NCBI GenBank assembly: GCA_019119045.1
Contig: DWXS01000066.1
Span: 1-46,242 of the forward strand
Reading direction: 5' to 3'
DNA from: Candidatus Mailhella merdavium
Lineage (GTDB): Bacteria; Desulfobacterota; Desulfovibrionia; Desulfovibrionales; Desulfovibrionaceae
Length of the DNA: 46,242 nt
This document shows positions 1 to 46,242 of this stretch, one piece after another; within the stretch, counting starts at the first letter, position 1, and each line of letters begins with the position of its first letter. The translations under genes and the position numbers were made by a program. A model generated the notes under the pieces. It saw only the letters and a program-made list of their open reading frames with translations, was not told the origin of the DNA and did not search any database.

Positions 1-2
1 AT

Positions 3-1183
<1,181 letters not shown>

Positions 1184-1201
1184 TCAACCGAGCAAAGCCC
1201 G

Positions 1202-1233
1202 AAAAAAGGCGGAAAAGCTTCGCCCTTCCGCCT
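1202..1233 (-). terminator. Rho-independent terminator of the small minus-strand gene
   Basis: Read on the minus strand, an 8-bp stem AGGCGGAA/TTCCGCCT with an 11-base loop is followed directly by a run of T residues (CCTTTTTTC). It lies 22 bases past the stop codon of the 61-residue gene at 1255-1440, the expected place for its terminator. Confidence 0.75.
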
Positions 1234-1254
1234 CACGCTCAAGTTTCCGAAAAA

Positions 1255-1440
1255 TTACTTGCTGCGCCTGCCGTCCTCTTCTTTTGCAACGCCCTTGAAG
1301 GGCTCACCGCCCTTTTTCACGTCTATGAACTGCCCCGTTTCGGTGTCTCGTTTCGTCCAACAGCCCGTCAGAGGATTCTGGATTTGTGTACGATCACATA
1401 CGGAACCTTTTCGATAATCCTCGCCTGTATTTTTTGCCAT
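1255..1440 (-). CDS. Conserved small protein of unknown function (61 aa)
   Basis: A short basic, hydrophilic protein starting MAKNTGEDYRKG and containing the stretch KRDTETGQFIDVK followed by GEPFKGVAKEE. From memory, the pattern NTG-x-YR-x-G ... KRDTETGxFxDVK ... PFKGV recurs in a family of short uncharacterised bacterial proteins; no function is known to me. The frame is open as far as 1653, but the start at 1440 is chosen because AGGAGAGG stands 6 bases upstream and the family begins there. It has its own terminator at 1202-1233. No membrane segment or cysteine cluster is present. It lies between the aldo/keto reductase and the tRNA-Glu remnant, on the host side. Confidence 0.72.
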   Translation of the reverse strand: MAKNTGEDYRKGSVCDRTQIQNPLTGCWTKRDTETGQFIDVKKGGEPFKGVAKEEDGRRSK

Positions 1441-1645
1441 GTAAAGCCTCTCCTGAAAAAAGACACCTTTCTTTGTGGATATGGGAGATAGCCACGAATC
1501 GCACCACGTCAACAGGCCAATGCAGTTTTTCCGTCCGGCTGACCCATCGCCCGACGTATTACAGGATAAAACTTTCTTTGTCCGGCAAGCATTCCTTTTC
1601 CCATCTGCGGGGAACAATGTGGAGCAAATCAGCCCACAACGAAAA

Positions 1646-1669
1646 GCCCTCATGATGACTCATGAGGGC
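1646..1669 (-). terminator. Terminator belonging to the tRNA-Glu locus
   Basis: Minus-strand reading gives a 10-bp perfect stem GCCCTCATGA/TCATGAGGGC with a four-base loop followed by TTTTC. It begins 12 bases after the 3' CCA of the tRNA-Glu fragment, as expected for the native terminator of that tRNA gene. Its position places the original chromosomal flank on the low-coordinate side of the attachment site. Confidence 0.75.
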
Positions 1670-1680
1670 CTGTTTGCTTT

Positions 1681-1724
1681 TGGCGTCCCCAGGGGGATTC
1701 GAACCCCCGTTGACGGCGTGAAAG
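1681..1724 (-). other. 3' fragment of tRNA-Glu: integration site (att) at the end of the ICE
   Basis: On the minus strand the last 44 bases of a tRNA-Glu are present: anticodon loop CTTTCAC (anticodon TTC), T-arm GGGGG-TTCGAAT-CCCCC, acceptor strand TGGGGAC, discriminator G and CCA. The 5' half is absent: no GTCCCCA partner of the acceptor stem occurs upstream, and similarity ends exactly at the start of the anticodon loop, so the anticodon stem cannot form with normal geometry. Tyrosine recombinases of the P4 class commonly cross over in this loop and leave such a 3' duplicate at the distal end of the element. The intact copy should lie beyond the right edge of the window. Confidence 0.8.
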
Positions 1725-1759
1725 CCGTTTTACATGCGCCTACCGCCATTATATTTCAA

Positions 1760-2306
1760 TGAGTTATAGCACATTGAGGGGCATAAAATGTCACCAAAAC
1801 TCTCTGTGCTTGTAACCCGCTTTTGTAACCCATGCTCTCGGCGCGCCGTCCTGTTTTTGCACGCTGAAAGCATCCCTTCTTACACCGTCCTTCCTCTTCC
1901 TGTCTTCTCTCACGGCTCCGTCTTCTCTTCCTGGAGTCGTCTTCTTCGCCCTCTGCTCCCTCAAAAAATCTGCCCTGTTCCCGTGCTGAAAACGCACTGC
2001 TGGAGGCTTCTTCCGCATCTGAAGCGGCCCAGGATTCTGCCGCGTCTCATGTGCGAAGAGGTCTTCTGTTGAAGCCTCTGCCATCCCCCCGGCAAACAGC
2101 ACTCTGCCTGCTCAGGTTCCTCAGATCCCTTCAGACCGATCGGCGATTCCTCAAGCGCCGCTTTGTCAGGGCACCACCAGCAAGCCTTTGCAGGTCATGC
2201 GACAGACGCAGTTCAGCGCAACCTGCCTCAAGGTTTTGAGGATGAAAAAGGCTTCGGAAAAACAAAAAGCCGTCAGGTGGCACCCCAACGGCTTCTTGCA
2301 GAACAT
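1760..2306. other. Gene-poor stretch at the ICE end; no supported gene
   Basis: About 550 bases between the tRNA remnant and the control region of the first backbone gene. Open frames exist on both strands but are short, have no convincing ribosome sites and read as low-complexity Ser/Pro/Leu/Arg. A mildly protein-like reading passes from ENALLEASSASEAAQDSAA in one frame to GHATDAVQRNLPQGFEDEKG in another, which could be a decayed gene. A weak hairpin AAGCCGT/ACGGCTT lies at 2267-2294. Recombinase arm sites are likely in an element end, but none can be identified by eye. Confidence 0.4.
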
Positions 2307-2372
2307 TTGTTCTTTCTCAAAAGAATCTGAAAGAACAATAGCTGAATTATCGTCTGTTGTCAATATTCAGCT
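2307..2372 (+). promoter_or_regulatory. Two inverted repeats upstream of the replication-type gene
   Basis: First repeat: TTGTTCTTTC (2307-2316) with GAAAGAACAA (2329-2338), a perfect 10-bp palindrome with a 12-base spacer. Second: AGCTGAAT (2340-2347) with ATTCAGCT (2365-2372). A possible -35 box TTGTCA (2357-2362) lies inside the second repeat, but no good -10 box at normal spacing follows. They end 40 bases before the start codon at 2412, so they are candidate operators or promoter elements for the backbone operon. Confidence 0.5.
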
Positions 2373-2411
2373 CTGCAAAAGTATCTTTTTCCTTAGCCGG
2401 GAGAAAGACAT

Positions 2412-3530
2412 ATGGAGACATTTGCGCCTAAAGGAAACATTTTTGGTCCTATTCTTCCACAATTTATTTTGGAAAAGCGCATCACACTTGGAGCAAAGGT
2501 CATGTATGCCTTACTATGCAACTATGCTTCTGAAAAAGATCATTGTTGGCCGTCCCATGCCACTCTTGCTTCTCGTCTGTCTTGCAGCATCAGCAGTGTA
2601 AAAAATTATCTTGCTGAACTGGTGCGTGAAAATCTCATTACCATACGAAAGGAGCATTACCGCTCTTCTGTGTATTACCTTATAAGACCTGAACATAATG
2701 ATAGCGCTGACGAGTCAAATTCTGAAAGAAGTGAACGAGTTTTTACCTGCAACAAGTCAAGTTCTGGCTACATAAATAATTTTAACAAACAAAACCAAGA
2801 AAAAAACATCCCCCTTCCCCCCAAAACGACAAAAGAGACTCCGCAGCCTACGGATCTCTCTGCGCCTTCGGCGGGGTGTGGGATTTCTTCTGAACAGGAT
2901 TTTGAAAACGTATGGAATCTCTATCCCAAAAAAGAGGCAAAAGGCTTCGCCCGACTTGCCTGGTTCCGTCTGGCCCGTTGCGGTCAGCTTCCTCCCGTAT
3001 CTGAACTTCACGCCGCTCTTCAGCATTGCATGGCTCAGGAAAGCTGGCACCGGGAACAGGGACGATTTATCCCCCAGCTTGGAAACTGGCTTCGCGGGCA
3101 GCGATGGCTTGATGCCCTTTCTTCCGGTTCTCCTTCGGGACGGCGTCCTGATCCCGGCGTGCAAAAGGCCATGCAGGAAAGAGAGGAACAAGAAAAACGC
3201 ATCCTGGAACGGCAGAAAGCGGAAAAAGAAAGACTGCGTCCTCTCTTCCGGGCTTTTGCGGAAAAATTTGATGCTCCCTTCAACGAGGCCATGGCTTTCG
3301 GCATCTGGCTGCATTTGCACTCCATTCACAGCGCTCCCGCTGCCGAAGATGTTCCTGCGGACAACACCAGGAGCATTGTAGCCTTTCTTCTTGAGTACCG
3401 TCGGAAAGTACAGGAACGACGATATACACCCACCGCTGCCAAAGTGCAGACGCCGATTTCCTATTTTCACCGCCCGGAACTGCTGTTCGGCAGAAATTCC
3501 GAATCCCCAGTCATACCGACATACGCATAA
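2412..3530 (+). CDS. Helix-turn-helix replication-initiator-type protein
   Basis: A 372-residue cytoplasmic protein. Residues about 15-95 form a winged helix-turn-helix of the type found in plasmid replication and primosome proteins (ALLCNYASEKDHCWPSHATLA then SVKNYLAELVRENLITI). A Ser/Asn/Pro-rich linker follows. The middle part (about 155-240) has the pattern FENVWNLYPKKEAKGFARLAW ... RFIPQLGNWLRGQRWLD known from phage and plasmid replication-organiser proteins. Residues about 250-280 are a charged coiled coil. GGGAGA precedes the start. It is the first gene of the backbone, ten bases before dotH, so it may act in plasmid-like replication of the excised element or as its regulator. Which of these cannot be decided from sequence. 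Confidence 0.7.
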   Translation: METFAPKGNIFGPILPQFILEKRITLGAKVMYALLCNYASEKDHCWPSHATLASRLSCSISSVKNYLAELVRENLITIRKEHYRSSVYYLIRPEHNDSADESNSERSERVFTCNKSSSGYINNFNKQNQEKNIPLPPKTTKETPQPTDLSAPSAGCGISSEQDFENVWNLYPKKEAKGFARLAWFRLARCGQLPPVSELHAALQHCMAQESWHREQGRFIPQLGNWLRGQRWLDALSSGSPSGRRPDPGVQKAMQEREEQEKRILERQKAEKERLRPLFRAFAEKFDAPFNEAMAFGIWLHLHSIHSAPAAEDVPADNTRSIVAFLLEYRRKVQERRYTPTAAKVQTPISYFHRPELLFGRNSESPVIPTYA

Positions 3531-3539
3531 GGAGCTACC

Positions 3540-4535
3540 GTGAATCAACTGATTTCTTTAGGAATACTGGCTCTGCTTTCGCTGCCGTGGGACGCCCAGG
3601 CAGAGACTTCCGCCGCATCTCGGACGCCTCTTTCCCCCGCAACAATGGCGACCGTTCACGGGCAATCCGCCGACTCGGCCTCCTTGTCCGAAGAATCGAC
3701 ACAGAAAACGACCGCGCCCTCAGGTTCGGACCTGAAAAAGGCCCAGGAAGCGCAGGCGCTTTTTGAGGAAAGTCTGCGGCAGATGATGCCGCTGGATAAG
3801 GAGCACATACAGGAATACCGGAAACGGTCGGATCAGCGTGAACGAGCGCTTTTGCCCGTTTCCCCCGACCTGCGGACTCGAACGGTGCGCGTCACGCTGG
3901 AACCCGGTCGTGCGCCGGTCAAGGTATTTACCACGGCCAACATCGCCACATCGCTGGTTTTTCATGACTCCACAGGTCAGCCGTGGCCCATTACTTCCGT
4001 GACCAACGGAGGACCTTCCTCGTTTCAGGTTCTCCGCCCGGAACTGCCGGAAGGCAATCTGCTCAATGTCATGCCCATACAGGGCTATGCCACGTCAACC
4101 CTCGTGGTCACTCTGGAAAATCGGGACATCCCGCTGGTCATCAGGCTTGAATCGGATTCTGTCCGCGCTCCTGAACGCAAAGCCGACGCGCTGGTTCTGA
4201 TTCAGCTTGCCCACCATGGTCCGAAGGCTGCGATTCCCCTGACCAGCACCATCAAGGAAACCGCCAGCTCCGCCATGCTGTCCTTTCTTGACCGCGTCCC
4301 CCCGGATGATGCCGTGCGTCTTCGCTCCGAACCGGATTCGGATGCCGTGATGGCCTGGAAATACAACGGAAAACACTACGTCAGAACCACGCACAGCCTG
4401 ATGTGGCCGGCATGGACTGCCGTCGTCAACGGGGCAGGCTCCACCAAATGTTACGAGCTGCCCGTCACGACAAGAATCATGCTTTCCCGTGAAGGAAGCG
4501 TGCAGACCATCCTTCTGAAAAATACTCTCAAATAA
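3540..4535 (+). CDS. dotH: Dot/Icm core protein DotH/IcmK (TraN of IncI)
   Basis: A 331-residue secreted component of the outer-membrane core complex of the type IVB secretion machine. An N-terminal signal peptide is visible (MNQLISLGILALLSLPWDAQA, cleaved after AQA). After a Ser/Thr-rich linker comes the family signature: LRQMMPLDKEHIQEYRKR, RTVRVTLEPGRAPVKVF, TSLVFHDSTGQPWPI and NLLNVMPIQGYATSTLVV, which in DotH/IcmK surrounds the beta-rich ring-forming domain. Length is close to Legionella IcmK (about 360). An AAGGAG site stands before the start. It is followed by dotG after nine bases, the same order (K-E) as in Legionella and IncI plasmids. The call rests on recognisable motifs and neighbours. 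Confidence 0.88.
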   Translation: MNQLISLGILALLSLPWDAQAETSAASRTPLSPATMATVHGQSADSASLSEESTQKTTAPSGSDLKKAQEAQALFEESLRQMMPLDKEHIQEYRKRSDQRERALLPVSPDLRTRTVRVTLEPGRAPVKVFTTANIATSLVFHDSTGQPWPITSVTNGGPSSFQVLRPELPEGNLLNVMPIQGYATSTLVVTLENRDIPLVIRLESDSVRAPERKADALVLIQLAHHGPKAAIPLTSTIKETASSAMLSFLDRVPPDDAVRLRSEPDSDAVMAWKYNGKHYVRTTHSLMWPAWTAVVNGAGSTKCYELPVTTRIMLSREGSVQTILLKNTLK

Positions 4536-4544
4536 GGCGGACAC

Positions 4545-5651
4545 ATGGCTATCACCAGCACGGAAAAAAAGCGACGATTCATACTCTTCAGCCTTCTGGG
4601 GCTGGCTGCCGCCGTTGTCATTGTTCTTGCCTCGTTTCTGCTGTTCACGCCGGAAAAACCGTCCGGCACCTCAAAAATGGCATCGGCAAGAACGGAAGCC
4701 GTAAGCGGGCAGGCGGGCGGCGTCGGCTCTGAGGAATACAACCAGAAGTTGAAGGAACACGACGCGCAACAGGCCAACGCGGCGCTTCAAAGCGGTGCGA
4801 GTTTCATTCCTACGCCGATAGGAGAAAAAAAGTCCGTTGTCATTAAGAAGCAGGATACCCCTCCGTCGCCTCCGCCGGTTGCTCAGGTACGCACCGTGCC
4901 TGTTCAGACGCCGCGCACGGACAACGCCATGCTCAAAAGGATGATGGATGACCTGGCCGAACTGGACACCAGGCTGGCCAGCGCTTCCGTGGGTCAGGGA
5001 CAAATCGCCTATGTCCGGGAGTTCCAGGATGAGACCGACCAGCAGGACTCCGAAAAGAAGCCAGCCTCCGGGACGCCGTCGGTCGCTGCATCCTCCAGAC
5101 CTGCGGTGAAACCGGGCGACCTGTTGTACGCCATCATAGATGTGGGAGTGAACTCCGATGTTCCGTCCGCCGTGCTGGCGACCGTCACCTCAGGCACATA
5201 CAGAAATGCCCGCCTCACAGGCTCTTTCCAGCGCCATGACGAACGCCTTGTGCTGGCCTTCAATCGGATCATTCTGCCCTCCGGCGAAACCATCCAGGTG
5301 GAATCCTATGCCGTTGATCCCACCACCTCGGAAGCCTCGGTCGCCAGTTCCGTGGACACTCATTTCTTCAGCCGATGGGGCGGTCTGGTCGCCTCGGCGT
5401 TTCTGGAAGGACTGGGTACGGCCAAACGCTACAGCGGTGCCCAGAGTACCATCTACGGCTACGGCAACGACGTAACCGACCAGATGGTCTGGAACACCTA
5501 CAGCGTCAGCGATCAGGCATGGATTGCCGCCGGAAAGGTCGGCGAGAAGGCCGGAAAAATCTTTGAAAGAAACTTCGACCGACCGCCCACCGTCAGGCTC
5601 GAAAGCGGCACTCCCGTGGGCGTTCTGGTCATGAACGTCAAGGACAGGTGA
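4545..5651 (+). CDS. dotG: Dot/Icm core protein DotG/IcmE (VirB10-like, TraO of IncI)
   Basis: A 368-residue inner-membrane-anchored protein that links inner and outer membrane parts of the translocon. It has a short cytoplasmic N-terminus (TEKKRRFI), one transmembrane helix at about 13-35 (LFSLLGLAAAVVIVLASFLL), a proline-rich periplasmic linker and a C-terminal VirB10/TrbI-like domain from about 185 (KPGDLLYAIIDVGVNSDVPS, ARLTGSFQRHDERLVLAFN, IILPSGETIQVESYAVD, then FFSRWGGLVASAFLEGLG). It lacks the long pentapeptide-like repeat of Legionella DotG, as conjugative IncI-type versions do, and is therefore much shorter than the 1048-residue pathogen protein. It sits between dotH and the dotE-like gene, with 4 bases to the next start. 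Confidence 0.88.
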   Translation: MAITSTEKKRRFILFSLLGLAAAVVIVLASFLLFTPEKPSGTSKMASARTEAVSGQAGGVGSEEYNQKLKEHDAQQANAALQSGASFIPTPIGEKKSVVIKKQDTPPSPPPVAQVRTVPVQTPRTDNAMLKRMMDDLAELDTRLASASVGQGQIAYVREFQDETDQQDSEKKPASGTPSVAASSRPAVKPGDLLYAIIDVGVNSDVPSAVLATVTSGTYRNARLTGSFQRHDERLVLAFNRIILPSGETIQVESYAVDPTTSEASVASSVDTHFFSRWGGLVASAFLEGLGTAKRYSGAQSTIYGYGNDVTDQMVWNTYSVSDQAWIAAGKVGEKAGKIFERNFDRPPTVRLESGTPVGVLVMNVKDR

Positions 5652-5655
5652 CGCC

Positions 5656-6162
5656 ATGGAAAATTACGTTGCCAACGTCATTCCGCATTTGCAGCAATGG
5701 TGGCCCGTCATCATCCGGCTTGCCTATCTCATCGGCATTGTCTTTGCCGTTGTCTCCCTTGTTCAGGCCGTCAGCCGGAAACAACGCTTCAACCGCTCCA
5801 CGGCGGTCTGGAGCTTCATCTGTGCCGTTCTGCTGCTGAATCTTCCCGCGCTCATGGATTCTCTGTCCATGACTGTTTTCAACCAAAGCTCGGAACAGGC
5901 CCTGAGCTACAGCCCGCCTTCGTCCCCCGGTTCCATCTACATCCAGTTCGCCGTGTACGCCATTGCCTCCATCGGCGTCATCGGCATTGCGCGGGGGCTG
6001 TGTCTCATACGCGACACGCCGAATCAGAACATGAATTTCAGCCGGGGCCTTGTCCATCTGTTCGGAGGCATTCTCGCGGTCAACCTTGTCACTTTCCTGC
6101 GCGGCCTGGGGGCCACGGTAGGCGGTGACGTGCAAACATACATCGCCAACATCATTGGCTGA
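5656..6162 (+). CDS. Dot/Icm inner-membrane protein, DotE/IcmC-like (TraQ position)
   Basis: A 168-residue integral membrane protein with four predicted transmembrane helices at about 16-38 (LAYLIGIVFAVVSLV), 51-70, 95-113 (FAVYAIASIGVIGIARG) and 130-150. It starts four bases after dotG and is followed by the icmD-like gene, matching the E-C-D (TraO-Q-R) order of Dot/Icm and IncI systems, so the identification rests largely on topology, size and synteny. The family is small and divergent, with no catalytic residue; the protein is thought to form part of the inner-membrane platform. IcmC and IcmD are distantly related to each other, so the two neighbouring assignments could in principle be exchanged. 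Confidence 0.65.
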   Translation: MENYVANVIPHLQQWWPVIIRLAYLIGIVFAVVSLVQAVSRKQRFNRSTAVWSFICAVLLLNLPALMDSLSMTVFNQSSEQALSYSPPSSPGSIYIQFAVYAIASIGVIGIARGLCLIRDTPNQNMNFSRGLVHLFGGILAVNLVTFLRGLGATVGGDVQTYIANIIG

Positions 6163-6176
6163 GTACGGAGGACTCT

Positions 6177-6566
6177 ATGAACTTCATCAATCATCAGCTC
6201 TCCATTTCCCCGCTGCGCTGGACTGCCGCCGTTATCGGTGTCGCCGCCGTATGGCTCCTCATGCCTGAGATTGTCCAGGCTGCCGTCACCTTCGGAGAAA
6301 TCGGCGAAAATGTGGCGGAAAACGCCAAAGGCGTCGCCAAGGGCGTCACCCTTGCCGGATACGCCTCCGGTGCAGGCATGGGCGTCTGGGGTTGCGTGGA
6401 CATGTACAAGGCCACAAAGCGCCAGGGCGAATCGACCTATCCCGGCGGCCTTATCAAGATTCTGGTCGGAGCCGTGCTGCTCGGTCTGGGAGAAACCCTC
6501 GGTTCCGGCTCGGCCACGCTTTTCGGAGCCGATCAGACCTCCGGCATGAGTGATCTCGGCCTGTAA
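6177..6566 (+). CDS. icmD: Dot/Icm protein IcmD/DotP-like (TraR)
   Basis: A 129-residue small membrane protein. A signal-like hydrophobic segment lies at about 15-36 (WTAAVIGVAAVWLLMPEIVQA), a Gly/Ala-rich segment at about 55-75 (GVTLAGYASGAGMGVWGCVDMY) and another at about 90-106 (LIKILVGAVLLGLGETL). Legionella IcmD (132 aa) has the same size, an N-terminal signal segment and two glycine-rich helices. GGAG lies upstream of the start. It is the third gene of the dotH-dotG-dotE-icmD string and is followed after 18 bases by dotI. The function is structural, part of the inner-membrane assembly; its exact role is not known. Confidence 0.7.
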   Translation: MNFINHQLSISPLRWTAAVIGVAAVWLLMPEIVQAAVTFGEIGENVAENAKGVAKGVTLAGYASGAGMGVWGCVDMYKATKRQGESTYPGGLIKILVGAVLLGLGETLGSGSATLFGADQTSGMSDLGL

Positions 6567-6584
6567 CCTCAAAGGAGACGAGGC

Positions 6585-7295
6585 ATGAGCATGTTCAAAA
6601 AAAAGGAAACATCTTCCCTGCCGGAAGCTCCGGGGCAGGCTCTGAGCATGGAACCTCATGCCTCGTCTCCGGCCCCGGACGCGTCTGCCGTTATCGGAGG
6701 TCTCGGCTGGTACAGAACCCAGTTTCATCGCGCCATGAAACTGGCGCTGGGACTGAGCCTGGCGCTGATGGTCAGCCTGGCCGTCATTGCGCTGCTTCTG
6801 CTGAATCAGCCGAAACCCCGATATTTCGCCGCCACGCCTGATTTGCGCCTCGCGCCTCTGGTTCCTCTCGACCAGCCGCTGCTTACCCAGAGCGGGCTGC
6901 TGACGTGGGTGTCGGACACCATTACCGGGGCCATGTCGCTCAACTTTCTGGAGTGGCGCGAAAAACTCGAAGCCGTCAGACCGAATTTCGACGACGACAC
7001 GTTCAAATCCTTCCTTTCCTCTCTGGAAAGTTCCGGGATTCTGAACATGATTCAGGAAAAACGGCTTTCCGCCTCATCCGTTGCCACCGGTGCCCCGGTC
7101 ATCATCGCCTCCGGGCTGGTCAGCGGGAAGGCCACATGGCGCATCGAGTTTCCCCTGATCGTTTCCTACGAATCAAGCCAGGGGGTGGAAAGCACCCAGC
7201 GTCTTATCGCCACTGTTCTTGTCTGCCGTGCCTCCACGGCCACCACCCCGCGCGGGGTGGTGATTCAACAGGTCGTTCTGAAGAGGGAATCCTGA
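6585..7295 (+). CDS. dotI: Dot/Icm inner-membrane protein DotI/IcmL (TraM of IncI)
   Basis: A 236-residue bitopic protein with a short cytoplasmic N-terminus rich in Pro/Ala, one transmembrane helix at about 46-69 (MKLALGLSLALMVSLAVIALLLL) and a periplasmic domain related to VirB8. Typical family positions are PKPRYFAATPDLRL, PLDQPLLTQSGLLTWVSD and the region WRIEFPLIVSYESS with RLIATVLV near the end. DotI forms an inner-membrane ring with DotJ in Legionella; no separate dotJ was found here, as in conjugative systems where one IcmL-type protein may do both jobs. Its stop codon overlaps the start of dotO (TGATG). AAAGGAGACG precedes the start. Confidence 0.85.
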   Translation: MSMFKKKETSSLPEAPGQALSMEPHASSPAPDASAVIGGLGWYRTQFHRAMKLALGLSLALMVSLAVIALLLLNQPKPRYFAATPDLRLAPLVPLDQPLLTQSGLLTWVSDTITGAMSLNFLEWREKLEAVRPNFDDDTFKSFLSSLESSGILNMIQEKRLSASSVATGAPVIIASGLVSGKATWRIEFPLIVSYESSQGVESTQRLIATVLVCRASTATTPRGVVIQQVVLKRES

Positions 7296-10273
7296 TGCTG
7301 GATAAACTTGTCAATGGCATAGACTGCGGCATACGCGCCATCTCTGAAGTCTTCGCCGGACCGGTGTACGGTTACTGCCGACTGGAAACGGTTGATGACG
7401 ACGTTCTGGTGGCGGACGACGGAAGTCTCGTGAGCCTTCTGCGTCTTGAAGGTTCCCTGAAGCATGTGGGCGTAGAAGAATACGGGAGCATTGTTTCCGG
7501 TCTGACGGAAAAATTCCAGTCTTCCTTTTCCAAGCCGGGGCACCTGCTTCAGGTCGTCTTTGAGTACGACCCGGAAAGCAGCGCTTCCCGGATTACCGAA
7601 CTTCTGCGCCCTTCCCGGCTGACGGCACAGAATCTGGGCCTTCATGTCGGCCCGCTGCTGGATGACTGGGGAGCCACGCTGCAACGCTACTGCGCTCTGG
7701 AAACCTGCTGGCTCGTTCTTTGGACAAGGCCCGCCGTTCTGCCGGATTCCCTGCGGAAAACAGCCCTGAAGGAACGCAATGCCGCCATGTCCAAGGTGCC
7801 GACGATTCCGGGATGTCAGCAGGTATCCCGTGCCGTAGCCGCGCTGCATGACGCCCATAACGGTTTTCTGACCGGCGTGATGGACGCTTTCCGTCAGGTT
7901 GACCTGCTGGTGCATCCCCTTTCGGCCCATGAGGCTCTGCGGGACATCCGCTTGTGCATTTCCCCGGAGATGACCGGTCGGGACTGGCGGCCTCTCATAC
8001 CCGGCGATCCCTTGCCGCTGCGTCTGCCCGACCCCGACACAAACAGGGCGGACAGGCTGCATAACATGCTGTACCCGGATTTCAAGACACAGCTCTGGCC
8101 CCGTGAGGGAGAACTGATTTCCCGCAACGCCATACGCATCGGCGACAGAATATTCGGGCCTCTCATCATGACGCTCATGCCCCAGACGCCGAAACCGTTT
8201 CAGGAACTTTTCAGGGTACTTGCCAGGCGTGATGAACGACTGCCGTACCGCATTTCCTTCCTGCTGGAAGACGGCGGCCTGAACATGGGCCTCCGGCCCC
8301 TGCTTGCGGCCATTCTGGCCTTCAGCTCTTCGGACAACAAAAAGTTCAATAAGGCCGTCGATGCCCTGAAAGAGCTGGACCTTGAAGGTATATGTTGCAT
8401 CCGGTTCCGCATCTGCTTCTGCACCTGGGCCAGCGTGACGGATTCTGAGCAGGAAGCCCATCTGCTGCTTCGGCGGCGCGTCGCGGAACTTTCCAAAACC
8501 GTTCAGGGATGGGGAACGGCGGATGTTTCCGAAGCCACAGGCGACCCGCTTCTCGGTTTTACCGCGACGCTTCCCGCCATGATGCCCGCAAGTCCGGCTC
8601 CCGTCACCGCCACGCCCTTGCAGGACGCTCTTGGCATGTTGCCGCTGCGTCCGGCGTCGCCGTGGCGGGAAGGAAGCCTGCTGTTCCGAACCCAGGACGG
8701 TAAAATCATGCCGTATGCGGCCAACTCTTCGGAACAGGCCGCCTGGATAGACCTCGGCGTTGCCCCGATGGGCGGCGGCAAGTCCGTTTTTCTCAATGCC
8801 TTCAACTTCGCGTTCGTCACTCAGAGCGGACTGTCACGTCTGCCGTGGCTGTCCATCGTGGATGTCGGCCCGTCCAGCTCCGGGCTGATAACGCTGCTGA
8901 AGGAAAATCTGCCTGAAGGCCGCAAACATCTCGCGGCCTATCACAGGCTCAGAATGACGCCGGACTATGCCATCAATCCCTTTGACACGCCGCTGGGCAA
9001 CAGAAAACCTCTGCCGTCTCACAAGGCATTTCTGGTCAATCTGCTGTCTTTGCTGGCCACGCCTCTGGATGTCACGGCTCCGGCCGACGGTGTTCCCGGA
9101 CTCATAGGCAGAGCGGTTGATCTCGCCTATGAGGAACTCTCCGACAACCATCACCCCCGGCTTTACCAGCCGAACGTGCTTCCGAAGCTGCACGCCCTCA
9201 TCACGGAAGAAGGCATACGTCGGGACGCTTCCACGTCCTGGTGGGAAGTGGTCGATGCCCTTTTTGAACGGGGCTATGTCCATGAGGCGTTGCAGGCCCA
9301 GCGCTACGCCGTGCCTCTGCTGGCGGATGTCGGCTCGCAAATCAGGCAGAACAAAGGCATCCAGAACACCTATGACGAAAATCTCATCCTCAATGTCTGG
9401 CGTTCCCTTCTGGATGCCATCGACGCCTATGTCATCCTGAAGGAACCCACGCAATTCGACCTCGGCGACGCTCAGATCGTCAGCCTCGACCTTGATGAAG
9501 TGGCTCCGCGCGGCGGTTCCACGGCGGATCGACAATCCGCCGTCATGTATATGCTGGCCCGGCACGTCCTCGGTTCACGCTTCTTCCTGATGCCTGCGGA
9601 TGTGCAGCTCATGCCCGAAGCCTACCGGGACTATCATGCCGGGCGAATCGAGGCGATTCGGGAGGACCCCAAAAGGCTTTGCTACGACGAAGCGCATCGC
9701 GTCACCAAAAACACCTCGGTTTCCGGCCAGTTGCAGGCGGATATGACCACCATGGCCCGTGAAAGCCGCAAATGGAACCTTTCCATCGGTCTCTATACGC
9801 AATCCATCGACGATATTCCCAAAATCATCACGGACGAACTGGCCACCACGGTCGTCATTCTGGGGTCCGGCACGGAAAAGAGCATTGAGAATCTGAGTCT
9901 CCGCTTCGGTCTGAACGGGGCCTGCCGTCATGCCCTTTCCCGTCTGGGAAAGCCCGGCAAGTCAGGCTCCAATCTCGTAGCCCTGTTCCGCACAGGTTCG
10001 GGCATGTCGCAGCTTGTCCTCAGCCTGACCATAGGCGGCCAGTCTCTCTGGGCCTTCAGCACCACCACGGAAGACGTGACTATCCGCAATCACCTTTATC
10101 AAAGGCTGGGACCATCCGAGGCCTTGCGCAGACTGGCTCGACGTTTTCCCGGAGGTTCGGCCAAGGCCGAAGTGGAACGACGCAGACGGCAGGTGGAGGA
10201 CAGGAGCGATTCCGACGATGAAGTCGTCAACGTCATTTTGGAAATTGCCAATGAACTGGCGGAGGAACAATGA
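7295..10273 (+). CDS. dotO: Dot/Icm ATPase DotO/IcmB (VirB4-type, TraU of IncI)
   Basis: A 992-residue cytoplasmic ATPase that energises the secretion machine with DotB, close to the 1009 residues of Legionella IcmB. The Walker A motif is visible at about 490-500 (APMGGGKSVFLNAFNFAF), with a Walker B-type DEAH at about 795 (RLCYDEAHRVTKNTS) and the arginine/glutamine-containing LSIGLYTQSIDDIP downstream. The N-terminal part (MLDKLVNGIDCGIRAISEVF) matches the family start. The frame is open from 6905, but the ATG at 7295 overlaps the dotI stop codon and is clearly the right start. The 3' end overlaps the next gene by four bases (ATGA), so the two are translationally coupled. Confidence 0.92.
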   Translation: MLDKLVNGIDCGIRAISEVFAGPVYGYCRLETVDDDVLVADDGSLVSLLRLEGSLKHVGVEEYGSIVSGLTEKFQSSFSKPGHLLQVVFEYDPESSASRITELLRPSRLTAQNLGLHVGPLLDDWGATLQRYCALETCWLVLWTRPAVLPDSLRKTALKERNAAMSKVPTIPGCQQVSRAVAALHDAHNGFLTGVMDAFRQVDLLVHPLSAHEALRDIRLCISPEMTGRDWRPLIPGDPLPLRLPDPDTNRADRLHNMLYPDFKTQLWPREGELISRNAIRIGDRIFGPLIMTLMPQTPKPFQELFRVLARRDERLPYRISFLLEDGGLNMGLRPLLAAILAFSSSDNKKFNKAVDALKELDLEGICCIRFRICFCTWASVTDSEQEAHLLLRRRVAELSKTVQGWGTADVSEATGDPLLGFTATLPAMMPASPAPVTATPLQDALGMLPLRPASPWREGSLLFRTQDGKIMPYAANSSEQAAWIDLGVAPMGGGKSVFLNAFNFAFVTQSGLSRLPWLSIVDVGPSSSGLITLLKENLPEGRKHLAAYHRLRMTPDYAINPFDTPLGNRKPLPSHKAFLVNLLSLLATPLDVTAPADGVPGLIGRAVDLAYEELSDNHHPRLYQPNVLPKLHALITEEGIRRDASTSWWEVVDALFERGYVHEALQAQRYAVPLLADVGSQIRQNKGIQNTYDENLILNVWRSLLDAIDAYVILKEPTQFDLGDAQIVSLDLDEVAPRGGSTADRQSAVMYMLARHVLGSRFFLMPADVQLMPEAYRDYHAGRIEAIREDPKRLCYDEAHRVTKNTSVSGQLQADMTTMARESRKWNLSIGLYTQSIDDIPKIITDELATTVVILGSGTEKSIENLSLRFGLNGACRHALSRLGKPGKSGSNLVALFRTGSGMSQLVLSLTIGGQSLWAFSTTTEDVTIRNHLYQRLGPSEALRRLARRFPGGSAKAEVERRRRQVEDRSDSDDEVVNVILEIANELAEEQ

Positions 10274-11370
10274 AAAAGCTCTTTTTTGCCCTGGCGCTTG
10301 TTCTGTTTCCGGTCCAGGTCTGGGCCGCTGGCTGCGGATGCGGTTCCATCAACGCCATGATTTCAGCGGCCAAATCTGAAACGATTCAGGCCGTCAACGC
10401 CTATACCGCTGCGGAAGCCCAGGCCATCCGTTCGGAAATTCTGCTGGCCGCACAGAATATCATCGGTACCATCAAAAGCGAAACGGCAACGGTCGTCCGG
10501 GCGCTGGTCGCGCTCAAGGAAAGCAATGTCGCCGCCATCAAGGGGCAGGCCGTCGCAGGCGAAGCCATGAAAACCGAAGATCTGTACGGCACTGCGGCCC
10601 AGCCTTCAGGGCTTTGCGGCGCAACCTCGCTGGGCGCGGGAATACAGCTCGGCGCACAGGCAGGGCAGGAAATTCATGCGACCATGAGGGAAAAACAGTT
10701 CGCCTATGCCAACACACCCGGCGCAAAGCCGGTGGAATTTCTGCACCGTATTCTGGCCGACGACCAGCCTTCCGAACCGGAAAGTCTGGATGCCCTCTTT
10801 CCGCTCCAAAGCACGCTTACGGAAGACCAGGTGGCGCAGGCGCATGAATCCATCAAGACACTGGCCAATCCCCGTCCGCTTCCCATGGTCACGGACGCAC
10901 AGAAGGAAACTCCGGCGGGGCAGACCTACGCGGCGGCAAGGAAGGTTCACGAAGAACGTCTGGCCGCCGTTACCGAAGCGCTCAACCACCACGTCGTGCT
11001 GCACGCTCCCACATTGCCGGAAGACGTGACCGAATGGGCGCAGAATCAGTGGTCGGAAGCGGGAGGAAGCGGCACTCCTCCCGGCATTGTGGACGGAAAA
11101 CTTTCGGAAGCCGGGCTTTACAAACTGCTCTCACAGATGCGCGTGGGCAACCCCAACTGGTTTGCCCAGATAGCCACGGCCACGGATGCCGGACTGTTGC
11201 GGGAAATGGCGGTCATGCAGGCTTTTCAGATGGAGCTTGCCCGAAAAAACATGGAGCTTATGGACCGCCTGACCGTCATTGCGGCGCTGGACTTCCTTTC
11301 CCGCATGGAAGGAACCACCGGCAGAGACATGGACGACCTTTATGCCCGCATGGTCGGCGCACAGCAGTAG
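10270..11370 (+). CDS. Secreted conjugation protein at the TraW/IcmX position
   Basis: A 366-residue exported protein. The signal peptide is clear (MKKLFFALALVLFPVQVWAAG), followed by a Cys pair in GCGCGS. Residues 30-85 form an Ala-rich amphipathic helix (SAAKSETIQAVNAYTAAEAQ), and the C-terminal third is helical (LLREMAVMQAFQMELARKNM and ELMDRLTVIAALDFLSRM). No enzymatic motif is seen. It follows dotO with an ATGA overlap. In IncI plasmids traW, whose product resembles IcmX, stands between traU and traY, which fits here because dotA/traY comes next. The helical secreted design also resembles VirB5/TrbJ pilus-tip proteins, so the TraW name is a positional inference. Confidence 0.55.
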   Translation: MKKLFFALALVLFPVQVWAAGCGCGSINAMISAAKSETIQAVNAYTAAEAQAIRSEILLAAQNIIGTIKSETATVVRALVALKESNVAAIKGQAVAGEAMKTEDLYGTAAQPSGLCGATSLGAGIQLGAQAGQEIHATMREKQFAYANTPGAKPVEFLHRILADDQPSEPESLDALFPLQSTLTEDQVAQAHESIKTLANPRPLPMVTDAQKETPAGQTYAAARKVHEERLAAVTEALNHHVVLHAPTLPEDVTEWAQNQWSEAGGSGTPPGIVDGKLSEAGLYKLLSQMRVGNPNWFAQIATATDAGLLREMAVMQAFQMELARKNMELMDRLTVIAALDFLSRMEGTTGRDMDDLYARMVGAQQ

Positions 11371-11388
11371 GAGACCGCCATGCGCCTA

Positions 11389-11661
11389 TTACAGCGAAAA
11401 AAGGTCGGCATGGGTGCCGGTACGATAAAAAATGCAATCGTTCCCGCTTACTTTATACACAAGAAGCCAATCCGGTTCTATATGCAGTTCCCGATATGGT
11501 TTCCACTCTCCTTTGAGGGCATGATCACGACAATGCTTAGGCAATGGTTCATCATTAAGCAAAAGCATGATTATCGTTTTCAGCTTTTGCATATCGTAGC
11601 CGCGATGTTCCACCTTTCTCAGATCACGGCGAAACTGAGCGGTAAAAGTGGAATTACGCAC
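11389..11661 (-). CDS. yafQ: YafQ/RelE-family mRNA interferase toxin
   Basis: A 90-residue toxin of the RelE superfamily, YafQ branch. Family landmarks are FRRDLRKVEHRGYDMQKL, PLPKHCRDHALKGEWKPYREL, HIEPDWLLVYKV and the end YRTGTHADLF, which contains the catalytic His/Phe region of YafQ. Such toxins cleave mRNA on the ribosome. It starts with GTG, and the antitoxin stop codon touches that start directly (TAAGTG), so expression should depend on antitoxin translation. The cassette lies antisense between the traW-like gene and dotA, probably as an addiction or stabilisation module of the ICE. Confidence 0.9.
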   Translation of the reverse strand: MRNSTFTAQFRRDLRKVEHRGYDMQKLKTIIMLLLNDEPLPKHCRDHALKGEWKPYRELHIEPDWLLVYKVSGNDCIFYRTGTHADLFSL

Positions 11662-11922
11662 TTATATCCCCAACTGTCTGAAAAGGTCTTCAGCATCCTT
11701 GGCGTGAAATATTTCCTCTCCCCGTTCCGCCTTTTCTATAGTTTCACGGGTCAGTGCATTGGGAATATCGTCACTGAAGGGCAGGCGCTTTTCATGGGCC
11801 ACCCTGGTCAGCGCCATGCGGCAGAGATCGGATACCGTCAGCCCCATGGTTGCCAGTACGGCGGCGGCCTCATTCTTGATGGCGGGGTCAATACGGGCGC
11901 GAACATAATCGTTGGCAGGCAT
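11662..11922 (-). CDS. dinJ: DinJ/RelB-family antitoxin
   Basis: An 86-residue antitoxin with an N-terminal ribbon-helix-helix DNA-binding fold (DYVRARIDPAIKNEAAAVLA then GLTVSDLCRMALTRVAHEK), typical of RelB/DinJ, and a C-terminal toxin-neutralising tail (AERGEEIFHAKDAEDLFRQL). AGGAGG stands before the ATG. It is first in the cassette, followed without a gap by the YafQ-type toxin. An operator palindrome lies inside its promoter (11945-11972), so autorepression by the antitoxin-toxin complex is expected from the family. Confidence 0.9.
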   Translation of the reverse strand: MPANDYVRARIDPAIKNEAAAVLATMGLTVSDLCRMALTRVAHEKRLPFSDDIPNALTRETIEKAERGEEIFHAKDAEDLFRQLGI

Positions 11923-11944
11923 AATCGTCCTCCTGTTTTTAGAA

Positions 11945-11972
11945 AATGTAGCTCAATTGAGCACAAAGTCAA
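11945..11972 (-). promoter_or_regulatory. Promoter and operator of the dinJ-yafQ cassette
   Basis: Reading on the minus strand: -35 TTGACT (11972-11967), a 16-base spacer, then -10 TACATT (11950-11945). The spacer contains a perfect 12-bp palindrome GCTCAATTGAGC (11951-11962), an ideal site for a dimeric ribbon-helix-helix repressor. The antitoxin start is 23 bases downstream of the -10 box. Confidence 0.75.
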
Positions 11973-12004
11973 CAGCACCCTCAATGAAAAAGGGGGGAGA
12001 CGCC

Positions 12005-14104
12005 ATGGCCTCTGAACTCCCTGCCACCTCGGAAATTCTTCTGCCCACGGATGCCAGCAAGCAGATTCTCGACTCCTTCCTCGGACAGGGGTGGGATACC
12101 TGGGGAGCCGGTCTTGGAGGTTCGCAGGCTTCGGAGCTGATGCTCCAGATTTTCAGCGCCTTCAATCTGGTGGCGCTGGCCGTCATTTCCGCGCTGTTCC
12201 TGTGGGTCATGGCTCTGGCCGTGGCCGGAACGGCGCATGAAGGCGTGCCTTTCGGCAAGCGTTTCAGCTCCCTGTGGATGCCCCTGCGTTTTGTGGGGAC
12301 CATGGGCGCTCTGGCTCCGATCTTCAAGGGGCTGAGTCTCTTCCAGGTGGCCATTCTGGCCTGCATCGGCTTTTCCATCAATCTCGGCAATTTCGTCTGG
12401 GAACTGGGGACCGACTACTTTGTGGAACACGCCGGTCAGATCACCGTACAGGCACCGGACCAGAACGTCACGCACTATGCGGCCATTACCAACGGCGCTC
12501 TGGAATCTTTGACGCTCCAGTATTACCTGAACGAGCGTCGAGGCATGAACATCTCGCCGGGCGGAGAATGGAACTATAAAAGCAACTGGTTCCGCTCCGG
12601 GGGAGAATACCAGTTCCTTTTCAACGGCAACGCGGGTTCCATTCAGGTGTCCTGTGTGGATGAAAGCGATGCCCTGTGCAGGGGCAAAGTCAATGCCGTG
12701 GGAACGGCCATCTCCGCTCTTTCTTCTGTGGCGCAGCAGCTTGCCGACCCGGAAACTCCGTCTTCCTCCATTGACCCCCGCGCGCTGCACAGCGCCGCCA
12801 ATCAGGTCAATGCGGCCATTCTTTCCGAACTGCAAAGCTATGCCGGACAGGGACAGCTTCAAAGCAAGCTCGCCGACTTCCAGGAAAACTCCGCCCAGTA
12901 CGGCTGGCTCATCGCCGGTTCTTCCTACTGGTCCATAGCATGGATCAATCAGGAAGTCCGCGAGGCCATGTACTCCGGCATCACCTACAGCCCGCACCAA
13001 TATACCGTCTCCGAACTGTATGCCTGGACGCACGGCCTGCAGGACTATGAAGCCGCGAAGGAACGTGTGGCAAACTATATCAAGACCGCCTATTCCAGCC
13101 GAAGGGGAATCACGGACATCACGGCCACGCCGTCCGTGACGGATGAAGGCCGGGCCTTTGACGAGATGACCAACTGGCTGCGGGCCACGTTGAATCAGCT
13201 GGTCGCCGCAAACATTCTGCCCATTGCCGTTGAAAAGCTCTCCAGCCAGGACCCCATCATGGCGATTTCCAATGTGGGGGACTACTTCATCGGTACGGCA
13301 TGGGGACTGGCCTCGGCGCTCGGCGTCGTGGATGTGGCGCATTCCATGGGCAAGGAACTGCCTCTCATAGGCAAGGCCATTCCGAATCTGGACAAGTATA
13401 TCTCCTTTGCCCTGTTCGCCGTTTTTCTTCCCCTTCTGCTGTACGGGCTGGCGCTGGCCTACTATCTGCCCGCCATTCCCTTCATCCGCTGGATTTCGGC
13501 CATGGTGGGCTGGATCATCCTCATTGTGGAAGCCCTGGTCGCGGCCCCGCTCTGGCTGTGCGCCCATGCGCTGCCCGACGGAGACGGCGCTGCCGGTCAG
13601 CACGGCAAAAGAGGCTATTTTCTTCTCCTTGCCATCATCATCCGTCCTCCTCTGATGGTGGCGGGATTCTTTGCCGCCGTCATTCTCATGAACGTCCTCG
13701 GCAGACTTCTCGGAGCCAGCTTTGAGATGTTCGTCGCCGGAACCGCACAAACCAAAATTCTCGGCATTACCGGCACGTTCTCCATGCTGGTCATCCTCGG
13801 CATCGTCGTCATCATGGCGGCCAACAAGTTCTTCTCCCTCATCCATTACCTGCCGGAGCATGTGACCAGCTGGATAGGTCAGCAAATCCACGGGCTGGGA
13901 GAAAAGGAAGACCAGGCCGGAGTCAAGAGCATCTTCATCGCCTCCACCAATACCGTCAGCTCCGGGGCGCAGGGCGCAAGGGAACTTCGCGGCGACATTT
14001 CGAGGCAATGGAACAACCCCGGCTCCGGGCACGCGATGACGACGCAATCAACGTCAGGAGTTTCCCAGACTTCACGAATATCACAGGATAACTTCAGAAG
14101 CTGA
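12005..14104 (+). CDS. dotA: Dot/Icm polytopic membrane protein DotA/TraY
   Basis: A 699-residue inner-membrane protein. Predicted transmembrane helices cluster at about 50-73 (FSAFNLVALAVISALFLWVM), 95-130 (RFVGTMGALAPI and FQVAILACIGFSINLGN), and in a group near 460-620 (FALFAVFLPLLLYGLALAYY, WISAMVGWIILIVEALVAAP, PPLMVAGFFAAVILMNVLG, GTFSMLVILGIVVIMAA). Between them lies a large periplasmic domain of about 300 residues. This layout and the TraY-like length (IncI TraY about 745) fit DotA/TraY better than the 1048-residue Legionella protein. The frame extends upstream through the antitoxin promoter, but ATG 12005, preceded by a G-rich ribosome site, is chosen. Role: essential inner-membrane channel-associated component. 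Confidence 0.85.
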   Translation: MASELPATSEILLPTDASKQILDSFLGQGWDTWGAGLGGSQASELMLQIFSAFNLVALAVISALFLWVMALAVAGTAHEGVPFGKRFSSLWMPLRFVGTMGALAPIFKGLSLFQVAILACIGFSINLGNFVWELGTDYFVEHAGQITVQAPDQNVTHYAAITNGALESLTLQYYLNERRGMNISPGGEWNYKSNWFRSGGEYQFLFNGNAGSIQVSCVDESDALCRGKVNAVGTAISALSSVAQQLADPETPSSSIDPRALHSAANQVNAAILSELQSYAGQGQLQSKLADFQENSAQYGWLIAGSSYWSIAWINQEVREAMYSGITYSPHQYTVSELYAWTHGLQDYEAAKERVANYIKTAYSSRRGITDITATPSVTDEGRAFDEMTNWLRATLNQLVAANILPIAVEKLSSQDPIMAISNVGDYFIGTAWGLASALGVVDVAHSMGKELPLIGKAIPNLDKYISFALFAVFLPLLLYGLALAYYLPAIPFIRWISAMVGWIILIVEALVAAPLWLCAHALPDGDGAAGQHGKRGYFLLLAIIIRPPLMVAGFFAAVILMNVLGRLLGASFEMFVAGTAQTKILGITGTFSMLVILGIVVIMAANKFFSLIHYLPEHVTSWIGQQIHGLGEKEDQAGVKSIFIASTNTVSSGAQGARELRGDISRQWNNPGSGHAMTTQSTSGVSQTSRISQDNFRS

Positions 14105-14109
14105 CGCCT

Positions 14110-14553
14110 ATGAAAAAGTATCTCTCGACCACGGCTCTTGTTACCGCTCTTTGTGAGTCCAGACGGCAATGTTCCCTTCTTCGGAACAGACTTTGTGCCC
14201 GTGTCGCTTTTTTCCGCAGTCATCGCTCTTCCCAGGAACAACACGCAGTTGCTCAGGACTTTTCTCTGCTGCTTGCCGCCTGGGGCATCGCCGACGATGC
14301 GGATATTCCCGGCGTCATCAGGGTGCTGCGTCTGCGCGTTCCGCTTTTTATCGCTCCCGTCGTTCTCTGCGCTCTGGCGGCAATATGGCAGCGAACCATG
14401 CTGTCCGTCATCGCCCTCTGTCTCATCTCTCTGCCATGTCTTCTTGGAATCCTCACGACTCTCTGGCGCATTTCCCTTTTGCGTAACCGCCGTTTTCTGC
14501 CGTTCGGTCGCTGGCTGCTGCAAGGAGTCGGCGTCGTTTCCCATCGCCCGTAA
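14110..14553 (+). CDS. Small two-helix membrane protein after dotA (TraX/IcmV-like position)
   Basis: A 147-residue protein, basic at its N-terminus (SRRQCSLLRNRLCARVAFFR), with two adjacent hydrophobic helices at about 78-96 (PLFIAPVVLCALAAIW) and 98-118 (MLSVIALCLISLPCLLGIL), and a basic end. It starts six bases after dotA, with a weak ribosome site, so it may depend on translation of dotA. Legionella IcmV (151 aa, beside dotA) has a similar size and two-helix design, and IncI plasmids carry traX next to traY. No diagnostic residues could be matched, so the assignment is a positional guess. Confidence 0.5.
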   Translation: MKKYLSTTALVTALCESRRQCSLLRNRLCARVAFFRSHRSSQEQHAVAQDFSLLLAAWGIADDADIPGVIRVLRLRVPLFIAPVVLCALAAIWQRTMLSVIALCLISLPCLLGILTTLWRISLLRNRRFLPFGRWLLQGVGVVSHRP

Positions 14554-14595
14554 GTCGGGCGGGGTGTGTCTTTTCATCCATAAAGGAGGTCCATC

Positions 14596-15066
14596 ATGTT
14601 CCGCAACCTTGTGCTGTGCTTATGCTGTCTTTTTCTCGCCGCCTGCGCGGGAAGGGAGCAGTCTTCCGCTCCTCCGCCCGCCGATTTCGTATCAACCACC
14701 CTGGGACACGCGGCAGAACAGGCTCATGGAGAACTCGCCATGATCGCCAGACTGCGCGGACAGGGCTTGCAGCCTCTGCTGCTGCCTTCCGACCCTTCGC
14801 TGAATCTGCCTGTCTCCATTACCTGGACGGGACCCGTGGAAGGAGCGCTCAAGGAAATCTGCCTGCAACTCGGCTTTCGCTACAGGGAAGCGGGAACACC
14901 CTCCGCACAGGTCATGACCGTGGTGGTGCATGGGCTGAACCGTCCCGCGCATGAACTTCTGGAAGACATCGCATGGCAGATACAGCCTCAGGCCGCCGTG
15001 CGTTTCGACCCCATCAACCGCGTTCTCACGCTGGCAAGAACCACCGGTAAGGAGCTTCATTCATGA
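14596..15066 (+). CDS. dotD: Outer-membrane lipoprotein DotD (TraH of IncI)
   Basis: A 156-residue lipoprotein of the Dot/Icm outer-membrane core. The signal sequence MFRNLVLCLCCLFLAACAG ends in a good lipobox (LAAC), with the lipidated Cys at 17. The mature part has the DotD secretin-N1-like fold: a helical segment (AAEQAHGELAMIARLRGQ), then PSLNLPVSITWTGPVEGALK, EICLQLGFRYREAG and the final strand region LEDIAWQIQPQAAVRFDP. DotD with DotC brings DotH to the outer membrane. Length matches Legionella DotD (163). AAAGGAGG precedes the start, and its end overlaps dotC by four bases. Confidence 0.9.
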   Translation: MFRNLVLCLCCLFLAACAGREQSSAPPPADFVSTTLGHAAEQAHGELAMIARLRGQGLQPLLLPSDPSLNLPVSITWTGPVEGALKEICLQLGFRYREAGTPSAQVMTVVVHGLNRPAHELLEDIAWQIQPQAAVRFDPINRVLTLARTTGKELHS

Positions 15067-16109
15067 CGATGTGCGCCCGTCTCATCCCTGCGCTTCGGCT
15101 CCGTCTTTTCGGTCCCCGTAAGGCGGCCTCTCTTCTGCTGGCCTTCATCGCAGCCGTCTCTCTGACCGGGTGCGCGGGAATGCGCCCGCAGAATGCTCCC
15201 ACGACTCCCGTGCCCGTTCCCCCCGGCACGGTCAATGCGCCGAAAGCAGCGGACAAAACAAACGACGACCAGGCCTTCACCCCCTACGACGCCTCCTATG
15301 CTGAAGACGGCAACGGGCAATACCTGGCCGTACATGTTCCCACCGACCCTGCTTCGGGACCGCGAAAAGGCGATCCCGACGAGCTGGCGGAACTTCTGGA
15401 AATGAAAGGCGGCAGGGAAAAGGAGCATACCGCCGTCAAGCTCATGCGCCCCAGAGCCATCAAGGAGGCGGCCCGGCTTGTCACGTTTCAGACGGCCATA
15501 ACCTGGCGCTACCGACAGCTTGCCGCCAGAACCGAAGAATTCAGTACCATCATGGATGCCGCCTTCAACTTTACGCCGCTTATTCTGACGCAGGGGGAAG
15601 CCCTCATCATGCCGCCGCTTCTGGCACGGGCCGGAGCGTCCATGCGGATTGAAGAGCCGGGAACCGCTACAGCAGCGAAAGCGACCTATGAAATGCTTGA
15701 ACCGGCACAGTATATCGCGGTTGTTCCCCACTGGCGAACCTTTCTGATGATGGACGATTTTCCCGAACCGGAAAAACCGAACCCCGCCGTTCTGCCCCAA
15801 AACAGCGAAGAGCGGGCCATCTGGCGACGCGCCGTGCGTGATGCCTGGACGCAGGGGCTGAAAGAGGCGGATCAGCTTTACGCGGACAACGTGGCTCGGA
15901 TGGTGCGGAGCTATCGCGGAGCCATGCTGTATCATCTGCTCACGGCCCAGCATCTTCTGAGCCGCATCAGCACCGCCTCTTCCGACCTGGGAATGCACAC
16001 CACGGACAACGGAAACAAGCTGAACATCGGCCAGCGCGTCTATCGGATTACCGCGCCGTCATCCTTCACGGTCGCCCCGTCTCCTTCCGTAAAAAAGGGG
16101 AGAAAGTGA
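15063..16109 (+). CDS. dotC: Outer-membrane lipoprotein DotC (TraI of IncI)
   Basis: A 348-residue lipoprotein; Legionella DotC is 303. A basic N-terminus is followed by a hydrophobic segment and a lipobox LTGC with Cys at 38. The mature domain carries the DotC pattern: RPRAIKEAARLVTFQTAITWRY at about 136-157, MDAAFNFTPLILTQGEALIMPP (the strongly conserved region, about 168-190), YEMLEPAQYIAVVPHWRTFL and ERAIWRRAVRDAWTQGLKEADQLY. It works with DotD to position the DotH ring in the outer membrane. It is coupled by ATGA to dotD upstream and runs into dotB. The residue spacing between motifs is family-like, so this call is firm. Confidence 0.9.
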   Translation: MTMCARLIPALRLRLFGPRKAASLLLAFIAAVSLTGCAGMRPQNAPTTPVPVPPGTVNAPKAADKTNDDQAFTPYDASYAEDGNGQYLAVHVPTDPASGPRKGDPDELAELLEMKGGREKEHTAVKLMRPRAIKEAARLVTFQTAITWRYRQLAARTEEFSTIMDAAFNFTPLILTQGEALIMPPLLARAGASMRIEEPGTATAAKATYEMLEPAQYIAVVPHWRTFLMMDDFPEPEKPNPAVLPQNSEERAIWRRAVRDAWTQGLKEADQLYADNVARMVRSYRGAMLYHLLTAQHLLSRISTASSDLGMHTTDNGNKLNIGQRVYRITAPSSFTVAPSPSVKKGRK

Positions 16110-16111
16110 CC

Positions 16112-17281
16112 ATGACGAATCCCGGCTGGTATCCTCGTGAACCGCGTATCCGCTGGGACTATGCGGGCATCAACGACCTGCTGCTCTGGGGAACCCGTTG
16201 CGGCATGTCCGACCTGTGCCTGCGTTCCGCACTTCCGGCATGGATGCGCCTCAACGGAACATGGCGGATGGTCACGCAGCGGGCCATTACGACCGATGAA
16301 CTTCTGTCCGCACTGGAACGTCTGACCCGGAACAATTCCGTGGCCGCGCTCATCAAGTCCGGCCAGTCGGACTATGACTTTGCCCATGAAATTGAGGAAA
16401 GCCGAGGTGTGCGCCGCCGCTATCGCGGCAATGCCACCCCGGTGGCCGACGGCTATTCCACCGGCGTCAAAATCGTGTTCCGTGCCATTCCTTCCATGCC
16501 CCCGGCCCTGGAAGACCTGCATGTGGAACAGGAAATTCTGGACCATGCCATGCCGTCAAACGGTCTGGTTCTGGTCACTGGCGTCATGGGAAGCGGAAAA
16601 AGCACGCTGCTCGCCGCCATTCTTCGACGCATCATTGAAAAGGGCGGGCGCAACGTCAGCACCTATGAATCCCCCATAGAATTCGACTTTGACGCCATAC
16701 CGACCCCCGGAGGTCCGGTATCGCAAAGCACCATTCCCGAACATCTGAAATCGTTTCTTACGGCCACGCGCAACTCAACGCGCACGGCGCCGGACGTGGT
16801 GCTCATCGGGGAAAGCCGTGATCCCGATACGCTCCGGGGCATGATAGAAAGCGCGGAAATAGGCGTTGCCGCCTATTCCACGGTGCATACGCGATCCGTG
16901 CCGGAAACGCTTTCCCGCATCATCAACGTCTTTCCCATTGCGGAAAGGCTGCAAATCACGGCGACGCTCATTTCCAGTCTCAGGCTCATCATTTCCCAGC
17001 GTCTCGTTCCGTTGCCGGACAACAGCGGACGCACGGCGCTGCGCGAATATCTGGCCTTCACGCCCGAAATCCGGGAAACCCTGCTGAACACGCCCCTGGA
17101 ACGTCTGATTCCGCAGGCCGAAGAACTGCTTTCCTCCTCCGGCCAGCGCATACAGGATGCCGCCGAACGCGCCTATGCCGGAGGCCACATAGGCAGGGAC
17201 ATCTATCAGGCCATTCTGGCGGAGCGCAAGGCAAGGCAAAACAGTCCGTCCCACACCCTCGCTCTGGAGGAAACGTCATGA
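16112..17281 (+). CDS. dotB: Dot/Icm secretion ATPase DotB (TraJ of IncI, PilT/VirB11-type)
   Basis: A 389-residue hexameric traffic ATPase. Walker A is at about 157-165 (GVMGSGKST), an Asp box (YESPIEFDF) follows, Walker B-type APDVVLIGESRDPDTLRGMI is near 228-247, and the His box AYSTVHTRSVPETLSRI comes after it. The N-terminal PAS-like domain contains LRSALPAWMRLNGTWRM, as in DotB and PilT relatives. GTG 16106 is possible, but ATG 16112 has GGGGAG at better spacing (9 bases) and is used. DotB powers assembly or substrate transfer with DotO. The 3' end overlaps icmT by four bases. Confidence 0.92.
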   Translation: MTNPGWYPREPRIRWDYAGINDLLLWGTRCGMSDLCLRSALPAWMRLNGTWRMVTQRAITTDELLSALERLTRNNSVAALIKSGQSDYDFAHEIEESRGVRRRYRGNATPVADGYSTGVKIVFRAIPSMPPALEDLHVEQEILDHAMPSNGLVLVTGVMGSGKSTLLAAILRRIIEKGGRNVSTYESPIEFDFDAIPTPGGPVSQSTIPEHLKSFLTATRNSTRTAPDVVLIGESRDPDTLRGMIESAEIGVAAYSTVHTRSVPETLSRIINVFPIAERLQITATLISSLRLIISQRLVPLPDNSGRTALREYLAFTPEIRETLLNTPLERLIPQAEELLSSSGQRIQDAAERAYAGGHIGRDIYQAILAERKARQNSPSHTLALEETS

Positions 17282-17550
17282 ACGGTGAAGTTCTCTGGCG
17301 GGATACCGGTCTCACGCCGAAAATTTTCATTCTGGATGCCCGTGCCATCTTTCCCCTGGCGCTGTGGCTGTTCCACTGGTCCTGGTGGACGGCGGCCATT
17401 GCCTGCCTGGGCATTGTGGCCCTGTTCTTTGTTCAACGCTCCGGCATGTCGCCTCTTGCCTGTCTCAGGGCGATACGCACGGCGTTCATGGGCAGACGCC
17501 GGGAGACCAGATACACCGAAACCCTCTGGCGCAAACGATGCCGCTGGTAA
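17278..17550 (+). CDS. icmT: Dot/Icm protein IcmT (TraK of IncI)
   Basis: A 90-residue inner-membrane protein. The family's hallmark WRDTGLTPKIFILDARAIFPL is present at residues 7-27, followed by a hydrophobic hairpin (LALWLFHWSWWTAAIACLGIVALFF, split near the WW) and a basic tail RRRETRYTETLWRKRCRW. Length matches Legionella IcmT (86). It is coupled to dotB (ATGA), the same neighbourhood as traJ-traK in IncI plasmids. Its biochemical role is not defined; in Legionella it is needed for export and pore formation. Confidence 0.88.
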   Translation: MNGEVLWRDTGLTPKIFILDARAIFPLALWLFHWSWWTAAIACLGIVALFFVQRSGMSPLACLRAIRTAFMGRRRETRYTETLWRKRCRW

Positions 17551-17575
17551 TTCAACAACCCGAAAGGAGTTCGAC

Positions 17576-17791
17576 ATGAAAGACGTTCCGCGCAACAGTT
17601 TCGGCCTCTTTGATTCCCCTGTCCGTTGCCAGGAAAAGGAGCGCGTATCCCTTACGCCCCGGCATATTGAACGACAGCTCGACGCCGGGGCCTTCCTGAT
17701 GAGCAGGGAGGACGCCGTTCTGGCGGGCTTTCTCAATCAGCACGATGAACAGGATTCCGTCATTGTGGAACTGCGGGAGGAAAACGCATGA
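17576..17791 (+). CDS. Small acidic protein of unknown function (71 aa)
   Basis: A 71-residue hydrophilic protein beginning MKDVPRNSFGLFDSPVRC, with a likely helical middle (LTPRHIERQLDAGAFLMSRED) and an acidic end (IVELREENA). AAGGAG precedes the start by 6 bases, and the stop overlaps the next start (ATGA), so it is almost certainly translated. The frame is open upstream into icmT, but the start at 17576 has the ribosome site. In Legionella and IncI the gene after icmT/traK is icmS/traL; this product is too short and lacks any visible IcmS feature, so no homology is claimed. Confidence 0.65.
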   Translation: MKDVPRNSFGLFDSPVRCQEKERVSLTPRHIERQLDAGAFLMSREDAVLAGFLNQHDEQDSVIVELREENA

Positions 17792-19212
17792 GTGAACAGC
17801 CGCGCGAAAGGAAAAACCGCTTTCAGATAAGCCGAGAAGTCCAGGAAGAGTTCGTCAATGGCATCGCTGAAACCATGCTTTCCCTGGCGGAAAAAGCCGG
17901 GGACTGGCAACAGGGCTGGACCTCCGACACGCCTGTGGGAATGCCGTTCTGTCCCGTGACCGGCAGAGAGTACAGCGGGGCGAACCTGGTTCGGCTGCTG
18001 CTGACAACCATTGTCAGGGGATACGCCGATGACCGATGGATGACCTTCAACCAGCTTCAGAGCTTTCAGAACGCCCACCCCGAACTAAAAATGAGCATCC
18101 GCAAGGGCGAACGGGGCGTCAAGGTGCTGCGACCGGAGGAAGTCGCCTACATTGTGGAAGAAAACGGAGCCTGGAAATTCCTGACCAGGGAAGAACTCCG
18201 GCGCATCGAGGAAATGAAGGACCGGGGGCAGGACGTTCCCGACGTTCAGCGTAAAACGCTTTTCTATCCTTTCACGGTCTTCAATGCTGCCCAGATTGAA
18301 GGATTCCCCGCCAAGGAACGTCCCGCCCATGCCATGACGCAGATTGAACGGCATGAGATGGTGGAACGCTTCATCGCCAGCTCCGGCGTTCACGTCAGGC
18401 ACTACGGCGGCGATCCCTGCTTCAACATGGAAAAAAACGAGGTGGCCCTGCCGTATCCCGAACGGTTCAGCGGTACGGATGAATATTACGCTGCCAAACT
18501 GCACGAGTTCTTCCATGCCACCGGGCACGAAACGCGGGAAAACCGTCAGCTGAAAAATGCGCAGACCATCAAGAGCTACGCCTTTGAAGAAATGCGCGCG
18601 GAAATGTTTTCCATGCTGGCCGGCGTGCATCTTGCGCTGCCCATGCCGGAAACGAATTCCGCCACCTATATCGCCAACTGGAATCAGAAATTTTCCGGCG
18701 GCGATGTCAAAGCCGTGTTTCAGGCGGCTTCGGAAGCGGCAAAGATACTGACGGTGCTGCATCAGTTTGAATCCGATGAACAGCCTGCGGCAAGGTGGTT
18801 TCCCAGACGGGAAGCATGGCCGGAACTGGTGGAACTTCAGAAGCAGCGCGACGCGGCCTGCGGCGTTTCCTTCCATGCCGAAGAGTCTTCCGGCTCGCAG
18901 GTCTTCGAGCGCCTTTCCCGAAACAGCGCCTTCTCCGAACCGCTGTCTTTCACCGAGGCAGCCGTTGCCTTCAAGAACACGGACAACCCGGTCACAAAAA
19001 CACGCCTCATCCTTCAGAACCCGGACTTCCTCAATCTGGCCCTCAAGCAGGACCCTGACTCCGTGATGGAGCTTGCCGCGCTTTTCGACAAGATGGCCCA
19101 CGTTCTCCACATGGAAATGGACGACAAACTCCGCTCGGCTCCGGGCGCTCTGGAACATGACGCTCCCTTACTGGAACAGCAGGCTGCCTCGGCGCAGCGC
19201 ATGAGGATATAA
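17788..19212 (+). CDS. ArdC/TraC-like ssDNA-binding protein with zincin metallopeptidase domain
   Basis: A 474-residue cytoplasmic protein. Residues about 17-170 form the ArdC N-terminal ssDNA-binding domain (WTSDTPVGMPFCPVTGREYSG, NLVRLLLTTI, WMTFNQLQSFQ, IRKGERGVKVL and FTVFNAAQIEG). Residues about 190-310 are a zincin-like domain with the metal-binding HEFFHATGH at 239-247 and the downstream EEMRAEMFSML that supplies a further ligand. Plasmid ArdC proteins protect incoming single strands from type I restriction during conjugation and can travel with the DNA. The C-terminal 150 residues have no assignment. It is coupled to the 71-residue gene and followed after three bases by topB. Confidence 0.88.
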   Translation: MSEQPRERKNRFQISREVQEEFVNGIAETMLSLAEKAGDWQQGWTSDTPVGMPFCPVTGREYSGANLVRLLLTTIVRGYADDRWMTFNQLQSFQNAHPELKMSIRKGERGVKVLRPEEVAYIVEENGAWKFLTREELRRIEEMKDRGQDVPDVQRKTLFYPFTVFNAAQIEGFPAKERPAHAMTQIERHEMVERFIASSGVHVRHYGGDPCFNMEKNEVALPYPERFSGTDEYYAAKLHEFFHATGHETRENRQLKNAQTIKSYAFEEMRAEMFSMLAGVHLALPMPETNSATYIANWNQKFSGGDVKAVFQAASEAAKILTVLHQFESDEQPAARWFPRREAWPELVELQKQRDAACGVSFHAEESSGSQVFERLSRNSAFSEPLSFTEAAVAFKNTDNPVTKTRLILQNPDFLNLALKQDPDSVMELAALFDKMAHVLHMEMDDKLRSAPGALEHDAPLLEQQAASAQRMRI

Positions 19213-19215
19213 CGC

Positions 19216-21345
19216 ATGAGACTTTTCATCGCTGAAAAACCGAATCTTGGAAAAGCCATTGCCAGAGGACTTGGCGGGGGACGCACGGAACAGGGCTGTA
19301 TCCGGTGCGGAGACAACATCGTCACCTGGTGCTTCGGCCACCTTCTTGAACCCGCCTATCCTGAAGCCTACTGCCCGGAATATGCCCAATGGCGACGCGA
19401 ACATCTGCCCATCATTCCTTCCTCATGGAAATATGTGGTCAAGCGCACGTCGAAAGCACAGCTCGACACCATCGGCAAACTGCTGCGCGACGCCGCCTCC
19501 GTCGTCCATGCGGGCGACCCTGACCGGGAAGGTCAGCTTCTTGTTGATGAAGTGCTGGAACATTTCCGCTATCGCGGCCCTGTCTTCCGTATCTGGCTGC
19601 CTTCCCTGGATGACCGCTCCGTCAGCATCGCCCTCGGCAACATCACGGACAACGCCGCCAATGCTCCTTTGCGGGACGCCGCCCGCGCCAGAATGATGGC
19701 CGACTGGCTGGTCGGCATAAACGCCACCCGCGCCCTGACCATCACAGGCAGAGAAAACGGACGCACGGAAGTGCTTTCCCTCGGCAGAGTCCAGACGCCC
19801 ACGCTGGCGTTGGTTGTGGCCCGCGACAGGGAGATCGCCCATTTCAAGCCCTCGGATTATTTTGTGCTGCGGGCAAGCATCATCCACCCCCACGGAGAAT
19901 GTTCCGTCACCTTCGTGCCTTCCGACTCGCAGGACGGACTGGACAGCTCCGGGCGTCTTGTGGACCTTGCTCAGGTTGCCGCCGTTCTGGAATCGGTCAA
20001 CGGCAAGGAAGGAACGGTTCTGGAATCTCTGCGGGAAAAGAAAACCAGACCCGCCCCCTTGCCTCATTGCCTCTCTTCCCTGCAAAAATCCGCTTCCGCC
20101 AGACTCGGCATGTCGGCCAAGCGCGTCCTGGATGTCGCCCAGAGCCTTTATGAAAAGAAACTCACCACCTACCCCAGGACAGACTGCCGCTATCTGCCGG
20201 AAGAGCAGCATGGCGAAGCCGCATCCATTCTAAGCCGCCTTGCCGGAGTCTCCGGCCTGGAGCAGCTTGCGGGCAAGGCGGATTCCCGCCTGAAAAGCAC
20301 GGTCTGGAACACGAAAAAGATTACCGCCCACCACGCCATCATTCCCACCGGGGAACCTGCGGAAAGCCTTGCCGGGGAAGAACGCGCCCTTTTTCTGCTG
20401 ATCGCCACGGCCTACTGTCTGCAATTTCATCCGCCCATGCGCTATGAAGCCCAGAAAATCGCCGTTGCTCTCGGAGATACCCGATGGGAAGCCTCAGGGC
20501 GGCGACTGCTGGAGGCCGGATGGACGGCGCTTTCCAGGGATGACGATGATTCCGATGAACAGGAGCAGGAACTTCTGCCGCTCATGGAACAGGGCGACGC
20601 CGTGCGCTGCCGTAACGCGGAAAGCGTGCGGAAAAAGACTTCTCCTCCCTCACGATTCAGCGAGGGGAGCCTGATTGACGCCATGGCCCACGTCCATCTT
20701 CTGGTCAAGGACGGTCAGGCGAAAGCCACGCTCAAGGAAAGCAAGGGCCTCGGAACCGAAGCCACCCGCGCCAATATCATTGAGACGCTGAAAGAACGCG
20801 GCTATCTCGTCGCCGAGAAAAAATCCATCGTATCCACGCCGCTGGGGCAGGAAATCATCGACCTGACGCCGCCCGCTCTGAAAGACCCCATCACCACCGC
20901 CGCATGGGAAGACCAGCTTGAAGCCATCGCCCAGGGCAAGGGCAGTCTGGACGCTTTTCTCTCGGAACAAAAACGTCTTCTGCCGACGCTGCTGGCTCCG
21001 ATTCTGGAACGCAAAGCCAGCCCCGCCCATGTCTGCCCCGACTGCGGGGCCGCTCTTCAGCGCCGTAAAAGAAAAAAGGACGGCTCATGGTTCTGGAGCT
21101 GCTCCGCCTATCCCGGCTGCAAGACCATACTTCCCGATGACAACGGCAAACCGGGAAGTCCCAGACCGAAACCCACGCTTTCGGAACACGCCTGCAAAGC
21201 CTGCGGCAAGCCTCTCGTCCTGCGCAGCAGCGCCAAAGGGAAGTTCTACGGCTGTTCCGATTATCCCCGCTGCAAGCAGATATATCCGGTCGGAGAAAAC
21301 GGGGCCCCCGTTTTTGAAGGCCGGAAAGGGAGGAAGGAACAATGA
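19216..21345 (+). CDS. topB: DNA topoisomerase III (TopB/TraE type)
   Basis: A 709-residue type IA topoisomerase. The N-terminal TOPRIM domain has Glu7 (FIAEKPNLGKAIA) and the acidic cluster DPDREG at 101-106. The catalytic tyrosine is about 319 in LTTYPRTDCRYLPEEQ. The gate and decatenation regions follow (KITAHHAIIPTGE, SLIDAMAHVHLL, GLGTEATRANIIETL). Two C-terminal zinc ribbons of the four-Cys type start at about 607 (CPDCGAAL...CSAYPGC) and 660 (CKACGKPL...CSDYPRC). Topoisomerase III genes are regular parts of ICEs and IncP/IncI-like plasmids, where they resolve strands after transfer. The stop overlaps the next start (ATGA). Confidence 0.95.
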   Translation: MRLFIAEKPNLGKAIARGLGGGRTEQGCIRCGDNIVTWCFGHLLEPAYPEAYCPEYAQWRREHLPIIPSSWKYVVKRTSKAQLDTIGKLLRDAASVVHAGDPDREGQLLVDEVLEHFRYRGPVFRIWLPSLDDRSVSIALGNITDNAANAPLRDAARARMMADWLVGINATRALTITGRENGRTEVLSLGRVQTPTLALVVARDREIAHFKPSDYFVLRASIIHPHGECSVTFVPSDSQDGLDSSGRLVDLAQVAAVLESVNGKEGTVLESLREKKTRPAPLPHCLSSLQKSASARLGMSAKRVLDVAQSLYEKKLTTYPRTDCRYLPEEQHGEAASILSRLAGVSGLEQLAGKADSRLKSTVWNTKKITAHHAIIPTGEPAESLAGEERALFLLIATAYCLQFHPPMRYEAQKIAVALGDTRWEASGRRLLEAGWTALSRDDDDSDEQEQELLPLMEQGDAVRCRNAESVRKKTSPPSRFSEGSLIDAMAHVHLLVKDGQAKATLKESKGLGTEATRANIIETLKERGYLVAEKKSIVSTPLGQEIIDLTPPALKDPITTAAWEDQLEAIAQGKGSLDAFLSEQKRLLPTLLAPILERKASPAHVCPDCGAALQRRKRKKDGSWFWSCSAYPGCKTILPDDNGKPGSPRPKPTLSEHACKACGKPLVLRSSAKGKFYGCSDYPRCKQIYPVGENGAPVFEGRKGRKEQ

Positions 21346-21758
21346 GGACTGCGCTTCTCCTTATCCTTTGTCTGGTACAGGCTTTTCCCTGTTTTGCGGC
21401 TTCCTGTCAGGATATGCGGGATGCCGTCGGCTCGGCCATGCAGCAGCGCAACGGACGAGTATCCGATACTCACAACACCATGATTCCCGACCCTGAATCC
21501 GAACGGGATGCGCTGTCCGGCTGTCTCGGCTCCATCAATGCCCTCGGCGACGCTTTCAGCCTTGGCGTGACGTTGCCGGGCATGGACCAGATCGTCGCGG
21601 GAATGTGCCATCAGGTTGACTCCCTCATTCAGCAGAAAATCAACGATGCTCACAATCAGGTCCTCAACTCCATAAACGGCATCGGCGGCAACAATCCGTT
21701 CAAGGTGTACGGCACGGGCGGAGACTATGTGGTGAAGCTCAAGGAGAAATTGAAATGA
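21342..21758 (+). CDS. Secreted protein of unknown function in the conjugation operon
   Basis: A 138-residue exported protein with a clear signal peptide (MRTALLLILCLVQAFPCFAA, cleaved after FAA). The mature part has three Cys (SCQDM, SGCLG, AGMCHQ) and helical, Asn/Gln-rich segments, for example DSLIQQKINDAHNQVLNSIN. The cysteines may form disulfides with help from the DsbA-like protein encoded at 26061. It overlaps both neighbours by four bases, so topB, this gene and the transglycosylase form a coupled block. It may be a small pilus- or channel-associated subunit; that is inference from location only. Confidence 0.6.
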   Translation: MRTALLLILCLVQAFPCFAASCQDMRDAVGSAMQQRNGRVSDTHNTMIPDPESERDALSGCLGSINALGDAFSLGVTLPGMDQIVAGMCHQVDSLIQQKINDAHNQVLNSINGIGGNNPFKVYGTGGDYVVKLKEKLK

Positions 21759-22267
21759 GAACGCTCTGCCTTTTTCTGAGCATCCTTTGTCTGTCTCCCG
21801 GCATGGCCTTCTCCGCCGAACGGGCCAAAGTCGTCGTTTCGATGACACGACCTCTGACCACGGGCTGTGTTCTGAATGCCGCCCGTGCGAGCGGAATGCC
21901 TCCTGCCGCGCTTTTCGGTCTGCTCGCCACGGAGGGAGGAAGCATGGGCGAAGCTCTGAGCAACACCAACGGCACCTGGGACCTGGGCTGTTTTCAAATC
22001 AACACCGTTCACGTCAATGAACTGGCCGCCATGGGCATAGCCCCGGAAACCCTGCTTCGGGACGGCTGCGTCAACGCCTATGCGGCGGCATGGCTGCTCC
22101 GCAAGGAGTATGAACGGACCGGCGATCTCTGGCTGGCCATAGGCGCGTATCATTCCAGAACGCCCCATCGCAGGGATGCCTATATCAGAAAGGTCAGAAC
22201 GAACCTGGAAGAACTGCGTCGCCGGGGTATCTCCAGCCTCTCTTCCCTTCAGGAGGCGCAGCCGTGA
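21755..22267 (+). CDS. Lytic transglycosylase (VirB1/SLT-type, conjugation-associated)
   Basis: A 170-residue periplasmic muramidase-like protein. A signal peptide ends near residue 20 (MAFSA). The SLT fold motifs are CVLNAARASGMPPAALFGLLATE, with the likely catalytic Glu at 60, then SNTNGTWDLGCFQINTVHV (the family's D-x-G-x-x-Q-I-N pattern), and CVNAYAAAWLLRKEYER with LAIGAYHSRTPHRRDAY near the end. It cuts peptidoglycan locally so that the transfer channel can be built. Coupled (ATGA/GTGA overlaps) to the secreted-protein gene and to dotM. It is a conjugation-specific addition to the Dot/Icm core here. Confidence 0.88.
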   Translation: MRTLCLFLSILCLSPGMAFSAERAKVVVSMTRPLTTGCVLNAARASGMPPAALFGLLATEGGSMGEALSNTNGTWDLGCFQINTVHVNELAAMGIAPETLLRDGCVNAYAAAWLLRKEYERTGDLWLAIGAYHSRTPHRRDAYIRKVRTNLEELRRRGISSLSSLQEAQP

Positions 22268-23583
22268 GTCAGCTCCGCGACGAAAGAGACGACATGCTTT
22301 TTCTGTGGTTTGCGCTTCTGGTGCTGATTTTTGTCGTCATCCCGGCTCTGTACGCAGCGCATAAGGGAAGCGTCAACGCGCCTCTGGTCTGGCTGGCAAG
22401 TATCCAGCTCAGAGTCTTTGCGCCTTTTTCAGAAGAAGTACGGACCATCCTTGAGCGTCTCACCGAGGTGGAACCCGCCGCGCTGACCTGGGAACAGGTG
22501 CGGGGATTGCTGCGCTATGCCGGGTCATGGATGCGATGGCCGCTCGCGCTGCTTCTGCTTTTGTGCGGCTGCACCGCCATTTTCATAGGACGGGTGGGAA
22601 GGCTCGTCCGGCATTTCAGCATGAAAAGCCTGCTGAAAAACAACGCGGAATCCTTCCCCTGTCTCAGACCGGTCGTTGGTCGCGGCAAGTACCTGCTTTC
22701 GCCCAAATCCTACGATTCCGGCTTATGGCGCATTGCCCGAACTCCCGTTCAATTCGCGCTGGAACAGAGACTTCTGCTCAATGAAAACGGTGAAGCCTTC
22801 ACTCCGGAACAGGCTCTGCATAACGGGCTGGCGGATACGGAGCTTCCCGCATGGGGCAATGCCAGGCTGGATGAAGACAAAGCTCTCGCCGCCTTTCAGG
22901 ACCAGCTCGGCAAACCGTTCGAGAAGTATACGGCCATGACTGCCTGCCGTCGTGCGCTGGCCGCCGCATTCCTGGCCTATGCGGACGGCGACAAAAAAGG
23001 CTGCGTTGCCGTACTGGATGCCGTCTCATCCTCCTATCGGGAAAAACGCGACAGGGCGACATGCCCCGTTCTGGAACAAAAAAACTTCCATCAGAATCTG
23101 AACCGCATCTGGGAAAAGCATCAGTCCGTTCTTTCCGAAAAATCCCTCCGTATCCACGCGGCATTCGAGCTTCCGTGGTTCATGGCTCTGCTGTGCCGGG
23201 CAAGGAAAAAAGGCGTTCTGGCCAGTTCCCAGTTTCTGTGGCTTCGCCCGTTGGACAGGCCGCTCTGGTACGCGCTCAACCAATGCGGGGGAAGAACCGC
23301 GTGGGTGGAAAGCCTGGCTCCCTGGGCGCACTACAAGGCAGAAGAACAGGCGGGGCAGGCCCTGACCGAGCCTCACGTCGATCTCGCCGTCACGAGTCTC
23401 AAGGATTCCTTGTCCGCCCAGGGCTGGCTGACGGACATCTTCATTCCGCCCATGTTCGAGCAGTCCTTTACGCCTGCCGTGGAGCAGGCGGAACCTGTGT
23501 CGGATATGGTGTACGCCGCAGCAGAAAACGACCCGGAATACGATGCCAACGACGACCCTTCCCTGGCGGAAGAACACTATTGA
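22264..23583 (+). CDS. dotM: Coupling-complex protein DotM/IcmP (TrbA of IncI)
   Basis: A 439-residue inner-membrane protein of the type IV coupling complex. It starts with GTG four bases inside the preceding gene. Transmembrane helices lie at about 12-31 (LFLWFALLVLIFVVIPALYA) and 92-113 (WPLALLLLLCGCTAIFIG). The cytoplasmic domain has the IcmP landmarks RTPVQFALEQRLL, EKYTAMTACRRALAAAFL, the arginine-rich area around HAAFELPWFMALLCRARKKG, and WLRPLDRPLWYALNQCGGR with TAWVESLAPWAHYKAEEQ. It pairs with DotL/IcmO (next gene, eight bases on), the standard TrbA-TrbC order. The acidic C-terminal tail (ENDPEYDANDDPSLAEEHY) is poorly conserved. Confidence 0.88.
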   Translation: MSQLRDERDDMLFLWFALLVLIFVVIPALYAAHKGSVNAPLVWLASIQLRVFAPFSEEVRTILERLTEVEPAALTWEQVRGLLRYAGSWMRWPLALLLLLCGCTAIFIGRVGRLVRHFSMKSLLKNNAESFPCLRPVVGRGKYLLSPKSYDSGLWRIARTPVQFALEQRLLLNENGEAFTPEQALHNGLADTELPAWGNARLDEDKALAAFQDQLGKPFEKYTAMTACRRALAAAFLAYADGDKKGCVAVLDAVSSSYREKRDRATCPVLEQKNFHQNLNRIWEKHQSVLSEKSLRIHAAFELPWFMALLCRARKKGVLASSQFLWLRPLDRPLWYALNQCGGRTAWVESLAPWAHYKAEEQAGQALTEPHVDLAVTSLKDSLSAQGWLTDIFIPPMFEQSFTPAVEQAEPVSDMVYAAAENDPEYDANDDPSLAEEHY

Positions 23584-23590
23584 GGTGCGT

Positions 23591-25366
23591 ATGGAACGAA
23601 AAATCAGAGGTCTTGAAGACCACGAAACGCAGGAACGGAAACGGCTCTTCCGGGATGTGCGCTCCCCGCTGCAACGCCTGGGAGACACGCTCAGGCTCGG
23701 CCATGTGCAAACCGGCGGCATCTTTGCGGCGGGGGTGTGTCTTTTTCTTTTTCCCTCGCTCTCCATGCCGTTCTTTATCGCCGGGCTTGCTCTGTTTGCC
23801 GCCCGCTGCGTCTATGTCGAAGACGAAAGGCTGCCTTTCCGAATGCCGCTCGGTCTCTCCGGCACGGATAAAGGCGATCCTCTGCCCGGCAGACGCGGCT
23901 ACGCCAGACCGGAGGGCATCTTCTTCCTGGGAAACAGGGTACAGGACCAGAAAGAACTCTGGCTGAAGGCCAAGGACATTCTTACCCACTGCCTGCTTTT
24001 CGGCACCACCGGTTCCGGCAAGACGGAAACCCTCGTTTCCCTTTCATACAATGCTCTGGCTACGGGAAGCGGGCTGTTCTACATCGACCCGAAAGCAAGT
24101 CCGAAACTCGCCGTACAGATATGGCAGATGGCCCGCTTTCTGGGACGGGACGACGACTTCCGCGTGCTGAACTACGGCACTTCCGGCAAAGTCAAAGGAA
24201 AAACTCCGCGCCGTCTTTCCAACACCAACAATCCCTTCACCTTCGGCAGTGCGGAAGCCCTGACGCAGCTTCTTGTTTCCCTCATGCCCGCGTCCGACGG
24301 GGCGAACAGCATCTTTGCCGACAAGGCGCAGGCGTTGATTTCCGGCGTCATGTACGCCCTGGTGGACCTGCGCGACAAAGGGCTGCTCAAGCTCTCCACC
24401 AGCGTCATCCGTGAATCGCTGGCGCTTGAAAAATGTGTCGCCCTCGCGCTGCGGGCGGAGCTTGATGAAGAGTCCCGCGCCTCCATCCATGCGGCTCTCG
24501 GCACCTGCGGCTGGATTGCCGGACGGGAAATGAAAGACCAGCCCCAGTCCTTTGCGGAGCAGTTCGGCTATGCCCAGAGCTACTTCGGAAAGGCCCTTTC
24601 CAGCCTGACGGACACCTATTCCCACATCTACGGGGCTGAAGACGGAGAAGTCGATTTTGCCGACGCCATCATGCAGCGCCGCGTGCTGGTCGTTCTTCTG
24701 CCTTCGCTGGAAAAAGCCCCCGCAGAACTGGCCAGCCTCGGAAAAATCAGCCTCTCCGCCATACGCAACGCCTGTGCCGTGGGCCTCGGCGCACATATTG
24801 AAGGCGACGCCGCCGACGTGCTGGAAGCCCTGCCCACGGACACTGTGGGCATCGGCCCGTATCTGTGCATCGTGGATGAATATGCGGCCATCGTCACCCC
24901 CGGCTTTGAGGTCGTGCTGACACAGGGGCGCGGTCTCGGCATAGCCGCCATCGTCGCCTCCCAGGATTACGCCGGTATTCTGGAAGCGGACAAAAAAGGC
25001 GCGCAGCAGATGGTGGCCAACACCTCCATAAAAATCTTCATGAAAATGCAGGACGCGGAAAAAACCTGGGAACTCATACGGGGACAGGCCGGCCAAGGCA
25101 CCGTCCTCCGCACCACCGGCTTCAACGTCAACGAAAAAATAAGCGCAGGTTACCGCGACGCCATGAACACCACCGTGGAACAGGAAGACCGCGTCGTCCT
25201 GCGCGACTTGCAGGAACAGATCGAAGGCGAAGCCCATTTCATCTTCAGCGGGCAAATCGTCCGGGGCACCATGTTCTTTGCCAACCCTTCCCTGAAAAAA
25301 GCGCAGCTGCGCGTCCCCCAGCTTGTGCAGCTCTCCCAGGAGAAACACTATGACCATGCGGCATAA
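23591..25366 (+). CDS. dotL: Type IV coupling protein DotL/IcmO (TrbC of IncI)
   Basis: A 591-residue inner-membrane ATPase that brings the DNA-relaxase complex to the channel. Two transmembrane helices at about 40-75 (TGGIFAAGVCLFLFPSLSMP and FFIAGLALFAARCVYV) are followed by the motor domain: Walker A LLFGTTGSGKTETLVSL at about 135-151 and Walker B YLCIVDEYAAIVTPGFEVVL near 422-441, then TQGRGLGIAAIVASQDYAGI. It lacks the roughly 200-residue C-terminal tail by which Legionella DotL (783 aa) binds IcmS, IcmW and LvgA, which fits a DNA-transfer role. The frame is open from 23543 but the ATG at 23591, with GAGG upstream, is preferred. Confidence 0.92.
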   Translation: MERKIRGLEDHETQERKRLFRDVRSPLQRLGDTLRLGHVQTGGIFAAGVCLFLFPSLSMPFFIAGLALFAARCVYVEDERLPFRMPLGLSGTDKGDPLPGRRGYARPEGIFFLGNRVQDQKELWLKAKDILTHCLLFGTTGSGKTETLVSLSYNALATGSGLFYIDPKASPKLAVQIWQMARFLGRDDDFRVLNYGTSGKVKGKTPRRLSNTNNPFTFGSAEALTQLLVSLMPASDGANSIFADKAQALISGVMYALVDLRDKGLLKLSTSVIRESLALEKCVALALRAELDEESRASIHAALGTCGWIAGREMKDQPQSFAEQFGYAQSYFGKALSSLTDTYSHIYGAEDGEVDFADAIMQRRVLVVLLPSLEKAPAELASLGKISLSAIRNACAVGLGAHIEGDAADVLEALPTDTVGIGPYLCIVDEYAAIVTPGFEVVLTQGRGLGIAAIVASQDYAGILEADKKGAQQMVANTSIKIFMKMQDAEKTWELIRGQAGQGTVLRTTGFNVNEKISAGYRDAMNTTVEQEDRVVLRDLQEQIEGEAHFIFSGQIVRGTMFFANPSLKKAQLRVPQLVQLSQEKHYDHAA

Positions 25367-25382
25367 AAGAGAAAAAGCCCGG

Positions 25383-25715
25383 CTAGCTGAAAATGGTCGC
25401 CAACCTTGCAAGAACTTCATCCATAATGACGGGCGGTACTTGTTCCAGCCGTCTGCCGGATCTCGCCCGCAAGTCCAGCGCCCTGGGCTGGTCACAACGA
25501 ACTACTCCTGTAGTACGCGTGCCGCATCCGCTGAGCGACACGGCGAATCCTGCAGTACGGGCAAAATTCCCCCCGCTGGTAATCGGCAACACTACGGGAA
25601 CCTGCGTCACTCTGTTGAACTCGTCGGGAGAAATCACCAACACCGGTCGCGTTCCCTGTTGCTCATGCCCTTCTGTAGGATCAAGCGTCACCAGATAAAT
25701 ATCACCACGCCGCAT
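25383..25715 (-). CDS. mazF: MazF/PemK-family mRNA interferase toxin
   Basis: A 110-residue endoribonuclease toxin. It starts MRRGDIYLVTLDPTEGHEQQ, the classical MazF opening with the conserved GDIY, then GTRPVLVISPDEFNRV, VPVVLPITSGG, and CDQPRALDLRARSGRRLEQV, which holds the family's conserved C-D-Q region. The frame extends upstream to 25754, but the ATG at 25715 overlaps the antitoxin stop codon (TGATG) and begins at the usual position. It converges with dotL; the stop codons are 16 bases apart. A second addiction module of the ICE. Confidence 0.92.
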   Translation of the reverse strand: MRRGDIYLVTLDPTEGHEQQGTRPVLVISPDEFNRVTQVPVVLPITSGGNFARTAGFAVSLSGCGTRTTGVVRCDQPRALDLRARSGRRLEQVPPVIMDEVLARLATIFS

Positions 25716-25972
25716 CAGATCAGCTCCCCGCCCGTGGCTCCAGCCCCGGTCCACACTCCATCCTCAGGGGAAAGCGGCGCGGAAGCATCACACTGGGCCA
25801 ACAGTTCCTGCAGGCTGTACTTCTTCCTGACGTTCGGCTCAATAATCAGACGCCCGGATTCCACGGCCATGCTTACCGATGACCCCGATTCCATTCGCAG
25901 CATTTCCAAAATGGCGGGAGGAACGGCCAGCATCACTGAACCGCCGACTTTTCTCAAATTAGCTGTGTACAT
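25715..25972 (-). CDS. mazE: MazE/AbrB-type antitoxin
   Basis: An 85-residue antitoxin with an N-terminal swapped-hairpin (AbrB/MazE) DNA-binding domain: MYTANLRKVGGSVMLAVPPAILEML followed by SVSMAVESGRLIIEPNVRKKYSLQELL. The acidic, flexible tail (CDASAPLSPEDG) would wrap the toxin. An ATG also occurs at 25978, but GGAGG touches that codon directly and stands 6 bases before 25972, so 25972 is taken. It overlaps the toxin start by one base. It lies antisense between dotL and the DsbA-like gene. Confidence 0.88.
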   Translation of the reverse strand: MYTANLRKVGGSVMLAVPPAILEMLRMESGSSVSMAVESGRLIIEPNVRKKYSLQELLAQCDASAPLSPEDGVWTGAGATGGELI

Positions 25973-25986
25973 CGTCATCCTCCATA

Positions 25987-26026
25987 AGTTATATTTTTAT
26001 ATAACTCGCAATCGCCAATATGGCAA
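25987..26026 (-). promoter_or_regulatory. Promoter and operator of the mazE-mazF cassette
   Basis: Minus strand: -35 TTGCCA (26026-26021), a 17-base spacer and -10 TATATA (26003-25998). The -10 box lies inside an inverted repeat AGTTATAT-TTTT-ATATAACT (25987-26006), a likely MazE binding site that would block RNA polymerase. GGAGG of the antitoxin follows 9 bases later. Confidence 0.72.
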
Positions 26027-26060
26027 GTCCCCTTCGACAATACCGCACCGGAGAACAGTT

Positions 26061-26816
26061 ATGACGCGACTCGTACAACTTATTACTCTTTTCATCTGTC
26101 TTTTGTCGGGATCGGTTCCTTCTGCCCATGCCGGAACGCCCGTGTCCGACCGGATAGCCGTGGAAGCTGGCGTAAAGGCGGAACTTTCAAAAGACCTGGC
26201 GCTGCCTTACGCGCCCGATGCTGCCCTTTCCGGCAGAACCTGTCTGGACGGCAGGCCGACAAAAGAATTTCAGGGCGACATCATGGAATACTGGGTCAAC
26301 CTGGAATGTCCTTACTGCGGCATTGAGGAACCGCTCCGGGCACAGCGGGAAAATCCCGGCATGTGCATTGTCGTGCGTCACAGCCCTTCGGACAACTACG
26401 GAGAGTCGTTGAAAAAAGCCCTGAGCTTTGAAGCACTCCTGCGCTTTTCTCCGAACGCCGCGCACAGCTTCTGGAATGCCGTGGTGCCCCGGACACCTCT
26501 CGGCGTTCCGAAACCCTATGAGGCTGCGCTGCAAACGGCGCTTCAGGATGCGGCCATTGTGCCGGAAGACTTTGCCGACTCTCTGCAACAGGTCGCTCCT
26601 GTCGTAGGCGCGGATATTATCGCCTCGCAATCCAGAATCACCTCAACTCCCACCTGGATTCTGGACGGCATTCGTTTTCCCGCCTGTGATTTCACGGCCT
26701 CACAAGTGCCGCTGGCTCTCGAACTCGCCCATAAGGCCCGCGCCGACGACGCCGATGCCAAAGAACGCATCGTCCAGATGATTACGCGCGGCCTTTTGAA
26801 TGAGTCCGTTTTATGA
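26061..26816 (+). CDS. DsbA/DsbC-like periplasmic thiol oxidoreductase
   Basis: A 251-residue exported protein with a signal peptide of about 24 residues (MTRLVQLITLFICLLSGSVPSAHA). The thioredoxin-fold active site is CPYC at 83-86 in NLECPYCGIEE, and a cis-Pro loop candidate is TSTPTWILDG. An insertion of helical residues lies between them, as in DsbA-type proteins. CPYC is the motif of several plasmid-borne TrbB-type and DsbC-like proteins. It probably forms or isomerises disulfides in secreted conjugation parts, several of which have paired cysteines (the products at 10270 and 21342). The frame is open far upstream, through the toxin genes, but the signal peptide fixes the start at 26061. 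Confidence 0.8.
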   Translation: MTRLVQLITLFICLLSGSVPSAHAGTPVSDRIAVEAGVKAELSKDLALPYAPDAALSGRTCLDGRPTKEFQGDIMEYWVNLECPYCGIEEPLRAQRENPGMCIVVRHSPSDNYGESLKKALSFEALLRFSPNAAHSFWNAVVPRTPLGVPKPYEAALQTALQDAAIVPEDFADSLQQVAPVVGADIIASQSRITSTPTWILDGIRFPACDFTASQVPLALELAHKARADDADAKERIVQMITRGLLNESVL

Positions 26817-26838
26817 CGCCCTCTTTCCCTGACCCGTC

Positions 26839-26899
26839 TTGACGAACGCTTCCCTTCTCACTAATCTTATAAGTAAGATTTATCTTGTAAATAAGATTT
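26839..26899 (+). promoter_or_regulatory. Promoter with two tandem palindromic operators for the AbrB-like gene
   Basis: -35 TTGACG (26839-26844), a 17-base spacer, and -10 TAATCT (26862-26867). Two adjacent 18-base copies of ATCTTRTAARTAAGATTT (26864-26881 and 26882-26899) differ at two positions; each is itself an inverted repeat (ATCTTA/TAAGAT type). The first covers the -10 box and the second the likely start of transcription. This suits autoregulation by the AbrB-type protein encoded 12 bases later. Confidence 0.75.
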
Positions 26900-26911
26900 C
26901 AGGGAGAACTC

Positions 26912-27085
26912 ATGGAACTTGCCAAGGTCACTTCGCGCGGTCAGATCACGCTGCCCCTCGCCATTCGCAGAAAGCTCGACGTGAAGGAAGGGGATAAGGT
27001 TGTTTTTTATGAAGAAAACGGGCGCATTGTCGTTGAAAACGCCGCAAAGCTGACAATCGCCCAGGAAAAAAAGCCCGGCGAGTAG
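26912..27085 (+). CDS. AbrB/SpoVT-family transcription regulator (orphan antitoxin-like)
   Basis: A 57-residue protein made almost wholly of one AbrB swapped-hairpin domain: MELAKVTSRGQITLPLAIRR, KLDVKEGDKVVFYEENGRIVV. The tail is short (AAKLTIAQEKKPGE). AGGGAG stands 6 bases before the ATG. Proteins like this are either antitoxins or general plasmid regulators. No toxin frame follows; the next gene is the giant methylase-helicase. Two tandem palindromes in its promoter argue for self-regulation and perhaps control of the helicase downstream. Confidence 0.88.
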   Translation: MELAKVTSRGQITLPLAIRRKLDVKEGDKVVFYEENGRIVVENAAKLTIAQEKKPGE

Positions 27086-27114
27086 GAACAGGCTGTCTTC
27101 ATTTCGACGCGCCG

Positions 27115-27143
27115 CCTTTCCTCCGCCCAGCGGCAAGGAAAGG
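27115..27143 (+). promoter_or_regulatory. Hairpin hiding the ribosome site of the methylase-helicase
   Basis: CCTTTCCT (27115-27122) and CCGC (27123-27126) pair with GCGG (27130-27133) and AGGAAAGG (27136-27143), leaving a CCA loop and a two-base bulge. The right arm is the Shine-Dalgarno sequence, five bases before the ATG at 27149. If the hairpin forms, translation of the downstream gene is restrained. Confidence 0.5.
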
Positions 27144-27148
27144 ACAGT

Positions 27149-30100
27149 ATGGCCAGACGGCGCAAGCAGACCAGTGATTCCCGTCAGTTGTCGCTGTTCG
27201 ACATCATGGTCAGCCATATCGAACAGATCAGGGAAGAAAACATTCAGGATGACATAAGGGAAGAAGCCGGAACACGGATACTCCGGGAGCCGACGCACGA
27301 ACAGCCCCCGTCCGCTACGCCTCCGGTCAGCCCCGCCTCACACGAAGAACTTCCGAAAGAACCGGAACATCCCGGCAAACGGAAGCCGCTGCTTCCGCCC
27401 GATGACAGCATCCCCCCGAAAAGGCTCGGCGTGAACGGACGCGGTTTCTCTGTTTATGAAACGTCGGACGGGGGACGCATGTACAGTCCTTCCCTGGACA
27501 TCGTGCGCTTCATCGACGGCGACAGGGACACACCGGAAGAGCTGTTCCGGAAAGGAAACGAAGACTACCTGACCGTGCAGGAAGTCGCGGCCTTCAGACA
27601 ACAACATTCCTCAACTCAGGAGGTTTCCCATGCTGGACAGACAGACAAACCCGCTGGACATCGCCAGAACCGTTCTCAAGCCAGAAACCATTCACGACCT
27701 CAAGGTCAGAGGGTTCACCAATTCAGCCTACTTGATTCTCGACCGCTGGGCACTGAACAGTCCCGACGAACTGAAGCGCCTGGAAGAGGAAGGGAATCTG
27801 GCCTTGCAGATACGACTGGATCAGCAGCAGGCCATAGAGAAGAGGACGCTGTGCAGCGAATCCGCCCGGCAGGCGAGCCTGCGGGGGATGTCGGACTGGG
27901 AGATTTTGGAAAGCTGCGGGGTGGAGATGAACCTGAAAATTACCGGATAAGCCCGGAAGATCAGCTTGGCGTCGGCGGCGCAAAGAAAAAATATGCGGAT
28001 AACCTCGCCGCCATACGTCTGCTGAAGCAGCTCCAGGCCAACGGCGCGAAACTGGCCACCCCGGAAGAAAAAAGCACGCTGGTGCATTTTGTCGGATGGG
28101 GTGGTCTTCCGCAGGTCTTTGACCCCAAAAACGACAAATGGGCGGCGGAATACCGGGAACTTCAAGGCGTACTCTCCCCCGATGAATACGCGGCCGCCCG
28201 GCGCTCCACACAGGACGCTCACTATACCTCGGAAACCGTCATCAGGGGCATCTATCAGGGGCTTTCCAGACTCGGCGTTGAAACGGGAAAGGAACTCCAC
28301 ATTCTCGAACCTTCGGCGGGTATCGGCAATTTTATCGGACTTTGCCCGGAAAGTTTCCAGGCCCGGTTCCTGGCCGTGGAACTGGAACCGACAACAGCGG
28401 CCATTGCCGCATACCTGTACCCCAAAGCCCGCCACATCAATAACGGCTTTCAGAACATCCCCCTCAACACGCCGAGTTTCGACCTTGCAGTGGGCAATCC
28501 TCCTTTCGGGAATCAGTCTCTCTACGACCCCGAATTTCCCGAACTGAAAAAATTTTCCATCCACAACTATTTTCTCGCCAAGTCCATGCGCCTGCTGCGC
28601 GAGGGCGGCATAGCCGCCTTTGTGGTCAGCCGTTACTTCATGGATGCCGTCGATTCCTCCGCCCGCGAACATATCGCGGGATATGCCGACTTCCTGGGCG
28701 CGGTGCGCCTGCCTGAAACCGCTTTCCGGCAAAATGCCCTGACGGATGTCACCACCGACATCGTTTTCTTTCAAAAGCACAACGGCGAAAACAAGCGGAG
28801 TCTGGAGTGGCTCCACACGTCCAGCATGGAAGTGGACGACCTCAAGCACGGCGGCAGGCGCACCGCCGTGGTCAACAGCTACTTCGCTTCCCGCCCGGAA
28901 CAGATCATCGGAAGAATGGCGTATTCCGGGGGCATGTTCGAGGACAGCCTGAACTGTGTGTCCGATGCGTCTCAGACAGACCTCGGCGAAGAAATAGCCA
29001 GGCGTCTGGACGCGCTGCCTGCCGTGCAGTTCAGCCCCTTACCCTCTGCCGAAGTCCGTGAAGCCGAATCCGTCCTCAATCATGACTTCCTGGCTTCCGA
29101 CTACTTCCAGTCCCTGAAAATGGGCGCACTCTGCGTTGAACCTCAAAGCAGAAAAATCGTCTTCAAGACTTCCGGGGAGTTCGGCGACGGAGGTTATGAA
29201 CCCGTCACCGTAAAAAATGAAACCGCCCGACTGCGCCTGGCTTCCATGATTCAGCTCAGGGATACCCTGCGTGAGCTGCTCAATGAGGAAAAAGGCGAAG
29301 GAAGTGAAAGTCGTATGGCGAACCTGCGCCAGCGGCTCAACACGCAATACGACGCCTTTGTCAAAAAATACGGGCACCTCAACTCACAAACCAACCGCAG
29401 CCTCATGCGGGAAGACCCTGAACACGCTCTGCTGGAATCCCTGGAAGCGGACTACGACAAGGGCATTTCGCCGGATGTGGCCCGCAAGACCGGCAGACAG
29501 GCCAGACCCGCTTCCGCCAGAAAAGCTGCCGTATTCCGACAGCGTGTGCTTAAACCGGCGACGCTCGCCCAACAGGCGGAAAGCCCCAAGGATGCCCTTG
29601 TCATAGCGCTTCGGGAAAGCGGCAAGGTGGACTTTGCCCGCATGGAACAGCTTCTCGGACGCTCCACCGATGTCATTCAGCGGGACTTGCAGGAACAGGG
29701 CCTTATTTTTCTCAACCCCGCCACGGAACTCTGGGAAATCAGGGATAAGTATCTCACGGGCAATGTCCGGGCAAAACTGCGTCAGGCACGGGACGCCGCA
29801 AGCTCCGACCCTCGCTTTCTGCCCAATGTGGAAGCGCTTACGGAGGCTCTGCCGCCCGACATAGAAGCCGTGGACATCGGCGTCAAGTTCGGCTCCGCCT
29901 GGCTTCCTCCTTCCGTCATATCGGACTTCATCGAACATCTGCATGGCGGAAAAGGCTCTCAGCAGGTGGATTACCTGCCCACGCTCGGTCGATGGAGCGT
30001 CCGTGTCTATCTGTACGATGCCGCGCTGAATACCAACGTCTGGGGCATCCCGGAATACCCTGCGGAAAAAATCATTGAAGCCCTTCTGATGAACAAGCCC

Positions 30101-31390
30101 ATCAAGGTGGAAAAGGAAACCGGCCAGCGCGACGAACAGGGCAGACCCATCACGGTTCTGGACCAGGAGCTGACCGCCGCAGCCATGCAGAAGGCCGACG
30201 AAATAAAACTGGCCTTCACGGACTGGATATGGACGGATGACGACAGAAGAGCCAGCCTGTCCAGGCTCTACAACGACCGCTTCAACACGAACGTGCCTCC
30301 CAGGTATGACGGCTCCCATCTTGAGCTGGTCGGCGCTTCTTCAGAAGTAAAACTTCGGCCTCACCAGAAGGATGCCGTCTGGCGGGCCATTCAGGAAGGC
30401 ACGGCCCTGTTCGATCACGTCGTCGGCGCGGGAAAGACCATGGCCTGCATAGCGACCATCATGGAATCCAAGCGCATGGGCTTTGTTTCCAAACCGATGG
30501 TGGTCGTCCCCAACCACCTTCTCCACCAGTGGCGGGATGAGTTCTACAAGCTCTATCCCAATGCCCATATTCTGGTGGCGGACAAGACCGACTTCACCAA
30601 ACAGAACCGGGAACGGCTTTTTTCCCGTATTGCGACCGGAGACTGGGATGCCGTTATCGTCGCGCACAGCTCCTTCCGTAAAATCGACATGCCTCACGAC
30701 ATTCAGCGGGAGATTCTGAAGGAGCAGATAGACGCCGTGCTGGAAGCCATTGAGGCCGTGAAGGAGGCGGAAGGAGGCCGGGCCACGGTCAAGCAGCTTG
30801 AAAAGCAGCGGGAAAACATGGAAGCCCGCTATGAACTTCTGCTCGCAGGAACGGGGAAAAAGGATACCTCCGTTGATTTCGCCGACCTGGGCGTGGACGC
30901 GCTCTTTGTGGACGAAAGCCACGAGTTCAAGAACCTTGCCTATCAGACCACCATGAACGTCTCCGGTCTGGGCAATATCACAGGTTCGGCCAAGGCGCTC
31001 GACCTCTTCATCAAATGCCGCTACCTGCAACGGAAAAATGAAGGCCGGGGCGTGTACTTTCTGACCGGCACCCCCATATCGAACACCATTGCCGAAGTGT
31101 ACACGCTCCAGCGCTACATGCAGTATGAGGAATTGCAGGCCAAGGGCATAGACCATTTTGACTCCTGGGCCTCCACCTTCGGCCAGGTCACAAGCGGCTG
31201 GGAGCTCGACGCCACAGGGGTGAACTACAAACTCTCATTTCATGTCCAAATAGACTTATCCAGACTCATAATATTTTATATTTCAATATATTATCTAAAA
31301 TTATCCATCCAGGAAAGTCCAGGAAAAGCGTCTTGCATCTCGCTGTTTTCCGGGTATTATTCAGGGTATTCATACAAATTGGCATCTTGA
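27149..31390 (+). CDS. Giant N6-adenine methylase / SNF2-type helicase, truncated by insertion
   Basis: The open frame is 1413 residues; the family usually runs well beyond this. After a low-complexity N-terminal linker the conserved part starts at about 270 (ENYRISPEDQLGVGG). The methylase has a SAM motif near 386 (ILEPSAGIGNFIG) and NPPFG near 449. The SF2 helicase first lobe follows: Walker A VVGAGKTMACIA at about 1092, VDESHEF near 1254 and LTGTPISNT near 1306. Homology ends at about residue 1362 (GVNYKL), and the last 50 residues (SFHVQIDLSRLIIFYISIYYL onward) are AT-rich filler from the inserted island. The second helicase lobe is absent, so helicase activity is doubtful. Such proteins are frequent in ICEs, where they are thought to protect or process transferring DNA. 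Confidence 0.85.
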   Translation: MARRRKQTSDSRQLSLFDIMVSHIEQIREENIQDDIREEAGTRILREPTHEQPPSATPPVSPASHEELPKEPEHPGKRKPLLPPDDSIPPKRLGVNGRGFSVYETSDGGRMYSPSLDIVRFIDGDRDTPEELFRKGNEDYLTVQEVAAFRQQHSSTQEVSHAGQTDKPAGHRQNRSQARNHSRPQGQRVHQFSLLDSRPLGTEQSRRTEAPGRGRESGLADTTGSAAGHREEDAVQRIRPAGEPAGDVGLGDFGKLRGGDEPENYRISPEDQLGVGGAKKKYADNLAAIRLLKQLQANGAKLATPEEKSTLVHFVGWGGLPQVFDPKNDKWAAEYRELQGVLSPDEYAAARRSTQDAHYTSETVIRGIYQGLSRLGVETGKELHILEPSAGIGNFIGLCPESFQARFLAVELEPTTAAIAAYLYPKARHINNGFQNIPLNTPSFDLAVGNPPFGNQSLYDPEFPELKKFSIHNYFLAKSMRLLREGGIAAFVVSRYFMDAVDSSAREHIAGYADFLGAVRLPETAFRQNALTDVTTDIVFFQKHNGENKRSLEWLHTSSMEVDDLKHGGRRTAVVNSYFASRPEQIIGRMAYSGGMFEDSLNCVSDASQTDLGEEIARRLDALPAVQFSPLPSAEVREAESVLNHDFLASDYFQSLKMGALCVEPQSRKIVFKTSGEFGDGGYEPVTVKNETARLRLASMIQLRDTLRELLNEEKGEGSESRMANLRQRLNTQYDAFVKKYGHLNSQTNRSLMREDPEHALLESLEADYDKGISPDVARKTGRQARPASARKAAVFRQRVLKPATLAQQAESPKDALVIALRESGKVDFARMEQLLGRSTDVIQRDLQEQGLIFLNPATELWEIRDKYLTGNVRAKLRQARDAASSDPRFLPNVEALTEALPPDIEAVDIGVKFGSAWLPPSVISDFIEHLHGGKGSQQVDYLPTLGRWSVRVYLYDAALNTNVWGIPEYPAEKIIEALLMNKPIKVEKETGQRDEQGRPITVLDQELTAAAMQKADEIKLAFTDWIWTDDDRRASLSRLYNDRFNTNVPPRYDGSHLELVGASSEVKLRPHQKDAVWRAIQEGTALFDHVVGAGKTMACIATIMESKRMGFVSKPMVVVPNHLLHQWRDEFYKLYPNAHILVADKTDFTKQNRERLFSRIATGDWDAVIVAHSSFRKIDMPHDIQREILKEQIDAVLEAIEAVKEAEGGRATVKQLEKQRENMEARYELLLAGTGKKDTSVDFADLGVDALFVDESHEFKNLAYQTTMNVSGLGNITGSAKALDLFIKCRYLQRKNEGRGVYFLTGTPISNTIAEVYTLQRYMQYEELQAKGIDHFDSWASTFGQVTSGWELDATGVNYKLSFHVQIDLSRLIIFYISIYYLKLSIQESPGKASCISLFSGYYSGYSYKLAS
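27630..27950 (+). CDS. Small protein encoded inside the helicase gene in another frame (106 aa)
   Basis: A 106-residue frame with a strong AGGAGG six bases before ATG. Its sequence looks like a normal soluble helical protein: MLDRQTNPLDIARTVLKPET, SAYLILDRWALNSPDELKRL, LALQIRLDQQQAIEKRTLC and ASLRGMSDWEILESCGVEM. In the same stretch the helicase frame reads as Gly/Arg/Gln-rich, poorly structured linker (AGHRQNRSQARNHSRPQGQR), so the balance of evidence is that this frame is also, or mainly, the coding one. I do not recognise a family. It ends just before the first conserved helicase residues. Confidence 0.65.
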   Translation: MLDRQTNPLDIARTVLKPETIHDLKVRGFTNSAYLILDRWALNSPDELKRLEEEGNLALQIRLDQQQAIEKRTLCSESARQASLRGMSDWEILESCGVEMNLKITG

Positions 31391-31498
31391 AATATTCTCA
31401 GATAATCCTTTGAGAATACTGCAAATATTTTTATTTGTGGGTATCGGATGCCATTGGATTCATGAGGATTTACGGGCACCCCTGACACGGAGAAAATT
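31235..31498. other. Left junction and att-like region of the nested island
   Basis: About 260 AT-rich bases between the lost helicase homology and the first recombinase. It contains close direct repeats (CCAGGAAA twice at about 31308-31325; GGGTATT twice at about 31352-31371) and a perfect inverted repeat TATTCTCA/TGAGAATA (31393-31400 and 31411-31418), the kinds of repeats expected as arm sites for a tyrosine recombinase. The core crossover site cannot be fixed without the right junction. Confidence 0.5.
31333..31360 (+). promoter_or_regulatory. Candidate promoter of the recombinase pair
   Basis: TTGCAT (31333-31338), a 16-base spacer and TATTAT (31355-31360), about 140 bases before the first recombinase and among the att-like repeats, so recombinase binding could repress it. 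Confidence 0.35.
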
Positions 31499-32698
31499 AT
31501 GCTGGATGACCACATTATTCAAGGCTTGAAAGCCGCCGACAAACCGAAAAAGTATGCGGACGGAGGTGGGCTGTTTCTGTTCATTCCGGCCAGCGGCAAA
31601 AAACTCTGGCGGCTGGCGTACCGTTTTGAACGAAAGGCCAAGCTCCTTTCCTTCGGCGAGTATCCCCAAGTATCACTCCGCGCCGCACGGCAACGCCGGG
31701 ATGAAGCCAAGGCCCTGCTCAGGGACGGCATTGACCCGGCGGAACACAGGAAGGCCGCGCGGGCATCTGCCTCCAACGTTACGTTCCAATCCGTGGCTAT
31801 GGAATGGTACGAACGGGAAACCCTTCACTGTAAAAACCGCTATCGCGCCTTCATAAGGCAGGGGATGACGGAATATTTCTTTCCTGCCTTCGGCGGCAAG
31901 GCCATGACGGATGTTACCGCCGAGGACATTATGAGCGCCATCGAACCGTTGCGGCAATCCAGGAAATTGCGCGGAGGCCGCAGGCTGACGGATGTGTGCG
32001 GCCAGATATGCCGCTATGCCGTCGCCACCGGCAAGGCCGCACGGGACGCCACGGAAGAACTGCCCGCGTCGTTACGTTCCAGACAGACAGGCCACAGAGC
32101 CGCCGCGCTCGACGCCGGAAAACTCGGCCAGATTATGCTGAATCTTGAGCGGCATGACGGCTATTTCCCTGTACGATGTGCCCTGCGACTGGTTCCCCTG
32201 CTGTTCGTCCGTTCCGGTGAATTGCGCTGTGCCGAATGGAACGAATTTGATTTCTCCCGCAGACTCTGGGTTATCCCCGCGCAACGCATGGCAGCGAAAT
32301 ATGAGCATGTTGTACCTCTCGCGCCGCAGGCAGTCAAAATTCTCAGGGAACTGAAGGAATACTCCGGTCATGGAACACTGCTGTTCCCCGGCGTCCGTTC
32401 TCCTGAACGCCCCATCGACATATCCACCATCACCGTTTCCCTGCGCAGACGCGGATATGACGGCGTAAAACTGTCCTTTGACGGAATCCGCTCCCTTGCC
32501 GCCAAATTGCTGCTCGTCCTTGGGTACGAACAGAACATCATCGACATGCAGTTGGCGCACTCCGGGCGCACACGTTTTGACCCGTGGCAACATCTGCCGG
32601 AAAGAAAAATCATGATGCGGGAATGGGCCAGGTATCTTTTTCTCCTGCGAGACAAGGCGTTGCGGGATACATCCAGTCAGGGAGGTACGTCATGCTGA
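31499..32698 (+). CDS. P4-type tyrosine recombinase with altered active site
   Basis: A 399-residue integrase-like protein. The DUF4102-type N-terminus is present (ADKPKKYADGGGLFLFIPAS, LLSFGEYPQVSLRAARQRRDE), followed by a SAM-like core-binding domain and the catalytic domain with the first Arg in LLFVRSGELRCAEW. The second motif, normally H-x-x-R, reads SFDGIRSLAAKLL: His is Asp but Arg is kept. The nucleophile region, AYNHAQYLPQR in the neighbour, is here RFDPWQHLPER: Tyr is replaced by Phe. It is therefore probably inactive for strand cleavage and may be a DNA-binding partner or regulator of the next recombinase. Its end overlaps the next start by seven bases. Confidence 0.88.
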   Translation: MLDDHIIQGLKAADKPKKYADGGGLFLFIPASGKKLWRLAYRFERKAKLLSFGEYPQVSLRAARQRRDEAKALLRDGIDPAEHRKAARASASNVTFQSVAMEWYERETLHCKNRYRAFIRQGMTEYFFPAFGGKAMTDVTAEDIMSAIEPLRQSRKLRGGRRLTDVCGQICRYAVATGKAARDATEELPASLRSRQTGHRAAALDAGKLGQIMLNLERHDGYFPVRCALRLVPLLFVRSGELRCAEWNEFDFSRRLWVIPAQRMAAKYEHVVPLAPQAVKILRELKEYSGHGTLLFPGVRSPERPIDISTITVSLRRRGYDGVKLSFDGIRSLAAKLLLVLGYEQNIIDMQLAHSGRTRFDPWQHLPERKIMMREWARYLFLLRDKALRDTSSQGGTSC

Positions 32699-33897
32699 CC
32701 GATACGCAAATCAGAAATCTGAAGCCCGCTGAAAAAGCGAAAAAGTATGCGGACGGCGGCGGACTGTACCTCTATGTTGCCAAAACCGGCTCAAAACTCT
32801 GGCGTATGGCGTACCGTTTCAACGACAAGGAAAAGCTGCTCAGTTTCGGGGAATATCCGATTGTCTCCTTAAAAGATGCCCGGACAAAACGGAATGAGGC
32901 GAAAAAGCTGCTTGCCGACGGTATTGATCCGAGCAGGCACAAAAAGGAGATGAAAAACGCCGCCCTCCTCGCGGAAGCCAATACCTTCGAGCATGTTGTC
33001 CGTGAATGGCATGAAACGCAGACAATCCACAATTCCCCAAAAGACAGGAAGAGGAAACTGTCCACGTTCGAGTTCCATCTTTTCCCCGCTTTGAAACGGA
33101 AGCCCATTTCCGAAGTCACGGCGCAAGACCTGCTGTTGATACTCAAGCCGCTTGAAAGAAAGGGAAAGGAGCTTATCGCCCACAGAATCATCCAGTATTG
33201 CGGCATGGTTTTCCGCTACGCCGTTGCCACAGGCAGAGTGACGCGCAACATTGCCGCCGATCTTCGCGGAGCCATACGTCCGCATCAGGGCAGGCACAGG
33301 GCCACCATCGTTTCCGCTGAAAAAATCGGCGTGCTTCTGAACAGGCTGGACAACTATCACGGACACTTTCAGGTCAGGTGCGCACTGCGCCTTTTTCCCC
33401 TGCTCTTTGTCCGTTCCGCCGAACTTGTCCGCGCCGAATGGAGCGAGTTCAATCTGGAAACGCGGGAATGGCACATACCGGCCGAACGCATGAAGATGCG
33501 AAAGCCGCACATCGTTCCGCTGTCATCACAAGCCGTTGCCATTCTCAAGGAGCTTCATGCCGTCACCGGGGATGGAACATATCTTTTTCCCTCAAGGAAC
33601 AGTGTGAGGAAGCCTATCCACTACTCCACGCCCTTGCAGGCGTTACGCGCTATGGGGTACGGCAAGGAGGAAATGTGCATTCATGGCTTTCGGTCTATGG
33701 CCTCAACCCTGCTCAATGAACAGGGCTTTGACCCTGACTGGATAGAACGCCAACTGGCCCACAAGGAAAAGGACACTTCCCGTATCGCCTACAACCATGC
33801 CCAATATCTTCCCCAGCGACACCGCATGATGCAGGCATGGTCTGACTATCTGGACTGCTTGCGCGAAGAGACACAGAAGGACAGTGAAATGCAGTAG
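32692..33897 (+). CDS. int: P4-type tyrosine recombinase (integrase), intact active site
   Basis: A 401-residue integrase. DUF4102 N-terminus (LTDTQIRNLKPAEKAKKYAD, LLSFGEYPIVSLKDARTKRN), core-binding domain at about 100-190, and catalytic domain with Arg in PLLFVRSAELVRAEW, H-G-F-R in MCIHGFRSMASTLLNEQG, His in ERQLAHKEKD and the nucleophile Tyr in RIAYNHAQYLPQR. All expected catalytic positions are present. GGAGGT stands before the ATG, which lies within the end of the first recombinase gene; the reading frame is open further upstream, but this start is supported by the ribosome site. It likely carries out integration and excision of the nested island. Confidence 0.93.
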   Translation: MLTDTQIRNLKPAEKAKKYADGGGLYLYVAKTGSKLWRMAYRFNDKEKLLSFGEYPIVSLKDARTKRNEAKKLLADGIDPSRHKKEMKNAALLAEANTFEHVVREWHETQTIHNSPKDRKRKLSTFEFHLFPALKRKPISEVTAQDLLLILKPLERKGKELIAHRIIQYCGMVFRYAVATGRVTRNIAADLRGAIRPHQGRHRATIVSAEKIGVLLNRLDNYHGHFQVRCALRLFPLLFVRSAELVRAEWSEFNLETREWHIPAERMKMRKPHIVPLSSQAVAILKELHAVTGDGTYLFPSRNSVRKPIHYSTPLQALRAMGYGKEEMCIHGFRSMASTLLNEQGFDPDWIERQLAHKEKDTSRIAYNHAQYLPQRHRMMQAWSDYLDCLREETQKDSEMQ

Positions 33898-34174
33898 CGG
33901 TTTCTGAGACCTGCAAAAGACAAATGCGTCCAATATAGCCCAGTGAAAACATTAATTTTATATGCTATTAGAGTTATGCAATTTCAACAAGTTACAGGAA
34001 TACATCTTTAAACATAAAAACATGTCAAGTGGTATTTTGAATTTTTTTTGAACACAAGCGGCATCTCACAGGACAATATTGGGTTTATCCTGTTGCATAC
34101 GAGAACCTTAAAAGAGAAAGAGCGGGAAAACCCATGATATACTGTGCCGAACATAACCAGAAAGGAGAACATCC

Positions 34175-34378
34175 ATGCACAATACACCCAATAACGCTCT
34201 GCTTCGTCTGCCGCAGGTACTCGCGCTCATTCCCGTCAGCCGCAGCGCATGGTGGGCGGGCTGCAAAAGCGGCCGCTATCCGAAACCCGTCAAACTCGGC
34301 CCGCGTACAACGGCGTGGAGGGCATCGGATATTGCCGCGCTTCTGGAAAAGCTCACAGCCGAAACGGAGGAAAAATGA
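34175..34378 (+). CDS. alpA: AlpA-family transcription regulator / excisionase-type protein
   Basis: A 67-residue MerR-like helix-turn-helix protein: LLRLPQVLALIPVSRSAWWA (first helices), then CKSGRYPKPVKLGPRTTAWR, the conserved turn of AlpA (G-x-(Y/F)-P-x-P-x-x-(L/I)-G-x-R), and ASDIAALLEKL. AAAGGAG precedes the ATG. AlpA proteins activate or modulate integrase genes in P4-like islands and can serve as excision factors, which fits its place after the recombinases. A TATACT -10-like sequence lies about 40 bases upstream. Confidence 0.9.
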   Translation: MHNTPNNALLRLPQVLALIPVSRSAWWAGCKSGRYPKPVKLGPRTTAWRASDIAALLEKLTAETEEK

Positions 34379-34435
34379 ACCTCGTTTCTTCCCCGGCTCT
34401 TCGTCCGTCACACCCGCACGGGTGCCGGAAGCGGT

Positions 34436-34488
34436 CATTCGGTCAAGGCCATGCCCTGTCGGGCCGCTTCGCGGGCCTTGACCGGATG
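34436..34488. repeat. Long inverted repeat in the alpA-mobC interval
   Basis: CATTCGGTCAAGGCC (34436-34450) pairs with GGCCTTGACCGGATG (34474-34488): 14 of 15 positions are Watson-Crick and one is G-T in RNA. The 23-base loop has its own GGGCC-GCTTCGC-GGGCC region. It could be an oriT structure, a folded transcript leader or a recombination site. Confidence 0.55.
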
Positions 34489-35014
34489 CCCTTGCTTTCC
34501 GGCTATGGATGCTTGCGGGCGACGGACGAGGAAGCCTCCGGCGGGGGCTCGGTCAAAGGAAGTCCGCAGTTCAAAAACACAAAGGCAACAACACAAAAAA
34601 GCGTTTTTCGCCTCCCGCGGTTTTCCCGCATACCGACATGCGGCGGGCATGATGTACACAAATCTGCCCCGGCTTGCGCTCCACAGAATCTTCCCGATAC
34701 ATACGGCGTTGCCTCACACTCGGCGTTCAGATGCCCGCACCGTCATGCGCGTTATGCCGACCTTGCCTTGCGTCGGATACTGACTACACGGCTTGCGCAT
34801 AGAGTTCGGGCATTCGCCGCATACCGCTTCCTCATGTGCCGGATGTTTATCTGGAGCCGTCAGTATACCCACCAGCGACACGTCGGATACAACTCCGCTC
34901 CACAGCCGATACGCACCCGCCACATTTCCGATGCTCGCATCATGCATCCCCGTTTTTGCGCGGATGCCTGTTCATTCGTCCGGCGTTATCCTGCTGGGCC
35001 AGCCTACGTTTCGT

Positions 35015-35063
35015 CTATACGCTGCGCGTATAGCCTCACGGCTGGCAAGGGGCGCTGCCCCTT
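35015..35063. repeat. Paired hairpins before mobC, candidate oriT core
   Basis: Hairpin 1: CTATACGC-TGC-GCGTATAG (35015-35033). Hairpin 2: AAGGGGC-GCT-GCCCCTT (35047-35063), followed by TGAACCCCGC. They lie 34-82 bases before the mobC start. Relaxases recognise an inverted repeat close to the nick, so one of these is likely the recognition arm; which strand is nicked is unknown. Confidence 0.5.
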
Positions 35064-35096
35064 TGAACCCCGCAAAGCCCAAAGGCAGGGAATGCG

Positions 35097-35447
35097 GTGA
35101 AGCGCGTCAAGCCTGTTCGCACCACCGCCATCATCGTGCGCGTGTTCCCGGAGGAGCGCGACATCCTCCGCTTCAATGCGGGGCTGCACGGCATGAGCAT
35201 GTCGGAGTACATCCGCCAGACCTGCCTTGGCATCCGCCTGCGGAAAACGCCGGAAGAGAAAAGGCGACTGCGGGAACTTGCCCGCATTGGAACGAACATC
35301 AATCAGCTTGCGAGATGGGCCAACACCTACAAGCGAGCGGCGGAAGCCGTGGAGGTATTGACGGCGTTGGCGGGCATCGAGCGGCGTATTGCCGGGTTCG
35401 CATCATGCGCTTCAGCGGAAAGTGAACCGGAGGCCGAGTCATGCTGA
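35097..35447 (+). CDS. mobC: MobC-type relaxosome accessory protein
   Basis: A 116-residue protein starting with GTG. The N-terminal ribbon-helix-helix-like part (TTAIIVRVFPEERDILRFNA, GMSMSEYIRQTCLG) and the conserved MobC centre ELARIGTNINQLARWANTYK (residues about 60-80) are present. MobC binds oriT next to the nick and loads the relaxase or helps strand opening. It overlaps the relaxase start by seven bases, so the two are coupled. Confidence 0.9.
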   Translation: MKRVKPVRTTAIIVRVFPEERDILRFNAGLHGMSMSEYIRQTCLGIRLRKTPEEKRRLRELARIGTNINQLARWANTYKRAAEAVEVLTALAGIERRIAGFASCASAESEPEAESC

Positions 35448-36655
35448 TGAAGGTCTTTCCGCACGGCACTGGAGAAGGCGACAAGCCCAGCCGCTATCTT
35501 GTACGCCCGGATTATCCGGGAAGAGACACAGCCCCGCCCCAGGTGTTGCGCGGCGACCCTGCCATGACCCGCGCGCTTATCGACAGCATAGAGCGGCGAT
35601 GGAAATTCACTTCCGGCGCTCTGTCGTGGCACCCGGAGGAAAAGATCAGCGAGGCACAGGAAGAGGAAGTCATGGACGCCTTTGAACGCGTGGCCTTCGC
35701 CGGTCTGGAAGCGGATCAGCGCAATATCCTCTGGGTGAGGCATACCCATGCCGGGCATCACGAGCTGCATTTCCTCATCCCGCGCCTGGAACTTTCCAGC
35801 GGCAAGGATTTCAACGCCTGCCCACCCGGCTGGCAAAAGGATTTTGACGTGTTCCGCGACCTATTCAACTGGCGCGAAGGCTGGGCGCGGCCGGACGATC
35901 CGGAGCGAACGCGGGATGAACTTCCGAAAAAGGCCGACCTGTTCAAGGCGCGAATGGCGAGATGGGGCAAGGAAATCAGGGAAAGCGACCGCGACCGGGC
36001 CAAAGAGGTTATCCATGCTTTCCTCAAGGAAAAAGTGACGCAGGGGCTTGTCCGGAACCGGGAAGATGTTCTGAACGCACTGAAGGAACAGGGGCTGAAC
36101 ATCAACCGCGAAGGCAGGGACTACATCAGCGTCATTGCCCCGGACAGCGGCATGAAGATGCGCTTCAGGGGAGGCTTTTACGCCAGAGGCTGGACGCCCA
36201 AAGTCGCTCAGGATGAAGAATCCGAGGAAAAGAAAAAGGAAACGGCGCGGAGCATGGTCGCTCGTCTGCAACCGGCTTTTGAGCGCGTCATTGAAAAACG
36301 CGCCGCCTGCAATATCAAACGCTATCCGGCAAAATGGAAACAGCTCCCCGACGAGGAAGCCCTCCTTTTGCCCCAGATTCAGGAGGATACCATTCATGAC
36401 CGAAACCGAACGGATGCTGATGCGGAGTTTGAAACGGATGGAGGAGAACTGCAACGCCCGGCTGACGGCCTTCAGCACGAGGCTGGACAGCCAGGAAGAC
36501 AAGCAGATGCTGATTCAAGCGGAACTGCGTACCTTGAAGCGATTGTTCACCGATGTCAGCGAAGTGTACAGCAGCTTGCAGACCTTGTTGGCGACCTTGA
36601 AAAACGGCGCATAGAGCGGGAACGGCAGAACCAACCGCGCAGGCGGATGCGATAG
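35441..36655 (+). CDS. MobP-type relaxase (mobilization protein)
   Basis: A 404-residue DNA strand transferase that nicks oriT and pilots the strand. The metal-binding histidine motif is HTHAGHHELHF at 101-111, flanked by strands (NILWVR before, LIPRLEL after), typical of the MobA/relaxase family. Candidate nucleophile tyrosines are Tyr19 and Tyr25 (SRYLVRPDYPG). A helical extension with an SLOG-like or accessory repeat (VIHAFLKEKVTQGLVRNRED, NALKEQGLNINREGRDYISV) follows. The last 100 residues are Gln/Asp/Arg-rich and share DNA with a nested gene. GGAGG lies before the start. No type IV channel genes accompany it in the island, so it would use the ICE's Dot/Icm-type channel. Confidence 0.85.
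   Translation: MLMKVFPHGTGEGDKPSRYLVRPDYPGRDTAPPQVLRGDPAMTRALIDSIERRWKFTSGALSWHPEEKISEAQEEEVMDAFERVAFAGLEADQRNILWVRHTHAGHHELHFLIPRLELSSGKDFNACPPGWQKDFDVFRDLFNWREGWARPDDPERTRDELPKKADLFKARMARWGKEIRESDRDRAKEVIHAFLKEKVTQGLVRNREDVLNALKEQGLNINREGRDYISVIAPDSGMKMRFRGGFYARGWTPKVAQDEESEEKKKETARSMVARLQPAFERVIEKRAACNIKRYPAKWKQLPDEEALLLPQIQEDTIHDRNRTDADAEFETDGGELQRPADGLQHEAGQPGRQADADSSGTAYLEAIVHRCQRSVQQLADLVGDLEKRRIERERQNQPRRRMR
36396..36614 (+). CDS. Small helical protein nested in the relaxase gene (MbeB/MbeD-like arrangement)
   Basis: A 72-residue frame within the 3' end of the relaxase gene, with AGGAGG nine bases before the ATG. The product is a continuous amphipathic helix: MTETERMLMRSLKRMEENCN, RLTAFSTRLDSQEDKQMLIQ, AELRTLKRLFTDVSEVYSSL. 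In the same region the relaxase frame gives a low-complexity tail. ColE1-type mob regions also carry small coiled-coil genes (mbeB, mbeD) inside the relaxase gene; the arrangement is alike but I cannot claim sequence homology. Confidence 0.7.
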   Translation: MTETERMLMRSLKRMEENCNARLTAFSTRLDSQEDKQMLIQAELRTLKRLFTDVSEVYSSLQTLLATLKNGA

Positions 36656-36670
36656 GCGGGAATGGCACAT

Positions 36671-37042
36671 ATGGGAAAATTCAAGCGTATTCCGGTGAAA
36701 GACATCAATGCCATGCGGAAAATCCTCGATGATTTGCCGGACAAAAATCTCGGCAAGACGCGGGAGGAAGCTGCCGAACTGCTCAACGCCAATATCCTGA
36801 AAGCGATTGAGAAGGGATACACGGTGAAGGAACTGGCGGCGATCATGGCCGGGGGCAATGTGGTCATTCCCGCGCCCGTCATCCGGGCAAAGGTGCTTCC
36901 CGCGAAGGCGGCTCCGCGAAAACGCGAGCCGAAGCCCCGGCCCGAACAGACAAAAACAGCGGCGCTTCCTCCCAGGGAGCGCAAACCTGAACAGGATACT
37001 CCGGCCTACTACACGCCGGACATACCCGATACGGAGCTTTGA
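36671..37042 (+). CDS. Small basic protein of the mob operon, unknown function
   Basis: A 123-residue protein. Residues 1-65 are helical (INAMRKILDDLPDKNLGKTR, EEAAELLNANILKAIEKGYT, VKELAAIMAGGNV), resembling a small DNA- or protein-binding domain. The second half is a Pro/Arg/Lys-rich flexible tail. An ATG at 36662 is in frame, but GCGGGA touches it and stands nine bases before 36671, which is preferred. Its stop codon overlaps the region just before the ParA-like gene, so the mob genes form one operon. The repeated KELAA...AG pattern recurs in mob accessory proteins, but no name is assigned. Confidence 0.65.
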   Translation: MGKFKRIPVKDINAMRKILDDLPDKNLGKTREEAAELLNANILKAIEKGYTVKELAAIMAGGNVVIPAPVIRAKVLPAKAAPRKREPKPRPEQTKTAALPPRERKPEQDTPAYYTPDIPDTEL

Positions 37043-37044
37043 TC

Positions 37045-37749
37045 ATGGACATCCAGACCAGCGTTTTTTATGTCGGCGGCAGCAAGGGCGGCGTCGGCAA
37101 GAGTCTTTTTTCCTTCGCCCTCGTGGATTATCTCCTCGACAGGAACACAAACATCCTGCTTGTGGATACCGATACCGACAACCCGGACGTGTTCAAGGCG
37201 CATAAAGACCTTGCCCTGCCGAACCTGCTCTGCCGTCTGAACAGTCTGGACGACGCCGACGGCTGGGCGGATCTGCTGGACACTGTGCAGAACTACCCGG
37301 AACATGCCGTGGTCATCAACGCCGCCGCCCGCACTAAGACCAGCACGGCCAGCTACGGCGACATCATGAAGGAAGCGTTGCGGGAGATGCGGCGGGAACT
37401 GGTTGTTTTCTGGATAATCAACCGGCACCGCGATTCCATAGAGCTTCTGCATTCCTTTCAGGAAGTATTCACGGATGTCCCCCTCCATGTCTGTCGGAAC
37501 CTGTATTTCGGCGAAGCGCGGCGTTTTGATCTGTATAACACTTCCAAGGCGCGGGAAGCCGTTGAGAAGAACGGCATGACTCTGGACTTTCCGGCGGTCG
37601 GCAACCGCGTGGCCGACTGGCTGTATTCCAGACGCATGTCCATCCGTGCAGCCCATCCTGAAATGCCCTTCGGCACACGGGCGGAATTGCAGCGTTGGCG
37701 GACACTCTGCGCAAAAATGTTTGAATCCGTCATGGGAGAAGCGTCATGA
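37045..37749 (+). CDS. ParA/MinD-like P-loop ATPase of the mob region
   Basis: A 234-residue ATPase. The deviant Walker A motif GGSKGGVGKSLFSFALVDYL lies at about 11-30 (signature Lys in SKGG), and Walker A' DTDTDNPDVFKA at about 47-58. The usual Walker B Asp cluster is weak (HAVVINAAARTKTSTASYG). Later parts (RMSIRAAHPEMPFGTRAE) have no clear partner-binding feature. No parB-like gene follows. ParA-like proteins are known in mob operons of broad-host-range mobilizable plasmids, so roles in mobilization or in maintenance of the excised island are both possible. The next gene starts four bases inside its end (ATGA). Confidence 0.82.
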   Translation: MDIQTSVFYVGGSKGGVGKSLFSFALVDYLLDRNTNILLVDTDTDNPDVFKAHKDLALPNLLCRLNSLDDADGWADLLDTVQNYPEHAVVINAAARTKTSTASYGDIMKEALREMRRELVVFWIINRHRDSIELLHSFQEVFTDVPLHVCRNLYFGEARRFDLYNTSKAREAVEKNGMTLDFPAVGNRVADWLYSRRMSIRAAHPEMPFGTRAELQRWRTLCAKMFESVMGEAS

Positions 37750-38348
37750 GCCTGGATGATATGATTGACCTCGGCAAGGTGTGCGGCAGGGAATTATCCG
37801 AAGCGGAAGCGGCTCGTTTGCGGGAGGTCGGCAGCAGGTTGAATCTCCGGGATGACGACGCGCTCTGGCCGCTGCTGGCCGCGATGGAATATCAGCGCAT
37901 CTACTACGAGGCGTTGCCGGAGAAAATCGCCGGAGCGTCCAGAGCCATCATGGACGGCATGGCCGCTGCCGCCGAAAGGGAAACCGCCGCCGCACAAGCC
38001 AGGCTCACTGAAAGTGTGGTGAAGGAAGCACAGAATCTTGCCTCTAAAATTCAATACGCCAAACTGGTGCCGATGGGATTGTTTGCCCTCATTTGCCTGC
38101 TGGCCTACGGGAGCCTGATGCTCTGGGCAGGCTTTCGCATCGACACCGGACGGAATATGCCTCTGGCGGCGGTTTTGCACATGCCCTCCGGCTGGCTTAT
38201 CAGCGGGCTGTGCCTGATTACAGGGGGATTCTTTTTTGTCTTATCTGGAAAAATCTTTTTGGCAGATGGCGGTGGATGGTGGAAAACCGGAGTGCTTGCT
38301 ATGGGACTTATCATGGCAGGTGCAGCAATTTTTGTTCTTTCATTATAA
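37746..38348 (+). CDS. Membrane protein coupled to the ParA-like ATPase
   Basis: A 200-residue protein with a cytoplasmic helical N-terminal half (MSLDDMIDLGKVCGRELSEA, AAAAERETAAAQARLTESVV, coiled-coil-like) and three or four transmembrane helices: about 112-132 (LVPMGLFALICLLAYGSLML), 152-171 (LISGLCLITGGFFFVLSGKI) and 180-199 (WWKTGVLAMGLIMAGAAIFVL). It overlaps the ParA-like gene by four bases and likely works with it, for example as a membrane anchor. I do not recognise a family. It converges with the minus-strand cargo operon; the stop codons are only five bases apart. Confidence 0.72.
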   Translation: MSLDDMIDLGKVCGRELSEAEAARLREVGSRLNLRDDDALWPLLAAMEYQRIYYEALPEKIAGASRAIMDGMAAAAERETAAAQARLTESVVKEAQNLASKIQYAKLVPMGLFALICLLAYGSLMLWAGFRIDTGRNMPLAAVLHMPSGWLISGLCLITGGFFFVLSGKIFLADGGGWWKTGVLAMGLIMAGAAIFVLSL

Positions 38349-38353
38349 AAAAA

Positions 38354-39301
38354 TTAATCGTCTTTTGAGAATACATAATCATGATAGCTACAAAGACCAC
38401 CTAGCTCTTGCTCGTCAGGGCCAAGATCAGCACCGCACACATTGCAATTTTTATACGCAAGCTCTGCTCCGCAAGCAAAACATATTCCTTCTGATATCAA
38501 AAATGTTTCTTTTCCACATTCATGACAGTTAAACAAAATTGTATCTTCACCATCTTTGGCTTGATAGTGGGTTAAACCATATTTTTCGATCGCTGCATGT
38601 TCTACAATATCTTGATAATAATTAGTATTTCCACAAATAGTACATGTAAATTCTAAATCTTCATAATTATCAACATTATTAGGTATTATTAACTCAGACA
38701 TACATTTGGAACACCGTAGTTCATACATAATTAATTCAATAAACGGGATATTAATAATTAAAATTTTCTTTTTTTGGTTACAATCATTCAATAAACGTTG
38801 ATATTCTTTATCTTCTTCGACAAAAACTTCCCAAGTTTTCCAGCCAAGCAGTTCTCTTGGAGGAATTTCCAAATGTTTGGATATAAACTTATTAAGTACC
38901 ATAAATGATTTAGAAATAACTTCTCTAACTTGTATATCTCCTATAGTGCTATAATAATGTTCTATTTCATTTCTTAAATTGATTATAATATCAGCATTTT
39001 TCCAGTCAACATCTATTGATAGCGATTTGAACCTATTTTTAATTTCCTGTACATCAACAGTCTTGGAACCTGTGCCAATAAAATGTACTTTCCCATCGCT
39101 AATTTTAGGTTTAATATTCTTTTTTATAAGAACTTCATCGGAATCATCAGGAGAAAGATCTCGCAATTTTTCCTTAAATAGCAGAAGCATACCAGATGTA
39201 ATATTTCTAATTGACGACAGAAGCCTTCTCTCATCTTTGGATTGGTAATCTTCAATACCAATTTGGATTGAAGATACAGCATTTTTTAGAAGTGCATTCA
39301 T
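38354..39301 (-). CDS. HEPN-motif and zinc-ribbon protein, last gene of the cargo operon
   Basis: A 315-residue protein, visibly more AT-rich than its neighbours. The N-terminal half is helical and holds an R-x4-H motif at 110-115 ([15 protein letters not shown]), the signature of HEPN domains, which are often ribonucleases. The C-terminal half is a string of Cys-x2-Cys knuckles: CSKC, CTIC, CHEC, CFAC, CNVC (about 198-300) plus CSYH, enough for three zinc ribbons that could bind nucleic acid. Its start codon overlaps the stop of the DUF499-type gene (TAATG) with GGAGGAG upstream, so it is translated with it. I know no characterised homologue. Confidence 0.82.
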
Positions 39302-42300
39302 TACTCCTCCTCAAACCCGTAGTCGCTGAAATTCAGTGTCCGGCAGTTCTCCGAGACATCGCGGATCGTCTTCTCGGAAGCGCCGTCCTGCAAGTTGGCT
39401 TGGATTTCGATTGTCACCTGCACGTCCGCGCCGATCAACTTGGTGAGGTGCTGGATCACCTCGTCGGCAATACGTCCTGCATCACGGCCTACGCGGAGCG
39501 CATCGATATTCACGGATCCGTGGAAGCGGCGGAGCTCTTTCGGCTTCGGCGCAGGGGGCACAGGTGGCGGTGTTGCTCCATGTGTAAAGTCTGTGCTGCC
39601 TGAACCATGCGAGGGAGAGACATCTTCATTGGCCTCACTCCCACCGCCTGAAGCTGCTGCTTCGGCTTTTTTCCCAGCTTCCTCAGCGTCTTTGCGGTGC
39701 TGCTCGGCGGCTACCTCCGGCTTGACTACCAGCGCCCCGCCCTCGGCCTGTACGGACGTATTCAGACCGTCCACAAGGCCCTGATAGCGCCCTATCTCGT
39801 TCTTGGCTTGTGCGTAAGCGAAGGTCGCTTTCTGCCAATCGGGTTGGAGGACGCCGTCGCGGATGGCCCCAAGCAGCACATTGGAATCGCGGAGCCTAGG
39901 CAGGTACAAATAGGTTGCAAAGTCCTCCATAAGCTGTTTCACCGGCACGTCGTCGCCACGCCAGAGGGGAACGCGATCCAGTTCCATGCGCAGACGCACT
40001 CCGCCCATTTGGGTCAGCAGAAGTTCTTCGGTCTTCAGCTTCTTGCAGGCGCGAACGGACAAAGCCTCGCTCCCCTGCAAGCGGATTTCCTGCCATTCTA
40101 CCGCGCCTTTAGTGTCGGGCTGCTCCGGCACAAGTAACCATTGCCACGATTCCGGTATACGGGCCTGAACGGTTTTATCGGCGTTTTTGCATTTGGTGTC
40201 GGCCTGCCGTTTTTGGAAGGGGTCGAGGTTGAGTTGCTCGCTTTCCTCCCAGACAGATTTCCAGGCCAGATATTGTCGCACGGCGTTTTTCAGTTCCGCC
40301 AAACGTGCGGCATCCGCCGCCAGAAAAACGAGAGAGTTCTTGTAGGCGCGAGGGCTGTTGCCCCTGTTGTCCAGAATGGCCTGAGCCTCCTTGCGGGCGG
40401 CGCTTTCCTCCTGCCCTTTGGAGTGCGGATGTTCCGGGCCGATAATGACCAGCCGGGCGTCATGTTCATCGGAAATATCGCTGCTGCCAAGGCAGGCGTG
40501 GACGCGACTGAAGTCCCCGCGTGTGCGGGCCTCCTCGCGCAAGCGGCGAGCTATTTCATCCTGAATGACGTGAGCTTGAAGCTGATTGGCCCGGTCTTCA
40601 GCCAAGCGGGCCACAGTGGGCTGGGTGGAGAACCAATAACGGCTGCCGTCCACATACAGGTAGGTCGCACGATCCGTCAGGCGACGCAAGGCATCGCCGA
40701 AAGTTGCCACGGTTTCTCCCGGCTGGACGCAGCCGAGTTTGATTTGCCGTTCGTCGATGCCACGATTGGCGGCGCGTTGGGTGGGCGCGGAGCCGATATA
40801 GATAGTGCGGGCCACGCGACGGCAGGCGGAATAGCGGGCCAAGTTGGGGGCATCGCGCTCCAGCTTGAGAGGCAGGGAGTTTTCGCCGTCCACATCCTTG
40901 GCGATGACCGGCGTCCACTGGTCGTCTAGGTAACGGGTCAGCTCGAACTGCACGGTGGGATCGTCAATGGGCACAGTGGCGGGCATGATGAGCAGATTCC
41001 CGTCGTTGCGTTCCCACAGGCAATGGATGACCGCCGCCATAAGACGCAACACGCCGCGCGTGCGCTGGAATTTGTCCAGAGTAGACCAGTCGTTGTACAA
41101 GCGGTCGAAAAATTCCGGGTGGATGGGGTAGGCTTGGCTGATGCGCCGTTCGTAGTCGGCCTCGCGGCATTCGGAGGGGAACTCGTTGTGTTGCGCCCCA
41201 TACATGCTCACATAGGCGCGGGCCACAGCGTCCCGCGCCGCAAAGGCTTGAGGGGCGGTCATGGGTTCAAAGAGCCTGCGGCGCACGATTTCAAAGCCTT
41301 CGTCCGGGCTGGCAGGTCTCCAGCTTGATTCCACGCGGCCAATGGCGTTTTTGAGCCGGGCCAGAGCCTGCTGGCCGAAGTCCCCGCCAATTTCGTTGTC
41401 CGAGGCAGGGATGCTGACGATGAGCAGAGTATTCTTGGCCGCTTTGGCCGATTCGCTGAGGGCCTGGGCGAAGGTGAATTGCGTGTCGAAGGTGCCCGCC
41501 GGGAGTTGGCTGCCTTCGTGCAGTTGCCGGGCGTAGGCCACCCATTCATCGATGAGGATCAGGCAGGGCGAGAAGCGGTTGAAGAGTTCCTTCATCGTAT
41601 CGCCTGGATTGGTGGCCTTTTCGTCGTCGGCGCGGATCATCCCGTATCCGTCTTTGCCGCCAAGCTGCCAGGCGATTTCGCCCCAAATGGTGCGCACGAT
41701 GGTTCCGTCCTCCTTGACGGACGGATTGCCCGGCGAAACTTTGGTGCCTACGACCACGGCTCGGCGCACGTTGGGCGCGATGGAAGTCCCCGCTTGCTGG
41801 ACGAGTTCGTCCACGCCGGGAAGCTCCGAAACCGGTGTACCGGAAAAAAGGTGGTACAGGGCCAACATGCTGTGGGTTTTGCCGCCGCCGAAGTTGGTTT
41901 GCAGTTCGACAACAGGATCTCCCCCTTGGCCGCCAAGACGCTGCACGGCATTGACGAGCAGCTTTTGCAGGCCCTCGGTGATGAAGGTGCGGCGGAAGAA
42001 CTCCGTGGGGTTCTGGTATTCGGACGCTGCCTCGCGTAGATAGACCTGCCACAAATCCGCCGCGAACTCGGCCTGCTGGTATTTGCCACCGGCCACGTCG
42101 CGGTGCGGTGTGACGACTTCCCGCCACGGCTTGAGCCCAATCATGGGAGTGCCTTCAATAGGCGCCACGGCCTGTTTACGCAGTTCGCCGCGCCGTTGTT
42201 CATCAAAGCGCACCCGCAACAACGCCATTTTCTGCTCTTCCAGTTCTTTGGCTTCTGGCGCGGAAACGGCGGTGAGCAAGCGCCCTATGCTGTCCAGGGC

Positions 42301-42639
42301 ACGGTAGGCGTCGTCGCTGCTAAAGGCAGTCTGGTGCGCCCAGCGGTTGCGCACTTCGCGCAGTTCGCTGACGATGGCCCGCTCCGTATGTCCCAAGGTG
42401 TTGCGAAAGACGCCGCTCCAGGTCTCCCACATAATCAAAAGCAGGTTTTGCGTGTCCCAATTAATCTCGCCCCCGGTCGCGGATTTGACCGCCCCGCCGT
42501 CTTTGCGCAGAATGGCGGATACCGTTTGTTCCCATGTATCTTTGAAAGCGGCGCGGAGTTCGCGCTCCACAAAGGGACGCAGCCCCTTGTTCAGGGTATC
42601 AAGGGCCTCGCCGACGCGGGCGTGATTGGTTTTGGACAT
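39301..42639 (-). CDS. DUF499-type AAA+ ATPase with N-terminal Swt1-like HEPN domain
   Basis: A 1112-residue protein. Residues about 1-125 look like a Swt1-type HEPN domain: [20 protein letters not shown] ... [20 protein letters not shown] ... [20 protein letters not shown], with R97-x4-H102. A P-loop domain follows with Walker [11 protein letters not shown] at 249-258 and Walker [13 protein letters not shown] at 360-371, then [12 protein letters not shown] (sensor-like). The C-terminal quarter has an Ala/Glu-rich linker and a final alpha/beta domain. COG1483 (DUF499) proteins regularly stand beside DUF1156 methyltransferases in defence islands, and BREX type 3 uses a related pair. It follows the methyltransferase gene after 18 bases, with GAGGT upstream. 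Confidence 0.88.
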
Positions 42640-42657
42640 GTGGGTACCTCGTATGTG

Positions 42658-45477
42658 CTATTCCAACAGGCCCTGTTCGCGCTTAGGTTGTTCTTGGGCC
42701 AACTTGAGCAGTTCCGGCCAAGCCATCACCAGGGCGTTGTAGGCTTGGGCTTCGGCAGACCAGCCGTTGCTCTCGGAAATTTTATGCAGGCGGTAGGCCA
42801 GTTCGCGGGCCGTCTCGCCAACGGAACCGGGCATTTTGCGCAGAAGCCGCGCGGCCCCGGATTCGCCTTGGTCTGCCAAAAGGGCATGAATCAAATGCTG
42901 GGTGGCTTCCCAGACCGTAAGACGTTTGTCCGTGGCCGGGTTCCAATCTCCCTGGAGTTCCTCTCGGCGCAACAAGCGGACTTTACCGCCGCCGGAAGCC
43001 ACAATACCTGCCTCTACCAAGCCGTTTATTGATGTGACTTTAGCTTTTGAAAAAGTTTCAGCCTCGCCAAAATCACCCTCTTCAAAGCCATGTAATTTGA
43101 ACCACGGCACGGCCCAACGAGTATCCGCGTCGTAATCTTCTCCCGGTTCATCCAACACATCCCCAAGAATCTGATTAATCAAGCCCAAGGCTGTACGCAC
43201 GGTCATGGGCTTGCCGCTGGATTCCACTACCTTGGAGTAGCGGGAAAACACGGCCATGCCGGGGCCGATGGCCGCTTGGGCCAAGTCCACCGGGGCGATG
43301 TTGCCTTGTTGCAAAGCCACAAGGGCGGCCGGCAGTTCCTTTTTCAGAGCGGTGAGGAAGTCACGGCGGGTGCATGGTTCGGCCTCATCAGGGCGGGCGC
43401 GGCAGGCCAACACGATGTAGGATGCAAGGGCATTGGTGCCCATAGACACCATGCGCCACTTTTGCGAAGCGCGAACTGGCCAGGTGGCGGTAATCTGGAA
43501 TCCGGAACCAAGCAGGGCTTCCAACAAAGTTTCCCAGCCGGTGGTCAGATCCACGCCGCCGGTCTTTTCGTCAGTATCCTCGGCTTCTTCATATGTGCTT
43601 TCGTCGGATTGCTTGAAGGCGTAATAAACGGTGAGGGGAAAACGCGCGTCCATTTTGCCGCGCAGAGTAGTAAAAGCTATGCGGAAGCCAGATTCAAAAT
43701 GCTCCTTGGCCTGTTTTTTATTTCCAGAAAAACGTTCATCAGCTATTGCGGTCAATTCTTGTGCTTTTGGGACAACAATGGTATTAAAAAGGTCTGGGTA
43801 GAGTTCGCCGATGGTATGGCGCAACCAGACATAAAAAAAATCGGACAGCGCGGCATAACAGATGTTATCATAATATGGCGGATCAGTGCTGACGAGAATG
43901 TCATGCACGTTATTCCAAGTACCTGCGGCGTCAATTTGGCAGGCGTCACCTGACTGGATAGATGCTCTCCCTATCACTTCAATACAGTCAGAAACATATT
44001 CCATACAAGTTTGCCATGCGCCAACGGAGTTTCCCAAGATATTTGCTTCCGCAAAATCCCAGACCATAGGGATTGCCTGGCGTCCAAACAGATTCATTAC
44101 CTTTTGATTGCTGGGTGACCATCTACATAGACTATTGTTAAAATCAGCACATCGATCCAAAATCAAAGCTAAAAACGTCGTCACCGTGGCGGCATAAGAG
44201 GTTGCATTGTCGTCAGACAAGCCAGCAGCTTTGGCGTCCGTGCCAATAATTTCATGGACGGAACCGATCAGATCGCTGAATGTCGTCAGAGCCGTGAGTT
44301 GGCGGGAGGAGAAAATATCTTTCCATTGTGTAAAACCATATGGTACACATGTCCCCCCACTTAACTTTGCGGGAATAGGCCCAGTTGGTTCCCAAATCGT
44401 TACAGGGGATTCAACATTTTTTTGTTGTCCTAAAAAAGCGGATAGATATGATCGTCCATGATGTGTTTCAACTACAATAGCTATAAGTTGATAGCCTATT
44501 TTATTATGCTTACCTTCATTTTTAATATATGACTCAGAAATGACTTGTTCACTAAGCAAACAGAAAAACTTTCCACGGGTTAATTTAGTACCTTTACCCA
44601 CTGCTTTCTTATCCGCAGGCTCGCCGGTCTTTACATCGAAACGCCATGTATTGTTTTGACGGTCCACAACTGGCTCCAGCCAAGCCATTTTCCCCTTATT
44701 AGAGGAAAGCCAGTAGGTGCTGATAAGCGGCACATGCGCCCCATGCCTGGCGGGGTCGGGGCTGGCGACAGTCCGCGCCCATATCCAGGCGATGACATTG
44801 GCCTCGCTGTCGCCCTGTTCTCTAGGCAGTGGCACTTGGGAGTACAGGTTGCCAATTTTCTCAAAGGCCTGCTTGCGGATGACATCGCCATAGTAGCGCA
44901 CGTCTTCTGCCAGACCCCATGCGCCGGAACGGCTGATCTGGCTTTTTATCATGTCGCCGCGCATGTTGGGATTGATGGGCTTTTGCCCCAGCCAACGCGG
45001 CACCAGCTCCAGATTGCATTTGTTCAGGAGCACCGCCACCGGGTTGAGGTCGGCGGCATGGGCCACAAAGCCCAGACGCGCTGCTTCCAGCGGGATGGAG
45101 CCGCCGCCGGAGAAGGGATCGAGCATGTCCGGGAGTTTGCCGCCCGTATGAGCCAGCATCTCCGCACGCGCCCTGGCGTAGACTTCCGGCTTGTCGTGCA
45201 ACTTTTTCTGCATGAGGTCGCGCACAATACCGAACAGCCGCTCGCGCTCGGCGGCTTGTGCTTCCTCGGTCGGAAATTTCTCAGGATGGGACGAGGGATC
45301 ATCCACCACAGAAGAGAATAGAACAGCCCGTGCCGAAGGCAAAGGCAAACGCGCCCACCACTGATGGATGCCTTTGGGGTGAGCGCCAATGCCGGGCATT
45401 TTGTCATAGGCCGATGCGTCGTTGATTTCCGGCAACGGCAAGGCGACTTCAATCAGCTTTTTGGGTTGGACGGTCAT
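42658..45477 (-). CDS. DUF1156-type adenine-specific DNA methyltransferase
   Basis: A 939-residue protein with the DUF1156 opening (KLIEVALPLPEINDASAYDK then HPKGIHQWWARLPL) at 7-46. The SAM-binding motif DPFSGGGSIPLEAARLG lies at about 118-134 and the catalytic DPPYYDN at about 529-535, so it should methylate N6 of adenine in DNA; the long insert between them may hold target recognition. The end (residues about 780-939) is helical. The same family provides the methylase of BREX type 3 (PglXI). Modification alone would be harmless, so partners in the operon presumably act on unmodified DNA. Starts 15 bases after the TOPRIM-like gene. Confidence 0.92.
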   Translation of the reverse strand: MTVQPKKLIEVALPLPEINDASAYDKMPGIGAHPKGIHQWWARLPLPSARAVLFSSVVDDPSSHPEKFPTEEAQAAERERLFGIVRDLMQKKLHDKPEVYARARAEMLAHTGGKLPDMLDPFSGGGSIPLEAARLGFVAHAADLNPVAVLLNKCNLELVPRWLGQKPINPNMRGDMIKSQISRSGAWGLAEDVRYYGDVIRKQAFEKIGNLYSQVPLPREQGDSEANVIAWIWARTVASPDPARHGAHVPLISTYWLSSNKGKMAWLEPVVDRQNNTWRFDVKTGEPADKKAVGKGTKLTRGKFFCLLSEQVISESYIKNEGKHNKIGYQLIAIVVETHHGRSYLSAFLGQQKNVESPVTIWEPTGPIPAKLSGGTCVPYGFTQWKDIFSSRQLTALTTFSDLIGSVHEIIGTDAKAAGLSDDNATSYAATVTTFLALILDRCADFNNSLCRWSPSNQKVMNLFGRQAIPMVWDFAEANILGNSVGAWQTCMEYVSDCIEVIGRASIQSGDACQIDAAGTWNNVHDILVSTDPPYYDNICYAALSDFFYVWLRHTIGELYPDLFNTIVVPKAQELTAIADERFSGNKKQAKEHFESGFRIAFTTLRGKMDARFPLTVYYAFKQSDESTYEEAEDTDEKTGGVDLTTGWETLLEALLGSGFQITATWPVRASQKWRMVSMGTNALASYIVLACRARPDEAEPCTRRDFLTALKKELPAALVALQQGNIAPVDLAQAAIGPGMAVFSRYSKVVESSGKPMTVRTALGLINQILGDVLDEPGEDYDADTRWAVPWFKLHGFEEGDFGEAETFSKAKVTSINGLVEAGIVASGGGKVRLLRREELQGDWNPATDKRLTVWEATQHLIHALLADQGESGAARLLRKMPGSVGETARELAYRLHKISESNGWSAEAQAYNALVMAWPELLKLAQEQPKREQGLLE

Positions 45478-45489
45478 ATATTCTCCATC

Positions 45490-46134
45490 TTAGGCCAGGA
45501 GGCGTTCGATCCAGTTCACGAAAGCGAGGGCGTTTGGGTGGTTCAGGTCAAGGTATTGCAAATTTTTATTTCTGTTCATGTGTAAACCTGGCTTATGCTG
45601 CCATGCAAGCCAAGTATGCACCTGAGCCTTTAAAATATCCGATTTGTTAGCATGGCGAAATCGCCTTTTACAGTGAGGAATTTTCTTTACAACACCTTTC
45701 GACCGAGGCCATAAATCGTCAGATGTGCGTATCAAATTAACAAAAAAATTTTCAAGTGCGCCAGGGGATTGATTGTTCGGCATAAACCAAAAACCTATTC
45801 TTCTATCTTCATCAATATCGATAATTGTGCCCTCCAAAGCAGGCATAGGAGGATAGGAAATGTCGCACTTTTTCAGTATACGGATAATTTTTCCCCATGA
45901 AGACATAATATCTTTATCTGTATCAATAATAATACCAATATGTTTATAGCCAGTAGAAGTTATTTCCTGTTCCAAATCGCTAATAACTTTGCTGACCGAT
46001 CCTTTGACTTTAATCGGTTCCTCACTTTTGGGGAAATGAAAATCGAAAACACTTTTTCCCATGTGAGATCGGAGAAGGCCAATGACAAGATGCTTATCGT
46101 CATCTCCTTCAAGGAGAAGTTTGTTGTCGCTCAT
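45490..46134 (-). CDS. TOPRIM-like protein (DUF3226/OLD-nuclease-type)
   Basis: A 214-residue protein with the pattern of single-domain TOPRIM proteins: Glu in LLLEGDDDKHLV (residues 5-16), a second strand with acidic IGIIIDTDKDIMSSW (about 67-81, D-x-D), and later GALENFFVNLI (about 127-137). TOPRIM proteins of this kind often pair with an AAA ATPase (OLD-like) gene and act as nucleases or as their regulators. Its start overlaps the stop of the upstream unfinished gene (ATGA), and its stop is 12 bases before the methyltransferase start, so it is part of the same operon. Confidence 0.78.
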   Translation of the reverse strand: MSDNKLLLEGDDDKHLVIGLLRSHMGKSVFDFHFPKSEEPIKVKGSVSKVISDLEQEITSTGYKHIGIIIDTDKDIMSSWGKIIRILKKCDISYPPMPALEGTIIDIDEDRRIGFWFMPNNQSPGALENFFVNLIRTSDDLWPRSKGVVKKIPHCKRRFRHANKSDILKAQVHTWLAWQHKPGLHMNRNKNLQYLDLNHPNALAFVNWIERLLA

Positions 46135-46242
46135 CGGATTTCAATCCTCTCGTCAACATTCATCTTCAGGCGCACTTCGTCATAAATTTCAGTGTGAAAT
46201 CCAGCTTTGCGTTTTTCTAACCGAACAGCGATACCTTCCATG
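46131..46242 (-). CDS. C-terminal end of an upstream gene of the cargo operon (partial)
   Basis: The last 36 residues of a frame that enters from outside the window: VRLEKRKAGFHTEIYDEVRL and MNVDERIEIR, then a stop that overlaps the TOPRIM gene start. An in-frame ATG at 46241 would also give a tiny complete frame, but no ribosome site can be judged. DUF3226-type genes are usually preceded by an AAA-family ATPase gene, and the ending is compatible with one. That identity is inference; nothing in 36 residues proves it. Confidence 0.5.
   Translation of the reverse strand, partial: MEGIAVRLEKRKAGFHTEIYDEVRLKMNVDERIEIR

What the first reader, a model, noticed from the sequence alone, without database searches (positions are those of the whole stretch)
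38354..46242. Candidate undescribed defence operon: TOPRIM protein, DUF1156 methyltransferase, HEPN-DUF499 ATPase and HEPN/zinc-ribbon protein
Five genes on one strand are coupled by overlaps of one to four bases or gaps of 12-18 bases. A DNA adenine methyltransferase (DPPY motif) and a large P-loop ATPase occur with two proteins carrying R-x4-H HEPN motifs and one TOPRIM-like protein. DUF499 and DUF1156 families are known neighbours in defence islands, and BREX type 3 uses a DUF1156 methylase, but no PglZ, BrxA/B, PLD nuclease or helicase is visible here. An arrangement with two HEPN units suggests RNA-level abortive defence triggered by unmodified DNA. It is cargo of a mobilizable island.
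Basis: partly seen in the sequence, partly recalled or inferred. Interest (0 to 1): 0.88.

Follow-up and report, generated by a model that had tools for sequence, protein, structure and literature searches.

The report
Hma defence operon carrying guest modules
The gene cluster is a known type of bacterial anti-phage operon (Hma) whose missing helicase sits on another piece of the same genome; it carries extra defence genes inside and behind it and rides on a 20-kb mobile island, so it is a well-resolved example of something already described rather than a new system.

Summary
The genes are real and correctly placed, but the system is not undescribed. PADLOC models name the methyltransferase HmaB (1008 bits) and the HEPN-DUF499 ATPase HmaC (1140 bits). 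The "missing" helicase, HmaA (1733 bits), lies on contig C78 of the same genome, followed by the front 276 codons of the ATPase whose last 36 codons open the window's operon. A 17-bp direct repeat where a conjugative-element gene is split between the contigs, and sibling genomes with that site empty, also join them. Order: HmaA-ATPase-DUF3226-HmaB-HmaC-HEPN/zinc-ribbon, cargo of a ~20-kb mobilizable island. This is Hma, alias Type-1 BREX-related, with PDC-M38 embedded between A and B and PDC-S64 behind C. Embedding in Hma is already in the literature ("Hma-embedded candidates"). Added here: ORFs of at least 120 aa lie between A and B in 28 of 51 and between B and C in 19 of 69 sampled pairs, many from unrelated defence families; PDC-M38 recurs in this HmaC lineage; PDC-S64 is mostly unlinked to Hma. 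Best mechanism: methylation-guided restriction by A/B/C, with guests as back-up abortive effectors, possibly guards. No activity was measured.

The parts
46131..46242 (-). Last 36 codons of the OLD-type ATPase (PDC-M38A); front 276 codons are on contig C78:7522-8351 (+)
   Evidence: the intact relative in L002 (356 aa) matches residues 2-284 on C78 and 322-356 here; no other match at E<=1 in the genome
45490..46134 (-). DUF3226 protein (PDC-M38B), TOPRIM-type motifs E9, D71, D73, E128
   Evidence: Pfam PF11536 4.5e-49; PDC-M38B 137.7 bits; E9, D71, E128 invariant in 19 aligned sequences; D73 invariant in the 7 embedded ones
42658..45477 (-). HmaB, DUF1156 amino-methyltransferase, DPPY motif at residue 532, variable region at residues ~300-420
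   Evidence: HmaB 1008 bits; motifs; identity profile
39301..42639 (-). HmaC, Swt1-like HEPN fused to DUF499 AAA+ ATPase
   Evidence: (HmaC 1140 bits)
38354..39301 (-). PDC-S64: N-terminal HEPN (R110-x4-H115) plus cysteine-pair zinc ribbons
31214..31230 (.). Left copy of the 17-bp direct repeat that bounds the island (right copy C78:3423-3439)
27149..31230 (+). Front part of the SNF2/methylase-like gene of the host conjugative element, split by the island; back part at C78:842-3433 (-)
31499..32698 (+). Tyrosine integrase 1 of the island
32584..33897 (+). Tyrosine integrase 2 of the island
35441..36655 (+). Relaxase (MobA/MbeA type)
   Evidence: Pfam Relaxase 27.5 bits, cut-off 24.6; NCBIfam MbeA 130 bits, below its cut-off of 500
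37039..37749 (+). ParA-like ATPase of the island backbone
   Evidence: CbiA 36.1 bits
37746..38348 (+). Protein with hydrophobic stretches (read by eye), last gene of the island backbone; the backbone alignment with G442 ends at 38212

Best explanation
It is an Hma system (Type-1 BREX-related, 'BR') with HEPN-fused HmaC, carrying an embedded two-gene guest (OLD-type ATPase + DUF3226 TOPRIM-type nuclease, PDC-M38) between HmaA and HmaB and a HEPN/zinc-ribbon gene (PDC-S64) overlapping the end of HmaC. Shown: gene content, order (with one unassembled stretch), coupling, kept motifs, island boundaries, recurrence of PDC-M38 in this HmaC lineage. Inferred: HmaB methylates host DNA at a motif set by its variable region; HmaC (AAA+) assembles or loads the complex; HmaA (SNF2 motor with a C-terminal PD-(D/E)XK nuclease) cuts unmodified foreign DNA; the HEPN on HmaC is a last-resort RNase. 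Most speculative: PDC-M38 works like other OLD-ATPase/nuclease pairs (PARIS, AbiL), an ATPase sensor releasing a nuclease when the phage escapes or disables the core, so the operon has a restriction layer and an abortive layer. PDC-S64 is a further HEPN RNase with its own zinc ribbons, and need not depend on Hma.
For: Core: HmaA 1733 bits on C78, HmaB 1008 and HmaC 1140 bits; HmaA has SNF2, Helicase_C and NOV_C domains, DEAH and D...EVK. Contig join, three ways: one ATPase gene split over the two ends; one conjugative-element gene split at a 17-bp repeat; left and right flanks lie side by side in 6 of 7 compared loci, in G453 and G444 at 98-99% identity. Contiguous HmaA-ATPase-DUF3226-HmaB-HmaC in relative L020, and with one extra gene in L005, L009, L010. 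Embedded PDC-M38 ATPases form one clade against three others (100/100). PDC-M38 is a recurrent pair: ATPase beside DUF3226 in 11 of 14 non-window loci. Literature: Hma (PMC8565338, passages), BR systems incl. TOPRIM/OLD-ABC neighbours (PMC12839542, section 29, first part of section 35, passages), HEPN-DUF499 R-M (PMC3710099, passages).
Against: No activity was measured. The contigs do not overlap; about 37 codons of the ATPase are unseen, so an intact ATPase is not proven. The window's DUF3226 is only 42-46% identical to the other six embedded ones, which are 68-84% among themselves, so it may be a replaced or degenerating copy; trees do not decide (AU p 0.53 and 0.24). No match of DUF3226 to AriB models and no convincing match to a solved structure; the AlphaFold model was poor (pLDDT 61.7), so TOPRIM rests on motifs and on recalled family knowledge. 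In the phylum sample no listed DUF3226 place shares a contig with a listed HmaB place apart from the window (the second list is cut, and contigs are short), so PDC-M38 does not need Hma.
Confidence: 0.8

Rival explanations
1. A new, helicase-free defence operon in which HmaB/HmaC-like proteins act with TOPRIM and HEPN nucleases.
For: No helicase lies in the window; relatives show the three core genes can be separated by guests.
Against: A full-length HmaA lies on C78 directly before the front of the split ATPase gene; empty-site and repeat evidence place C78 next to the window's end.
Confidence: 0.04
2. Hma plus passengers: PDC-M38 and PDC-S64 are independent defence genes that merely share the transcript and the island, with no functional link to the core. 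(This rivals only the guest step of the best explanation.)
For: PDC-M38 also exists away from Hma; PDC-S64 lies away from Hma in 8 of 9 plasmid contexts opened and in 19 of 19 viral-contig loci; guests of many unrelated kinds use the same slots; the sibling island in G442 carries other cargo.
Against: The embedded PDC-M38 ATPases are one clade whose pairs L002+L003 and L005+L010 match a 9-row HmaC tree, with 3 changes of PDC-M38 over 51 scored HmaC rows; in the 70-row tree, however, L010 sits among rows without PDC-M38. Guests sit inside the operon with spacing like the core's: HmaA to next gene within 30 bases in 17 of 29 guest and 19 of 23 guest-free junctions.
Confidence: 0.45
3. BREX type 3 or DISARM fragment.
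For: DUF1156 and DUF499 proteins occur in or near such systems; HmaB and HmaC give weaker matches to DUF1156/DUF499 models of other systems.
Against: No PglZ, BrxA/B or PLD hit in the operon proteins (HmaA by Pfam; the ATPase piece itself was not scanned, its L002 relative was); Hma models score far above the others.
Confidence: 0.02
4. A decaying island: the divergent DUF3226 and the contig break mark a degraded defence cargo.
For: DUF3226 and ATPase are far less conserved than the core in the window; an unseen stretch in the ATPase.
Against: The complete reading frames are open with catalytic motifs kept.
Confidence: 0.1

Closest known systems
Hma system (Payne et al. 2021, PMC8565338; PADLOC HmaA/B/C)
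   Same: All three core proteins at 1733, 1008 and 1140 bits, in the order A, B, C
   Different: Guests between A and B and after C; a passage of the paper calls HmaB an m5C methyltransferase, but the motif here is DPPY, as expected of an amino-methyltransferase (the motif rule is recalled)
Type-1 BREX-related (BR) system (Rakesh and Krishnan 2026, PMC12839542)
   Same: SNF2 helicase with C-terminal nuclease-type domain, DUF1156 MTase, HEPN-fused DUF499; TOPRIM/OLD-ABC neighbours are described there
   Different: Its main text does not name DUF3226 (0 occurrences)
Hma-embedded candidates and PDCs ('guilt by embedding', Payne et al. 2024 bioRxiv, seen only as cited in PMC12988326; the preprint itself was not read)
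   Same: Guests embedded in Hma; PDC-M38 and PDC-S64 are PADLOC names
   Different: M38 and S64 together on one Hma operon; HEC-01/02/08 occupy slots in other operons
PARIS (AriA/AriB), AbiL and other OLD-ATPase plus nuclease pairs
   Same: Overlapping pair of OLD-type ATPase and small nuclease-like protein; the L002 ATPase also matches AbiLi (195 bits) and AriA (80 bits), below PDC-M38A (285 bits)
   Different: DUF3226 gives no AriB match; trigger unknown
HEPN-DUF499 R-M operons of Anantharaman et al. 2013 (PMC3710099)
   Same: Swt1-type HEPN fused to DUF499 AAA+, with SNF2 helicase fused to DUF3883
   Different: Guests not discussed in the passages seen

Membership tests
Hma (PADLOC) | HmaA helicase | tested here: met
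   C78:3989-7507, 1733 bits over positions 1-1171 of 1176
Hma (PADLOC) | HmaB methyltransferase | tested here: met
   1008 bits
Hma (PADLOC) | HmaC ATPase | tested here: met
   1140 bits
Hma (PADLOC) | The three genes in one locus | tested here: met
   Indirect: split ATPase gene, 17-bp repeat, empty site, contiguous in L020; about 111 bases not assembled
Hma (PADLOC) | Anti-phage activity | not testable with these tools
   No experiment
Type-1 BR system | DUF499 ATPase, in many taxa with N-terminal HEPN | tested here: met
   PF18731 128.1 bits, PF04465 102.5 bits
Type-1 BR system | SNF2 helicase with C-terminal PD-(D/E)XK nuclease | tested here: met
   SNF2 66.8, Helicase_C 82.3, NOV_C 71.4 bits; D...EVK at 1078-1096; nuclease fold not modelled
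Type-1 BR system | N-terminal TUDOR in the helicase; DUF499 in the Type-1 clade of the published tree | not tested
   Published tree not rebuilt
BREX type 3 | PglZ, BrxA, BrxB | tested here: not met
   None among the operon proteins (HmaA by Pfam)
DISARM | DrmA/DrmB with DrmC | tested here: not met
   No such hit among the operon proteins (HmaA by Pfam)
PDC-M38 | M38A ATPase directly followed by M38B (DUF3226) | tested here: met
   M38B 137.7 bits; M38A by way of the L002 relative, 284.6 bits, which matches the two window-genome pieces; the window's own pieces were not scanned
PDC-S64 | PADLOC model match | tested here: met
   189.7 bits over residues 2-292
PARIS | AriB (TOPRIM, DUF4435) | tested here: not met
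   DUF3226 protein gives PDC-M38B hits only at E<=1
TOPRIM fold | E and DxD catalytic motifs; fold | tested here: inconclusive
   Motifs kept; model pLDDT 61.7, no useful structural match
HEPN superfamily (PDC-S64) | R-x4-6-H and HEPN fold | tested here: met

The most novel reading that the evidence does not exclude
Hma works as a docking operon: its A|B and B|C junctions, and the position behind C, host exchangeable back-up modules that guard the core, and OLD-ATPase + nuclease pairs from different families (PDC-M38 with DUF3226, HEC-01 with DUF4276, HEC-02 with a PD-(D/E)XK-like partner, Septu PtuAB) are recruited repeatedly because they sense loss or inhibition of Hma. In the window's lineage PDC-M38 has been co-inherited with HmaC long enough to count as a fourth and fifth component, and it diverges fast, as expected of an arms-race sensor.
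Probability: 0.25. Interest if true: 0.65.

Novelty: new member of a known kind. Interest (0 to 1): 0.4.

Why it matters
It turns a candidate 'undescribed' system into a placed Hma locus, and shows three layers of nesting with boundaries: guest modules in an Hma operon, the operon as cargo of a ~20-kb mobilizable island, the island inside a conjugative element. Sibling genomes supply the empty site and the same island with other cargo, so gain and loss of the cargo can be followed in one genus. If the guests do guard the core, Hma is a natural assay for what phages do to restriction-like systems.

Tried and rejected
Undescribed helicase-free system: rejected after HmaA was found on C78.

TOPRIM fold of DUF3226 by structure: AlphaFold with 7 sequences gave pLDDT 61.7 and Foldseek no match at E<=0.001; not used. 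Sequence searches of solved structures gave nothing for DUF3226 alone and for HmaC, and only weak, unconvincing hits for the DUF3226 profile and the zinc-ribbon protein.

Replacement of the window's PDC-M38 cassette by recombination: suggested by identities, but the AU tests did not reject co-inheritance with L002/L003 (p 0.53 for DUF3226, 0.24 for the ATPase), so not claimed.

HEC-02's small partner as a second TOPRIM: rejected on reading the alignment, which shows an IEVKDFR stretch of PD-(D/E)XK type instead; this reading is by eye.

Slot specificity of PDC-M38 for A|B: rejected, since G532 (L195) has it between HmaB and HmaC (there DUF3226 is a weak PDC-M38B match, 28.5 bits, but 66.5 bits to Pfam DUF3226).

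PDC-S64 as a regular Hma partner: rejected. 2 of 395 phylum genomes have a match, the window and a weak partial one; 0 of 41 genomes of HmaC relatives (where the tool warns that silence does not prove absence; the same model did find the window); beside Hma in 1 of 9 plasmid contexts opened and 0 of 19 viral loci. A link between stand-alone DUF3644/S64 HEPN genes and HmaC without fused HEPN (L097, L141, L142, against the window) rests on 4 loci and is left open. HmaC and the embedded type of DUF3226 were not found in viral contigs by the pattern scans (one more scan with a plasmid DUF3226, also empty). Promoter and terminator scans around 37700-39400 gave no excess over shuffles (4 against 4.6; 2 against 1.6).

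Full report
What was checked. The window is the whole contig C33 of a 3.02-Mb, 91-contig genome. The five reported minus-strand genes are present with the stated spacing. Domain and motif calls are confirmed: DUF3226, DUF1156 with DPPY, Swt1-type HEPN fused to DUF499 with a P-loop, and a HEPN/zinc-ribbon protein.

What it is. PADLOC models give HmaB at 1008 bits and HmaC at 1140 bits, DUF3226 as PDC-M38B at 138 bits and the last gene as PDC-S64 at 190 bits. It is followed on C78 by the first 276 codons of an ATPase that runs off the contig. The window's operon opens with the last 36 codons of the same gene: an intact 356-aa relative (L002) matches C78 with residues 2-284 and the window with 322-356, with no other match at E<=1 in the genome. 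About 37 codons are not assembled and the two contig ends do not overlap.

Why the two contigs belong together. First, the split ATPase. Second, a large SNF2/methylase-like gene of the surrounding conjugative element breaks off in the window at 31230 and continues on C78 from 3433 on the other strand; a 17-bp direct repeat lies at both break points (window 31214-31230, C78 3439-3423). Third, the empty site: left and right flanks lie side by side in 6 of 7 compared loci. In G453 (98.6 and 98.1% identical) they overlap by exactly those 17 bp; in G444 (98.6 and 98.7%) by 14, the right alignment starting three bases late; four more, among them a second copy in the window's own genome, show the uninterrupted site at 74-81% identity. 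Both siblings are of the window's genus. Two tyrosine integrases, a relaxase and a ParA-like gene lie inside the left repeat. The island is about 20.1 kb: 15.0 kb here, about 0.1 kb unseen, 4.9 kb on C78. In the seventh locus, G442 of the same genus, the island backbone (window 30561-38212, 92.7% identity) occupies the same site and the right flank lies 17 kb further on, but in place of the Hma operon there is other cargo, including a type I specificity-subunit-like gene and a Tet(M)/Tet(W)-type ribosomal protection gene.

Relatives. A scan of GTDB genomes with HmaC gave 41 loci, chosen by similarity to the window, not a random sample. L020 has contiguous HmaA-ATPase-DUF3226-HmaB-HmaC; L005, L009 and L010 have the same with one more gene before the ATPase; L002 and L003 have ATPase-DUF3226-HmaB-HmaC with HmaA off the contig; L019 has ATPase fragments. 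In the window's bacterial family, 9 of 288 genomes have a DUF3226 match. Of the 8 whose surroundings I examined, 5 have it inside Hma: the window, three that are the L002, L003 and L020 contigs again (identical), and G532, where it lies between HmaB and HmaC (in G532 HmaC reads as two overlapping frames). G464, with two partial matches, was not examined. Since L002 and L020 carry Desulfovibrio in their record titles, the host is probably one of the Desulfovibrionaceae (inference). In a sample of 395 genomes of the phylum, 13 have a DUF3226 match, and no listed place shares a contig with a listed HmaB place except the window (the list is cut and contigs are often short). An ATPase lies beside DUF3226 in 11 of the 14 non-window loci, in one case as a 92-aa ORF. 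PDC-M38 is thus a pair that also lives outside Hma.

Slots. I added 40 regions, picked from the better-scoring HmaB/HmaC hits, and one plasmid locus. The set includes remote relatives that may be other BR types; the window, L002, L003 and L195 are not in the first count; L148 and L149 carry identical HmaC rows and both count; short ORFs may be spurious. Of the 85 guest ORFs, 35 were scanned, 29 of them against PADLOC and the rest against Pfam alone, with five other proteins from these loci. Matches include a TmtA-like GHKL protein, PDC-S06, AlbA/Schlafen proteins, AbiEii, GmrSD, SoFic, HEC-01, HEC-02, HEC-08, a ClpP-like protease, a TIR protein (PDC-S35), a weak ApeA, DarT with a macro protein (L019), and PDC-S02. 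5 of the 29 gave no PADLOC match (237 aa in L142; L024, L174, L037, L042) and a few only weak ones (L161, L166). Outside the count, IetS lies before HmaB in L017, where HmaA is off the locus, and G532 has a Septu PtuA/PtuB pair in A|B with PDC-M38 in B|C. In two genomes of the window's own genus (L141, L142) the Hma operon has HEC-08 (DUF3644 HEPN) in A|B and an HEC-02 ATPase with a small nuclease-like partner in B|C. So the two classes of guest seen in the window, an OLD-type ATPase with a nuclease and a HEPN protein, occur in siblings with non-orthologous genes in other positions.

Inheritance. In a tree of 70 HmaC proteins the window groups with L002 and L003 (100) inside a clade whose members carry PDC-M38, HEC-01, AlbA, OLD ATPase or IetS guests (quick tree). 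PDC-M38 presence needs 3 changes over 51 scored rows. Embedded ATPases form one clade against three others not seen beside Hma (100/100; only 3.6 kb is held for one of the three), and L002+L003 and L005+L010 pair as in a 9-row HmaC tree; in the 70-row tree L010 lies among rows without PDC-M38, so exchange is not excluded. The window's copy is divergent: DUF3226 42-46% and ATPase 49-53% identical to the six others, against 83-85% for HmaC to L002 and L003, while the six are 68-84% and 56-87% among themselves. Fast evolution or replacement both fit; the AU tests do not reject co-inheritance. HmaB falls to 30-48% identity at residues about 300-420 (to 53% from 240 on in L002) between stretches of 67-93% in the L002 and L003 comparisons. 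This lies between the SAM motif (120) and DPPY (532), as fits the target-recognition insert that the BR paper places after core strand 2, so specificities probably differ.

HEPN on HmaC. 49 of 71 full-length HmaC rows were flagged as HEPN-fused and 44 of the 49 have R-x4-H at residues 60-150; two of the other five (L141, L142) are short and probably lack the domain, the other three start elsewhere.

PDC-S64. It was found in 12 plasmid records and 19 IMG/VR contigs. In 9 plasmid contexts that I opened (H31-H34, H36, H37, H39-H41) Hma is beside it once, on the Methylomonas sp. DH-1 plasmid, in the order HmaA-HmaB-HmaC-S64; H31 had no annotation and was checked with my own protein queries, H37, H40 and H41 by annotation alone. 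H35, an apparent duplicate of H34, H38 and H42 were not opened. None of the 19 viral loci has an Hma gene by my profiles. The model of its first 147 residues aligns best with an unnamed Dyadobacter protein, then with HEPN toxins and Csm6.

Mechanism. For the core I follow the published proposal (PMC12839542, section 29): methylation marks self, HmaC organises scanning, HmaA cuts, the fused HEPN is a last resort. For the guests, two readings are close: passengers that share a transcript, or guards of the core. Shared spacing, recurrence and partial co-inheritance favour a lasting link, and the variety of guests and the copies outside Hma favour passengers. I give the guard reading about 0.25.

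Known or new. HEPN-DUF499 with a SNF2-DUF3883 helicase was described in 2013 (PMC3710099, passages). Hma was named in 2021 (PMC8565338, passages). The BR paper of 2026 treats it as Type-1 BR and lists TOPRIM/OLD-ABC neighbours (PMC12839542: outline, section 29, first part of section 35, part of the reference list, passages). Embedding in Hma is the basis of the HEC name, and PDCs come from the same approach (Payne 2024 preprint, seen only as cited in PMC12988326, passages; PMC10855318, one passage). A paper on Desulfovibrio piger reports Hma and HEC-01 and notes systems embedded in others (PMC12724379, one passage). Searches for 'DUF3226' and for 'PDC-M38', 'PDC-S64' in the held library found no paper, which does not cover preprints or most subscription journals. 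The locus is therefore a new, well resolved member of a known kind.

Noticed in passing
window 31214-38348: Backbone of a ~20-kb mobilizable island with two tandem tyrosine integrases, relaxase and ParA, bounded by a 17-bp direct repeat and inserted in a SNF2/methylase-like gene of a conjugative element (TraG-type, VirB11-type and topoisomerase genes in window 16106-25366).
   Followed up: yes
L207/L208 (G442:C28): Same island backbone at the same site in a sibling genome, with different cargo: an HsdS-like gene and a Tet(M)/Tet(W)-type ribosomal protection gene (1247 bits).
   Followed up: partly
L195 (G532:C13): Hma operon with a Septu PtuAB pair between HmaA and HmaB and PDC-M38 between HmaB and HmaC; HmaC reads as two overlapping frames.
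   Followed up: partly
window 42658-45477: HmaB residues ~300-420 are hypervariable against L002 and L003; L009 and L010 carry a distant HmaB (45-51%) beside closely related HmaA and HmaC, as if the methyltransferase had been exchanged.
   Followed up: partly
L019: DarT and a macro protein sit between HmaA and the PDC-M38 ATPase fragments; HmaB was not found in this locus.
   Followed up: no
L107-L125: PDC-S64 homologues on 19 IMG/VR contigs (25-42% identical in the 18 aligned); this HEPN/zinc-ribbon gene looks like a widespread single-gene cargo of mobile elements.
   Followed up: partly
L104 (Plesiomonas shigelloides plasmid): An ATPase-DUF3226 pair lies a few genes behind phage tail genes, like a prophage cargo locus.
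   Followed up: no
L042, L175, L176, L177: Related operons with HmaC before HmaB and a recurrent 134-203-aa protein between them; possibly another BR type, not tested.
   Followed up: no
L049 (C78) 41-694: A 217-aa transposase-like gene (read by eye) at the far end of C78, a possible reason for the assembly break on that side; not scanned against a library.
   Followed up: no
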